A stretch of 46,071 nt of DNA from Coriobacteriia bacterium. GTDB lineage: Bacteria; Actinomycetota; Coriobacteriia; Anaerosomatales; PHET01. The notes beneath the pieces were generated by a model, which did no database searches, had not been told where the DNA came from, and saw nothing but the letters and a program-made list of their open reading frames with translations. The DNA is taken from the NCBI GenBank assembly GCA_034370385.1, contig JAXMKZ010000056.1:1-46071 (forward strand). The letters are read 5' to 3'. This document shows positions 1-46,071 of the stretch, one piece after another (position 1 is the stretch's first letter; each line of letters opens with the position of its first letter). The position numbers and the translations under genes are program-made.

Positions 1-1611
1 GCCGGTACCTACGCGGTGAGCGAGGACGCCTCGGCCGCGTACACCGCGACGTTCAGCGGCGATGGTGACGCGAACGGCAACATCACGCTGGCTCCGGGCG
101 ACAACAAGACCGTGATCATCACGAACAACGACGTTGCGGCGCTCCCGGCACAGCCGGTACTCGCGGTCGCCAAGACGGCCGACCCTCCTGGTGGGGACCC
201 TGTCTCGCCGGGCCAGACGATCGAGTACCGCATCACCTATGCGAACAGCACTGCGACGACCGTGCCGGCGGCTGCCTTGGTCGACACCCTCGGCCCTGAG
301 GTGACCCTCCAGCCCGGAACGCTCGTTCTCAACGGAACACCGATTCCGGACTCGGGCAACTACAACGCCGCTACGCGAGCGATCAACGTCGCGCTAGGGG
401 CCGTACCACCGGGCGCGAGCGGTGCGCTCGTATTCAGAGTGACCGTTGGGACTCTGGCCGTATCCGGTGCAGGTATCGAGAACCGGGCGTCTTGGACCGA
501 GAGCGGGATTCTCGCGGGAACGACCCCACTGGTGAGTCACGATGTCGTCTCACTCGACATCACCAAGAGCGTCCGCAACACCTCGGGCACCACGGTCCGC
601 ACGGGCAGCGTCCTGGAGTGGACCATCATGGTCACGAACAGCGGCCTGTTGCCCGTGACCAATGTGGTGGCTACCGACACGGTTCCCTCGGGGACAACGT
701 ATGTAAGGGGCAGCATCACGGGCCCTGGCAGCGATGACAGCAGGGCACCTTCGCTGAGGTGGAACATCGGGACATTGGCCGCAGGCGAGAGTGTCGAACT
801 GACCCTCAGGTCGTCGGTCAACAGCAGCGTCTCGAATGGCACGACGGTTCGCAACCGGGCATGGGTGCGCTCCGACCAGACTCCGGTCGAGGCTGCGACG
901 GCCGCGGTGGTTGTTCGCGATACGCCGACGTACGCTGTGCGCACGAGCGGTTCGGAGGACATCACCCTCGGTCTGATCGGCCTCCTCGCGATGCTCTCTC
1001 TCGGGTTCGCTTGGAGCGGCCGTTCGCGCAATCCGATGGGGCACGCTCGCAACCGACACATCACCTCCGCGCTGCTGTTCAGTGCGGTGATGATCATCGG
1101 GGGAATGGAAGTGGGCGCCTCGTACGGCCTGCCTCTGCCGTCCCCTGGTGAGGCGATCTCGTCCGCGATACGGCCCGCTGAGGCGAGTGACAGCTCGCTC
1201 AAGGCGCGCGCCGTTGCGAGCCGCAGGATCTCCAGCAGCGTCAGTATTCCCGCTATCGGCTTGAACGTCCGGCTCGTCGAGGGCAGCTCCATGAGCGCGC
1301 TGGCGAACGGAGTTTGGCGCCAGCCGACGTCGGCCAAGCTCGGCACGGCAGGTGCCTCCGTGATCGCCGGTCACCGAATTTCGAGCCAGTTCCGCCGTCT
1401 GCCCCAGCTTCGAGTGGGCGACAAGGTTCGAGTGAAGGTGGGCGGACGTACGTACACCTACCGAGTGGCATCCGTATCCACGCAGAAGGCCGCTGGCAAC
1501 AAGCTCAGATTCCGCGTGGGCTCAAAGGCAAAGCTCATCCTGTACACCTGCGTGCCCAAGTGGCAGGGGGACAATCGTACCGTCGTGGTGTGTTATCCCG
1601 TGAAGAAGTAG
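1..1611 (+). CDS. DUF11-repeat surface protein fused to a C-terminal sortase domain (5' end outside window)
   Basis: The frame is open from base 1, so the N-terminus is missing. Visible are 536 codons. The first ~310 hold DUF11-type beta-sandwich repeats typical of actinobacterial surface adhesins (KTADPPGGDPVSPGQTIEY near 175-235, then KSVRNTSGTTVRTGSVLEW near 565-620). Two hydrophobic segments follow (about 961-1017 and 1063-1122), separated by a basic loop. The last ~120 residues (about 1240-1608) look like a sortase: PAIGLNVRLVEG, a catalytic-type His in AGHR, Cys in LYTC and Arg in DNRTVV. The likely topology is adhesin outside, hairpin through the membrane, sortase outside. The stretch VRTSGSED just before the first membrane helix resembles a decayed cell-wall sorting signal but lacks LPxTG. 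Family assignments are confident. The function of the fusion is inferred, and the sortase class is not settled. Confidence 0.85.
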   Translation, partial: AGTYAVSEDASAAYTATFSGDGDANGNITLAPGDNKTVIITNNDVAALPAQPVLAVAKTADPPGGDPVSPGQTIEYRITYANSTATTVPAAALVDTLGPEVTLQPGTLVLNGTPIPDSGNYNAATRAINVALGAVPPGASGALVFRVTVGTLAVSGAGIENRASWTESGILAGTTPLVSHDVVSLDITKSVRNTSGTTVRTGSVLEWTIMVTNSGLLPVTNVVATDTVPSGTTYVRGSITGPGSDDSRAPSLRWNIGTLAAGESVELTLRSSVNSSVSNGTTVRNRAWVRSDQTPVEAATAAVVVRDTPTYAVRTSGSEDITLGLIGLLAMLSLGFAWSGRSRNPMGHARNRHITSALLFSAVMIIGGMEVGASYGLPLPSPGEAISSAIRPAEASDSSLKARAVASRRISSSVSIPAIGLNVRLVEGSSMSALANGVWRQPTSAKLGTAGASVIAGHRISSQFRRLPQLRVGDKVRVKVGGRTYTYRVASVSTQKAAGNKLRFRVGSKAKLILYTCVPKWQGDNRTVVVCYPVKK

Positions 1612-1646
1612 AGCCGGGAGACGGCTGACCAAACACGTGATCTAAC

Positions 1647-1672
1647 GAAGGGTCCTCTGCGGGGGGCCCTTC
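1647..1672 (+). terminator. Hairpin after the sortase gene
   Basis: GAAGGG at 1647-1652 pairs with CCCTTC at 1667-1672. The stem can be extended by three pairs including one G-T. There is no T-run after it, so it may be only a weak or factor-assisted terminator. It lies 36 bases past the stop codon and 17 before the SulP start. Confidence 0.4.
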
Positions 1673-1688
1673 GGGAATACACCCACCT

Positions 1689-3524
1689 ATGAAGTCCACG
1701 TCCAGAAGCCGGCAAGGCTCGGCGCCCGAAGCGCATCGTCCGGCGCATGGTCCGAGCGGGTCTGAGCACGCTCCCCACGATCGACCCCTCTCGGCGTTGC
1801 CAGCCACTCTGGGGCGCGGGCGCCGCTGGCTGCCGGGCATCGAGACGCTTCTGACCTACCGTCGCGAGTATCTGCCGGGTGACGTCTCGGCCGGGTTCGT
1901 GCTCGTTGCCCTGATGGTGCCGGTGGGGCTGGCCTACGCGCAGGTTGCAGGGTTGCCGCCGATCTACGGCCTCTACGCGTCGCTCGTGCCGTTGATCGCC
2001 TACTGGCTCACCGGCCCCTCGCCCGTGCTTGTCTACGGCCCTGACTCGTCGATCGCGCCGCTTGTGGCAGTGGCCGTGCTCCCGCTTGCGGCCGGAGACA
2101 CGGCGACGGCGGTAGCGACGGCAGGGCTGCTGGCGGTGATGGTGGGGGCGATGAGCTTGGCCGCCGGTGCGCTTCGGCTGGGCCGGCTCACGGACCTGAT
2201 CTCGCGCCCGATTCGTTACGGCTACCTGAACGGCATCGCTATCGTCGTCATCGTGAGCCAGCTTCCACGGCTGTTGGGCTTCTCCGTCGATGGTGACGCG
2301 ATCTGGGAGCGGGCGGGAGCCATCGTCGCGGGGTTTGCGCAGACCAACGTTTGGGCGCTCGCAACAGGGTTGGGCGCCCTCGCCGTGATTGCCGGGTTCG
2401 ACCGACTTGGACCGCGCTTCCCGGGCATGCTCGTGGGCGTGGTGGCGTCGATTGCCGCGTCGGTGGCCCTCGACCTGCCCGCGCACGGGGTCGCTGTCGT
2501 CGGCGCCATTCCTCAGGGACTTCCCGCGTTCACGTGGCCTGCGACGGTACCCCTCGACCGGACTATGTGGATGGCCGCGCTGGGCATCACGCTCGTGTCC
2601 ATCGCCGACACGAGCGTGCTGTCACGTTCGCTCGCCGTTCGGCGCCGCGAGGATATCGATCCCGGCCGCGAGATTCTCGCACTCGGCGTGGTGAACCTGG
2701 CGACCGGCTTGTTCTCGGGCTTCCCCGTCTCGTCCAGCTCCTCGCGCACGCCCGCGGCAGAGGCCTCAGGTGCTCGCACGCAGGTCGCGGGACTCGTAGC
2801 AGCTGCAGGCATCGCACTCGTGCTGGTCGTCGGAACCGGGCTCTTCGCGGAGTTGCCCCAGCCTGCGCTCGCCGCAGTGGTGATCGCGGCTGTCGGCAAG
2901 TTGTTCGGGCCCAAACAGCTACGCGTGTTGCTGCGCGCAGATCGCTCGGAGTTCTGGCTGGCGATCGCGGCACTTCTTGGCGTGGTGCTTCTGGGCGTGC
3001 TCGAGGGCATCGGCTTGGCGATTGCGCTTTCGATCCTGGACTTCGTGCGCCGCGGCTGGCAGCCGAGAACTGCCGTGCTGGGCCGCGTCGATCAGTTGAA
3101 GGGCTACCACGACACGCAGCGGCACCCGGAGGCCAATCTGGTCCCGGGGCTCGTGATCGTGCGCTTCGACGCCCCGCTGTTCTTTGCCAACGCGAACCTG
3201 TTTCGCGAGCGGGTGCGCGGCGCCATCGAGGACGCACCCTACGATGTGCGTCGTGTCATGATCGCCGCTGAGCCGATCACCGAGATCGACTCGACCGCAG
3301 CAGAGGTACTGTGCGAGATGGCCGACGAGCTCGGGGACGCCGGGGTGGAGTGGACGTTTGCCGAGATGAAAGGTCCGGTGCGCGACAAGCTGGACCGTTT
3401 CGGGCTGGTCGAGCGTATCGGGCGCGATCGGTTCTTCCCGACGGTTGGCTCGGGCGTCACAGACTATCTGCGCACACAAAATGTCGACTACTCCGATTGG
3501 GAGGACGACGAGTCCGGTGCGTGA
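1689..3524 (+). CDS. SulP/SLC26-family anion transporter with STAS domain
   Basis: 611 aa. An N-terminal cytosolic tail of about 55 residues leads into the SulP core, which opens with YLPGDVSAGFVLVALMVPVGLAYAQVAGLPPIYGLY split across the first helices, then GPDSSIAPLVAV and a long series of hydrophobic segments to about residue 450. The C-terminal ~130 residues are a STAS domain (VRFDAPLFFANANLFRERV, then EIDSTAAEVL, where the Ser-Thr pair sits at the site homologous to the anti-sigma-antagonist phosphorylation site). Members carry sulphate, bicarbonate or other anions; the substrate cannot be read from sequence. The gene is monocistronic between two hairpins. I see no clear ribosome site before the chosen ATG, so translation could begin slightly downstream. 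Confidence 0.93.
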   Translation: MKSTSRSRQGSAPEAHRPAHGPSGSEHAPHDRPLSALPATLGRGRRWLPGIETLLTYRREYLPGDVSAGFVLVALMVPVGLAYAQVAGLPPIYGLYASLVPLIAYWLTGPSPVLVYGPDSSIAPLVAVAVLPLAAGDTATAVATAGLLAVMVGAMSLAAGALRLGRLTDLISRPIRYGYLNGIAIVVIVSQLPRLLGFSVDGDAIWERAGAIVAGFAQTNVWALATGLGALAVIAGFDRLGPRFPGMLVGVVASIAASVALDLPAHGVAVVGAIPQGLPAFTWPATVPLDRTMWMAALGITLVSIADTSVLSRSLAVRRREDIDPGREILALGVVNLATGLFSGFPVSSSSSRTPAAEASGARTQVAGLVAAAGIALVLVVGTGLFAELPQPALAAVVIAAVGKLFGPKQLRVLLRADRSEFWLAIAALLGVVLLGVLEGIGLAIALSILDFVRRGWQPRTAVLGRVDQLKGYHDTQRHPEANLVPGLVIVRFDAPLFFANANLFRERVRGAIEDAPYDVRRVMIAAEPITEIDSTAAEVLCEMADELGDAGVEWTFAEMKGPVRDKLDRFGLVERIGRDRFFPTVGSGVTDYLRTQNVDYSDWEDDESGA

Positions 3525-3525
3525 G

Positions 3526-3567
3526 AAAGGCCGCCGTGTCCGGGCGATCCGGCGCACGACGGCCTTT
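3526..3567. terminator. Bidirectional terminator between SulP and FKBP genes
   Basis: AAAGGCCG at 3526-3533 pairs with CGGCCTTT at 3560-3567. The stem ends in T-rich sequence on the plus strand and A/T on the other side. It sits between the convergent SulP and FKBP stops and can serve both. Confidence 0.8.
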
Positions 3568-3587
3568 TGGCGGCGCGCTGCGATCCG

Positions 3588-4037
3588 CTACGGGAGGATG
3601 ATCCCCGAGGGTCCGGCGACGATCTCGACAAGCTCGATCTCGAACGTCAGCTGCTCGCCGGCAAGCGGGTGGTTGAAGTCGAGCGTGACCATCTCGTCGC
3701 CCACGTCCTTGATGATGGCCGCCATATGCGATCCGTCCGGGGCCTGCAGTTCAACGGTCCAGCCCACCTCAGGCACCTGGTCGCCGAAGGCCTCACGCGG
3801 GAACTCCTGAACAGCCTCCTCCGCGCGCTCGCCGTATGCGTTGTCGGGCTCGATGTTGACGGTGGCGCTGCCGCCGATTTCGAGGTCAGCAACCGCCTCG
3901 TCGAAGCCCGGTATCACCTGACCTGCGCCCACTTCGAACTCGAGGGGCTCGCGTCCGGCGCTCGAATCGAACTCCGAGCCGTCCGCCAGAGTGCCGCGGT
4001 AGTGAACGCGTACCGTGTCGCCGGGTTTGGGTGCCAT
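3588..4037 (-). CDS. FKBP-type peptidyl-prolyl isomerase, SlyD-like
   Basis: 149 aa from the ATG at 4037, chosen because AGGAGG lies at good distance before it; an in-frame start 51 bases further upstream has no such site. The chain has the SlyD layout: FKBP strands (GDTVRVHYRGTLADGSEFDSS, then EFEVGAGQVIPGFDEAV split over residues 1-65), an inserted chaperone flap (about 70-120, including NAYGERAEEAV and FPREAF), and the closing strands DFNHPLAGEQLTFEIELVEI. SlyD proteins isomerise Xaa-Pro bonds and bind unfolded chains in the cytosol. The His/Cys-rich nickel tail of E. coli SlyD is absent. The gene stands alone. Confidence 0.93.
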   Translation of the reverse strand: MAPKPGDTVRVHYRGTLADGSEFDSSAGREPLEFEVGAGQVIPGFDEAVADLEIGGSATVNIEPDNAYGERAEEAVQEFPREAFGDQVPEVGWTVELQAPDGSHMAAIIKDVGDEMVTLDFNHPLAGEQLTFEIELVEIVAGPSGIILP

Positions 4038-4129
4038 GGTTGAAGCCTCCTTCGGGCGGGGATGCCCGGTTTCGGGCTCGCTGGTCACTCTACCCGTTCA
4101 GGGCGTCCCGTGCTCGGCCTAGACACAGA

Positions 4130-4157
4130 TGAGGGAGCCCCGATCGGGGCTCCCTCA
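4130..4157 (-). terminator. Perfect 28-bp palindrome downstream of the HAMP sensor gene
   Basis: Two perfect 14-base arms centred between 4143 and 4144, with TGAGGGAGCCCC as the left start. It lies 23 bases past the stop of the sensor gene and is the natural end of the cytochrome operon. On the minus strand it is followed by TCTGTGT. Confidence 0.75.
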
Positions 4158-4180
4158 GACGGTGCTATCTTCGCAAGGTG

Positions 4181-5092
4181 CTACTTCATCAGGGACTTCA
4201 GGGTTCCGGCCATCAGATCCATGAACCGAGCGAAGAACTCCTCGAAGCGGCCGATCTCGTCGGTCGTCCCATCGGGCGTGAAGTGGGCGCCGAAGTCGCC
4301 TCCGGCGACGCGTACCGAGATGTCCTGGATGCTCGTCATCATGCGCTCGAGGCGCCTGAACACGAGAGCATTCAGCATGAGCGCGATCACGATCGTGCCG
4401 GCGAGCAGTCCGCCGATGATAACGGCTCCGGTGTTCACCATCGTCACGCGGGCGGAGTCAGCTTGGGGGCTGATGTCCTCTATTGCGTAGACGACGCCCA
4501 CCGGCTTACCCGAATCGTCATCCACCGGGAACACGACGTGTCCACGGCTCTTGTCGTCCTTGCTCCACCGCACGCCCCAGAAGTCGCCCTCACCGCCGAC
4601 CTCGCCGTGACACATCAGTGAACAGGCACCGTTCTCGACGCCGACGATCTTGCCGATCTCGGGAATCGTATCCGGGGAGGCCTGGAGCTGCATCTCTTCG
4701 GAGATCGCCCCATCGGTGGTCGCGATCAAGACGTACGTCTCGCGCTCGTCCCAGTCGTTTGCGAGGCCGGCCTCTTCGGCGGCCTTCGCGTACTCCTCTT
4801 GGTTGAGTAGGGTCTTGTCGAGCATTAGGCCGTACTCGGCGCCCGTGATCAGCTTCAGTGACTCTACGTGCTTCTGCGCGCCCTCACGCGTAGTGAGGGG
4901 CCCGAACTCGTCGGCCCCTATCTCGCTGACTACGTTCCAGGCGGACACGCCCAGCGTCGCTGACTTCTGCTCGGTGACGTCGAGGCCTCCCGAGTACGAC
5001 TCGTGCAGGTAGACCATCACTACCATCATCCCGATGAGGTTGACCGCGGCGACGCCGAGCAGAATCCTCGTTCTGATTGACCAGTTCTTCAT
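4181..5092 (-). CDS. Membrane sensor with an extracytoplasmic domain carrying CX3CH and a HAMP domain
   Basis: 303 aa. Helix 1 is at about residues 8-28. An outer domain (29-220) contains CSLMCH at 157-162, checked codon by codon: it is a CX3CH motif, one residue longer than canonical CXXCH. Helix 2 is at 222-245, then a HAMP domain (RRLERMMTSIQDISVRVAGG, with DEIGRFEEFF) to the C-terminus. There is no kinase, methyl-accepting or GGDEF output domain. Geobacter-type c-haem PAS/Cache sensors are the nearest known concept. GGGGGA precedes the ATG. It is the last gene of the cytochrome cluster, 93 bases after the nonahaem gene, so a role in sensing redox state or a respiratory ligand is plausible but inferred. 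Confidence 0.8.
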   Translation of the reverse strand: MKNWSIRTRILLGVAAVNLIGMMVVMVYLHESYSGGLDVTEQKSATLGVSAWNVVSEIGADEFGPLTTREGAQKHVESLKLITGAEYGLMLDKTLLNQEEYAKAAEEAGLANDWDERETYVLIATTDGAISEEMQLQASPDTIPEIGKIVGVENGACSLMCHGEVGGEGDFWGVRWSKDDKSRGHVVFPVDDDSGKPVGVVYAIEDISPQADSARVTMVNTGAVIIGGLLAGTIVIALMLNALVFRRLERMMTSIQDISVRVAGGDFGAHFTPDGTTDEIGRFEEFFARFMDLMAGTLKSLMK

Positions 5093-5185
5093 CGAATCCC
5101 CCTTCGCCCGACCAAGGTCGGCGCATCATCATGCTGCCACTCTACCCCATCGGCATATCGCTGCTGCATCTTCACTTCCTGCATT

Positions 5186-7201
5186 CTATCGGCGAACGGT
5201 CGTCACGTTGCTGCGTACGATGGCAAGCGGGCGCGGCGCCCAGCGTGCGCGGTAGCTTGTCGAGCGCACCGGCTTGACGGCGTATGCGAACGAACCACCG
5301 TCTCCGGCGGTCGTGGAGCCGACAACCGCCCACCTGCTCGTCCCTGCGGGTGCCGCCTCGATGGCGATGGTCTCGCCCTTGGCGCCCGAGCCGTCTCCGA
5401 ACTTGAGTGTACCGAAGACAAGCGAGGTTCTCCCGCCGCCCGCGTAGCCCGTCGATCCGAACGCGGTGAAGCGTGCGCCCACGCCCTTGGCGTACACGCT
5501 CGCCTTGGCAAGTCCTGCGGTCGCATACGGGTAGTTGTGGACGCCGTTGCTGCCGTCGCCCTTGACCAGAGATACATTCTTGTTCGCGGCGGACAGGAGC
5601 GTCTTGCCAGCGGTCGTCGAGGCGGCCCGGCGCTTCTTCGCAGCGGCGATGGCCGATTCAGCCCGGGCGACACGCGCCTCGGTAGCCTCCTGCCATGTAT
5701 CGATCTCTTCCTGCAGCTCCTCGAGCGTCTGGCCGTGATGGCACGGCGAACAGGAGTCCACATCCCCGGGCTCATCGAACTGATCTTCCCACTTCGCGGC
5801 GTCGCCGGGCATCATGATCTTGAGGCGGTGGCTTCGGTTACCTGCGGTGCGAGGCATGTGGCATTCGTAGCATTCGGCCCCCGGCATCCACTTGCCGGTA
5901 TCGCTGACGCCGAGCAGGCCCTTACCGCTTCGGATCTCCGCGGTGCCCTGAACGTGACACTTCATGCACAGCTCGTCCGCCTCGAGACGCAGTTTCGTGC
6001 TCGTGCCGGACTTCGGGTGAACTGCGTGGCATACGCCACACTCGATGTTGAGCGTGTCGCTTGCGATGCTGGAGCGGTGCAGCCCGATGTCGTTCGGTCC
6101 GTCGGCGCCGTATCCGATGCTCTGAAGGAACCCTTCGCCTGAGTGGCACGGCAGACACTCGTCTTGCAGGAAGGGTATGTAGAGCTGACCGTTCTGCGTC
6201 CGCAGCGAGTGCGAGTGCGCGGAGAGCTGCCACTCGTTGTACAGCCCGTCGCCGTGGCCGCCGGCTTTGAGATGCCCGGTGGGGAAGAAGGTCGGGTCAG
6301 TGGCGGGTATCGAAGGCTCGGGGTCCCCTAGCGACTTCTTGACCCACTGCGAGCCGAGGACCGTCCCGAAATCGGACAGCTTCTGATCGGGGGTGAACCC
6401 GTTGGGGCTCGACCACGATCCGTTCGTGGCGTTGCGCTGCTTCGACGTGAACTTCACGTGGCACTGGCCGCAGGTCTGGCTGCTGAGAGCTGTCGGGGTC
6501 CGCGAAACCGGCACGCCGGTGTTCCAGTGCTTGTCGCCGCCGTTCGCGGCGTGGCACGACTCGCAGCGGATGCTGTACTCGCTGAAGCTCGTGGGGGTGT
6601 CCGGCGCCATCTTGCTGCCGTTGGGCAGCGTGTAGCTTTGAGCCGCAGGGCGGTTCACGCCGGTGAAGTGGCACGGGCCGCAGTTCTGCAAGACCAGTCG
6701 CGGGCCAATGGCACCGGGGTTCCAGTAGCCCTCGTGCGACAGGTAGCGCCCGTTGAACAGGACGAGATCGTCCTTCGGCCCTGCCGTGGTGGGCTGGGTG
6801 TAGCCGGTAGAGAGCGTGTTGGCCTTGTCGTTACCGTACTTCGAGATGAAGCGCGTGGTATGCGAGTCATGTCCACCTAGCTGGTATGCGACGTCGGCGG
6901 GAGCGAACCGGAACGTGCCGCCAGCGAAGAGCGGCGAAGGCCACGCCGATGTGTTCGGGGCGGGGAAGATGCTGTCCACGCCGCCGATCTCGGCGACAGT
7001 CCGGACGTTGATGCTGTGCAGGGTGTTGACGTACGACCCCACCTGCCATCGCCCCGTGGTTCTGCCGTGACACTCGAGGCACTTCGAGCTCCCGGCGTAC
7101 CCGATGCCGTTCGCCGTCGCCCCGAGCGCCTGGGCGGGTGCGGCGACGGCGATGACCGCCAGCCCCAGCACGAGTCCCGTGACCCATCTGCTCCGTCTCA
7201 T
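5186..7201 (-). CDS. Secreted nonahaem c-type cytochrome, NrfA/hydroxylamine-oxidoreductase-like fold, with C-terminal beta domain
   Basis: 671 aa from the ATG at 7201 (GGAG just upstream; an in-frame start at 7246 would spoil the signal peptide). Residues 1-28 form a Sec signal peptide ending near AQALGA. Nine CXXCH motifs start at residues 41, 174, 213, 244, 349, 388, 412, 444 and 484. A helical stretch follows (490-575: TLEELQEEIDTWQEA, then GVHNYPYATAGLAKA), as in the C-terminal helices of the multihaem nitrite reductase/HAO superfamily. About 95 further residues (578-671) look like a beta-rich module of actinobacterial secreted proteins. All nine motifs are CXXCH, with no CXXCK catalytic haem of the classic NrfA, so it may be an electron carrier or an atypical reductase. 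It follows the giant cytochrome by 88 bases. Confidence 0.9.
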   Translation of the reverse strand: MRRSRWVTGLVLGLAVIAVAAPAQALGATANGIGYAGSSKCLECHGRTTGRWQVGSYVNTLHSINVRTVAEIGGVDSIFPAPNTSAWPSPLFAGGTFRFAPADVAYQLGGHDSHTTRFISKYGNDKANTLSTGYTQPTTAGPKDDLVLFNGRYLSHEGYWNPGAIGPRLVLQNCGPCHFTGVNRPAAQSYTLPNGSKMAPDTPTSFSEYSIRCESCHAANGGDKHWNTGVPVSRTPTALSSQTCGQCHVKFTSKQRNATNGSWSSPNGFTPDQKLSDFGTVLGSQWVKKSLGDPEPSIPATDPTFFPTGHLKAGGHGDGLYNEWQLSAHSHSLRTQNGQLYIPFLQDECLPCHSGEGFLQSIGYGADGPNDIGLHRSSIASDTLNIECGVCHAVHPKSGTSTKLRLEADELCMKCHVQGTAEIRSGKGLLGVSDTGKWMPGAECYECHMPRTAGNRSHRLKIMMPGDAAKWEDQFDEPGDVDSCSPCHHGQTLEELQEEIDTWQEATEARVARAESAIAAAKKRRAASTTAGKTLLSAANKNVSLVKGDGSNGVHNYPYATAGLAKASVYAKGVGARFTAFGSTGYAGGGRTSLVFGTLKFGDGSGAKGETIAIEAAPAGTSRWAVVGSTTAGDGGSFAYAVKPVRSTSYRARWAPRPLAIVRSNVTTVRR

Positions 7202-7289
7202 CTTGGCTCCTTCGTTCTCTCGTGCCCCTTGTAATCCCGCGGTCACTTCCTCGTGCAGCCAGACGCGGATACCGTGCCTGGCAGAGCTT

Positions 7290-10184
7290 CTAGGGCCAGT
7301 ACGTCGCCGTCGGCACGTCCGACGGCTCTGGGTGGTTGGTATCGGAGTGGTAGCCGTGGCAGCCTCCGGTCACGCAGCTCGCCTTCGTGAGGTCGGTAGG
7401 ACGGTCGTACGTGCGCAAGAGCACTCCCGCCAGTCCGTCGTGGTTTTTCGCGATGTATGGATAGGTATCGGCAGGTCTGTCCGGACTGCTGACCGTGCGC
7501 ACAAGAAGCCTCGGACTTAATGACGCGTGCGGTATGCGGATATGACAGTCGACGCACTTCTCGCCGTACCGCAGCGGGTGCCAGACCGGCGCACCGATGT
7601 GTTTGGCGTGCTGCGCATGGACGGGATTCCCCCCGGGATCGTCACTGCCCTCGACTGAGCCGAACGAGAGGCGGTGGCACTTCATGCAGATGACGCGGTC
7701 GGTTCCCGTGGCGGCGAACTGCGATTCAAGGCCCCGTGTCGGATTGGCGTACTGGGTCTGGCTGTACGCCGGGTCTATCCGGACCTTGACGGCGGACCCG
7801 TGCGGTCCCGTGGGCTCGACGTCGAACACATGGCAGTCGTCACACGCGATCTTCGCGTGGCGAATCTCATCCTCGGTTCGTAGCTCCTGACCGTTGATGG
7901 GTTTGAGCCACGCGGTGTCACCGGTGTTGGGGGGGAGCGCCCAGCGGTAGACAGTGCCGCGCGTGGAGTACTCCACCATGGGGAAGTTCTTGTCGGCGTT
8001 CGCGCCCACCGTCGCGGCAGCAACGACGTTGTGCCCGCCGCCGACCGGTGCGTTCAGAGCACCTCTCCATGCGGCGAATGGATTGGACCAGACGAAGCCG
8101 GCGGGGCGCGGGTCTTGCGTCGTGAAGCGCTTGTGGGGTGAAGCCGCGTGGCCGTTGCCGGGCGTGGCCGAACCGCTGTCGTGGCAGGAGATACAGCGCG
8201 TGTCGCGGCGGGCGATGGCGCTCTTCACCGCGTCGAGTCCCGCGTAGCGCCCGTTGCCGGGGTCGCGGCTGTCGGTGTGGCAGACCCGGCAGCTGGTGGC
8301 GCCGCCGCCGGCGATCGGTGCGCCGCTTGTGCCGGTGTGCGCAGTCACGAGGTCGGCGGAGTGGCAGCCGAAGCATCCGGTGTTCTCGCCGGCGGTGTAG
8401 GTGATGCCGTTGACCGTGCCGCTGCGGTTCGCGTTGTGGTCGGCGAAGTGCTGCGTGGATGTGTATCCGGTGTGACAGGGCTCAGCGTCCGGGCCCCCGC
8501 ACGAAAGGTTGGAGGGTCTGGTACCGGCGACGTGACAGCCGTCGATCTCGCACCCCCCGGTGTGGAGTTCGGCGAGGTCGTTGGAGACGTGACAGCCGGA
8601 TCGCACGCAGGAGCCCGGGTCGGGCTGGCCGGACGCGTTCATCTCCACGGCGTCATGCATGCCGGAAACACTCTTGTGGTTCGCAAACGACGAGTACCCT
8701 ACGTGGCATCCGAGATCTGAGTCATTGCCGCCGCAACTCAGGAGTCCGGAGCCGTTGATCGAACCACCGATGCCGTGACAGCCGGTGATCGTGCAGCCGA
8801 TCTCGGCGTGTAGCTCGCGCACATCAGTGGCCTCATGGCAGACGTCGCCGGAGCAGCTGTCGGCCGGCGTGCCGTCATCGTCGAGTGGCTGGCCCTCATG
8901 CGAGGAGTCGAGCGCTCCATGCGGAGCAGGAATGCCCGGTCGACCGTGGCAGTCGAGGCACGCGCCAGCCGTCGCACGTCGTGGCCAATCCGCAGCGACG
9001 GCCGCCGCTGTGACCCGGTTGTATCCGTGGCAGGCGCGGCAGACGTCGCCGCCGAGCGCCGAGCTGGGCCTGGAGTGCTCATCGGTCAGCTCGATCAGAT
9101 GGCAGCTGCCGCACGACGTGCTGACCGAGGTGAGAGGGTCGACAAGCTGAGCGAGCGCCAGCGCCAGTCCTGCGCGGTGCAAGCGGGCATCCTCGTCGTG
9201 GGAGTACTCGTCGGACTCGTAGGTGATGTGACACCCGTCGTCACCATCGCCGCACCGGTACTCCTCAGGTACGTGCGCTTGGGCCTTGAGGTTGTGACAG
9301 ATGGGTTCGTCGTCGTCACCCGCGCCGGAGCAGTCCTTGGGGCGGTCCGGATGAAGTGCGTGGAGATCGACCGACTGGTGGCACCCGGGGCCGGTCGACC
9401 CGCAGCCGGCGGCATCCGTCGCCTCCACGCTGGGCGCCAGCGATGCTGAGTGCATCGGCGAAGAGGATTCCTTCGCGTGGCACACCTCACAGGAGCGATC
9501 CTCCCAGTCGGCCAGTACCTGCTCGAGACCGCCGGAGCGCGCGTCGTTGTGGCACTCACCGCATCCGATGCTGTCGCCGTACGGGCTCCCCTTCGTCTCC
9601 GGTACCTTCTGATGAGACTTATAGAGGTCTCGATCGTGGCATGCTCGGCATTCGGCACCGGCCTTGCCGCGCTTCGTAGCCCTCATCACCACGGAGAAGT
9701 CAGTACCGATCGCCGTGTGCGTGGTCTCGCGGTAGTGACCGCGCGGGTAGGGATCGGTGATCCGCTCCTGGTCGCCCGCCTTCTCATCCGTGCCATCGTG
9801 GCATGACTGGCACTCATGCCCCTTGGAGCTGTGGCAGGGGATGCAGCCCACGCCCTCGTGCTCGTGACAGGTTCCGCACTCGGTGTCGGGGTGGTACGCG
9901 TTGAAGTCGGTGTACTCGGTCTCGTCGCCGTGACACCCTTCGCCGGAGTTGGTGCAGCCGCTGTCGCGAGACGCCTTGTAGTCGCTCGCCGTGGTGAAGG
10001 AATGCGCGGTGTCGGAGGGAGGATTCCAGGCCATGGTCATGGCGAGGAACGCGACCGCCCCCACAGAATAGAGCCCCACGCGCAGATTCTTTGCACGCGC
10101 GGCTGCGGCCCGTACTTTCGGGTCGGTGAGGGAGGCGAAGCTCGAAGCTTCGGAGAGGCGGTGCAAGTCGTCTTCGCGGGGCAC
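7290..10184 (-). CDS. Membrane-anchored giant multihaem cytochrome with 15 CXXCH and 11 wide CXnCH motifs
   Basis: 964 aa. The start is GTG at 10184, preceded by GAGGAG at seven bases. A cytosolic head of ~33 residues and one helix (35-52) anchor the chain. The rest is exported and rich in Cys and His. Canonical CXXCH motifs number 15 (first CGTCH at 103, last CVDCH at 877). Eleven further motifs are stretched: five CX4CH (444, 464, 526, 545, 937), three CX6CH (77, 261, 311), CX7CH (562), CX8CH (484) and CX10CH (285). The stretched loops are rich in Gly and Asp. Nine of them form three copies of a three-motif module. CX4CH haem sites are known from cytochromes c3, and CX15CH from MccA; a chain mixing lengths 4, 6, 7, 8 and 10 is unfamiliar to me. 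Likely role: electron transfer across the cell wall. Haem occupancy of the wide sites is unproven. Confidence 0.9.
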   Translation of the reverse strand: MPREDDLHRLSEASSFASLTDPKVRAAAARAKNLRVGLYSVGAVAFLAMTMAWNPPSDTAHSFTTASDYKASRDSGCTNSGEGCHGDETEYTDFNAYHPDTECGTCHEHEGVGCIPCHSSKGHECQSCHDGTDEKAGDQERITDPYPRGHYRETTHTAIGTDFSVVMRATKRGKAGAECRACHDRDLYKSHQKVPETKGSPYGDSIGCGECHNDARSGGLEQVLADWEDRSCEVCHAKESSSPMHSASLAPSVEATDAAGCGSTGPGCHQSVDLHALHPDRPKDCSGAGDDDEPICHNLKAQAHVPEEYRCGDGDDGCHITYESDEYSHDEDARLHRAGLALALAQLVDPLTSVSTSCGSCHLIELTDEHSRPSSALGGDVCRACHGYNRVTAAAVAADWPRRATAGACLDCHGRPGIPAPHGALDSSHEGQPLDDDGTPADSCSGDVCHEATDVRELHAEIGCTITGCHGIGGSINGSGLLSCGGNDSDLGCHVGYSSFANHKSVSGMHDAVEMNASGQPDPGSCVRSGCHVSNDLAELHTGGCEIDGCHVAGTRPSNLSCGGPDAEPCHTGYTSTQHFADHNANRSGTVNGITYTAGENTGCFGCHSADLVTAHTGTSGAPIAGGGATSCRVCHTDSRDPGNGRYAGLDAVKSAIARRDTRCISCHDSGSATPGNGHAASPHKRFTTQDPRPAGFVWSNPFAAWRGALNAPVGGGHNVVAAATVGANADKNFPMVEYSTRGTVYRWALPPNTGDTAWLKPINGQELRTEDEIRHAKIACDDCHVFDVEPTGPHGSAVKVRIDPAYSQTQYANPTRGLESQFAATGTDRVICMKCHRLSFGSVEGSDDPGGNPVHAQHAKHIGAPVWHPLRYGEKCVDCHIRIPHASLSPRLLVRTVSSPDRPADTYPYIAKNHDGLAGVLLRTYDRPTDLTKASCVTGGCHGYHSDTNHPEPSDVPTATYWP
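8436..8609 (-). repeat. Wide-motif module, copy 3 (residues 526-583 of the giant cytochrome)
   Basis: Order of elements: CX4CH (526), NDLAELH, CX4CH (545), then SCGG leading to CX7CH (562) and TGYTS. It matches copy 2 in every landmark, with shorter linkers. Confidence 0.8.
8655..8855 (-). repeat. Wide-motif module, copy 2 (residues 444-510)
   Basis: Order of elements: CX4CH (444), TDVRELH, CX4CH (464), then SCGG leading to CX8CH (484) and VGYSS. The shared frame D-x-x-x-L-H after motif one and C-G-G-x-D before motif three identifies the repeat. Confidence 0.8.
9195..9404 (-). repeat. Wide-motif module, copy 1 (residues 261-330)
   Basis: Order of elements: CX6CH (261), SVDLHALH, CX10CH (285), then CGDGDDGCH (CX6CH, 311) and ITYES. 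It is more diverged than copies 2 and 3 and has longer spacers inside the first two motifs. Confidence 0.7.
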
Positions 10185-10213
10185 GGAGAGACTCCTCGGT
10201 GGGGGTGTTGCGC

Positions 10214-10417
10214 CTAGCGGAGCTCGAGTCCGAAAACCTCGCTGGCCGCCTGTCGAAGGGCCTCTATCTTCTGCGGGTCATCCGGCTCGTCGGGGCCGAC
10301 AAGCGACACGAGGAAACCACAGCGCAGAGCAAGCTCTCCCCGTGACTTGAAGACATCCAGATTGTTGCTGTCGATGTGCCGCTGAATCTGCTGGCAGTGG
10401 TCGTACAGTTTTCCCAT
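10214..10417 (-). CDS. Conserved-looking small protein heading the cytochrome operon
   Basis: 67 aa, not a family I recognise. AGGAG stands seven bases before the ATG, and the stop is only 29 bases from the next start, so it is very likely cotranscribed with the giant cytochrome. There is no signal peptide or helix of membrane length, so it should be cytosolic. The sequence is mixed helical (YDHCQQIQRHIDSNNLDV, then IEALRQAASEVFGLEL) with two Cys separated by 25 residues. A role as accessory or regulatory protein is only a guess from position. Confidence 0.75.
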   Translation of the reverse strand: MGKLYDHCQQIQRHIDSNNLDVFKSRGELALRCGFLVSLVGPDEPDDPQKIEALRQAASEVFGLELR

Positions 10418-10569
10418 GAGCTGCTCCTAGACAACGCCGGCGCCCCCGCGCGAATCTCTGTCTCACAATGTACACTAACCGGGCGTCCTTGCGTAAGAAC
10501 CGTGCGCCCTCAACGCGGCCGAAAGGTCCGAAGCATACGTCGATCGTAACGAGTACAGGCGGTGGCTCG

Positions 10570-10785
10570 ATGGGGGATTCCTACGCGCCGATCAAGGGCA
10601 AGTGCACGTGGTGGCGGGAGATGCCGGTAGAAGAGGACGCGTGGGACACGCGGCTCAAAGAGCACGAGAAACGCGTTCAGTGTTCGTGCTTCATCGAGGG
10701 GACCGGCTGGACGTCCACGAGAGGGGATGTCCCGAGCGACTGCCCTGAGAATCGGCGCTGCAGGTACTACATCAAGCACATCTGA
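10570..10785 (+). CDS. Small cysteine-rich cytosolic protein
   Basis: 71 aa from the ATG at 10570, preceded by a GGCGGTGG stretch; the longer frame back to 10468 overlaps the presumed promoter zone and looks like noise. Five Cys occur in the order GKCTWW, QCSCF, DCPENRRC, ending YYIKHI, which could bind a metal. It lies divergent to the cytochrome operon, and ends 58 bases before the exporter start. No family recognised. Confidence 0.65.
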   Translation: MGDSYAPIKGKCTWWREMPVEEDAWDTRLKEHEKRVQCSCFIEGTGWTSTRGDVPSDCPENRRCRYYIKHI

Positions 10786-10843
10786 GCGGTGCGCTTGCAC
10801 GGCCCGCGTTGCGATACACGTCTTGAAGGAGTCAAAAACCTCC

Positions 10844-12562
10844 ATGCAACTGAGAGCTCTCCCGCACGGCCAGAAGATGGCGGTGTTCGGCGGCGTGCTG
10901 CTGGCGCTGCTTCTCGGTGCGCTCGATCAGACGATCGTCGGGCCCGCGATACCTCAGATCGTGCGCGAGCTGGGCGGCATGGAGATGCTGGCCTGGCTGT
11001 TCACGATCTACTCGCTGACATCAACGATCGCCGTGCCGCTCGTGGGCAAACTGTCCGACCTCTACGGGCGCAAGTGGTTCTACATCGGCGGCATCTCGCT
11101 GTTCATGGCGGGCTCGGTGGCGTGCGGGCTTGCCGGTACTGATGCCGTGAACCAGGTGCTTGTGCCGCTGGGCATCACGCCGATGATGCAGCTCATCATC
11201 GCACGGGGAATCCAGGGTCTGGGCGGCGGCGCGATGATGGCCAACGGCATGGCCGTCGTGGGCGACCTGTTCGAGCCTCGCGAGCGCGGCAAGTATCAGG
11301 GCTTCACGGGAGCGATCTTCGGCCTGGCCTCGGTCGTGGGCCCGGCAGTCGGCGGATGGATCACCGACGTGGCCACGTGGCGCTGGATCTTCCTCGTGAA
11401 CATCCCGCTCGGGCTGCTCGCCATAGGCGTGCTGTTGTTCTCGATGCCGCGACCCGTGCACGGGCAGCAGCATTCCATCGACTGGTGGGGAGCCATCGCG
11501 CTCGTCGTCGGCCTGGTGCCGCTGCTGCTCGCCTTGAACTGGGGTGGCGGGTACTACGAGTGGGTCTCTGCGGCCATCCTCGGGCTGTTTGCCGTGGCGG
11601 CCTTCGCTCTGATCGTGTTCGTGCAGATCGAACGCCGCGCATCCGAACCGATCCTCGACATGGTGCTGTTCAAGGACCGGGCGTTCTCCATGAGCATGCT
11701 GGCGCTGTTCTTCTCGGGCGTGGGCATGTTCGGATCGATCATGTTCTTGCCGCTGTTCATGCAGGTGGTTCAGGGTGCGAGCGCCGCATCTTCGGGGCAG
11801 CTGCTGATTCCCATGATGCTGTCCATGGTGGCCGGATCGATCGTGTGCGGACAGATCATCTCCCGGACGGGTCACTACAAGTGGCTCGGCGTGGGGGGCC
11901 TGACCGTGGCGACGGGCGGCATGCTCCTGCTCTCAGGCCTCGAGGTGGACACCACGCGAACGAGCTTGGTTCTTGCGATGATTCTCGTCGGAGCTGGAGT
12001 TGGCGTGACGATGCCGCTCTTCGCGATATCGCTGCAGTCGCAGTTCCAGACCCGGATAGGCGAAGTCACCGCCGCAGTCCAGTTCTTCCGCTCGATCGGC
12101 GGCACCGTCGGTGTCGCGCTTCTCGGTGGGGTCATGAACGCCGCCTTCGCGACGAACCTCGAGGCGCTGGTTGCGCGGGATGCGGTGAAGTTCGGTGCCC
12201 TGACGCCCGCCCTCACCAAGCTTGCGGCAGAGCCCGCGAAGCTGCTGAACGCCGGTGCCGTCGAGACGATCTCGCAGCAGATGCCGGCGGGTACGGAGCG
12301 CATCATGGCCGTCTTCCTCGTCGATCTGCAGCTGGCTTTGTCTGACGCGATCGCGCAGACGTTCCTCATCGGGGCCGGCATGATGCTCATCTCCGTGGTG
12401 GCCATGGTGTTCCTGCGCGAGGTGCCCTTGGCCGCCAAGGTGAAGGCGCCGCTGTCGGGCGAGGAGATCGGTGGCGAGCTGATCGTCTCGGAGAGCGTGC
12501 AACCCGCGGAGCATGAGCCGGTACTCGTGGAAGTCGAAGATGACAGCGACGTCGAGCGCTGA
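10844..12562 (+). CDS. MFS drug exporter, DHA2 (EmrB/QacA, 14-helix) family
   Basis: 572 aa. The start at 10844 follows a GGAG 12 bases upstream and fits the family N-terminus. The DHA2 hallmark LDQTIVGPAIPQIVREL is in helix 1, motif A appears as GKLSDLYGRKWF, and GLGGGAMMANGMAVVGDLF with ERGKYQG marks the helix 4-5 region. About 14 hydrophobic segments can be counted. Members expel amphiphilic drugs or other small molecules by proton antiport. The C-terminal ~50 residues are acidic and cytosolic. The last 23 bases overlap the glycosylase gene, which suggests cotranscription. Confidence 0.93.
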   Translation: MQLRALPHGQKMAVFGGVLLALLLGALDQTIVGPAIPQIVRELGGMEMLAWLFTIYSLTSTIAVPLVGKLSDLYGRKWFYIGGISLFMAGSVACGLAGTDAVNQVLVPLGITPMMQLIIARGIQGLGGGAMMANGMAVVGDLFEPRERGKYQGFTGAIFGLASVVGPAVGGWITDVATWRWIFLVNIPLGLLAIGVLLFSMPRPVHGQQHSIDWWGAIALVVGLVPLLLALNWGGGYYEWVSAAILGLFAVAAFALIVFVQIERRASEPILDMVLFKDRAFSMSMLALFFSGVGMFGSIMFLPLFMQVVQGASAASSGQLLIPMMLSMVAGSIVCGQIISRTGHYKWLGVGGLTVATGGMLLLSGLEVDTTRTSLVLAMILVGAGVGVTMPLFAISLQSQFQTRIGEVTAAVQFFRSIGGTVGVALLGGVMNAAFATNLEALVARDAVKFGALTPALTKLAAEPAKLLNAGAVETISQQMPAGTERIMAVFLVDLQLALSDAIAQTFLIGAGMMLISVVAMVFLREVPLAAKVKAPLSGEEIGGELIVSESVQPAEHEPVLVEVEDDSDVER

Positions 12563-13406
12563 TCCTCGCCGGCTGGCGGACTTCGTCGAACTGGTCGTTG
12601 CCAGCGGGCGCGAACACTATCGCGACTTCGCTTGGCGGCACACGAGCGATCCCTACCAGGTGCTGGTGAGTGAGGTCATGCTCCAGCAGACACAGGCAGC
12701 GCGCGTGGTGCGCTTCTACGAAGAGTGGCTCGGTGCGTTCCCCTCACTAGAGGCCCTGGCCGCCGCACCGCTTGAGGCGGTGCTGCGGGCCTGGCAGGGG
12801 CTCGGCTACAACCGCCGCGCGGTTGCGCTCAAGCGGCTGGCCGATCAGGTCGTGGATGACCGCGTCGCACGCGGTTGGACAGGGGCGGCCGAACTTCCCG
12901 CTGACGAGGAGGCGCTGCGCGCGCTGCCCGGCGTCGGCCCCGCCACAGCAGCCGGGGTGCTCGCCTTCGCGTACGACCGCCACGCCACGTACCTTGAGAC
13001 GAACGTGCGCGCCGTCGTGCTGCACGAGCTGCTGGCGGACCGCGACGGGGTGCCTGATCGCGAGATCAGTGCGCTGGTGTCGCAGGCCGCGCAGGCGGCA
13101 GAAGCGGCCGGAATCACCGCGCGCACGTGGAACTACGCGCTGCTCGACCACGGTGCACACCTGAAACGCACGCTGCCGAACCCGTCGCGGCGCAGCGCGC
13201 ACCACGCGCGACAGTCACCGTTTCAGGGCTCCCGGCGACAGAAGCGCGCGCGGCTGCTGAAGGCGGTCCTGGCGCAGCCCGGAGGCGATGAAGCGCAGTT
13301 GGCCGAGGAGACAGGCGTGAGCGTGGACGAGACGCGAGAACTGCTCACGGCCCTTGAGGCGGATGGCTTCTTGTGCCGACGCAGCGACGGCTGGAGCGTC
13401 GCCTGA
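12540..13406 (+). CDS. MutY-like HhH-GPD DNA glycosylase lacking the iron-sulphur cluster
   Basis: 288 aa. The start ATG at 12540 lies inside the exporter's end. The HhH-GPD core is clear: SEVMLQQTQAARVV with the catalytic-type Glu, the LPGVGPATAAGVLAFAY hairpin, and YLETNVRAVVLHELL. Where MutY has the catalytic Asp (LDGNV in E. coli), this chain has Glu (LETNV). The four Cys that hold the [4Fe-4S] cluster in MutY and endonuclease III are absent; the only Cys is near the C-terminus. There is no MutT-like C-terminal domain. Instead a short winged-helix-like tail (AQLAEETGVSVDETRELLTA) ends the protein. Cluster-free MutY relatives are known from anaerobes. Substrate (A opposite 8-oxoG) is inferred from the family. 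Confidence 0.85.
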   Translation: MTATSSADPRRLADFVELVVASGREHYRDFAWRHTSDPYQVLVSEVMLQQTQAARVVRFYEEWLGAFPSLEALAAAPLEAVLRAWQGLGYNRRAVALKRLADQVVDDRVARGWTGAAELPADEEALRALPGVGPATAAGVLAFAYDRHATYLETNVRAVVLHELLADRDGVPDREISALVSQAAQAAEAAGITARTWNYALLDHGAHLKRTLPNPSRRSAHHARQSPFQGSRRQKRARLLKAVLAQPGGDEAQLAEETGVSVDETRELLTALEADGFLCRRSDGWSVA

Positions 13407-13409
13407 CGG

Positions 13410-14582
13410 CTACTCGGCGTACTGCTCCTCGACGAACCGTGCGGCCGCTTCGGGCCCACGGACGTGGCACAGCTCGCAGTACTCGGCTTGGTGGCAGTCG
13501 AAGCACGGGTTCGCGCCCTCGGCGATCACGGTCTGGCGATGGTTCTTCATCCACGGGGTGCCGGGCGTGCTGCTCGGGTGGTGGCAGGAGTTGCAGAAGT
13601 TGGTTCCTGCGGCCTCTGCGGCGTTGCGAGCGTGGCACGTGCCACACGCCTTCGAGTTCCTGATGCCCTCGCGGCCATGGTTCTTCGTGAAGCCCTCCGG
13701 GTGCGGCATGGGCACCTGATGGCAGTCGCCGCAAAATGAGGTCTTGTGACAGGTGTAGCACGAGTTGATCTCAGAAGAGGGAGTGAGCACCGGTCCCTTG
13801 GCATGTGCCGGATCCAGCGGCTCATGCTCGCTGTTGTACTGGGCAGCGGCCGCTACGGACGCGGACTCCTCTTTGGCGCTCTCAGCGTGGAGCGTCGACG
13901 ACCCGTACCGCGTGTACCAACCCTTCAGGCGGTGGCTTGCGGGTTCGAGCGGGAAGCCTTTCGGGTGGCATGCCTCACAGGCGCCCGGCGCCTTCGGGTC
14001 GCTCTCGAGGCTGTGGCAGCGGAAGCACGCATCCATCGTCATCCAGTTGTCGTGCTTTCGGGTGCCTAAGACGAGGTCGATATCCTCCTCGGGGTGAGCC
14101 ACACGGTTGTGACAGGTGGCGCAGGTCACCGCGTTCTCGGTGTGCATGGTGTGGTCGATGATGATGCCATCGGAGGGCGTGGGCTTGCGCGTCGCAAGGT
14201 TGTGACACTGCGTGCACTGCTCGTCGGGGGTCTCCATCGCTACGTGGCTTGCCGGGTTCACGGGGATCTCGTAGTTGTTGAAGATGGTCGCGGGAAGGTC
14301 CGGAAGCACCTTGATCTTCATCAGCGTCATGGTGAGAGGATCGGCGTTGACCGGCTCGTGGCACGCGATACAGGAGACGTTCGTGTGCGTCGAGGCCCGG
14401 TAGGCGAGCGTGTTGTCGTCGTGCACCTTGTGACACGGCGTGGTGCAGAACCACTCGTACGAAGTCCCGATGATCCCGCCGGCCCAGAAGACCACGAAGC
14501 CCATGACCGCCACGGTCAGCCAGACGATGATGCGGGGTCTCTTGCGGGGGTCTCTGAACGCAGCGATCGGCTTGAACTGCAT
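13410..14582 (-). CDS. NapC/NrfH-type membrane multihaem cytochrome with 12 haem-like motifs
   Basis: 390 aa. One helix (19-40) anchors the N-terminus as in the NapC/NirT quinol dehydrogenases, followed by WFCTTPCHKVH and the STHTNVSCIACHEPV stretch typical of that family. Eleven CXXCH motifs start at residues 71, 123, 154, 186, 202, 275, 284, 313, 330, 360 and 369. The first motif (46) is CX3CH, verified by codons. NapC has four haems and NrfH four, so this is a long relative with an extra C-terminal haem array. It should take electrons from menaquinol and hand them to the cytochromes encoded 3-9 kb away; that link is inference. AAAGG lies before the ATG. The stop is three bases from the convergent glycosylase stop. 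Confidence 0.88.
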   Translation of the reverse strand: MQFKPIAAFRDPRKRPRIIVWLTVAVMGFVVFWAGGIIGTSYEWFCTTPCHKVHDDNTLAYRASTHTNVSCIACHEPVNADPLTMTLMKIKVLPDLPATIFNNYEIPVNPASHVAMETPDEQCTQCHNLATRKPTPSDGIIIDHTMHTENAVTCATCHNRVAHPEEDIDLVLGTRKHDNWMTMDACFRCHSLESDPKAPGACEACHPKGFPLEPASHRLKGWYTRYGSSTLHAESAKEESASVAAAAQYNSEHEPLDPAHAKGPVLTPSSEINSCYTCHKTSFCGDCHQVPMPHPEGFTKNHGREGIRNSKACGTCHARNAAEAAGTNFCNSCHHPSSTPGTPWMKNHRQTVIAEGANPCFDCHQAEYCELCHVRGPEAAARFVEEQYAE

Positions 14583-14611
14583 CTGTCGTGCCTTTCGGAC
14601 GCGCGGAGCAT

Positions 14612-14631
14612 CTGTGGGTTTGGCACCACAG
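14612..14631. promoter_or_regulatory. Inverted repeat upstream of the NapC-type gene
   Basis: CTGTGG at 14612-14617 and CCACAG at 14626-14631 are separated by eight bases. The shape resembles the TGTG/CACA palindromes of the CRP/FNR superfamily. It lies 30 bases before the NapC-type start and 38 past the larC stop, so it could be an operator or a weak larC terminator. Confidence 0.3.
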
Positions 14632-14668
14632 TATGCACCATAAGTGACTCTCGATTGCGACGCCGGAA

Positions 14669-15898
14669 TCAGGCGCCGGAGGCGCCGCCAGCAGGCTCGC
14701 CATCGCTTTGCACGTCCAGGGCGTCGTGGGCTGCGTTGGACAGCTCGCGCTCCATCTGGTCGAAGCTGCGGCCGGTGGCGCGGGCGAGGCGCGTGACGTC
14801 ATCGGCTTCCGGGCGAAGGCGACCGGCGCCGGACTTCACTCGGATGGGGCCATGAGCGGTCTCGACTTCGATCACCGTGCGCTCAACCGTGCTGCGAGTC
14901 AGTTCGAGCCGTCGCACACCCAGGGTTCCGGTCAGCGCGTGGATCGCTTCGGCGAGGCGGTCGGCATCGTCCCCACGGCAGAGCACTGACAGCACAACTC
15001 CCAGCCGCTGCTTCTTCATGGTGGCGCCCGAAGTCCAGACGTCGAGAGCCCCTGACCGGGCAAGCTCCACGGCAGCGTGGGCGACCGCTTCGGGACTGAG
15101 GTGGTCGAGGTTACTCTCGAGCAGGACGACGGACTCGACGCCGTGGCCCGACGATGCCCGCATGGCATCACCGATGATCAGGCGTGCGATGTTGGGCGCC
15201 TCGGCCAATTCACGCGAGCCGGCGCCATGACCGGTAGCGCGCGGTACCAGGGGAGGCAGCGGGCCGAAGACATCGGCAAGGACGGCCACGAGAGCGGCCC
15301 CGGTAGGAGTGGTGAGCTCACCGGTCGAGGGGCCCGGCACTACCGGAACACCCTCCAGCAGGAGCGCGGTGGCCGGTGCGGGAATCGGCAGAATACCGTG
15401 CGCGGTGTGGACGGTTCCTGAGCCGACGGCGACCGGGGACACGACCAGGCGCTCGATCGCGAGCCGCTCGAGGCCGAGTGCCACGCCCACGACGTCGACG
15501 ATCGAATCGATGGCTCCGACTTCGTGGAAGTGGACATCGTCGGGTGCCACGCCGTGAACTCGGCCTTCTGCCTGGGCGAGCCTCTCGAAGACGGCCAGTG
15601 CGCGCTGGCGGGCACGTTCGGGCACGGCAGCCTCTGCGAGCAGCTCTCGGATGTCGCTCCACGTGCGGTGGGCGGCATCACCGGACGCCTCGACCGAGAC
15701 AGTCACGCCCTCGACGCCTCGGCGGCTTGCTCGTCCGATGCTGATGGCTATCTCGGGCGCCATGCTTGCCACCGCAGCTGCTAGATCGTCCACGGTGAAG
15801 GCCGGCGATGATGCGTCGGTGTGGGCACCGATGTCGAGCAGCGCGCCGAGGAACTTGTCGCCCGATACGCCCGTCGATGCGTCGAGATGGGCTATCAC
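14669..15898 (-). CDS. larC: Nickel-pincer cofactor nickel insertase LarC
   Basis: 409 aa. The start is GTG at 15898, overlapping the larB stop as GTGA; a longer reading frame upstream runs antiparallel to sense and is not part of the gene. N-terminal HLDASTGVSGDKFLGALLDIG matches the LarC opening. VHFHEVGAIDSIVDVVG and IPAPATALLLEGVPV with TPTGAALV are family hallmarks. The C-terminal half carries LLESNLDHLSPEAV and TMKKQRLGVVLSVLC. LarC inserts Ni into pyridinium bisthiocarboxylic acid mononucleotide using CTP. In Lactobacillus the gene is split and read by frameshifting; here it is one frame. larA and larE are not in the window. Confidence 0.93.
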   Translation of the reverse strand: MIAHLDASTGVSGDKFLGALLDIGAHTDASSPAFTVDDLAAAVASMAPEIAISIGRASRRGVEGVTVSVEASGDAAHRTWSDIRELLAEAAVPERARQRALAVFERLAQAEGRVHGVAPDDVHFHEVGAIDSIVDVVGVALGLERLAIERLVVSPVAVGSGTVHTAHGILPIPAPATALLLEGVPVVPGPSTGELTTPTGAALVAVLADVFGPLPPLVPRATGHGAGSRELAEAPNIARLIIGDAMRASSGHGVESVVLLESNLDHLSPEAVAHAAVELARSGALDVWTSGATMKKQRLGVVLSVLCRGDDADRLAEAIHALTGTLGVRRLELTRSTVERTVIEVETAHGPIRVKSGAGRLRPEADDVTRLARATGRSFDQMERELSNAAHDALDVQSDGEPAGGASGA

Positions 15899-16710
15899 GG
15901 CGCCGCCTCTTCGGTATCGGGATTCGCCGCCATGAGTTCCGCCCAACCGGGTCGGTTGATGCGCGTCGCCAGCACCGCGGCACCGAATCCGTTGTCTATG
16001 TTGACGACGCCGATGCCACCCGCGCACGAGTTGAGCATGGTGAGCAGCGCGGAGACGCCACCGAAGTTCGCGCCGTAGCCGACGCTTGTCGGGACGGCCA
16101 CCACCGGGACGGCGACCAGGCCGGCGATGAGCGATGGCAGCGCACCCTCCATGCCCGCGACGGCGATGACGACGCGGGCGTCCCGGAGCAGGTCGATGTG
16201 CGCGAGCGCTCGGTGCACGCCCGCGACCCCGACGTCGTAGAGGCGCGTGACGCGGCTGCCCATGACCTCGGCGGTGACCGCGGCCTCCTCCGCGACGGGC
16301 GTGTCCGCGGTTCCCGCGCTGGCAACCACGATGTGGCCCATGGGCGTGAGTTCGCGGCGACGATCGACGAGGACCATGCGGGGCTGTTCGAGCCACTGCA
16401 TGTCCGGGCACGCGTGGGAGAGGGCTTCTGCATGTGCTGCGGAGGCCCGGGTGCCCAGCACCACATCGGAGCGCTCGAGCAGTGCGCACGCTATCGATGC
16501 CACCTGGTCGGGCGTCTTGCGCTCGCAGAAGATGACTTCGGGGAAGCCGCACCGATCGGTACGGTGGTGATCGACGCGCGCCTCCACCGCACCGGTGCCA
16601 CCGGCGACCTCGGAGAAGTAGAGCTCATCGACGCGCGCTGCAGCGTCCTCGGGACGGGTGGATCCGGTGGCTACGGATTTCAGGAGTCTCAGCAGGTGAT
16701 CGGATTCCAT
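15895..16710 (-). CDS. larB: Nickel-pincer cofactor biosynthesis protein LarB
   Basis: 271 aa from the ATG at 16710, preceded by GGAG; longer starts add a segment with no family resemblance. The N-terminal ~90 residues (HLLRLLKSVATGSTRPEDAA) lead to the PurE-like core: VVASAGTADTPVAEEAAVTAEVMG split over 150-180, RLYDVGVAGVHRAL, VAGMEGALPSLIAGLV, and VPTSVGYGANFGGVSALLTML. LarB carboxylates and hydrolyses nicotinic acid adenine dinucleotide in the first step of the cofactor of lactate racemase. It is translationally coupled to larC. Confidence 0.93.
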   Translation of the reverse strand: MESDHLLRLLKSVATGSTRPEDAAARVDELYFSEVAGGTGAVEARVDHHRTDRCGFPEVIFCERKTPDQVASIACALLERSDVVLGTRASAAHAEALSHACPDMQWLEQPRMVLVDRRRELTPMGHIVVASAGTADTPVAEEAAVTAEVMGSRVTRLYDVGVAGVHRALAHIDLLRDARVVIAVAGMEGALPSLIAGLVAVPVVAVPTSVGYGANFGGVSALLTMLNSCAGGIGVVNIDNGFGAAVLATRINRPGWAELMAANPDTEEAAP

Positions 16711-16775
16711 CGGGGCTCCGTGACGACAGGGCAGCCGCATAGGCTGCCGCGTGCGGGGCGGGTCTGAGCGTTCGG

Positions 16776-16781
16776 TATACT
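16776..16781 (+). promoter_or_regulatory. Possible -10 box (TATACT) for the 6-TM GGDEF gene
   Basis: TATACT in the divergent larB/GGDEF spacer. I see no convincing -35 element at the right distance. A transcript would begin near 16788, which is itself an ATG in frame with the gene, so a leaderless longer form is possible. Confidence 0.4.
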
Positions 16782-16838
16782 TGTACCATGACGCCGTGGT
16801 CCTCAAGCTCACGGCGTGTCATTTCGGCGGGGAGCACC

Positions 16839-18431
16839 GTGCCACAACACCCTCTACACCTGCGAGTAACACCGGACGAGCGTCTCTACGCTCGTGCGCG
16901 GTGGGCATTCGTCGTTGCACTCGCGTTGCTGCCTCTGGTCGGTTTGACCGTGCCGGGGGGCCGACGCGAATTCTGGCCGTACTTCGGTTTCCTGTGCGTG
17001 CTTGCCATCAACAGTGCCGTGCTCTCTTGGTACTCCCGCACCGATGGACCGAGTCTTCGCACGGCGATGATGCGGGTGCTGGGTCCTGATCTGGTCGTCG
17101 TCGCAGGGTTCACCTACCTCCTCTACGATGTGGAGATCGGCTTCTACCCCGCCGCGGTCGTGTTGCCCGCCGTCTATGCGCTCGTGATGTCGCGACGCGA
17201 GGCATGGATCGCAGGATTCGGGGCTGCTCTGGCCTACGTCGTCGGGCACGCGTTCGCGCACATCACTTCGCTGGAACCCGGCCCTCTGGTAGTGCACGCG
17301 CTTGGGGCTGCGGCTATTCCGCTGCTGACGGGGATGGTTGCGGTCTCGGTGGAGCGCAGACGCCAGCGCGAAGAGGAAACCGTGATGGCGGTCGGGCAGC
17401 GCGAGGTGGCGCTCGAGCAGATCAACCGGCGCGTCTCCGAGCTCAAGGCGATCTCGCAGATCACCGAGATCGTTCACTCATCCCTCGACTTCAGTCGCGT
17501 GGGCCCGCTCGTTCTCGAGGTCATCGCCAAGGTCCTCGGTATCGGAACGTGCTGCTTGTTCGTCATCGACAAGGAACGATCAGAGACGCTGTTCTCAGCC
17601 AGCATCGGCTCCCTTGCGGGTGTTTCGCCGATCGACTCGTCGGGACAGATGCGCTACGGCGCTCTGGAGGATCACTTCTCATGCACGGCGGCGTTCGACC
17701 ACGCGCAGATGATGGTCCTCTTCTGCGCGAGCGCTGAAGAGCTTGACGGGCTGTCGAAGGAGGACCGCCTCGTTCTGTCCGCGGTCGCCAGCGAACTCGT
17801 GGTCGCGGCGGAGAACTCGCGGCTCTACACCCTGACGAAGAAGCTCGCGAGCACCGACGAACTCACCGGGCTCGCCAACTACCGCCACCTCCAGATGACG
17901 CTCGACGAGGAGATCAGCCGGGCGCAGCGCTACTCGAAGCAGTTCTCGCTCCTGATGCTCGATGTCGACGATTTCAAGGGCTTCAACGACTCGCATGGGC
18001 ACATCGCCGGCGATGTCGCGCTGGGCGATCTGGCTCGGGCGATCGAGGATGCCGTTCGTGAGGTGGACCTTGTCGCCCGTTACGGTGGCGAGGAGTTCTC
18101 GGTGGTGCTGCCTGAGACCGATGCCTCCGGAGCGTACGTCGTCGCGGAGAAGGTTCGCGAGTCGGTCGCACAGGCGCGATTCGCCGACGCGGACGGCAAC
18201 CGCGATCATCACCTCACGGTCTCCATAGGCCTGGCGACGTTCCCCGTTCACGGGGAGGATAGGGAGTCTATTCTGCGCGAGGCCGACGACGCGCTGTATC
18301 GGGCGAAGAGTGGCGGGAAGAACCGGGTGCGGACTCCCCAGCCCCGGGTGCGCGAATCTGCGGGTTCGGATTCGAGCGGAGACGTACCCGAGCCCGCCGC
18401 ACTCGACGACGAGGCAACCTCAGGAGCGTGA
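16839..18431 (+). CDS. Membrane diguanylate cyclase: ~6 TM, GAF, GGDEF
   Basis: 530 aa from the GTG at 16839, chosen for GGGGAG just before it; ATG at 16788 is the alternative. About six hydrophobic segments fill residues 20-185, followed by a helical linker (ERRRQREEETVMAVGQREV), a GAF-like domain (215-345, ISQITEIVHSSLDFSRVGPL), and a GGDEF domain (360-500). The active site reads YGGEEF with the product-binding RxxD (REVD) five residues before it, so both synthesis of c-di-GMP and feedback inhibition look intact. A low-complexity tail of ~35 residues ends the chain. The stop is five bases before pheA, pointing to one transcript. Confidence 0.92.
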   Translation: MPQHPLHLRVTPDERLYARARWAFVVALALLPLVGLTVPGGRREFWPYFGFLCVLAINSAVLSWYSRTDGPSLRTAMMRVLGPDLVVVAGFTYLLYDVEIGFYPAAVVLPAVYALVMSRREAWIAGFGAALAYVVGHAFAHITSLEPGPLVVHALGAAAIPLLTGMVAVSVERRRQREEETVMAVGQREVALEQINRRVSELKAISQITEIVHSSLDFSRVGPLVLEVIAKVLGIGTCCLFVIDKERSETLFSASIGSLAGVSPIDSSGQMRYGALEDHFSCTAAFDHAQMMVLFCASAEELDGLSKEDRLVLSAVASELVVAAENSRLYTLTKKLASTDELTGLANYRHLQMTLDEEISRAQRYSKQFSLLMLDVDDFKGFNDSHGHIAGDVALGDLARAIEDAVREVDLVARYGGEEFSVVLPETDASGAYVVAEKVRESVAQARFADADGNRDHHLTVSIGLATFPVHGEDRESILREADDALYRAKSGGKNRVRTPQPRVRESAGSDSSGDVPEPAALDDEATSGA

Positions 18432-18436
18432 TCTCG

Positions 18437-19267
18437 ATGGTCAAGTACGCCTTTCTTGGTCCTGCGGGCACCTTCACCGAGGAGGCGCTGCTCTCGCTTG
18501 GCGTGCCTGACGTGGAGCCGGTGCCGTGCGTTTCCCTAGAGGAAGTGTTTGAGGCCGTCGCACGGGGTCAGGCTGACGCGGGTGTGGTGCCCATAGAGAA
18601 CTCGGTGGAGGGCAGCGTGAACGCGACGCTCGACTCCCTGGCGTTCGATACCCAGTTGGAGATCCAGTCAGAGTTGGTGCTCGACATCCATCACGCCCTG
18701 ATCACGGCGCCCGGTGTAGATCTTGCGGCTGTTGCGACGGTGGTCTCCCACCCGCAGGCCACGGGGCAGTGCCGGCGCTGGCTTGCCCGCAACCTTCCCG
18801 GCCGGACGGTCGTGGCCGCCAACTCGACAGCGGAGGCCGTGCAGAGGGCGGTGGGCGACCCGACGGTTGCCGCGGTGGGAACCCGGTTGGCGGCCGACCT
18901 TCACGGCGGCGAAGTGCGCGAGCCTGCGATCGAGGACTACGCCGGCAACCAGACGAGATTCGTGGTCATCGGGCGCGGCCTCAGGGAGCGTACGGGAGAC
19001 GACAAGACCTCGCTCGCGCTCTTTCTCAAGGCGGACAAGGCCGGCGCGCTGCTGATGATCCTGTCGGAGTTCGCTTACGCTGAGATCAGTCTGACGAAGA
19101 TCCAGTCGCGCCCGACGAAGCGCCAGCTGGGCGACTACATGTTCTTCGTCGACTTCCACGGGCATGTCGAGGATGCGCACGTCCGTACCGCGCTCGACTG
19201 CCTACGGCTCAAGTTGCGCGAGGTGAAGGTGCTCGGCAGCTACCCGTGCGCAGCGAGCCAGGTCTGA
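18437..19267 (+). CDS. pheA: Prephenate dehydratase with ACT domain
   Basis: 276 aa. ATG at 18437 has AGGAG ten bases before it; GTG at 18428 would sit on top of that site. Catalytic-domain hallmarks are FLGPAGTFTEEAL, VPIENSVEGSVNATLD, VVSHPQATGQCRRWL and the NQTRFVVIGR motif with the essential TRF. The ACT domain follows at ~195-270 (SLALFLKADKAGALLMILS, then KIQSRPTKRQLGDYMFFVDF), the site where phenylalanine inhibits. The enzyme makes phenylpyruvate in phenylalanine synthesis. No chorismate mutase domain is fused. Cotranscription with a diguanylate cyclase is unusual but the spacing supports it. Confidence 0.96.
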   Translation: MVKYAFLGPAGTFTEEALLSLGVPDVEPVPCVSLEEVFEAVARGQADAGVVPIENSVEGSVNATLDSLAFDTQLEIQSELVLDIHHALITAPGVDLAAVATVVSHPQATGQCRRWLARNLPGRTVVAANSTAEAVQRAVGDPTVAAVGTRLAADLHGGEVREPAIEDYAGNQTRFVVIGRGLRERTGDDKTSLALFLKADKAGALLMILSEFAYAEISLTKIQSRPTKRQLGDYMFFVDFHGHVEDAHVRTALDCLRLKLREVKVLGSYPCAASQV

Positions 19268-19277
19268 GAAGCCCGGC

Positions 19278-19709
19278 TCAGCGCTCGAAGACTCGGCCTG
19301 CGTCGTTGACGCCCGCCGTACGCTTGATGGCTGCGATGACCTTCGCCTCGCTGCCGCGTCCGGTCTCCACGACGTAGCGCCCGTCTCCCATGTCGAGGAT
19401 GTTCGTCGACCGGACCTCGGCGGCCGCCAGCACTTCGTTGATGTCCGCGTCCTGCGTGATCCAGATCGAGATGACCCCGTCCACCGGCTCCAGACCGGAG
19501 ACGCGTACGATGACCTTGTCGCCGTCATCGCTCGCGCCTGAATCCGCGCCGCCGCAGTCCCTGAGAAGGAGCAGTAGAAGGATGATGGCGATGATTCCGA
19601 GGATCGTGAGCACCAGCCCCCAGAGGCTGCGCTTCGGCCGCTGCTCCTCGGCGTCAGGATCTGCGGGGTCGTAGGGCTCGGCTATCGGGTCTGGTGTCTC
19701 CGGCGTCAT
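19278..19709 (-). CDS. Small single-pass membrane protein, unknown function
   Basis: 143 aa. A cytosolic acidic, Pro-rich head (1-27) precedes one strong helix (28-50, GLVLTILGIIAIILLLLLL). The outer part of ~90 residues has VIVRVSGLEPVDGVISIWI and ILDMGDGRYVVETGRGSEAKVI, a beta-alpha-beta pattern reminiscent of small protease-propeptide or SPOR-like modules, which I cannot assign. GAGGGGGG precedes the ATG. It is convergent with pheA, 10 bases apart. Confidence 0.75.
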   Translation of the reverse strand: MTPETPDPIAEPYDPADPDAEEQRPKRSLWGLVLTILGIIAIILLLLLLRDCGGADSGASDDGDKVIVRVSGLEPVDGVISIWITQDADINEVLAAAEVRSTNILDMGDGRYVVETGRGSEAKVIAAIKRTAGVNDAGRVFER

Positions 19710-19798
19710 CCGGGCCCCCTCTCAGTCGGCGAAACGTCGAACCGGGCAGCGCCTCGGTCCCCTTGTTCCTCAGTATAGCTGGCGATCAGGCACCCGCG

Positions 19799-20728
19799 TC
19801 ACAGGTCAGGACTCCAGATGCGCCAGCGGTGTTCGGGATCCGATTTCGCGGCGTACATCGCCAAGTCGGCCTTGACCACCACGGAGCGCGCGTCGTCTTC
19901 CTCGGGATCGAAGATGGCGAAGCCGATCGAAGCATCTACGACACAGTCGGCTCCGCACACGGTCATCGGTGCGCAGATCGCATCGTGCAGGCGCTCGGCG
20001 AGCGGACCGAGCTCCTCGCGTGATTGAAGGCGCGGGAGCACGACGACGAACTCGTCACCACCGAGCCGTGCGACCAGATCCTGTTCTCGAATGAGCGACT
20101 GGATGCGCCGACCGACCTCTATGAGCACCTGGTCGCCGGTCTCATGGCCGTGAGCATCGTTGATCGGCTTGAACTTGTCCAAGTCCAGATAGGCAAGGGC
20201 GAGCACGTCGTGGTGTCGATGAACTCCGGCTATGGCGATTCGCAGACGATCCTCGAAGGCCGGGCGGTTGGGAAGACCGGTAAGCGAGTCGTGATAGGCG
20301 AGGTGCACCAGTCGGCTCCGCGCCGCTTCAAGTTCGCGCATGTCGTGTATCACGGAGAGGATGGCCGGCCCGAGGGGCGTCTCGACCCTGCGCGCTCTCA
20401 CCCGCGTGGGCAGCACCGTTCCATCCTTGCGCAGTAGGCCCGAGTCGAAGTCGAGCCCGCCGTCGTGAAGGATGGCCTCGAGGCGCCCTGCGGCGCCTCG
20501 GATCGAGTCCGGATCCACCCAGCCGAACGGTTTGAGGGCGCGCATCTCCTCGTCGGTGTACCCCAGTGCGCTCAGGGCGCCGGACGAGTAGTAAGACAGC
20601 TCGCCGTCGGGCCCGTGCACCAACACCGGATCGGGAGACGCATCGAACAGCGCGTGCCACATCTCGACCCGCTGCTCAGGGGTCAGCTCCGCGTCGAGGC
20701 TGGTCTTGTGTCGGTCGGTATCGCTCAT
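19799..20728 (-). CDS. Soluble diguanylate cyclase: PAS-GGDEF
   Basis: 309 aa. A PAS domain spans about 22-130 (FDASPDPVLVHGPDGELSYY, PFGWVDPDSI) and a GGDEF domain 140-305 (YHDSLTGLPNRPAF, LDLDKFKPINDAHGHETGD, LGGDEF). The RxxD inhibitory site (REQD) is present. No signal peptide or helix. The next gene downstream on the same strand is a paralogue sharing the PFGWV motif in its PAS domain, so they likely arose by duplication. It is separated from it by 53 bases and may be cotranscribed. Confidence 0.93.
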   Translation of the reverse strand: MSDTDRHKTSLDAELTPEQRVEMWHALFDASPDPVLVHGPDGELSYYSSGALSALGYTDEEMRALKPFGWVDPDSIRGAAGRLEAILHDGGLDFDSGLLRKDGTVLPTRVRARRVETPLGPAILSVIHDMRELEAARSRLVHLAYHDSLTGLPNRPAFEDRLRIAIAGVHRHHDVLALAYLDLDKFKPINDAHGHETGDQVLIEVGRRIQSLIREQDLVARLGGDEFVVVLPRLQSREELGPLAERLHDAICAPMTVCGADCVVDASIGFAIFDPEEDDARSVVVKADLAMYAAKSDPEHRWRIWSPDL

Positions 20729-20781
20729 GTGCGTAGCATACCCGCCTAAGCGTAGGGAGTCGTCGCCCGCGGGTCTGTCGC

Positions 20782-21990
20782 CTAACGGGGACTGGACTTG
20801 CGGGAGCGATACATCGCGAGGTCGGCGCGGGTGAGCAGCGACTCGGCGTTCTCTCCCGGCTGCCGTATGGCGGAGCCCAAGCTGGCGCTCACCGTGATGG
20901 TTGTCGATCCGAGGTCCATCGGACGCGCGATCTCCGCTGCGAGCTTCGCGGCTATCGTCGTCAGTTCGGAGTCGGTGGTGAGCCGGGGCACGAGGACCAC
21001 GAACTCATCGCCGCCCGGGCGCGCCACCGTATCGCTCTCTCGGATCGCTCCGGCGAGGCGGTTGGCTACCTCGCGTAGGACGTCGTCGCCGACCGCATGC
21101 CCGTACGTGTCGTTCACCGGCTTGAAGTCGTTCAAGTCAAGGAAGATGACGCCCACCTTATCTCCGTATCGATCCGAAAGCGCTAGGGCGTGCGCCAGCT
21201 CGCTTTCCAGCAGCACTCGGTTCGCGAGTCCGGTCAGCGTGTCGTGATAGGCGAGGTAGCGCATCGCCTCCTCGTTCTCCATGCGCTCGCTGACGTCGCG
21301 CACCGATGAGATCACGATCTGCTGGCCGGCGCTTTCGATGATGACCGAGTGGATCTCGAGGTGCGCCTCCGCACCTGAGGGGCCGTGTCCATGACTCTCG
21401 AATCGCAGCTCCCCCTCGGCGATCATGCTCTTCATGAGCTCGGCAAGGACCGGCCGCTGTTCGTCCGATACCCATCCGAACGGGCCCAGGGCTCGAGCTT
21501 CATCGAGGGAGCTGACCCCCCACGGAACCATCGCCGTACGGTTGGCGAAGAGGAGTTCGCCATCGAGGGTGTGGCAGACGATGCCATCCGTGACGTAGTT
21601 CAGCATGAGAGTGCGCAGCGTCAGGTCGCCCTCCAGCGTCTCCGATTCCTGCGCCTCGCGTACCAGAAGCACGACGCATTCGTCCGGATCGTGGCACGCC
21701 TTGGCCGTGAACTCGCCGACGAAGCCACCGCCGTGCGCGCGCAGCTGCAAGGCCCGGAACGCACGCGGCTGGCCGTTACACGAAGCGAGCTCACCGGACA
21801 TCACGTCGCGCTCGAACTCCGGGCACAAAGCGGCGAAGGGCACGCCGATCATCTCGGTTCTCGGTCGGCCGTACAGGGCAAGGGCGAGCTCGTTTGCGGC
21901 CGTCACCTCGCCCCCGCGGCTCACAATGACGCAGGCGTCACCCAGCGAGTTGATGAAGCGGTCGGTCATCTCAGCGTCGGTCAGGATCAT
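20782..21990 (-). CDS. Soluble diguanylate cyclase: PAS-PAS-GGDEF
   Basis: 402 aa, with a strong AGGAGGTGA before the ATG. PAS 1 covers about 8-110 (GDACVIVSRGGEVTAANELAL), PAS 2 about 122-235 (NYVTDGIVCHTLDGELLF, PFGWVSDEQRP), and GGDEF 240-398 (YHDTLTGLANRVLL, LDLNDFKPVNDTYGHAVGD, PGGDEF). RESD gives an intact RxxD site. The first PAS contains three Cys (LCPEF, SCNG, ACHDPDEC), which might sense redox or metal, but there is no CXXCH. Confidence 0.93.
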   Translation of the reverse strand: MILTDAEMTDRFINSLGDACVIVSRGGEVTAANELALALYGRPRTEMIGVPFAALCPEFERDVMSGELASCNGQPRAFRALQLRAHGGGFVGEFTAKACHDPDECVVLLVREAQESETLEGDLTLRTLMLNYVTDGIVCHTLDGELLFANRTAMVPWGVSSLDEARALGPFGWVSDEQRPVLAELMKSMIAEGELRFESHGHGPSGAEAHLEIHSVIIESAGQQIVISSVRDVSERMENEEAMRYLAYHDTLTGLANRVLLESELAHALALSDRYGDKVGVIFLDLNDFKPVNDTYGHAVGDDVLREVANRLAGAIRESDTVARPGGDEFVVLVPRLTTDSELTTIAAKLAAEIARPMDLGSTTITVSASLGSAIRQPGENAESLLTRADLAMYRSRKSSPR

Positions 21991-22108
21991 GAGCGCTTCA
22001 CCTCCTGCCGGGGAGCGCGTGAGCTTGTAGGGACGTCGGCGTCAGTACCTCTTCTTCGGAAGGTTAACGAACCTACATGAGCATTTCAGGGTGAATCGGC
22101 GACGAGCG

Positions 22109-22133
22109 GTATGAAATATACCCCAAACGGTAT
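22109..22133. promoter_or_regulatory. Cluster of GGTAT half-sites between divergent genes
   Basis: GGTAT at 22109-22113, its inverse ATACC at 22118-22122, and another GGTAT at 22129-22133. The patch is AT-richer than its surroundings and lies between the PAS-PAS-GGDEF gene and the subtilase gene. A regulator site is possible. Confidence 0.3.
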
Positions 22134-22172
22134 TTTCTCAACGGTCAGCGCGGGGGATTCGGCCGATATCGC

Positions 22173-22202
22173 TTGAGCGCGACGCCTGGGGCGGCGTAGT
22201 AT
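22173..22202 (+). promoter_or_regulatory. Probable sigma-70 promoter of the GYF-subtilase gene
   Basis: TTGAGC at 22173-22178 and TAGTAT at 22197-22202 are 18 bases apart. Transcription would begin near 22209, leaving a leader of about 54 bases. Confidence 0.45.
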
Positions 22203-22262
22203 CTGCGCAGGGGGAGCGGCCACGATCGTGCAGGCCGACCGGGATGCCAGGGGAGGCACTCG

Positions 22263-24839
22263 ATGCCAGTGGACGGAAGCATCGCCTCGCAGTGGTACTT
22301 CAAGCGAGTCGCCGACGCGAGCGACGCAAGGGGCGGTCCCTACACGTGGGACCAGATGACGGGCTTCGCAGCTTCGGGGCTCTTCACGCCGGATGACCTC
22401 GTCTGGCACGCGACGTTGCCGGGATGGGTGCCGGCACGCGATGTCGCGGGGTTGTTCGTCGGCGCGGGCGACGCGCTGCCGACGGCGGCATCAGCCGCTC
22501 AACCACAGGCAGTGCCGCTTGGCGTGGTCCAGCAGGCACCTGTTGCTCAGCCGATGCCCTCGCCGACACGCTCGCCGCGTCGCTCGCGCGTCGGTCTCGT
22601 CGTCGGGCTTCTCGCGATCGCTGTCCTGCTCGTTGCGGCAATCGGCGGCGGCGCGTGGTGGTTCCTTGGCGGGCGGGATGGTGGGCTGGCCGGTGACGGT
22701 CCCGACATGGGCGAAGCCACCTACAAGGCACCCGACGCGGCCTCAGTCATCACGTCCAAGCAGTGGGGTACCGTTCCGGCGAATCAGATCGGCATCGTGC
22801 TCGCCGAAGGTGGCAAGCGCCGGGATGCGGAGAAGGTCGCCAAGAAGCTGAACGGCTCGCTGGTCGGCGAGATGGAGTTCATCGACCTGTACCAGATCGA
22901 GTACCCGGGCACGACCGAAGATGACCTGACAAAGGCGATTGCTACTGCCAAAGCCAACGACAAGGTCGCCCTTGCGTTCCCCAACGAGGAGACCTTCGAG
23001 GATGCCGAGATCTGGGGTGTCCGGCAGGAGCCATACCAAGAGCCCATGTACGAGGGTGAGGCCGGAGACGGCTACCGCGCCATCGGCGTCCCCCAGGCAT
23101 GGAAGTTCGTTCGAGGCGCCGGGCTCGATCTCGAGACGGTGAGGGTCGGCGTCATCGACTCCGGGCTGTGGGCGCCTGGTGAGGGCCGTGAGTCCGAGTT
23201 TGGCGGCGAGGTCGAGGTCGACTCCCCGGACGAGGACGGCGGGAAGGCGAGCGCTCCGAGCGTCAACGACGATGGGAGTACGAATCCGGCTGGCACCCAC
23301 GGCACCGGCGTGATGACCGTCATAGGGGCCGACCCGGGCAACGGCGGCCCCGCGGGAGTAGCAGGCCCGCTCGGCAAGAAGCTCAAGATCACAAGCATCA
23401 ACCGTAGCTCGCCCAAGTACGCGACCACGACGAGTACCCCCGACCCGAACGACCCGACCAAGGTGACTCTCAGTGGCGGGACGACGTGGGCTCTGGGGGA
23501 CCTCAAGGCGGTGCAGACCGCCGTCGCCAATAACGCGAAGGTGATCAACTGCTCGTTCGGCAAGACCAACGGCAATCCCGAGGTTGCCGCCGCGTACAAG
23601 AAGTTCTTCGAGAAGATGGCCCAAGACCATCCCGGCGTCCTGTTCGTCTGCTCGGCTGGCAACGATCATCAGGTGGTGGACGGCTCTCGGCGGTATCCGA
23701 GCGGGCACGCGTTCGACAACATGATCACCGTCGGCGGCATGAACAACGACGGCAACTACTCGTCCTACTCGAACGGAAAGAGCGAGAACTACGAGATCAC
23801 GCTTGCCGCGCCCGGGACGAAGGCTATCGTCGGTATGGGTCCCGATGGGGAGCCCGTCCGGCAGAACGGAACGAGTTTCGCCACCCCTCATGTCACGGCC
23901 GCTGCGGCCATTCTGCTGTCTCTCAACCCGTCGTTGAAGGCCGCCGATATCAAGAGGATTCTGAGCGAGACGGCGCGCAAGGGCTTGACGATCGGTGACC
24001 CCGGAGACCCGAAGGCGCATTCGAATCTCATTCCGGACGCTTACGGCGGCCGCGTTCTTGCCGTCGACCTCGCGGTGCTCCAGGTCATCAACGACATGCG
24101 CGCGGAGAAGGGCCTCGGGAAGCTCACGCCTGAGATCCTCGAACAGATCGCGGTGGTCGACGCGGTCGCCGTGACAGGCGAACCAGGCGAGTACGCAGTC
24201 AAGGGCATCGTGAAGATGACCGGCGACAAGGGCACCGACCTCGCCATCGATGTCAGCGCCGAGAACCACGCGATCGGCGGCAAGTCGAGTCAGCCCGTCG
24301 CTGCGAACACGGCCGGTGAAGTGAAGTGGACCGTCACCCTGCCTAAGGACGAGGGAGTGATCACGGTTCGCCGGACGGACAACGATGCGGCGAGCATCAT
24401 CACCGTCGAGAAGTTCGACATCAACGGCTCGTGGTCGGGTGTCTTCACGATCACCGAGTTCACGATCACCGACCAGAAGGCCGCCGAGGAGGAGGGCTGC
24501 AGCGCCGCGATTCTCTCGGCTCTCAAGGGCAAGAAGATCCCGATGACCATGGACATAACCGTCGACGAGAGCGGGCAGGGTTCCGGAACGGGGCTCATCG
24601 ACGTCGGCTCACTTGATCCTGACGACGACGTGACGAGCAACCCGACGCAGTACGGCATCAGCTATTCGGGGTCGACGATCACCTACGAGCCCCAGAGTGG
24701 CGAGGGCGTCAGCAGCATGAAGGCGACCGTCTCCCGCCAGGGCGAGAACCTCGTGCAGAAGGGCACGCTCACTGGAGGCGGCAAGGGCTGGCGGCTCAAG
24801 GCGGTCTTCACGCTCAGCAAGCCCGACACGCCCAAGTGA
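22263..24839 (+). CDS. Membrane-anchored subtilisin-like protease with N-terminal GYF-like domain
   Basis: 858 aa. GGGGAGG precedes the ATG. Residues 8-65 (SQWYFKRV, GPYTWDQMTGFAASGLFTPDDLVW, PGWVPARDV) match the bacterial GYF_2 fold. A Pro-rich linker, then one helix (109-130) places the rest outside. Residues 175-245 resemble a subtilase propeptide (IGIVLAEGGKRRDAEKVAKKL). The S8 core follows: Asp299 in GVIDSG, His346 in GTHGTG, Ser ~538 in GTSFATPHV, all three present. The C-terminal ~250 residues are an uncharacterised beta-rich part (VVDAVAVTGEPGEYAVKGIV onward). Cytosolic GYF domains bind Pro-rich peptides, so coupling of an inside partner to an outside protease is conceivable. It is followed eight bases later by the Lgt-like gene. 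Confidence 0.9.
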   Translation: MPVDGSIASQWYFKRVADASDARGGPYTWDQMTGFAASGLFTPDDLVWHATLPGWVPARDVAGLFVGAGDALPTAASAAQPQAVPLGVVQQAPVAQPMPSPTRSPRRSRVGLVVGLLAIAVLLVAAIGGGAWWFLGGRDGGLAGDGPDMGEATYKAPDAASVITSKQWGTVPANQIGIVLAEGGKRRDAEKVAKKLNGSLVGEMEFIDLYQIEYPGTTEDDLTKAIATAKANDKVALAFPNEETFEDAEIWGVRQEPYQEPMYEGEAGDGYRAIGVPQAWKFVRGAGLDLETVRVGVIDSGLWAPGEGRESEFGGEVEVDSPDEDGGKASAPSVNDDGSTNPAGTHGTGVMTVIGADPGNGGPAGVAGPLGKKLKITSINRSSPKYATTTSTPDPNDPTKVTLSGGTTWALGDLKAVQTAVANNAKVINCSFGKTNGNPEVAAAYKKFFEKMAQDHPGVLFVCSAGNDHQVVDGSRRYPSGHAFDNMITVGGMNNDGNYSSYSNGKSENYEITLAAPGTKAIVGMGPDGEPVRQNGTSFATPHVTAAAAILLSLNPSLKAADIKRILSETARKGLTIGDPGDPKAHSNLIPDAYGGRVLAVDLAVLQVINDMRAEKGLGKLTPEILEQIAVVDAVAVTGEPGEYAVKGIVKMTGDKGTDLAIDVSAENHAIGGKSSQPVAANTAGEVKWTVTLPKDEGVITVRRTDNDAASIITVEKFDINGSWSGVFTITEFTITDQKAAEEEGCSAAILSALKGKKIPMTMDITVDESGQGSGTGLIDVGSLDPDDDVTSNPTQYGISYSGSTITYEPQSGEGVSSMKATVSRQGENLVQKGTLTGGGKGWRLKAVFTLSKPDTPK

Positions 24840-24846
24840 TGCGCCC

Positions 24847-25695
24847 GTGAACCCGGTCCTTCGGATACCGCTGGGGACCGGGACGCTCGAGCTGGGCGTG
24901 TACAGCACGTTCTACCTGCTCGCGTGGGCGTGCTGCCCGCTGGTGGCGGCCGTGGTCGCGCGGCGAGGCGGAGCCCCGTTCGCTCGCGCGCTCGGCGTCT
25001 ATGCCGGGGCGATGGCTGCCGGGGTCATAGGCGCGCGCATCTTCGACTTGGGGATAGCAGGGCGCTTCTACGCTGAGGACCCGTCGCGCGTGTGGAGCCT
25101 TCAGTTCCAGGGGTTCTCCCTCTATGGCGGGTTGCTCGTGGCAGCGCTGACTGCGATCGGGCTGGCGCAGTTCACTCGGCTCGACCGGTGGCCGCTTGCT
25201 GATGCGGCGGTGCCGGCGCTCGTTCTTGGCGTTGCGCTCATGCGCACCGGCTGCTTCCTGCGGGGCTGCTGCTTCGGAGTGGAGTGCGCTCTACCTTGGG
25301 GCGTGGTCTTCCCGTTGGGGAGCCCGGCGTGGGAGCTTCAGGTGGCGAGCGGCCGGCTTGGGTTGCTGAGCGCGCTGGGCGGCGCGGCGGCGATGCCGGT
25401 CCATCCCACGCAGCTCTACGAGATCGCTGCTGCCGTCATCCTGGGCGGCGCGGCGTGGGTTCTGGCCCGGCGCGGCGCACCGCGCGGCGTGCCGTTCCTC
25501 GCGTTCGCCTTTGGCTTCACGGCGTTTCGCCTGCTCAACGGATACCTGCGTGCGCGGCAGCAGGTCATCACGGCGCCGGTCTGGTTCTACCCGGTCTTCT
25601 ACGCGGTGGTGCTGGCGATTCTTGCGGTTCTGATCGCCCGGCGGTACCACGCGGCCCGCGCCCAGGCGCAGGAGGCCCTGGCGCGCTACCCCTGA
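24847..25695 (+). CDS. Lgt-like (prolipoprotein diacylglyceryl transferase family) membrane protein
   Basis: 282 aa, GTG start, seven bases after the protease stop. Seven or so hydrophobic segments and the family signatures ALMRTGCFLRGCCFG and HPTQLYE near residues 127-200 place it in the Lgt family. The canonical FHGG with the essential His (His103 in E. coli) reads SLYGG here, with Tyr in its place, and the signature carries three extra Cys. It may be a diverged paralogue with another job rather than the housekeeping lipoprotein enzyme. Its last 10 bases overlap the end of the convergent glycosylase gene. Confidence 0.8.
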   Translation: MNPVLRIPLGTGTLELGVYSTFYLLAWACCPLVAAVVARRGGAPFARALGVYAGAMAAGVIGARIFDLGIAGRFYAEDPSRVWSLQFQGFSLYGGLLVAALTAIGLAQFTRLDRWPLADAAVPALVLGVALMRTGCFLRGCCFGVECALPWGVVFPLGSPAWELQVASGRLGLLSALGGAAAMPVHPTQLYEIAAAVILGGAAWVLARRGAPRGVPFLAFAFGFTAFRLLNGYLRARQQVITAPVWFYPVFYAVVLAILAVLIARRYHAARAQAQEALARYP

Positions 25696-26294
25696 TCTGA
25701 CCACAGCCACAGGCATGCAGCGCTGCGCCACGGCCGCCATCGCTCACCGCGCTGGGCCAGATCCGTGCGACTCATCGGGCCGCCGAGCCCGGTCATGCGC
25801 CCGGCACTGCTGCGGAGGCCGAAGTCATCGAGGGCGAGCACATCGGGTCGGCCCAAGGCGAAGACCAGGTACATCTCGGCGGTCCAGCGCCCGACGCCGC
25901 GCAGGGGAACAAGGGTGTCGATGACCGCCTCGTCATCGAGCGACTCGAGCGCAACCCAGTCGATCTCGCCGGCCAAGGTGGCGCGTGCGATGTCGGCGAC
26001 GTATTCGGCCTTACGGTTAGACAGCCCTGCAAAGCGCAGGGACTCGTGGGAGGCCGCGGCAAGCGATTCGGCCGACGACCCGACCTGCTCGGCGAGCTTG
26101 CGCCAGATGGTGGCAGCAGCCTTGGCCGACAGCTGTTGCGAGACGATGGCCTCCGCCATGACCTCGAAGCCGCCTCCGGTCACGGCGACCTCGACTGCGC
26201 CGATGCGGTCGATGAGGACTCCGAGCTCGGGGTCGGCTTGGGCGAGGTGACGCGATGCTGCGTCGTCGGCGGTGTAGCGCAGTGTGCGAAACAT
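25686..26294 (-). CDS. AlkA-like 3-methyladenine DNA glycosylase (HhH-GPD)
   Basis: 202 aa from the ATG at 26294, where the family resemblance begins (FRTLRYTADDAASRHLAQ); no good ribosome site is seen. ICSQQL-type opening reads AIVSQQLSAKAAATIWRKL, the hairpin is PLRGVGRWTAEMYLVFALGRPDVL, and the catalytic Asp lies in ALDDFGL. It removes alkylated purines in base excision repair. It lacks the N-terminal beta domain of E. coli AlkA, as do many actinobacterial members. Convergent with the Lgt-like gene. Confidence 0.92.
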   Translation of the reverse strand: MFRTLRYTADDAASRHLAQADPELGVLIDRIGAVEVAVTGGGFEVMAEAIVSQQLSAKAAATIWRKLAEQVGSSAESLAAASHESLRFAGLSNRKAEYVADIARATLAGEIDWVALESLDDEAVIDTLVPLRGVGRWTAEMYLVFALGRPDVLALDDFGLRSSAGRMTGLGGPMSRTDLAQRGERWRPWRSAACLWLWSDQG

Positions 26295-26346
26295 GGGGTC
26301 AGTGTAGCGCGGTGGCCCCTGCATCACGGCCTCGAAATTGGCTGAC

Positions 26347-26376
26347 TTGACGATATCTGAGGGATATTCGTATAAT
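26347..26376 (+). promoter_or_regulatory. Near-consensus sigma-70 promoter for the sigma factor gene
   Basis: TTGACG at 26347-26352 and a perfect TATAAT at 26371-26376, 18 bases apart. Transcription would start near 26383 and give a ~97-base leader. The direct repeat ATATCTG at 26353-26359 and 26375-26381, 22 bases apart, lies in the spacer and over the -10 box and may be an operator. Confidence 0.75.
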
Positions 26377-26479
26377 ATCTGGTCCCGCTAGTGGGGATTC
26401 AGGTGGCACATCCCGTCGGAGGTACCGAGTCGGGCAGCCGCATTCCGCGTATCATGCCGCAGCCCTGGAAGAGGTGCCG

Positions 26480-27421
26480 ATGACGTCAAGAAGCTCCGCC
26501 GTCGCGTTCGACTCCGAAGACTCCGTAAGGCCGTACCTGAGCCGCATCGGGAAGGTCCCCCTTCTCACGGCTGCGGGCGAGGTCGATCTGGCTGTGAAGA
26601 TCCAGGCGGGGGTCGAGGCGGAGCATCGCTTGGAGCGGGCTGACGCCGATCGCTCACCGCTGGTTCGGCGCCGGCTGGAGCGAGTAGCCGCGGTCGGAGT
26701 GGCGGCGCGGGAGACCCTCACCGTCTCTAACCTGCGTCTGGTCGTGATGAACGCCAAGCGCTACCAAGGCCTCGGACTTCCGCTCGCCGACTTGATCCAA
26801 GCGGGCAACATCGGGCTCATGCGTGCGGTTGAGAAGTACGATCACACACGCGGATTCCGGTTCTCGACCTATGCCACCAACTGGATCAAGCAGGGAATCA
26901 GGCGCGCCATATCCGACCAGGCGCGCAACGTCCGGCTGCCTGTGCACATGGGCGAGCAGATCCAGCAGGTGAACCGCGTGCGCCGTGGCTTGGTCACCAC
27001 GCTCGGCCGTGAGCCAAGAAACGAGGAGATCGCCGCCGAGCTCGAGGTGGACGTCGAGCGGGTCGAGATGCTTCTGAGTCTGAGCCACGACACCATATCT
27101 CTGGAGACCCCGGTCGGCACCGAAGGTGACTGCAGCCTTGGGGAGTTCGTGGTGGACGACAAGGAGCCGACGGCGTTCGATTCGGCGGTCGTCCAGGCCA
27201 TGCGCGATGACGTCGCCCATGTCTTGTCCACCCTCACAGACCGGGAGCGCCGAGTCATCGAGCTGCGGTTTGGCCTCGGTGACGACGCGCCCTGCACGCT
27301 CGACGAGGTCGGTCGCGAGTTTGGCGTCACGCGCGAGCGCATCCGTCAGATCGAGGGCAAGACGCTCTCACGCTTGCGTAGCTCGTCGCACGTCGCGAGG
27401 ATGCGCGAGTACATCAACTAG
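26480..27421 (+). CDS. RNA polymerase sigma-70 factor, group 2 (RpoD/HrdB-like)
   Basis: 313 aa from ATG at 26480 with AGAGG five bases before it (GTG at 26474 is an alternative). Region 1.2 is DSVRPYLSRIGKVPLLTAAG, regions 2.1-2.4 run NLRLVVMNAKRYQGLGLPLA to FSTYATNWIKQGIRRAI, region 3 follows, and region 4 ends with TLDEVGREFGVTRERIRQIE. The long acidic region 1.1 of primary sigma factors is missing, which with the length of 313 aa points to an alternative, stress-type group 2 factor. RYQGLGLPLADLIQAGN matches the core-binding site. Its own promoter resembles the housekeeping consensus, so it may be recognised by RpoD or by itself. Confidence 0.95.
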   Translation: MTSRSSAVAFDSEDSVRPYLSRIGKVPLLTAAGEVDLAVKIQAGVEAEHRLERADADRSPLVRRRLERVAAVGVAARETLTVSNLRLVVMNAKRYQGLGLPLADLIQAGNIGLMRAVEKYDHTRGFRFSTYATNWIKQGIRRAISDQARNVRLPVHMGEQIQQVNRVRRGLVTTLGREPRNEEIAAELEVDVERVEMLLSLSHDTISLETPVGTEGDCSLGEFVVDDKEPTAFDSAVVQAMRDDVAHVLSTLTDRERRVIELRFGLGDDAPCTLDEVGREFGVTRERIRQIEGKTLSRLRSSSHVARMREYIN

Positions 27422-27493
27422 CCGGCACTCGGCGCGCAGACGGGCGCGATATACTGCGACCCAGTCCGATCTGTTCTCTCGCCGGAGGCCCCC

Positions 27494-28786
27494 ATGCTCG
27501 ACGCGCGCTTGATCCGCGACAACCCCGATGCCGTGCGCACCGCCATGGCCAACCGCAACGCGTCGTGGGATGTCGACGCGTTCCTCTCGCTTGACGAGGA
27601 GCGCCGCCGCCTCATCGCAGAAGTCGAGTCCCTCCAGGCCAAACGCAACGAGGCGAGCAAGGCTATCGGCGCTCTGATGAAAGACGGCAAGCGCGACGAG
27701 GCGGAGGCCGCCAAGGAAGCCGTGCGCGACGTCAATGACTCGATCGCCGGCCTCGAGGGCGCGATGGCCGAGGTCGACGCGACGGTACGCGACCTGCTCA
27801 TGACGGCGCCGAACATCCCTGATGCGGTCGTCCCGGTCGGGGCGAGCGAGGACGATAACGTCGAGGTGCGCCGCTGGGGCACACCCCGTGCGTTCGATTT
27901 CGAGCCCGTCGCGCACTGGGACCTAGGCCCCGCGCTCGGCATCATCGACTTCGAGCGGGCGGTGAAGCTGGCCAAGAGCCGCTTTGTGCTTCTGGGCGGC
28001 ATGGGCGCCAAGCTTGAGCGAGCACTCATCAACTTCATGCTCGATACGCACGCCGACGCGGGCTACAAGGAGTGGTGGCCGCCCTTGCTCGCCAACGCTG
28101 AGACGCTGACCGGCACGGGCCAGCTGCCGAAGTTCGAGGACGACCTGTTCAAGACCGATGGCGAGGGCACGCCGCTCTATCTGATTCCCACGGCCGAGGT
28201 GCAGCTGACGAACATCCATCGCGACGAGGTGCTCGAGGGTGACACGCTCCCGCGGCACTACACCGCGTTCACGTCGTGCTTTCGCGAGGAGGCCGGCAGC
28301 GCCGGGCGCGACACGCGCGGCATGATCCGCGTCCACCAGTTCGACAAGGTCGAGCTGGTGAAGTTCGCACGTCCCGAGGAGTCGATGGACGCGCTCGAGG
28401 GCATGGTCGCCGACGCCGAGCGCATCCTGCAGCTGCTGGAGTTGCCGTACCGCACCATCGTGCTGTGCACCGGCGACATGGGCTTCGGAGCAGCCAAGAC
28501 CTACGACATCGAGGTGTGGTTGCCCAGCTATGGCGCGTACAAGGAGATCTCCAGTTGTTCCAACTGCGGGGACTTCCAGGCGAGGCGCGCGGCGATCAAG
28601 TATCGCCAGCCCGCGGAGTTCAAGGGGAGTCGCCTCGTGCATACCCTGAACGGCTCCGGCCTCGCGGTCGGCCGCACCTTCGCGGCCATCCTTGAGAACT
28701 ACCAGCAGGCCGATGGCAGCGTGGTGATTCCCGAGGCCCTGCGCCCGTACCTGCGGGGAGTCGACCGCATCGAGGCCGAGGGGTAG
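27494..28786 (+). CDS. serS: Seryl-tRNA synthetase
   Basis: 430 aa, full length for a bacterial SerRS. The N-terminal coiled coil that holds the tRNA variable arm spans about 30-100 ([20 protein letters not shown]). Class II motif 2 is [21 protein letters not shown] and motif 3 [24 protein letters not shown] lies at good distance before the ATG. A TATACT at 27450-27455 is a possible -10 box. The 72-base upstream spacer is too short for a T-box leader. Confidence 0.98.
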
Positions 28787-28831
28787 CGCCGAGGGGTAGT
28801 GCCATCTGGCCGCCGTCGTGCGGAGGTCGAA

Positions 28832-29599
28832 CTAGGGCGCGACCGGTTCGTAGCCGGTAGCCACGAAGATGAAGACCGGCTCATCCTCGTAGGGCGTGCA
28901 CGTGGTCAGACATGACGTGCGCAGGCACTGACCGTCAAGCCTCAGAGCCTTGAGGGGCAGATCCAGCACTCGTCCCTCGTTGCTGATGAGGGGCGCGACG
29001 CGCTCGTGCATGGCATCGCGAGCGTCCGGGTGGAGCACGTCCATGGCCGATACGCCAACCAGCTCAGCAGGGTCCGTTGCGCCGAGCATGTCGCAGGCGG
29101 CCTGATTCACGAAGGTCACCACGCGCGTAGTGACCGTGAGAACAGGCAGGGGCAGCACGTGAAGCGCCCCTCCGATGACACTGCCGGCGCCGAGAGCCTC
29201 CGGCGGTGCCGTCCGGGTGGAGAGGGAAGTGCACCGGCGCGAACTCCCCAATTCGACAACCACGCCGTAGCGCATATCGTCAAACGTGAAGCTGGTCGCC
29301 ACAGTGGTCGCCTGAAAGCTGTTTCCTCTCAGTGACACCAGCTCGATAGCCACAGGCTCGGGCTGCTGATCGAACTGAAACAGCGCACGTCGGCGGCTGT
29401 CACTCGCTTCGCGGCTTCCCGGATGAACCAGCTGAGACATCGGCATTCCGCGCAACCGCTCTGAGGAATCCGCCTCAAGCATCGCCCGTGCCCGCGTATT
29501 CGACTCGATCACCGAATCGGGCGAATACAGGAGAATCGGTGCAGGGAGCGCTTCAAAGAGCGCCGACAGGAACGCAGTGTCGTTCACGGGATGAACCAT
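28832..29599 (-). CDS. PAS-PAS protein without output domain
   Basis: 255 aa if translation begins at the ATG at 29599, where the PAS similarity starts (FLSALFEALPAPILLYSPDSVI); a longer start at 29653 exists and neither has a strong ribosome site. PAS 1 covers about 8-115 and PAS 2 about 135-250 (VLPLPVLTVTTRVVTFVNQAACDMLG, HPDARDAMHERV). No kinase, GGDEF or helix-turn-helix follows. Such proteins can bind partner kinases or cyclases. The three GGDEF proteins nearby are candidate partners, but that is a guess. Confidence 0.8.
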   Translation of the reverse strand: MVHPVNDTAFLSALFEALPAPILLYSPDSVIESNTRARAMLEADSSERLRGMPMSQLVHPGSREASDSRRRALFQFDQQPEPVAIELVSLRGNSFQATTVATSFTFDDMRYGVVVELGSSRRCTSLSTRTAPPEALGAGSVIGGALHVLPLPVLTVTTRVVTFVNQAACDMLGATDPAELVGVSAMDVLHPDARDAMHERVAPLISNEGRVLDLPLKALRLDGQCLRTSCLTTCTPYEDEPVFIFVATGYEPVAP

Positions 29600-29662
29600 G
29601 GATGTCTCTCGCGCGGTTTGCAGGCATCGCGACTCTAGCAAAATCCGTACCATCGCCGCAGG

Positions 29663-30460
29663 TCAGAGCATCAGCAGCCGCCGCGCGTTCGTGCCGAGCA
29701 TGCTCTCGAGCTCTGCGTCGGTCAGCGGCAGCGAGCGCAGGTGAGCGATCTCGCTTCCGGCGTCCGTCCAGGGGCCGTCGCTGCCGAACAGCACGCGATG
29801 GGCACCGTGGGCACGAACCAATGCCACGAACTCATCGTCGGGGAGGTGGCCCGGCGTGTACGAGGTATCGAGCCAGACGTCGCGCCCTGCGAGATGCTCG
29901 GCCACGCCCTCCCACTCGCGAAAACCGCCCAAATGGGCGAGCACGACCGTCAGGCGCGGGAAGGAGTCGATGAGCGCGGCAAACGCTTCCGGAGTCCCGT
30001 TGACCGTGGGGTGGATCACATCGGCTCCCGCGTGGAAGAGGACGATCATGCCGGCGTCTTGGGTCGCCTCGAAGAGGGCGCGAAGGCGGGGCTCGCTCGG
30101 CGAGAACGACTGGTGCTCGGGGTGGAGCTTGAACCCCTTGAGCCCCAAGGCGCGCATGCGCGCGATCTCGCGTGCGGGGTCCTCGAGTTCCGGATGCATG
30201 GCGCCGAACGGCACGATGCGCTTGGAAGCCTGAGCCGCGGCCCAGTCGTTGATGGCCCTCACCTGGCCCGGTTTCGTGGCAACCGGCTGGATGACCGAGA
30301 TGTCCACTCCCGAGCGGTCCATGGCGGCCACCAGCCCGTCGATCGTGCCGTCGTAGTGCGCAGTCAGCTCACCACGGGCGCTCTCGAGGAGCGCCGGAAT
30401 CGCCCGCGGAGCGATGTCGTCCGCGAACGCGTGCGTGTGAATGTCGACCACGAGGCCCAT
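29663..30460 (-). CDS. Amidohydrolase-2 family metal-dependent hydrolase
   Basis: 265 aa with the ATG at 30460; ATG at 30469 or GTG at 30451 are also possible. The N-terminal HxH metal site is VDIHTHAF. FGAMHPELEDP, GLKGFKLHPEHQ, VLFHAGAD and VVLAHLGGF give the barrel His residues, and VLFGSDGPWTD supplies the last Asp. ACMSD-like members decarboxylate or hydrolyse small acids; substrate unknown. It is divergent from the Zwf-Gnd gene with a 79-base spacer. Confidence 0.9.
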   Translation of the reverse strand: MGLVVDIHTHAFADDIAPRAIPALLESARGELTAHYDGTIDGLVAAMDRSGVDISVIQPVATKPGQVRAINDWAAAQASKRIVPFGAMHPELEDPAREIARMRALGLKGFKLHPEHQSFSPSEPRLRALFEATQDAGMIVLFHAGADVIHPTVNGTPEAFAALIDSFPRLTVVLAHLGGFREWEGVAEHLAGRDVWLDTSYTPGHLPDDEFVALVRAHGAHRVLFGSDGPWTDAGSEIAHLRSLPLTDAELESMLGTNARRLLML

Positions 30461-30539
30461 CTCGAGCATTGTCGCACGGCCATTGCGCCCGCGACGGGTA
30501 CACACCCCTTGCACGTCCAATCGCGATCGGGGAGTCCGC

Positions 30540-32924
30540 ATGCGAAACGACCTCGCCCCCACCATCCTTGTCGTCTTCGGCGCGACCGGCGACTTGATGG
30601 CCCGTAAGGTGGTGCCGTCGTTGTTCTACCTGTACGGCAAGGGTATGTTGCCCGAGCGCCTCTGCGTGGTGGGATTCGGTCGGAGGCCGTGGGAGCATGC
30701 GGACCTTCAGAACCACGTACGCGGCATCCTCGCCGAGCGGGTTCCCCACGCGCACCTCGAGGACGTCGACCGGTTCGTCGACTTCTTCCGCTATCAGGAG
30801 GGGACCTTCGATGCGGATTCGGCGTACGCCGACACCAAGGCGTATCTGAGCCGGATCGAATCCGGTTGGGGGGTATGCGCCAACAAGCTCTTCTACCTGG
30901 CGGTGCCGCCCAGCAACTACGAGAACATCTTCCGCCGACTGGCTGCAAGCGGTCTCACCGACTCGTGCAGCTCCACCGAGGGCTGGACCCGCGTGCTGGT
31001 GGAGAAGCCGTTCGGTGACGATCAGCAGACCGCTCGCCAACTGGACACGCTGCTGGGTTCTCTCTTCCGCGAGGAGCAGGTCTACCGCATCGATCACTAC
31101 CTCGCCAAGGAGATGCTCCAGGGCATCATGAACTTCCGGTTCACCAACAACCTGTTCGAGACGGAGTGGAACCGCAGCGCCATCGAGCGGATCGACATCA
31201 CCTTGCTTGAGTCGATCGGGGCCGAGAAGCGCGGGGCGTTCTACGACGCCGTGGGCGCGCTCAGGGACGTCGGCCAGAACCACCTGCTGCAAATGCTTGC
31301 GCTCGTCACGATGGAGCAACCCGGCTCTTCGAGCCCGGCCGACATCCGGCAGGCGCGCGCGCAGCTCATAGACTCGCTGCCGACGATGACCAGCGGCGAG
31401 GTCGCAGACAACACCTTTCGAGCCCAGCACGACGGCTTTCGCGAGATCGTCGGCGTCGGACCCGCCAGCGATACCGAGACGTACTTCAAGATCCGAACCC
31501 GTCTGGCCGGACCGCGCTGGGCGGGGGTGCCGGTCACGATGGAGTCGGGCAAGCGGATGGGACCGGCGTGCAAACGCATCGTGGTGACATTTCGTCACCC
31601 TGTTGACTGTTTGTGCGAGGAGCACGCACACGTCACAAACAAGGTCGTATTCACGCTCGAGCCCTCCGACCGCATCGAGATCGTCTTCTTCGCCAAGAAG
31701 CCCGGCTTCGACACCGAAGTGGAGGAACGCTCCTTCTCGTTCTTCCTGTACGAGAAGTCCGAGAAGGCACAGTACGTCGAGGAGTACGGGAAGCTGCTCT
31801 TTGACGCGTTTCGCGGCGACCAGACGCTGTTCGTGTCCACGCGTGAGGTCGATGCCGGCTGGCGCTTCATCGATCCCATCGTGGACGCCTGGCGCAGCGG
31901 CGTCGCGCCATTGCACGCCTACGCGCCGGACACTGCAGCCATCGTGACCGAGGCCGACGCGTTCCTCGCGCGCAAGACGGTGCGCGGGCGCGTCGGCGTT
32001 GCGGGGCTCGGGAAGATGGGGGCTGGTCTGGCGAGGAACCTCATGCAGCACGGTTGGCGCGTGGTGGGCTGGAACCGTACGCCCGCGGTCGCGCGTTCCA
32101 TGGCGGTCGACGGGCTGCAGCCTTCGGAGACGCTCATCGACATGGTGGCGGCGCTGCAGCCGCCGCGCGTCATCTGGCTCATGGTGCCGGCTGGTGCGCC
32201 TGTCGACGAGCTCTTGTTCGGAGCCAAAGGCGATGACGTCGGCGGCCTGATGAAGCTGCTCGCCCCGGGCGACACGGTCATCGATGGGGGCAACTCGCAC
32301 TTCAGCGACGCGCCCCGGCGCGCCGAACGCCTCGCCGAAGTCGGCGTGCGCTACGTCGACTGCGGGACGAGCGGTGGTCCTGCGGGCGCCCGACACGGAG
32401 CCACGCTGATGGTCGGTGGCGATTCGTCGACCTTTGAGGCCCTCGAGCCGATGCTTGCCGACGTCGCGGCGCCGGGCGGGTACCGCTTCTTCCCGGGCCA
32501 CGGCGCGGGCCACTTCGTCAAGATGGTTCACAACGGCATCGAGTACGGGATGATGCAGTCGATCGCTGAGGGCTTCGCCGTCTTGCAGGCGTCGCCCTTC
32601 GAGCTTGACTTGGAGCAGGTAGCCGACCTCTATCAGCACCGGAGTGTGGTGGAGTCGAGGCTCGTCGGCTGGCTCGAGGACGCCTATGCCGAGTACGGCG
32701 ACGACCTCGAGGGCGTGAGCGGGGTGGTGGGTCATAGCGGCGAAGGAGAATGGACGATTCGCGCGGGTGAGGAGCTCGGTGTTGCCACGCCGGTGATCAG
32801 CGAGTCACTCGACTTCCGCAAGCGCTCCGAGGCGTCGCCCGACTACACCGGGCAGGTACTGACTGCGCTGCGCAACGCCTTCGGCGGGCATGGCCTCGGC
32901 CCGGGAGGCGGACCGCGCCGCTAG
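30540..32924 (+). CDS. zwf-gnd: Bifunctional glucose-6-phosphate dehydrogenase / 6-phosphogluconate dehydrogenase fusion
   Basis: 794 aa in one uninterrupted frame; GGGGAG six bases before ATG 30540 fixes the start. Residues 1 to ~480 are Zwf: VVFGATGDLMARKVVPSLF binds NADP, VLVEKPFGDD and the active site YRIDHYLAKEMLQ follow, then NRSAIERIDITLLES. Residues ~482-794 are a short-type (GndA/YqeC) 6-phosphogluconate dehydrogenase: VGVAGLGKMGAGLARNLM, VIDGGNSHFSD, DCGTSGG, HFVKMVHNGIEYGMMQ. Together they catalyse the first and third steps of the oxidative pentose-phosphate path; the lactonase between them is not included and must be elsewhere or spontaneous. A GTG at 31979 could start a free Gnd but has no ribosome site. 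Confidence 0.95.
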   Translation: MRNDLAPTILVVFGATGDLMARKVVPSLFYLYGKGMLPERLCVVGFGRRPWEHADLQNHVRGILAERVPHAHLEDVDRFVDFFRYQEGTFDADSAYADTKAYLSRIESGWGVCANKLFYLAVPPSNYENIFRRLAASGLTDSCSSTEGWTRVLVEKPFGDDQQTARQLDTLLGSLFREEQVYRIDHYLAKEMLQGIMNFRFTNNLFETEWNRSAIERIDITLLESIGAEKRGAFYDAVGALRDVGQNHLLQMLALVTMEQPGSSSPADIRQARAQLIDSLPTMTSGEVADNTFRAQHDGFREIVGVGPASDTETYFKIRTRLAGPRWAGVPVTMESGKRMGPACKRIVVTFRHPVDCLCEEHAHVTNKVVFTLEPSDRIEIVFFAKKPGFDTEVEERSFSFFLYEKSEKAQYVEEYGKLLFDAFRGDQTLFVSTREVDAGWRFIDPIVDAWRSGVAPLHAYAPDTAAIVTEADAFLARKTVRGRVGVAGLGKMGAGLARNLMQHGWRVVGWNRTPAVARSMAVDGLQPSETLIDMVAALQPPRVIWLMVPAGAPVDELLFGAKGDDVGGLMKLLAPGDTVIDGGNSHFSDAPRRAERLAEVGVRYVDCGTSGGPAGARHGATLMVGGDSSTFEALEPMLADVAAPGGYRFFPGHGAGHFVKMVHNGIEYGMMQSIAEGFAVLQASPFELDLEQVADLYQHRSVVESRLVGWLEDAYAEYGDDLEGVSGVVGHSGEGEWTIRAGEELGVATPVISESLDFRKRSEASPDYTGQVLTALRNAFGGHGLGPGGGPRR

Positions 32925-32946
32925 TCGGCGCCTCCGCCGGAGCGGG
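32895..32946. repeat. 52-bp direct repeat, left copy, at the 3' end of zwf-gnd
   Basis: Matches 34166-34217 at 49 of 52 positions, counted by eye. It encodes the last nine residues of Zwf-Gnd (LGPGGGPRR) and stop on the plus strand, and on the minus strand a relic RSGGGAD plus stop of the neighbouring small gene. The two copies bracket the Fic gene, 1271 bases apart. Confidence 0.9.
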
Positions 32947-32986
32947 GACGTTGTTTGACGCGAAGCGCCCGCAACTCGTCGGGAAA

Positions 32987-32995
32987 CGATATCAT
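32987..32995. repeat. Short inverted repeat near left end of the Fic segment
   Basis: CGATATCAT here is the exact inverse complement of 34114-34122 on the other side of the Fic gene. It may be chance, an operator pair or element ends. Confidence 0.35.
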
Positions 32996-33023
32996 ACAGC
33001 CCACAGATGATACGGTTAATGAC

Positions 33024-34076
33024 TCACTGAGTCGTTCTCTCCCACGTCGCGTCGCGCCCGCCCTTTGTGCACCGGATCTCACCGTTGTCCCTCAGCTCGC
33101 CGAGCACCCGGACAATCGTGGGCCGGCTTACTCCCGGACAGGCTCGTTCAATGTCCGCATAGCGGAAGGTCGTTGGGAGGTGCCGGATGCAGTCGATCAC
33201 CATCTCGCGTTTCGCCCCGCGCCCCGTCCCCATCTGTCCGACTCGTTGCCCGAACTCCAGGTACGCGGCGAGAAGTACTCCATGCGAGTACTGCAGCCAC
33301 GGCACCAGATCGTGCCGGCCTTCGTGCCAACCTTCAGATGATGCTCCGAGCGCCTCGTAGTACGTCTCCTTCGAATCTTCGATGACTTTTTCGAGACTGA
33401 TGTAGCGGCCGACGTCGTACCCCGACTGATACAGCAGCATCAGGTTCAGGATGCGCGACAGCCGTCCGTTGCCGTCGGAAAACGGGTGGATGCATAGGAA
33501 GTCGAGCACGAAGGCGGGGACCGAGATCAGGAAGTCAACCTGCCCTCCCGACATCACCGAGTGGTAGCCGGCTATCAGGTCGTGCATCGCGGTGTCGACG
33601 AGGTGCGGTGCGACCGGGCTGAACCTCAAGCGGTGCGTGCCGTCGGGCAGGACGTCGACGATGTCGTTGGCGGTGCACTTCCACGTCCCGCCCGGAGTGG
33701 GTGAGAATTGGTAGAGGTCACGATGCAATTGGAGGACGAGCCCAGTCGACACGTCCATGCCTTGCGCGCTTGCGTGGACGGTCGACAACACGTCGCGATA
33801 CCCGGCGATCTCCTGTTCTGAGCGATCCCTCGGTGTCGTCTTTTCCGCGGCCAGCTCGGCCACGCGCCCCGAGGCCGCGGTCACGCCCTCGATCCTGTTG
33901 GACGACTCGATGCTCTGCACGCGAGCAACCTCGCGAAGAGCTCTCAACGCCTGAGGCGACTGCTTCTCGAAGAGCTGTTGCGTGCCCTTGTACTCGCCAA
34001 GCAGACCGATCGAGCGGACCGTGGACATGGGCACGGTGGTCTTTTCGAGGTGACCGGGCCCGAACGAACCGCGCAT
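33024..34076 (-). CDS. Fic-family AMP-transferase with N-terminal inhibitory motif and winged helix
   Basis: 350 aa from the ATG at 34076 (AGGAGG just upstream); a TTG start at 34112 is less likely. The inhibitory helix motif (S/T)xxxE(G/N) is SNRIEG in VQSIESSNRIEGVTAA, so this is a class II Fic protein. The catalytic loop HPFSDGNGRLSR is intact, with the preceding FVLDFLCI helix. A C-terminal winged helix (about 290-345, FRYADIERACPGVSRPTIVRVL) suggests DNA binding, perhaps of its own promoter. Fic enzymes usually transfer AMP to a target protein; no antitoxin gene is seen beside it. It sits alone between direct repeats, unlike its neighbours in being inserted between two convergent genes. 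Confidence 0.94.
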   Translation of the reverse strand: MRGSFGPGHLEKTTVPMSTVRSIGLLGEYKGTQQLFEKQSPQALRALREVARVQSIESSNRIEGVTAASGRVAELAAEKTTPRDRSEQEIAGYRDVLSTVHASAQGMDVSTGLVLQLHRDLYQFSPTPGGTWKCTANDIVDVLPDGTHRLRFSPVAPHLVDTAMHDLIAGYHSVMSGGQVDFLISVPAFVLDFLCIHPFSDGNGRLSRILNLMLLYQSGYDVGRYISLEKVIEDSKETYYEALGASSEGWHEGRHDLVPWLQYSHGVLLAAYLEFGQRVGQMGTGRGAKREMVIDCIRHLPTTFRYADIERACPGVSRPTIVRVLGELRDNGEIRCTKGGRDATWERTTQ

Positions 34077-34113
34077 AGCGCCTCCTCGGAAGAATGAATC
34101 GCGGGACACCAAG

Positions 34114-34122
34114 ATGATATCG
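34114..34122. promoter_or_regulatory. ATGATATCG site upstream of fic
   Basis: Inverse complement of the site at 32987-32995, located 38 bases upstream of the fic start in an AT-rich patch. It is a candidate operator for the winged-helix tail of the Fic protein. Confidence 0.3.
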
Positions 34123-34165
34123 ATAACGCCTCATGATGTCATTCGATGTCTGCGGGGGAGGAGAT

Positions 34166-34217
34166 CTCGGCCCGGGAGGCGGTCCGAGGCGCTAGTCGGC
34201 GCCTCCGCCGGAGCGGG
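34166..34217. repeat. 52-bp direct repeat, right copy, at the 3' end of the small Cys-rich gene
   Basis: On the plus strand it reads LGPGGGPRR and stop again, with three differences from the left copy, all silent on that strand. On the minus strand it encodes the true C-terminus of the 78-aa gene. Both stops share a CTAG. Confidence 0.9.
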
Positions 34218-34428
34218 CGCGACGCAGGCGCTCCAGCTGTTCCAGGTCGGTCGGGATCAGGTCGTCGGGGATCTCATCGCGCGGCATGTCTGCCATTGCT
34301 ATGAAGCGGGCGCATCCGGAGTTGGCGACGACACAGAACTCCTCGCGCATGGACTCTTGAAGCTCGGGCGAGTAGCCGACTCGATCGTTGAAGAAGACGC
34401 ACGTCTCAATGTGGATACAGCGGACCAT
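34192..34428 (-). CDS. Small cysteine-containing cytosolic protein
   Basis: 78 aa from the ATG at 34428, with GGGAG seven bases upstream. Four Cys (RCIHIETCVFFNDR, EEFCVVANSGCARF) follow a pattern I have seen in unnamed small proteins of anaerobes, possibly metal-binding. The tail is charged (LEQLERLRRARSGGGAD). Its stop is part of the 52-bp repeat and overlaps a relic zwf-gnd stop. Confidence 0.75.
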   Translation of the reverse strand: MVRCIHIETCVFFNDRVGYSPELQESMREEFCVVANSGCARFIAMADMPRDEIPDDLIPTDLEQLERLRRARSGGGAD

Positions 34429-34522
34429 GGAGTTCGCTCCCGGTGGTGAACGGTGGGTACAACCAGATTCTCGCACACCCTCGCGATTCACGCCTGCCAG
34501 CCCCATCCGCCGCCACTATCGA

Positions 34523-36910
34523 CTACTCCATCACCTTGGTCGATTCTGCCAAGTCGAGACGGAAGATGCGGCGGACGGGTGGGATCTCGGACAAGAGCAG
34601 GACGGCCAGCATGAGCAGGCAGATCTTTACGATGCTCTCGGGGTAGATGAACGCCTTGAGGGTGTAGGACTCCGTGGTGAACGAAGCGAACAGCGCATCG
34701 GTGGCCTTGAGCCCCAGCCAGATGCCCAGAGGCAGCGCCGCCAAGGCCAGCAGGAGATTCTCCAGAGTGATCATGAATGCGAGCCGCACGTTGTCCTCGC
34801 CGATCGTTCGCATCGTGGCGATCTCGCGCGTGCGCTCCGTCACGTTGGCCGTGAACGTCGTGAAGACCACCACGAACGCGAGCGCCGCGCCGAACATCAG
34901 CAGAACGGACCCAAAGAAGTCCATGAGCTCCAACAGGCTCTTGAGCCGTTCGACGAGTCCGGCTTTGACCTGCACGCTGGCGGCGCCCGGCATGTCGTAC
35001 AGCTCGTCTTGGATGCGCTCGTCGCGGCGCGGATCGGCATCCAGGTACAGCGCGTTGTACTCGCTCACCTGCGAGCCGATGAGAGCGGCTGCGGCGTCAA
35101 AGGACATGAACGCCGGCTGCCCGAGCATCTCGTCGGACAGAGATCCCACCCGCATGAGCACCGGATCGTCGATGAGCGGCGAGTCCACCGATACGCTCGA
35201 TCCCGGCGCAAGCCCCAGCTGCGTCGCCGTTGACGCCGCAAGCACCAGATCGCCCGCCGCGAGCGCCTTCGCCGGCTCGGCGCCTCCGGCTGGCGTGAAG
35301 CCATGGAAGTCGGCATCGGGGCTCATGGCCGTCAAGACGACGTCTTTCTCGACACCGCGCGCGGTGAGCGTTATGGGCACGATGAGCGCCTTCTGCACCC
35401 GTTCGACCCCGTCGATGCGGCGCACCTCGGCGACGCGCGCCTCGCCGAACGGCACGCTGAACGCAGCCATGACATCCCACCGCTCCACGTCGGTGAACGC
35501 CTTGTCCATGAGGTAATCGATGGAGTCGAACATCGCCACCGTCGTGACCGACAGCACCATGGCAAACGCGATTCCGAGCACCGTGTAGAGACTGCGCCTG
35601 CGTGCCCTGAAGAGGTTGCGGATGGGCAGGCGGAACGTGAAGGATCGGGGCAGGATGGGGCTAAGCATCTTCTCCAGCAGGGGGATGCGTCCTCCCGCGA
35701 GTGAGCGGTTCGGGTCGGCGTGCATCGCAATGGACGGGGCGAGGCGTGCGGAACTCCAGGCGGGGACGGCGGCAGCCGCAAGACACGAAACGAAGGCGAG
35801 TCCGACGGCAACGGCCACGACGTGGGGGTAGAAGCCGCTCGTGAGGAAGGGGAGTCCGAGCAGCGCCACGTAGCTCGCCGCGATGCCCTGGGCGCCCCAC
35901 AGCCCCAAGCCGACCCCGAGTAGTGAGCCTGCCGCGGCCACCATGGTCGCGACCGTGAGGTAGTGCGTAAGGATCTGGCCGTCGCTGTAGCCGAGCGCTT
36001 TCGCCAGACCGATCTCACCCCGCTGCGCCTGCACCAGGCGGGAGAGGGCGATGAACAGCGACATCGAGCTGATGACGAGTACCAGCGCCGGCATCGAGCG
36101 AGCCATGATGCGGTTCTGGTCCAGTTCCGTCTGCAGCCCGACGTGTCCCGGCATGTCTTCGCGCAGCGCGGTGGAGATCAGGGCATAGCGCCGTAGCCGA
36201 TCCTCAACGCGCTCGGCGATGTCATCCACATCGGTGCCCGGGCGCACGCGCACGGCGATGTCGTTGCCCGACCCCGCGCTGCCGAGCAGGTGCTCGACGG
36301 TGCGTTCGCCCGTGAACACCAGCGCAAACGAGCCGGGCGAAGGCAGGTCTCCCTCGCTTTGCATGGCGTACAGGTACTCCGGGTCGGTGCCGATGCCGAC
36401 TACGCGGACCAGGACTCGCTCGCCGCTGATGCGCAGGGTCAGCCGCTCGCCGACCGTCGTTCCGGTGTCGGTGGCGAACTGCGGGCTCAACAGCACCTCG
36501 TCGCGGGAGTCAGGCGCCGGAAAGCGGCCCTGCTCGACGTGCGTGGCGTTGACGGTGGCGCTCGGTCCCGGCGTGCTCACGATGCGCGCGGTGGCCTGAT
36601 CGCCGTTGCTCAGCTCCAGGCCGACATCTCGTACGGTGCGGACGCGCGCCGCGGTGACCCCGGAGATGCGCTCGATCTCCCGAGCGGCCGCAAGGGGCAT
36701 GCGCTCCACCCGGACGGTCAAGTCGGCGAAGCGCAGCTGCGCGTACGCCTGATCGAGCGAGGCGGCCAGATCGTAGTAGCCGTTCTGGAACGTGACGTAG
36801 CTTGTGATCCCGAGCGAGACCAAGACGATGAGCGAGATGAACTGACCCTTGTGGGCCAGGATGTCGCGCCACGCCTTGAGGGTGAGCGTGCTGACGAGCC
36901 GGCGTCTCAC
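34523..36910 (-). CDS. ABC transporter permease, FtsX/MacB-like (two FtsX domains)
   Basis: 795 aa. The GTG start overlaps the ATPase stop by four bases (GTGA). The layout is helix 1 (22-42), a long outer domain (43-265), three helices (about 270-385), a second helix near 440, a second outer domain (465-665), and three closing helices (about 675-780). FtsX motifs appear as ALSRLVQAQRGEIGLAKALGYS and NVTERTREIATMRTIGEDN. Such double-FtsX permeases act in lipoprotein handling, export or cell-wall hydrolase control rather than uptake. The substrate is unknown. Confidence 0.92.
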   Translation of the reverse strand: MRRRLVSTLTLKAWRDILAHKGQFISLIVLVSLGITSYVTFQNGYYDLAASLDQAYAQLRFADLTVRVERMPLAAAREIERISGVTAARVRTVRDVGLELSNGDQATARIVSTPGPSATVNATHVEQGRFPAPDSRDEVLLSPQFATDTGTTVGERLTLRISGERVLVRVVGIGTDPEYLYAMQSEGDLPSPGSFALVFTGERTVEHLLGSAGSGNDIAVRVRPGTDVDDIAERVEDRLRRYALISTALREDMPGHVGLQTELDQNRIMARSMPALVLVISSMSLFIALSRLVQAQRGEIGLAKALGYSDGQILTHYLTVATMVAAAGSLLGVGLGLWGAQGIAASYVALLGLPFLTSGFYPHVVAVAVGLAFVSCLAAAAVPAWSSARLAPSIAMHADPNRSLAGGRIPLLEKMLSPILPRSFTFRLPIRNLFRARRRSLYTVLGIAFAMVLSVTTVAMFDSIDYLMDKAFTDVERWDVMAAFSVPFGEARVAEVRRIDGVERVQKALIVPITLTARGVEKDVVLTAMSPDADFHGFTPAGGAEPAKALAAGDLVLAASTATQLGLAPGSSVSVDSPLIDDPVLMRVGSLSDEMLGQPAFMSFDAAAALIGSQVSEYNALYLDADPRRDERIQDELYDMPGAASVQVKAGLVERLKSLLELMDFFGSVLLMFGAALAFVVVFTTFTANVTERTREIATMRTIGEDNVRLAFMITLENLLLALAALPLGIWLGLKATDALFASFTTESYTLKAFIYPESIVKICLLMLAVLLLSEIPPVRRIFRLDLAESTKVME

Positions 36911-37629
36911 CAGGTCACGTCCTCCGGGGCGACCGGGTGCTCGTTGATCTCGACCGAGGCGATCTCGCCGTCACGTATCTGCAAGACCCGGTCTGCGATA
37001 GCGGCAAGCGGCATGTTGTGCGTGACCAGCACGACCGCAGCGCCTTCCTCGCGGTTGACGTCACGGAGCGCCGAGAGCACGAGCTTGCCGGTGCGAAAGT
37101 CCAGGTTGCCGGTGGGCTCATCGCCCAGAATGAGCTTGGGCGCCTTAGCAAGTGCCCGGGCTACAGCGACGCGCTGCTGCTCGCCGCCGGAAAGCTGCTT
37201 GGGGAAGTGGCTGACGCGGTCTGCCAGACCGACCTTGGTCAGGAGCGCCTTGGGGTCGCGGTCCGGCGGGACGCCGTCGCGCGATGCGAGATCCACGGCG
37301 AAGCGGACGTTCTCTTCGGCGGTGAGCGTGGGGATGAGGTTGAAGAACTGGAAGACGAAGCCGACGTTCTCGCGCCGAAAGAGCGTGAGCTCGCGGTTGG
37401 ACAGGCCGGAGATGTCCTGACCGTCGAAGAGGATCTGGCCGCTTGTCGGAGCATCGATGCCGCCGATGAGGTTCAGAAGCGTCGTCTTGCCCGATCCCGA
37501 AGGTCCGAGGATCGCGACGAACTCGCCGCGCTTGATCGTGAGGTCGCGAACGTGGAGCGCCTGAACCTCGACTTCTCCCATCTTGTAGACCCGCCGCACG
37601 TCGCGCAGGACAACGAGATCGTCGGTCAC
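36907..37629 (-). CDS. ABC transporter ATPase, LolD/MacB-like
   Basis: 240 aa, GTG start with AGGA upstream. Walker [10 protein letters not shown]-loop FQFFNLIP, signature LSGGEQQR, Walker B LILGDEP and switch THN are all intact. It is the partner of the downstream permease and lies seven bases after the propeller gene. Confidence 0.95.
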
Positions 37630-37636
37630 GGTCGTC

Positions 37637-39274
37637 CTACTTCCTCACGTCGCGGGCCAGTCTCGCGTAACGGCCGCCGCCGCCCTGTGCAAGCACCGGG
37701 TGCTCTGGCACTTCATATACCCGAAGCCGGTCGTCGAGGAAGTCGCTGAAGACAAGCACGCTCCCATCGTCAGAGACGTCGAGCGCCGTGCACTGGTTGC
37801 CCCCGACGATGCCGTCGAGGGGCTTGGCCGTCTTCGCGTCGATCAGCATGATCGAGCCCCATTCAGGTCCGGGCAGGTAGTACGACACAGCGTTGTTCGC
37901 GCCGCGGTTGCTCACGAACAGGACGCGGCCATCGGGTGACAGGTCGATGGTGTTGGGCTTGTGGCCCACGGTGGCGAACCTCTTCGTCTGGTTCGTCTTC
38001 ATGTCGGTGGCCCATACACAGTCCTTGGCCATGTCGCTTGCGAAGAGCACGCCGCGCTTCTCGTCGGCGACCAGGTGCCGCAGGGCACCGCCGCTGCTGA
38101 AGACGCGCTTCACACGGCCGCTTCTCAGGTCCACCCGTTCGAGATCGCCGGTGCCGAATGAAGCGACCCACAGCGTCGCGCCGTCCGCGGAGGGCCACAG
38201 CCCGCGTGGTGTGTCGGCCACCGGGATGCGCCGCACGAGCTTGCCGGTGCCGAGGTCGATCTCTGAGACGTCGTCGCCCGACCAGTTAGCGGCATAGAGC
38301 GTGGACCCATCGGGTGAGAGCGCCACGACCTTTGTCCAGGCGCTGTCGGTGTCGAGTGAGCGCTGTACCGTGCGCCGCGCCACATCGATCTCGAAGACCT
38401 TCGCGGTCTCCATCTGGCTCGCGTAGGCGCGGGTGCCATCCTTCGAGAAGACGACCTCGACGGCTCCGTGCGTGCCCAGATCGACCTCACCGATGCGCCG
38501 GCCGGTACGGGGATTGAAGATCTCGATGGATGGCGGCCCGTTGAGGATGGTGGCCCATGCCTCCTGGCCATCGGGGGTAAGGGCCACCCCTTTGGGTGCT
38601 CCAGCTGCGGAGATGGTTCCGAGGCCGTGCACGACCTGTCCCTCGGGGTCGAGGCTCACACGCAACGTCGTCGGCCGGTCGAGGAACAGCTCGCGCTCAA
38701 AGGTGTTGCAGCCCTTGGCGGTCACCTTCACGCGCACGGCCCCGGCGGGCAAGGTCGTCTCGCAGGAGCCTGTTGCGGTGGATACCGTGCTGCCGCCACT
38801 CGTCACCACGACTTTCGCGGTCGGGGGCTTGGCACTGATGACCAGACGCTGGGGTAGAGGATTCAGCTCGATGCGCCGCGACGCGCCACGGAAGCGTCGA
38901 GCGGTCACGACCACGGTCCGGGTCTCGAAACCGCTGCGGGCCGCTGTCACGCGGTAGTCACCCGGACGTGTGGCCGGCAGTCGGACGGTGCCCGTGGCGG
39001 TGCGGGAGCCGCTGACCGATACGGTGGCGTCGGCAGGCGTCGCGGTGACCGCGAGTGCGACGGGTCGGGACCACGCCCATGCGAAGGCGCCCACCCCCAC
39101 AACGAGGACGAGCGCCAGCACGGTCGTGACGGTGCGATTCCGACGCCGCCGGGCTGCGGTCGCTGTGGTGGAGAACACGTGGCCGCGGCGGCGGGGCGCC
39201 TTGTGGAACGTGTGGACCACAGACTTCGGCGCGGGCCTTGTGCGTGTGCGCGGCAGACCGCTTCGGGGATTCAT
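37637..39274 (-). CDS. Membrane-anchored PEGA / YVTN beta-propeller protein
   Basis: 545 aa. A basic cytosolic head (1-47) leads to one helix (48-68). Outside lie two PEGA-like beta domains (about 72-140 and 141-210; VTATPADATVSVSGSRTATG and LVISAKPPTAKVVVTSGG) and a seven-bladed-type propeller from ~215 on, with repeats such as GVALTPDGQEAWAT, VVALSPDGSTLYAANW and TIDLSPDGRVLFVSNRG. Start ATG overlaps the upstream stop (ATGA). The propeller probably binds protein or polysaccharide; coupling to an FtsX transporter suggests it is a periplasmic-side accessory. Two Cys in PEGA 2 could form a disulphide. Confidence 0.9.
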   Translation of the reverse strand: MNPRSGLPRTRTRPAPKSVVHTFHKAPRRRGHVFSTTATAARRRRNRTVTTVLALVLVVGVGAFAWAWSRPVALAVTATPADATVSVSGSRTATGTVRLPATRPGDYRVTAARSGFETRTVVVTARRFRGASRRIELNPLPQRLVISAKPPTAKVVVTSGGSTVSTATGSCETTLPAGAVRVKVTAKGCNTFERELFLDRPTTLRVSLDPEGQVVHGLGTISAAGAPKGVALTPDGQEAWATILNGPPSIEIFNPRTGRRIGEVDLGTHGAVEVVFSKDGTRAYASQMETAKVFEIDVARRTVQRSLDTDSAWTKVVALSPDGSTLYAANWSGDDVSEIDLGTGKLVRRIPVADTPRGLWPSADGATLWVASFGTGDLERVDLRSGRVKRVFSSGGALRHLVADEKRGVLFASDMAKDCVWATDMKTNQTKRFATVGHKPNTIDLSPDGRVLFVSNRGANNAVSYYLPGPEWGSIMLIDAKTAKPLDGIVGGNQCTALDVSDDGSVLVFSDFLDDRLRVYEVPEHPVLAQGGGGRYARLARDVRK

Positions 39275-39762
39275 GCCGTGTGTGCCGAGAGTACGCGCAG
39301 GGCGACCTCGATGGCGCTGTCTGCGTCGCGGGCGTCGATGAGGCTGCCGTCATCGTAGTAGCGTGCGAACTCGCTGCCGAGGGGGAAGCCGATGGTGATG
39401 ACGGTTCGGCCGCTCTTGAGCGCCAGCGCTATCTCGCTGATGGTTCCCGCGCCACCCGGAAGTGAGATGACGAGATGGCTCGACAGCACGTTGATGACGT
39501 TGCGTGCGTCACCCATGCCGGTGGCGATAGCGATATCGACGTGAGGTGAGACGCCGGTCGTCGTCTCAGTGGGCAAGACGCCCACGACCAGGCCGCCTCG
39601 TTCGTGCGCGCCTTGAGCAGACGCTGCCATGACGCCGGCGTCGCGTCCGCCGTTGAGGAGAACGAAGCCATGCTCGGCGATCAACTGCCCGATTCTGCGG
39701 GCCTCGGCCATGACGACTTCGTCTGCAAGGGCCCCGCCCATGACACCGATGACGGTATACAT
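39271..39762 (-). CDS. SLOG-superfamily (TIGR00725/LOG-like) nucleotide-binding protein
   Basis: 163 aa from ATG at 39762, with AGGAGG upstream. Rossmann-like start YTVIGVMGGALADE, then FVLLNGGRDAGVMAASAQGA and the PGGxGT site as LPGGAGTISEIALAL. The LOG cytokinin-activating enzymes and DprA share this fold; TIGR00725 members are uncharacterised. It opens the four-gene operon and may bind a nucleotide ligand. Confidence 0.88.
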   Translation of the reverse strand: MYTVIGVMGGALADEVVMAEARRIGQLIAEHGFVLLNGGRDAGVMAASAQGAHERGGLVVGVLPTETTTGVSPHVDIAIATGMGDARNVINVLSSHLVISLPGGAGTISEIALALKSGRTVITIGFPLGSEFARYYDDGSLIDARDADSAIEVALRVLSAHTA

Positions 39763-39858
39763 AAGCCTGTTACCTCCTGGCGCCGATGGTACGACACCCA
39801 AGGCGTGGCGCACACCCCGTCAAGGGGCGTACTCTTCGCAGTGTCGAAAGGTGGTCCC

Positions 39859-42800
39859 ATGATCGCTCGCCGTGTGCTCGCCTCACTCCTTGCCGTCACG
39901 CTGCTTCTCAGTGCCGCTCCCGCTACGGCCGGAGAACGCAAAGACGCTCCGCCTGCGTCATCGAACACCGCATCCGAAGGGTGGGTCGTGGGTCTGGCTG
40001 AACCGCTTGATGTGTCCTCTCGTCGCGCGCTCAAGGGCGCCGGCGTACAGGTGAGCAAGGTATCGGACGACCGGACGCGGGTACTCGTCACCGCCGAAAC
40101 GCAGAGTTCTTCGCTTGCTGATCTTCGCCGCACCAAGGGCGTGGCGTGGGCCGAGCCGGTTCAGCGATTGCGCGCCTCGCGAGTTCCGAGCGATCCGGCG
40201 TACGCTCGCCAGTGGGGGTTGCCTGCCGTGGGCGCGCCCACGGCGTGGGATCTGACCCAGGGCGCGCCCTCCGTGGTGATCGCGGTGATCGACACAGGAG
40301 TCGACCTGGTCAATGTGGAGTTCGCGGGTCGCCTCGTGGCCGGTAGGGACTTCGTGAACGGGGACTCGTCCGCACAGGACGACGAGGGACACGGCACCCA
40401 TGTTGCGAGCATCGCCGCAGCCAGCGCCGACAACTCAGTGGGCGGAAGCGGGCTCGCCCCGCTGTGCCGCATCATGCCGGTCAAGGTGCTCGACTCGGAG
40501 GGAAGCGGCACGAACTTCGACGTTGCCGAAGGAATCCGCTGGGCAGCCGATCGTGGCGCACGCGTCATCAACCTGAGTCTGGGTTCGCGCCAGTACTCGC
40601 AGGCTATCGCCGAGGCGGTCCAGTACGCACTACGCAAAGACGTCGTGGTGGTTGCCGCTGCGGGCAACGACGCCACCAGTGTCGACTACCCGGCCCGGCT
40701 GCCGGGCGTGATCGCGGTCTCTGCCGTTGACTCGAACATGCGCCTCGCGTCCTTCTCGAACCGAGGAGCCGAGATCGATATCGCCGCGCCGGGTGTCGAC
40801 ATCCTCGCCACGCTCCCGGGGGGCCGCATGGAGGCGTGGCAGGGCACCTCGATGGCCTCGCCGTTCGTGGCTGCGGCTGCTGCACTGGTGCGTTCCTCCA
40901 ACCCCCAGCTGACCCAGGCGCAGACGGCCGCTCGCTTGACGTCGAGTGCGCGCGACATCGGCCCGGTGGGCCAGGATTCGTCGTTCGGCGCGGGCATGCT
41001 GAATGCTGCGGCGGCGGTGGGGCAGGCGACCTCCGGCGACGACGACATCCCTGGGGTCGAGATTCCCGTCTCGCCGTTCCAAGGCGCGCTGTCCGCTCGC
41101 GACGACACGGTCGACGTGTTTCGCGTGAACCTTCAGGCGGGGCAGCGCATAGTCGCCTCGATGACCGCGGATTCCGGCACCGATTTCGACCTGAGTCTCT
41201 ATGGCCCGAGCGCCGTGAGCATCGGCGGCTCCGTGCGGCCGCTCGCGTTCTCAGCAAACCCGGGGTCGGCGGAGCAGATAGCGTTCGTCGCCCCATCGGC
41301 GGGACCCTACTATCTGGTTGCGCAGGCCACGAGTGGCTCCGGTGCGTTCTCGCTGGCCTACACGCTGAGCGCCCCGCTGCCGAGCGATGACGACGTACCG
41401 GGAGTCGTGCTGCCGCCGAGTCCTGTCGTCGGCACGCTTGACGAGAACGGCGACACCGACGATGTGTTCCGGGTCACGCTCGGACGCGGTGACCGGCTCC
41501 AGGCCAGCCTGACCGGTGCGCCGGGCACCGACTTCGACCTGTATCTGTTCCCGCCCGACGTGCCGACGGTGGACGGGTCGTTTGATCCCGTCGCGTTCTC
41601 TGATCTGCCGACGTATCCGGAGAGTCTCAGCTACACCGCGACCAAGGCCGGAGACTACTACCTGAACCCGTACGCCTATGACGGGGCTGGCTCGTACACG
41701 CTGACTTGGAGCATCACGCGGGCACCGGGTGACTTTGACGACGACGTGCCCGGGCGGGCGTTGCCTCCATCCCCCTTCGGTGGCACGGTCTCGGTGGTGG
41801 ACGACGTCGATGACGTCTTCTTCATCGATCTTGTGGCGGGCCAAGAGCTCACCGTCGATCTGATGGCCGGCTTCGGGTCCGACTTCGATTTGTACCTGTT
41901 CGGTCCGGGGACCACGACCGTGGACGGGTCGGAGCCATCGGTGGCCAGGGCCAACAGCAGCAGCTACCCGGAGCGTCTCACCTACGTGGCGACCGCTGCG
42001 GGACGCTACTACCTCGACGTCTATGCGTACGCCGGTTCGGGTTCCTACAGCCTCTCGTACACGTTGAGCGCGCAGTCTGCCGACAACAATATCCCGGGTG
42101 TCACGCCGGGCTCGTCGCCTCTCAACGGCTTGCTCGATGAGCGGACCGACCCCGATGACGTGTATCGCATCACACTTGCACAGGGGCAGCAGCTCACGGC
42201 CCGCCTCACGGCACCGGGATCACCTGAGCCCGACTTCGACCTGTACCTTTTCGCTCCGGACGCCACGGATGTAGGCGTCGACGATCCGGTCGCGGTCAGC
42301 TACGGCGAGGAGTACCCGGAGCTGATCACCTACGTTGCCCCCGTTGCCGGCACGTACTACCTGGACGTCTATGCGTATGAGGGTTCGGGAGCCTATCGCC
42401 TCGAGTACGCAGTGGGGGAGGCAACTGCGCGGGCGACTACGATCACGCTTGAGGCGGATAAGCCCGTGGGACAGACCGCTGTCTCACTCGCGGCAACACT
42501 TTCTGCTGCCGGCACGAGGATTCCTGGCGCAGCGGTCACGTTCCAGGCCTTCGTCGCCAACTCATGGCGGCTCGTCGGGTTCGCGCGCACCGATTCGAAC
42601 GGCGCTGCCACGGCGGTTTCGGATCTGGCGGGTGCTCGGCGCTTCCGCGTTCTGTTCTCGGGCAACGCGGGTCACGTTTCGTCTACCAGTCCGGTCACGG
42701 AGATACCCAACCGCGCAGCAGCGGGGATAGCACTCACAGCGTCGCCTGCGACCACGGCGTACGGGGGCCGGACGGTGCTGACGGCGCGAGCGACCGACCT

Positions 42801-43320
42801 GAGCAGCGGTGCAGCACTGATCGGGACGGTGCGCATAGAGAGGCGTTCCGGCTCGCGATGGATTCCGGTTGCGACGACGCGGGTGGCGCCGGGAACGGTC
42901 AGAGCGTCTGCCACGATCCGATCCGCGGCCACCTACCGCGCCGTGTTCGCCGGGACCGAGTCGCACGATCCGGCCCAGGGTGACTCACTCACCGTGAAGC
43001 CTCGCGTGGTGCTGAGCGCGCCGTCCTCGCCGTCATCAGCTCGAAGGAGCACGCGGTTCGCCGTCAGTGGCTCGCTCGCGCCGCGGCACACCGCAGGTAC
43101 GCCTGCTGTGCGCATCGAATGCAGCCGATGGGATGGGTCTCGCTGGGTGCTCAAGCGGACCGTCAGTGCGCGCGTGTCCAACTCAGGGGCCGCTTCGCGC
43201 TACACAGCGAGCGTCTCTCTGCCGTTGTCCGGTCGCTGGAAGCTTCGGGCCGTGCATCCCGCTGATGCGGCGCACGCGCTCACGTACGGAGCCTACAGTC
43301 GGATCATCACCGTGCGCTGA
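39859..43320 (+). CDS. Secreted subtilisin-like protease with four PPC-like repeats and Ig-like domains
   Basis: 1153 aa. ATG at 39859 has AAAGGTGG before it and opens a signal peptide (1-25, ending PATAGE). A propeptide (~35-110) precedes the S8 core with Asp145 (AVIDTGVD), His178 (EGHGTHVA) and Ser331 (GTSMASPF). Four repeats of ~110 residues follow (bases ~41035-42415): each begins DDxxPGV, then SPxxGxL, DVFRV-type strand, DFDLYLFxP, and YYLDVYAY with SGxYxLxY, the PPC/pre-peptidase fold. The last ~300 residues are three Ig-like modules (TITLEADKPVGQTAVSL onward). No LPxTG or membrane anchor ends the chain, so it should be free or wall-bound by its domains. Confidence 0.94.
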   Translation: MIARRVLASLLAVTLLLSAAPATAGERKDAPPASSNTASEGWVVGLAEPLDVSSRRALKGAGVQVSKVSDDRTRVLVTAETQSSSLADLRRTKGVAWAEPVQRLRASRVPSDPAYARQWGLPAVGAPTAWDLTQGAPSVVIAVIDTGVDLVNVEFAGRLVAGRDFVNGDSSAQDDEGHGTHVASIAAASADNSVGGSGLAPLCRIMPVKVLDSEGSGTNFDVAEGIRWAADRGARVINLSLGSRQYSQAIAEAVQYALRKDVVVVAAAGNDATSVDYPARLPGVIAVSAVDSNMRLASFSNRGAEIDIAAPGVDILATLPGGRMEAWQGTSMASPFVAAAAALVRSSNPQLTQAQTAARLTSSARDIGPVGQDSSFGAGMLNAAAAVGQATSGDDDIPGVEIPVSPFQGALSARDDTVDVFRVNLQAGQRIVASMTADSGTDFDLSLYGPSAVSIGGSVRPLAFSANPGSAEQIAFVAPSAGPYYLVAQATSGSGAFSLAYTLSAPLPSDDDVPGVVLPPSPVVGTLDENGDTDDVFRVTLGRGDRLQASLTGAPGTDFDLYLFPPDVPTVDGSFDPVAFSDLPTYPESLSYTATKAGDYYLNPYAYDGAGSYTLTWSITRAPGDFDDDVPGRALPPSPFGGTVSVVDDVDDVFFIDLVAGQELTVDLMAGFGSDFDLYLFGPGTTTVDGSEPSVARANSSSYPERLTYVATAAGRYYLDVYAYAGSGSYSLSYTLSAQSADNNIPGVTPGSSPLNGLLDERTDPDDVYRITLAQGQQLTARLTAPGSPEPDFDLYLFAPDATDVGVDDPVAVSYGEEYPELITYVAPVAGTYYLDVYAYEGSGAYRLEYAVGEATARATTITLEADKPVGQTAVSLAATLSAAGTRIPGAAVTFQAFVANSWRLVGFARTDSNGAATAVSDLAGARRFRVLFSGNAGHVSSTSPVTEIPNRAAAGIALTASPATTAYGGRTVLTARATDLSSGAALIGTVRIERRSGSRWIPVATTRVAPGTVRASATIRSAATYRAVFAGTESHDPAQGDSLTVKPRVVLSAPSSPSSARRSTRFAVSGSLAPRHTAGTPAVRIECSRWDGSRWVLKRTVSARVSNSGAASRYTASVSLPLSGRWKLRAVHPADAAHALTYGAYSRIITVR
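41035..42415 (+). repeat. Four tandem PPC-like repeats within the secreted subtilase
   Basis: Units at about 41035-41370, 41386-41710, 41737-42060 and 42085-42415. Units 2-4 share near-identical landmarks (DFDLYLF, YPE, YYL, YAY); unit 1 is more divergent (DFDLSLYGPS). Confidence 0.85.
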
Positions 43321-43322
43321 GT

Positions 43323-43350
43323 GGCGCGGTAGGCCGAGGGCGACCGCGCC
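43323..43350. terminator. Hairpin between subtilase and metallophosphoesterase genes
   Basis: GGCGCGGT at 43323-43330 pairs with ACCGCGCC at 43343-43350 with a 12-base loop. It lies between convergent stops and overlaps the phosphoesterase stop; no T-run. Confidence 0.45.
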
Positions 43351-44801
43351 TACGGCAGCAGCGATTCATCGATGACCTCGCGGGCGACTGTCGTAGACCG
43401 AGTCGAGTACACGCTGATGCGGTCGACGGCGATGAGTCGGCGGGGTTCCTCGACGGTGAAGTAGAGCACAGACGCACTGTAGGGCAGCGGCCGTCGCCCG
43501 GATGCCTCAGCGTCGTAGGGCATGCCGCCGAGCGTTCCCGAGTTGAGTCGCACCGTTCCTTTGGTGACGTAGAGCCGGGCCGAGTGCGTGTGCCCGCTCA
43601 GGATCAGCGGCACCAAACCAAGGAAGGGCCGTTCCATCTGCGGGTTGTGAATGGCCACGATGTCAGGCGTCGCTTCACCCGAACGTAGCGACGCGCGCAG
43701 CCGAAGGAGCGCCTGCTGTGCCTCGGCCTCGATCCGGCCTCGGTCCGGTTCAACACCGAAGCCCCGGCTGATCGGGTCGGGAACCCCGAAGACGCGTAGG
43801 CCGCCCGCCTCGACCGTGCCCGAGGCGAGTACCGTCACTCCAAGACTCTCGAGAGCCGCTACCGAGGCGGGCGAATCGTGGTTGCCGGGGATGTAGAGGC
43901 GCGGTACCGACGTGTCGATGAGTGCGGCGAACCCACTCGCCTCAACCGGTGTGCCGAGGATAGGCAGGTCACCGGTATCGATTACGAGAGAGGCCTCGTA
44001 GGAGCGTGCCAACGAGCGCGAAAGTGCGGCCCCCACAGGATCGAGGTGCAGGTCGGTGACGTGCAGGACCCGGTAGGTTCCCGGGAGCGCGCCGCCCGAT
44101 GAGAGTGAGCGCTCGTCGGCGTAGTACGTCGCGAGGTCATTGGCGACTTTGGCGGCTTGCTCCCGTAGACGCTCGATGTCTGCGACCCGGGTGGAGAAGA
44201 TGTTGACCAGCTGAGGGGCGTACGTGAGGTTGCCTCGAAGGGTGGGTGCGCGAAAGGCCGCTATGTCCCACGTGGCGTAGGCGGTGCCTACCGCAGCAGC
44301 TGGCACTGCGACTGATAGCGCTATTGCGAGCGCAACGACGGCTCGACGACGGCGAAAGGCGAGTGCAACGAGGGTCCCACCGAGCCCGGCGGCGAGCAGC
44401 CCACCGCCGATCAGTCGCCAGAGCAGTGCAGACAGTCCCCGGAGGGGGAGCCCGCTTGCCGCGTCCGCTCCCATCGTCGTCGGCAGCGACAGCGCGCCGC
44501 TCTCGATCATGCGTGTCGTACGCACCACATCGATCTCATCGAGGCGCACGCCTAAGCGCACCGGTCCCCAGTGCGTGGGCGCCTCGACGCTTCCAAACGG
44601 CGGGAGCTCGACGACCGTGCGGGGAGCGGTTGCGGCGGAGAGGAAGACCTCGAGCTGCGCCGGTCCAACACCGAGCCGACCGTGCGCGAATGACGAGAAG
44701 GCGATGACGCCCACGGCGACCGCCAAGACGACCGCCGTTGCGTCGAGTGCGACGCAACGGACACGGGACCTGGAAAAGATGTCTCGGAGCAGCGGCTTCA
44801 T
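43350..44801 (-). CDS. Membrane calcineurin-like metallophosphoesterase
   Basis: 483 aa. Hydrophobic segments at about 18-40, 123-147 and 152-173 precede a soluble phosphoesterase domain (~240-450). Metal motifs are all present: HVTDLHLDP, VIDTGDLPILG, YIPGNHDSP, VAIHNP and LSGHTHSARL. The region 45-120 between the first two helices is beta-rich and outside. With an odd number of helices the catalytic part may lie outside, but the topology is not certain. Substrate unknown. Confidence 0.9.
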   Translation of the reverse strand: MKPLLRDIFSRSRVRCVALDATAVVLAVAVGVIAFSSFAHGRLGVGPAQLEVFLSAATAPRTVVELPPFGSVEAPTHWGPVRLGVRLDEIDVVRTTRMIESGALSLPTTMGADAASGLPLRGLSALLWRLIGGGLLAAGLGGTLVALAFRRRRAVVALAIALSVAVPAAAVGTAYATWDIAAFRAPTLRGNLTYAPQLVNIFSTRVADIERLREQAAKVANDLATYYADERSLSSGGALPGTYRVLHVTDLHLDPVGAALSRSLARSYEASLVIDTGDLPILGTPVEASGFAALIDTSVPRLYIPGNHDSPASVAALESLGVTVLASGTVEAGGLRVFGVPDPISRGFGVEPDRGRIEAEAQQALLRLRASLRSGEATPDIVAIHNPQMERPFLGLVPLILSGHTHSARLYVTKGTVRLNSGTLGGMPYDAEASGRRPLPYSASVLYFTVEEPRRLIAVDRISVYSTRSTTVAREVIDESLLP

Positions 44802-44923
44802 TGGTTGAGGGTACCCCTACGGCCGTCCCGACGACGCGGCCGATGGGTTTCGGGTGCGGCTGAACGCCACAGACCTCCCCCGTTTGCGAGCGACAGAATC
44901 CGGGCACATGAAGACGTCAGGGG

Positions 44924-44942
44924 TTCGCGGCGACGCCGCGAA
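44924..44942 (+). promoter_or_regulatory. Hairpin in the leader of the DapB-like gene
   Basis: TTCGCGGCG and CGCCGCGAA form a nine-pair stem with a single-base loop on paper (in RNA the loop would open). It lies 16 bases before the terminator-like hairpin. Confidence 0.4.
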
Positions 44943-44958
44943 GGCGAGAGGGTAGTCG

Positions 44959-45001
44959 GGCCGCTATCCGGATATTGGCATCCGGGCAGCGGCCTTTCTT
45001 T
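44959..45001 (+). terminator. Intrinsic-terminator-like hairpin in the leader of the DapB-like gene
   Basis: GGCCGCT (44959-44965) pairs with AGCGGCC (44988-44994), and inside it CCGGAT (44968-44973) pairs with ATCCGG (44980-44985). TTTCTTT follows directly. It sits 41 bases upstream of the GTG start of the next gene, in sense orientation, so it could be an attenuator. The 240-base spacer holds no gene that I can support. Confidence 0.65.
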
Positions 45002-45041
45002 GTGCGGATGGAGCCCGCGGTCTGCGGCAAGGGAGGTTGAT

Positions 45042-45851
45042 GTGAAGGTCGGCCTTATGGGTTTTGGCAGAGCGGGGAGGCCCGTCGCTTCCGTCCTGCT
45101 TGAGTCTGGACTCACCAATCTCCAGTGGGTTGTGAGGGCGTCTACGGTGCTTCAGCACCGCTCGGTGCCTGAGTTCCTCGGAGTTGCCTCGGAGGAGCCG
45201 GGCCTCATCTACTCGAAGTCTGAGTTCGATGCCGGGGCGCTTCTGGACGAGCACCCCGTCGACGTCATCGTTGATTTCTCCTCCGAAGAGGGGCTCGACT
45301 ACTACGGTGACGAGGCGGCGGAGCGCGGAATCACGGTGGTGAGCGCGATATCGAACTACCCCGACCACCAGCTTGAGAAGCTGCACCGAATGGCTGAGCG
45401 GACCGCGGTGATGCACTCGCCGAACATCACTCTCGGCATCAACTTCATGATCATCGCCGCGAAGATACTGCAGAACATCTCTCCGCAGGCAGACATTGAG
45501 ATCATCGAAGAGCATTTCAGCAAGAAGGCTGATGTGTCCGGAACCGCGAAGGTCATTGCTCGCGAGCTTTCGATTCCAGAAGGGGACATCAAGACCATTC
45601 GGGCTGGTGGCATCGTCGGTGTTCACCAGATTCTGTTCGGTTACCCGTATCAGACGGTTCGTCTCAAGCACGAGTCCATCAGCCGGGAAGCGTTCGGCAA
45701 CGGTGTGCTCTTTGCCCTCGAGAATCTTGTCGGCAAGCCGAACGGTCTCTACACGATGGAAGACCTGCTCATTCCCTATTTCAAGTTGGAGGAGCGCGAG
45801 GAGGATGTCCTGCGGGACAAGAGGACCCCTTGGTGGCATCTCTGGAGGTGA
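45042..45851 (+). CDS. DapB-like NAD(P)-dependent reductase, diverged
   Basis: 269 aa. GTG at 45042 has GGGAGG six bases before it and opens directly with the nucleotide-binding loop KVGLMGFGRAGRPVA. The DapB fold follows: VDVIVDFSSEEGLDYY, SPNITLGINFMIIAAKIL and EIIEEHFSKKADVSGTAKVIA. In true DapB this reads like EMHHRHKVDAPSGTA; here the second His is Phe and the Pro of DAPSGT is missing, while the first His, the Lys and SGTA remain. It may be dihydrodipicolinate reductase or a relative with another substrate. The structured leader hints at attenuation. Confidence 0.8.
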   Translation: MKVGLMGFGRAGRPVASVLLESGLTNLQWVVRASTVLQHRSVPEFLGVASEEPGLIYSKSEFDAGALLDEHPVDVIVDFSSEEGLDYYGDEAAERGITVVSAISNYPDHQLEKLHRMAERTAVMHSPNITLGINFMIIAAKILQNISPQADIEIIEEHFSKKADVSGTAKVIARELSIPEGDIKTIRAGGIVGVHQILFGYPYQTVRLKHESISREAFGNGVLFALENLVGKPNGLYTMEDLLIPYFKLEEREEDVLRDKRTPWWHLWR

Positions 45852-45881
45852 AGGGCGCATCTGCGCTGTCGGGCAACGAGA

Positions 45882-45912
45882 AAGGTCGGAGGATGTGCTC
45901 CTCCGACCTTTG
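45882..45912 (+). terminator. Terminator of the DapB-like gene
   Basis: Thirteen-base perfect arms: AAAGGTCGGAGGA at 45882-45894 and its complement at 45900-45912, five-base loop. Confidence 0.9.
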
Positions 45913-45929
45913 ACTTCGTGGTGCGCCTC

Positions 45930-46071
45930 GCAGTGTGTGAGTTCACCACATCGTGGACGCATGTGTCGGAACATCGTGGACACCTATCGAAGGGGTGTCT
46001 GCGATGGATGTGGCGCGCTATGTGGTGGAGGCCGTGCTCGTGGAGGGGCGGAGCTACCGGGAGGTGGCACG
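45930..46071 (+). mobile_element. Left end of an IS481-type insertion sequence (cut by window)
   Basis: ACATCGTGGAC occurs at 45949-45959 and 45971-45981 just before a transposase start, as in the ends of IS481-like elements, where GGAACATCGTGGACA-type sequence is usual. The exact left boundary is not set. Confidence 0.55.
46004..46071 (+). CDS. IS481-type transposase, N-terminal fragment
   Basis: Only 22 codons are visible before the window ends: MDVARYVVEAVLVEGRSYRE and on. This is the opening of the helix-turn-helix of IS481/IS3-related DDE transposases. The rest lies outside. Confidence 0.65.
   Translation, partial: MDVARYVVEAVLVEGRSYREVA

Follow-up and report, generated by a model that had tools for sequence, protein, structure and literature searches.

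A gene in the genome of a Coriobacteriia bacterium encodes a multihaem cytochrome in which many of the C-Xn-CH sites hold more than two residues between their cysteines. The question raised by this locus is whether such wide sites carry haem, as CXXCH sites do, and what a chain built from both would do for the cell. The window analyzed here is the whole stretch of 46,071 nucleotides that contains this gene, and its features are collected in Table 1.

The cytochrome frame begins with a GTG start at 10184, with GAGGAG ahead of it. Taking every CH with the nearest Cys before it, we find that all 52 Cys of the protein belong to one of 26 C-Xn-CH pairs with none to spare, and that the alternation of C and CH is unbroken across all 26 pairs; perfect alternation among 26 CH and 26 other Cys has a probability of 2e-15 by chance. 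The spacing is n = 2 at 15 sites, n = 4 at five, n = 6 at three, and n = 7, 8 and 10 at one each, so that direct recounting gives exactly the tally of the preliminary description, 26 sites comprising 15 CXXCH and 11 wide ones. In 5000 shuffles of the whole protein, C-x(3-10)-CH appeared 1.0 times on average and at most 6 times, compared with 11 observed, and 20000 shuffles preserving the CXXCH blocks and CH dipeptides gave a mean of 0.83 and a maximum of 5. The sequence has the features expected of a multihaem c-type cytochrome, with 15 CXXCH motifs, a hydrophobic segment near the N-terminus and available distal His; the protein has 37 further His, and over the first 20 sites, as far as residue 616, some 19 of these are invariant or almost invariant.

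Table 1. Features discussed in the text (positions in the window; residue numbers are those of the 26-site cytochrome; n is the number of residues between the two Cys of a site).
Feature	Position	Strand	Details
26-site multihaem c-type cytochrome	7290..10184	minus	964 aa, one open frame
Layout of the cytochrome			probable N-terminal membrane anchor (~34-52), WNPP, haem modules (mostly triplets), C-terminal part
Site 1, CX6CH (CTNSGEGCH)	9930..9956	minus	residues 77-85; C, C, H invariant in 16/16 rows
Wide triad M3: sites 8 (CX6CH), 9 (CX10CH), 10 (CX6CH)	9177..9404	minus	residues 261-336; conserved extra His 275, 278, 329, 336; site 10 n = 5/6/7 among homologues
Wide triad M5: sites 14 (CX4CH), 15 (CX4CH), 16 (CX8CH)	8655..8855	minus	residues 444-510; extra His 459, 503, 510; site 16 n = 8/9/10 among homologues
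Wide triad M6: sites 17 (CX4CH), 18 (CX4CH), 19 (CX7CH)	8436..8609	minus	residues 526-583; extra His 541, 579, 583; site 19 n = 7/8/9 among homologues
Site 26, C-terminal CX4CH (CVTGGCH)	7356..7376	minus	His in 4 of 8 aligned rows
67-aa ORF	10217..10417	minus	directly upstream of the cytochrome
9-CXXCH cytochrome (Pfam MtrC/MtrF II-IV, Cytochrome_C7)	5186..7246	minus	43 bases downstream of the cytochrome
303-aa membrane protein	4181..5092	minus	invariant CX3CH, weak HAMP-like C-terminal part
12-motif membrane cytochrome, NapC/NirT N-terminal domain	13410..14582	minus	~3 kb from the 26-site cytochrome

At least 17 other genomes of the same Coriobacteriia order contain a close relative of this cytochrome or part of one. 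In an alignment of 16 sequences from 14 genera and 11 families of this one order, which covers the N-terminal half, every sequence that aligns at a given site from 1 to 16 keeps both Cys and the His there, and this includes wide sites 1, 8-10 and 14-16. The N-terminal spacing series, 6-2-2-2-2-2-2-6-10-(5/6/7)-2-2-2, varies in these sequences only in the length of site 10. The preliminary description had held that homologues lacking Cys or His at the wide sites would speak against haem there, and none of the aligned homologues lacks either at sites 1, 8-10 and 14-16. Loop residues and loop lengths vary (sites 10, 16 and 19) while Cys, Cys and His stay fixed. The preliminary description had suggested looking for homologues with the same spacings, and a relative at 66% identity in genome G001 has an identical list of 26 spacings. 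Further along the chain the family is more variable: triads of the form 4-4-(7 to 10) are present in 1 to 6 copies per homologue, differing between species, some homologues have an inserted block (6-2-5, 2-2-2), and sites 17-19 are missing from some because the number of triads differs. Site 26 is the least conserved wide site, with the His in 4 of 8 aligned rows. The earlier proposal that the wide sites attach haem is thus well supported by the invariant Cys/Cys/His in homologues, a support that bears on attachment and not on stoichiometry.

The arrangement of the wide sites points in the same direction. Across the family, 66 wide triads were compared, and all 66 retain three CXnCH sets. Their spacings are 4-4-9 (17 triads), 4-4-8 (12), 6-2-5 (10), 6-10-6 (seven), 6-10-7 (six), 4-5-8 (five), 4-4-10 and 6-10-5 (three each), 4-4-7 (two) and 8-2-8 (one). 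The loops of all these triads hold two His in total. There is about one extra His per motif, usually three or more per triad, and the commonest layout, in 26 of the 66, places one past the first site, none past the second and two past the third; most of the remaining triads have one or two His beyond this layout. The canonical triad of sites 11-13 shares the 1-0-2 pattern (H370; H422 and H429), and the middle site of equivalent modules may be CX2CH, CX4CH, CX5CH or CX10CH. In profile comparisons, canonical triads matched one another with 96-98% probability and wide triads with 82-99.6%, and wide and canonical modules were linked at 92% (M4-M5), 91% (M6-M7) and 89% (M5-M7). With the motif letters masked, M5-M6 remained at 97% and M4-M5 at 75%, all other module pairs falling to 40% or less; M4-M5 was the only wide and canonical pair aligned over the full triad length. 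Judged from sequence, the wide sites and the canonical ones appear to be variants of a single structural element. Because they do, and because about one extra His accompanies each motif, haem c is much the best reading of the wide sites, and the same two observations argue against disulphides or another metal.

It could be supposed instead that haem is confined to the 15 CXXCH sites, with the wide Cys pairs serving as structural disulphides within loops and the His behind them being incidental. The motif that the maturation systems normally act on is CXXCH, and Cys pairs outside the cytoplasm often form disulphides, but a disulphide has no need of the His behind the second Cys, whose invariance at sites 1, 8-10 and 14-16, together with the extra His retained in the wide triads and the occurrence of CXXCH or CX4CH, CX5CH or CX10CH at the same module position according to the copy, makes this explanation unlikely. 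Less probable still is a set of non-haem metal centres (Fe, Zn or Cu) at the wide sites, with Cys, Cys and His as ligands in Gly/Asp loops; non-haem metal sites had also been considered in the preliminary description. The loops of the window protein are indeed rich in both residues (Gly 21 of 63, Asp 11 of 63), and Gly enrichment extends to the family as a whole (34%). Asp is unremarkable family-wide at 7.7%, however, so that the description of the loops as Asp-rich holds for the window protein only, and this lack of conserved Asp led us to reject the metal-loop idea; moreover, loop length is free and related modules swap canonical and wide sites. AlphaFold2 models of the full protein (18 rows) and of the double wide triad (21 rows) were both unusable, with pLDDT of 35.1 and 36.5.

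Haem attachment at widened motifs has precedents. In OmcZ, the nanowire of Geobacter sulfurreducens, a solved structure places haem 1 at a motif with a 14-residue loop (PMC9473688, PMC11208441). OmcZ is likewise multihaem and extracellular, but it has one wide site out of eight, of another length (the maximum is n = 10 in the window protein), and it forms filaments. No sequence relation to OmcZ was found, a PDB sequence search with the window protein giving no match; the N-terminal profile gave weak NrfA matches on a canonical stretch (E 4e-4), and the wide profile gave antibody chains only, which we treat as noise. The sulphite reductases MccA and SirA have an atypical wide haem site (CX15CH, CX12NKGCH) served by a dedicated lyase (PMC6976685), but only one each, and motifs of the CX12-15CH type are absent from the window protein, which has no n above 10. 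In MmcA, mass spectrometry located haem on CX3CH and CX4CH (PMC11024163). The Pcc outer-membrane cytochromes share atypical motifs with the window protein, CX3-15CH having been reported in them, although the authors leave haem binding at CX>4CH undecided (PMC4245776); the Pcc proteins differ in being part of a Gram-negative porin complex, and no porin was found among the neighbours scanned in a scan that covered part of the window ORFs. Giant ANME cytochromes have several modified motifs per chain and a CcmF paralogue in an adjoining gene (PMC9012536), and large ANME and Desulfuromonas cytochromes reach 86 motifs (PMC9012536; PMC12133095). The likeness here lies in very large multihaem chains; the ANME proteins, in contrast, contain S-layer or other domains, with no such Pfam match in the window protein. 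Its sole Pfam match at E ≤0.01 is the three-haem family PF14522 (Cytochrome_C7), on three stretches, scoring 26.3 bits compared with a curated cut-off of 24.8; the best stretch is residues 173-236, which holds canonical sites, and 15 of 18 family members have matches. PF09698, the Geobacter CxxxxCH...CXXCH family, did not match.

Wide motifs are therefore known, and it is their number, variety, repeated-module construction and, as sampled, restriction to one lineage that differ here. The mixture of spacings had been called unfamiliar, which does not hold for wide motifs as such, given the published single wide and several CX3-15CH motifs (PMC4245776, PMC9012536, PMC9473688), and does hold for the repeated wide three-haem module, of which we found no published account. 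A profile of the N-terminal 390 residues matched within this order alone: of 298 genomes in the class sample, 18 gave a match, two of them a distant one only, and in the phylum sample the window's own genome was the sole match (1 of 396). A single-protein scan of the contig collection gave no matches and a profile scan gave 12 loci; phyla beyond Actinomycetota, covered by the contig-collection scan only, yielded none. As far as sampled, the family appears restricted to this lineage.

The neighbourhood of the cytochrome is conserved as well. A relative of the 67-aa ORF, which has no match in Pfam, adjoins the cytochrome at 15 further loci, two of which have it downstream, and relatives of the 303-aa membrane protein lie downstream of it at 14 other loci. 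The CX3CH of the latter sits between membrane segments, and this protein is possibly a haem sensor. The 12-motif NapC-type protein, a relative of which is present in G001, is a candidate quinol-side partner. In the cytochrome itself, the hydrophobic segment at ~34-52 and the WNPP that follows are conserved in nearly all homologues, and because of these the protein is probably anchored in the membrane with its haem part outside.

We give a probability of roughly 0.78 to the reading in which the 26-site cytochrome is membrane-anchored and extracytoplasmic, bears covalently bound bis-His haem at all or nearly all of its 26 sites, is built mainly from triads and probably serves as a wire across the cell wall. 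Some triads are canonical CXXCH, and in others a Gly-rich loop of 4-10 residues separates the two Cys; this wide loop would protrude from the haem site, with little constraint on its length. Quinol-oxidising membrane cytochromes, such as the NapC-type protein, would pass respiratory electrons to the chain, which would conduct them across the Gram-positive wall to surface cytochromes and extracellular acceptors. The number of sites, their invariance, the kinship of the modules, the anchor and the conserved locus are visible in the sequences, whereas haem occupancy, bis-His ligation, the role as a wire and the acceptor are inferred. The neighbouring genes and knowledge of the lineage suggest this as the most likely role; cultured members of Anaerosomatales/OPB41, probably the order concerned, include an obligate Fe(III) reducer and have 17-18 multihaem cytochromes (PMC9686372). 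With the same haem sites, the protein might instead store electrons as a capacitor, or act as a terminal reductase on the surface. The many haems per chain would suit such a role, as would the range of 1 to 6 wide 4-4-n triads between species and a terminal partner that is not conserved, since relatives of the 9-CXXCH cytochrome occur at the locus only in G001, G005 and G027 (four loci with the window). The conserved N-terminal anchor with WNPP, the NapC-type cytochrome nearby in the window and the spread of motifs along the entire chain, one per ~35 residues, favor the wire, and we consider the store or reductase doubtful.

In the literature found, haem binding at n >4 is settled only for single sites. 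The present family offers dozens of natural n = 4-10 sites whose CXXCH equivalents occur in the same chain, and the spacing tolerance of haem lyases is therefore directly testable. It is probable that in this one bacterial order stretched motifs make up a three-haem cassette that is in routine use and can be duplicated (n = 4-8 at the first site, 2-10 at the middle one and 5-10 at the third), in chains of about 26 to more than 100 sites, that nearly any spacing of up to 10 is accepted for haem attachment, and that as many as two thirds of the haems escape a CXXCH count. Cytochrome surveys rely on CXXCH, or on n up to 4 or 5 (PMC7399161, PMC12545173); the homologue in G060 would score 10 haems by its CXXCH, compared with 32 sites in all. 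The family also draws attention to an electron-transfer locus, as yet unstudied, of actinobacterial lineages that have subsurface Fe(III) reducers among their members.

Genes for haem attachment are present in the genome. Contig C4 encodes CcmE, CcmF and a CcmC-type protein, and contig C19 has two ResB/CcsA pairs, so that, as read from the genes, maturation systems I and II are each present in part. The preliminary description had proposed to look for dedicated lyases; none was found beside the cytochrome, and counting ResB genes in relatives is uninformative because most genomes have one.

Giant multihaem frames were observed elsewhere. In the window's own genome, C19 carries three giant multihaem frames at 1813-10272, 10638-20708 and 34201-43551, of 2820, 3357 and 3117 aa with 67, 82 and 80 CXnCH (40, 47 and 53 of these being CXXCH), and the first two match the window protein. 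In G026, a 4305-aa frame reaching the contig end (C40, 8677-21591) has 216 Cys and 108 CXnCH, compared with 86 in the largest published case found (PMC12133095, PMC9012536); 68 of the 108 are CXXCH, and two others have n = 13 and n = 18. ResB/CcsA, the system II haem lyase, lies a few kb to ~12 kb from giant cytochromes in several genera (C19 at 21443-23616 and 54018-56236; also G026:C40, G016:C5, G024:C112, G006:C22 and G001:C26) and is, by analogy with CcmF2 in ANME, a candidate dedicated lyase. A frame of more than 4200 aa on contig C59 of the window's genome (~152157-164900) has what look, by eye, like RCC1-type repeats, and these are fused to a multihaem region in which 25 CXnCH occur.

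Maturation of OmcZ uses a subtilase-type protease. Two subtilase-family proteases are encoded in the window (22263-24839 and 39604-43320, both plus strand), with no link to the cytochrome shown, and a sortase domain fused to DUF11 repeats is encoded at 16-1611 on the plus strand.
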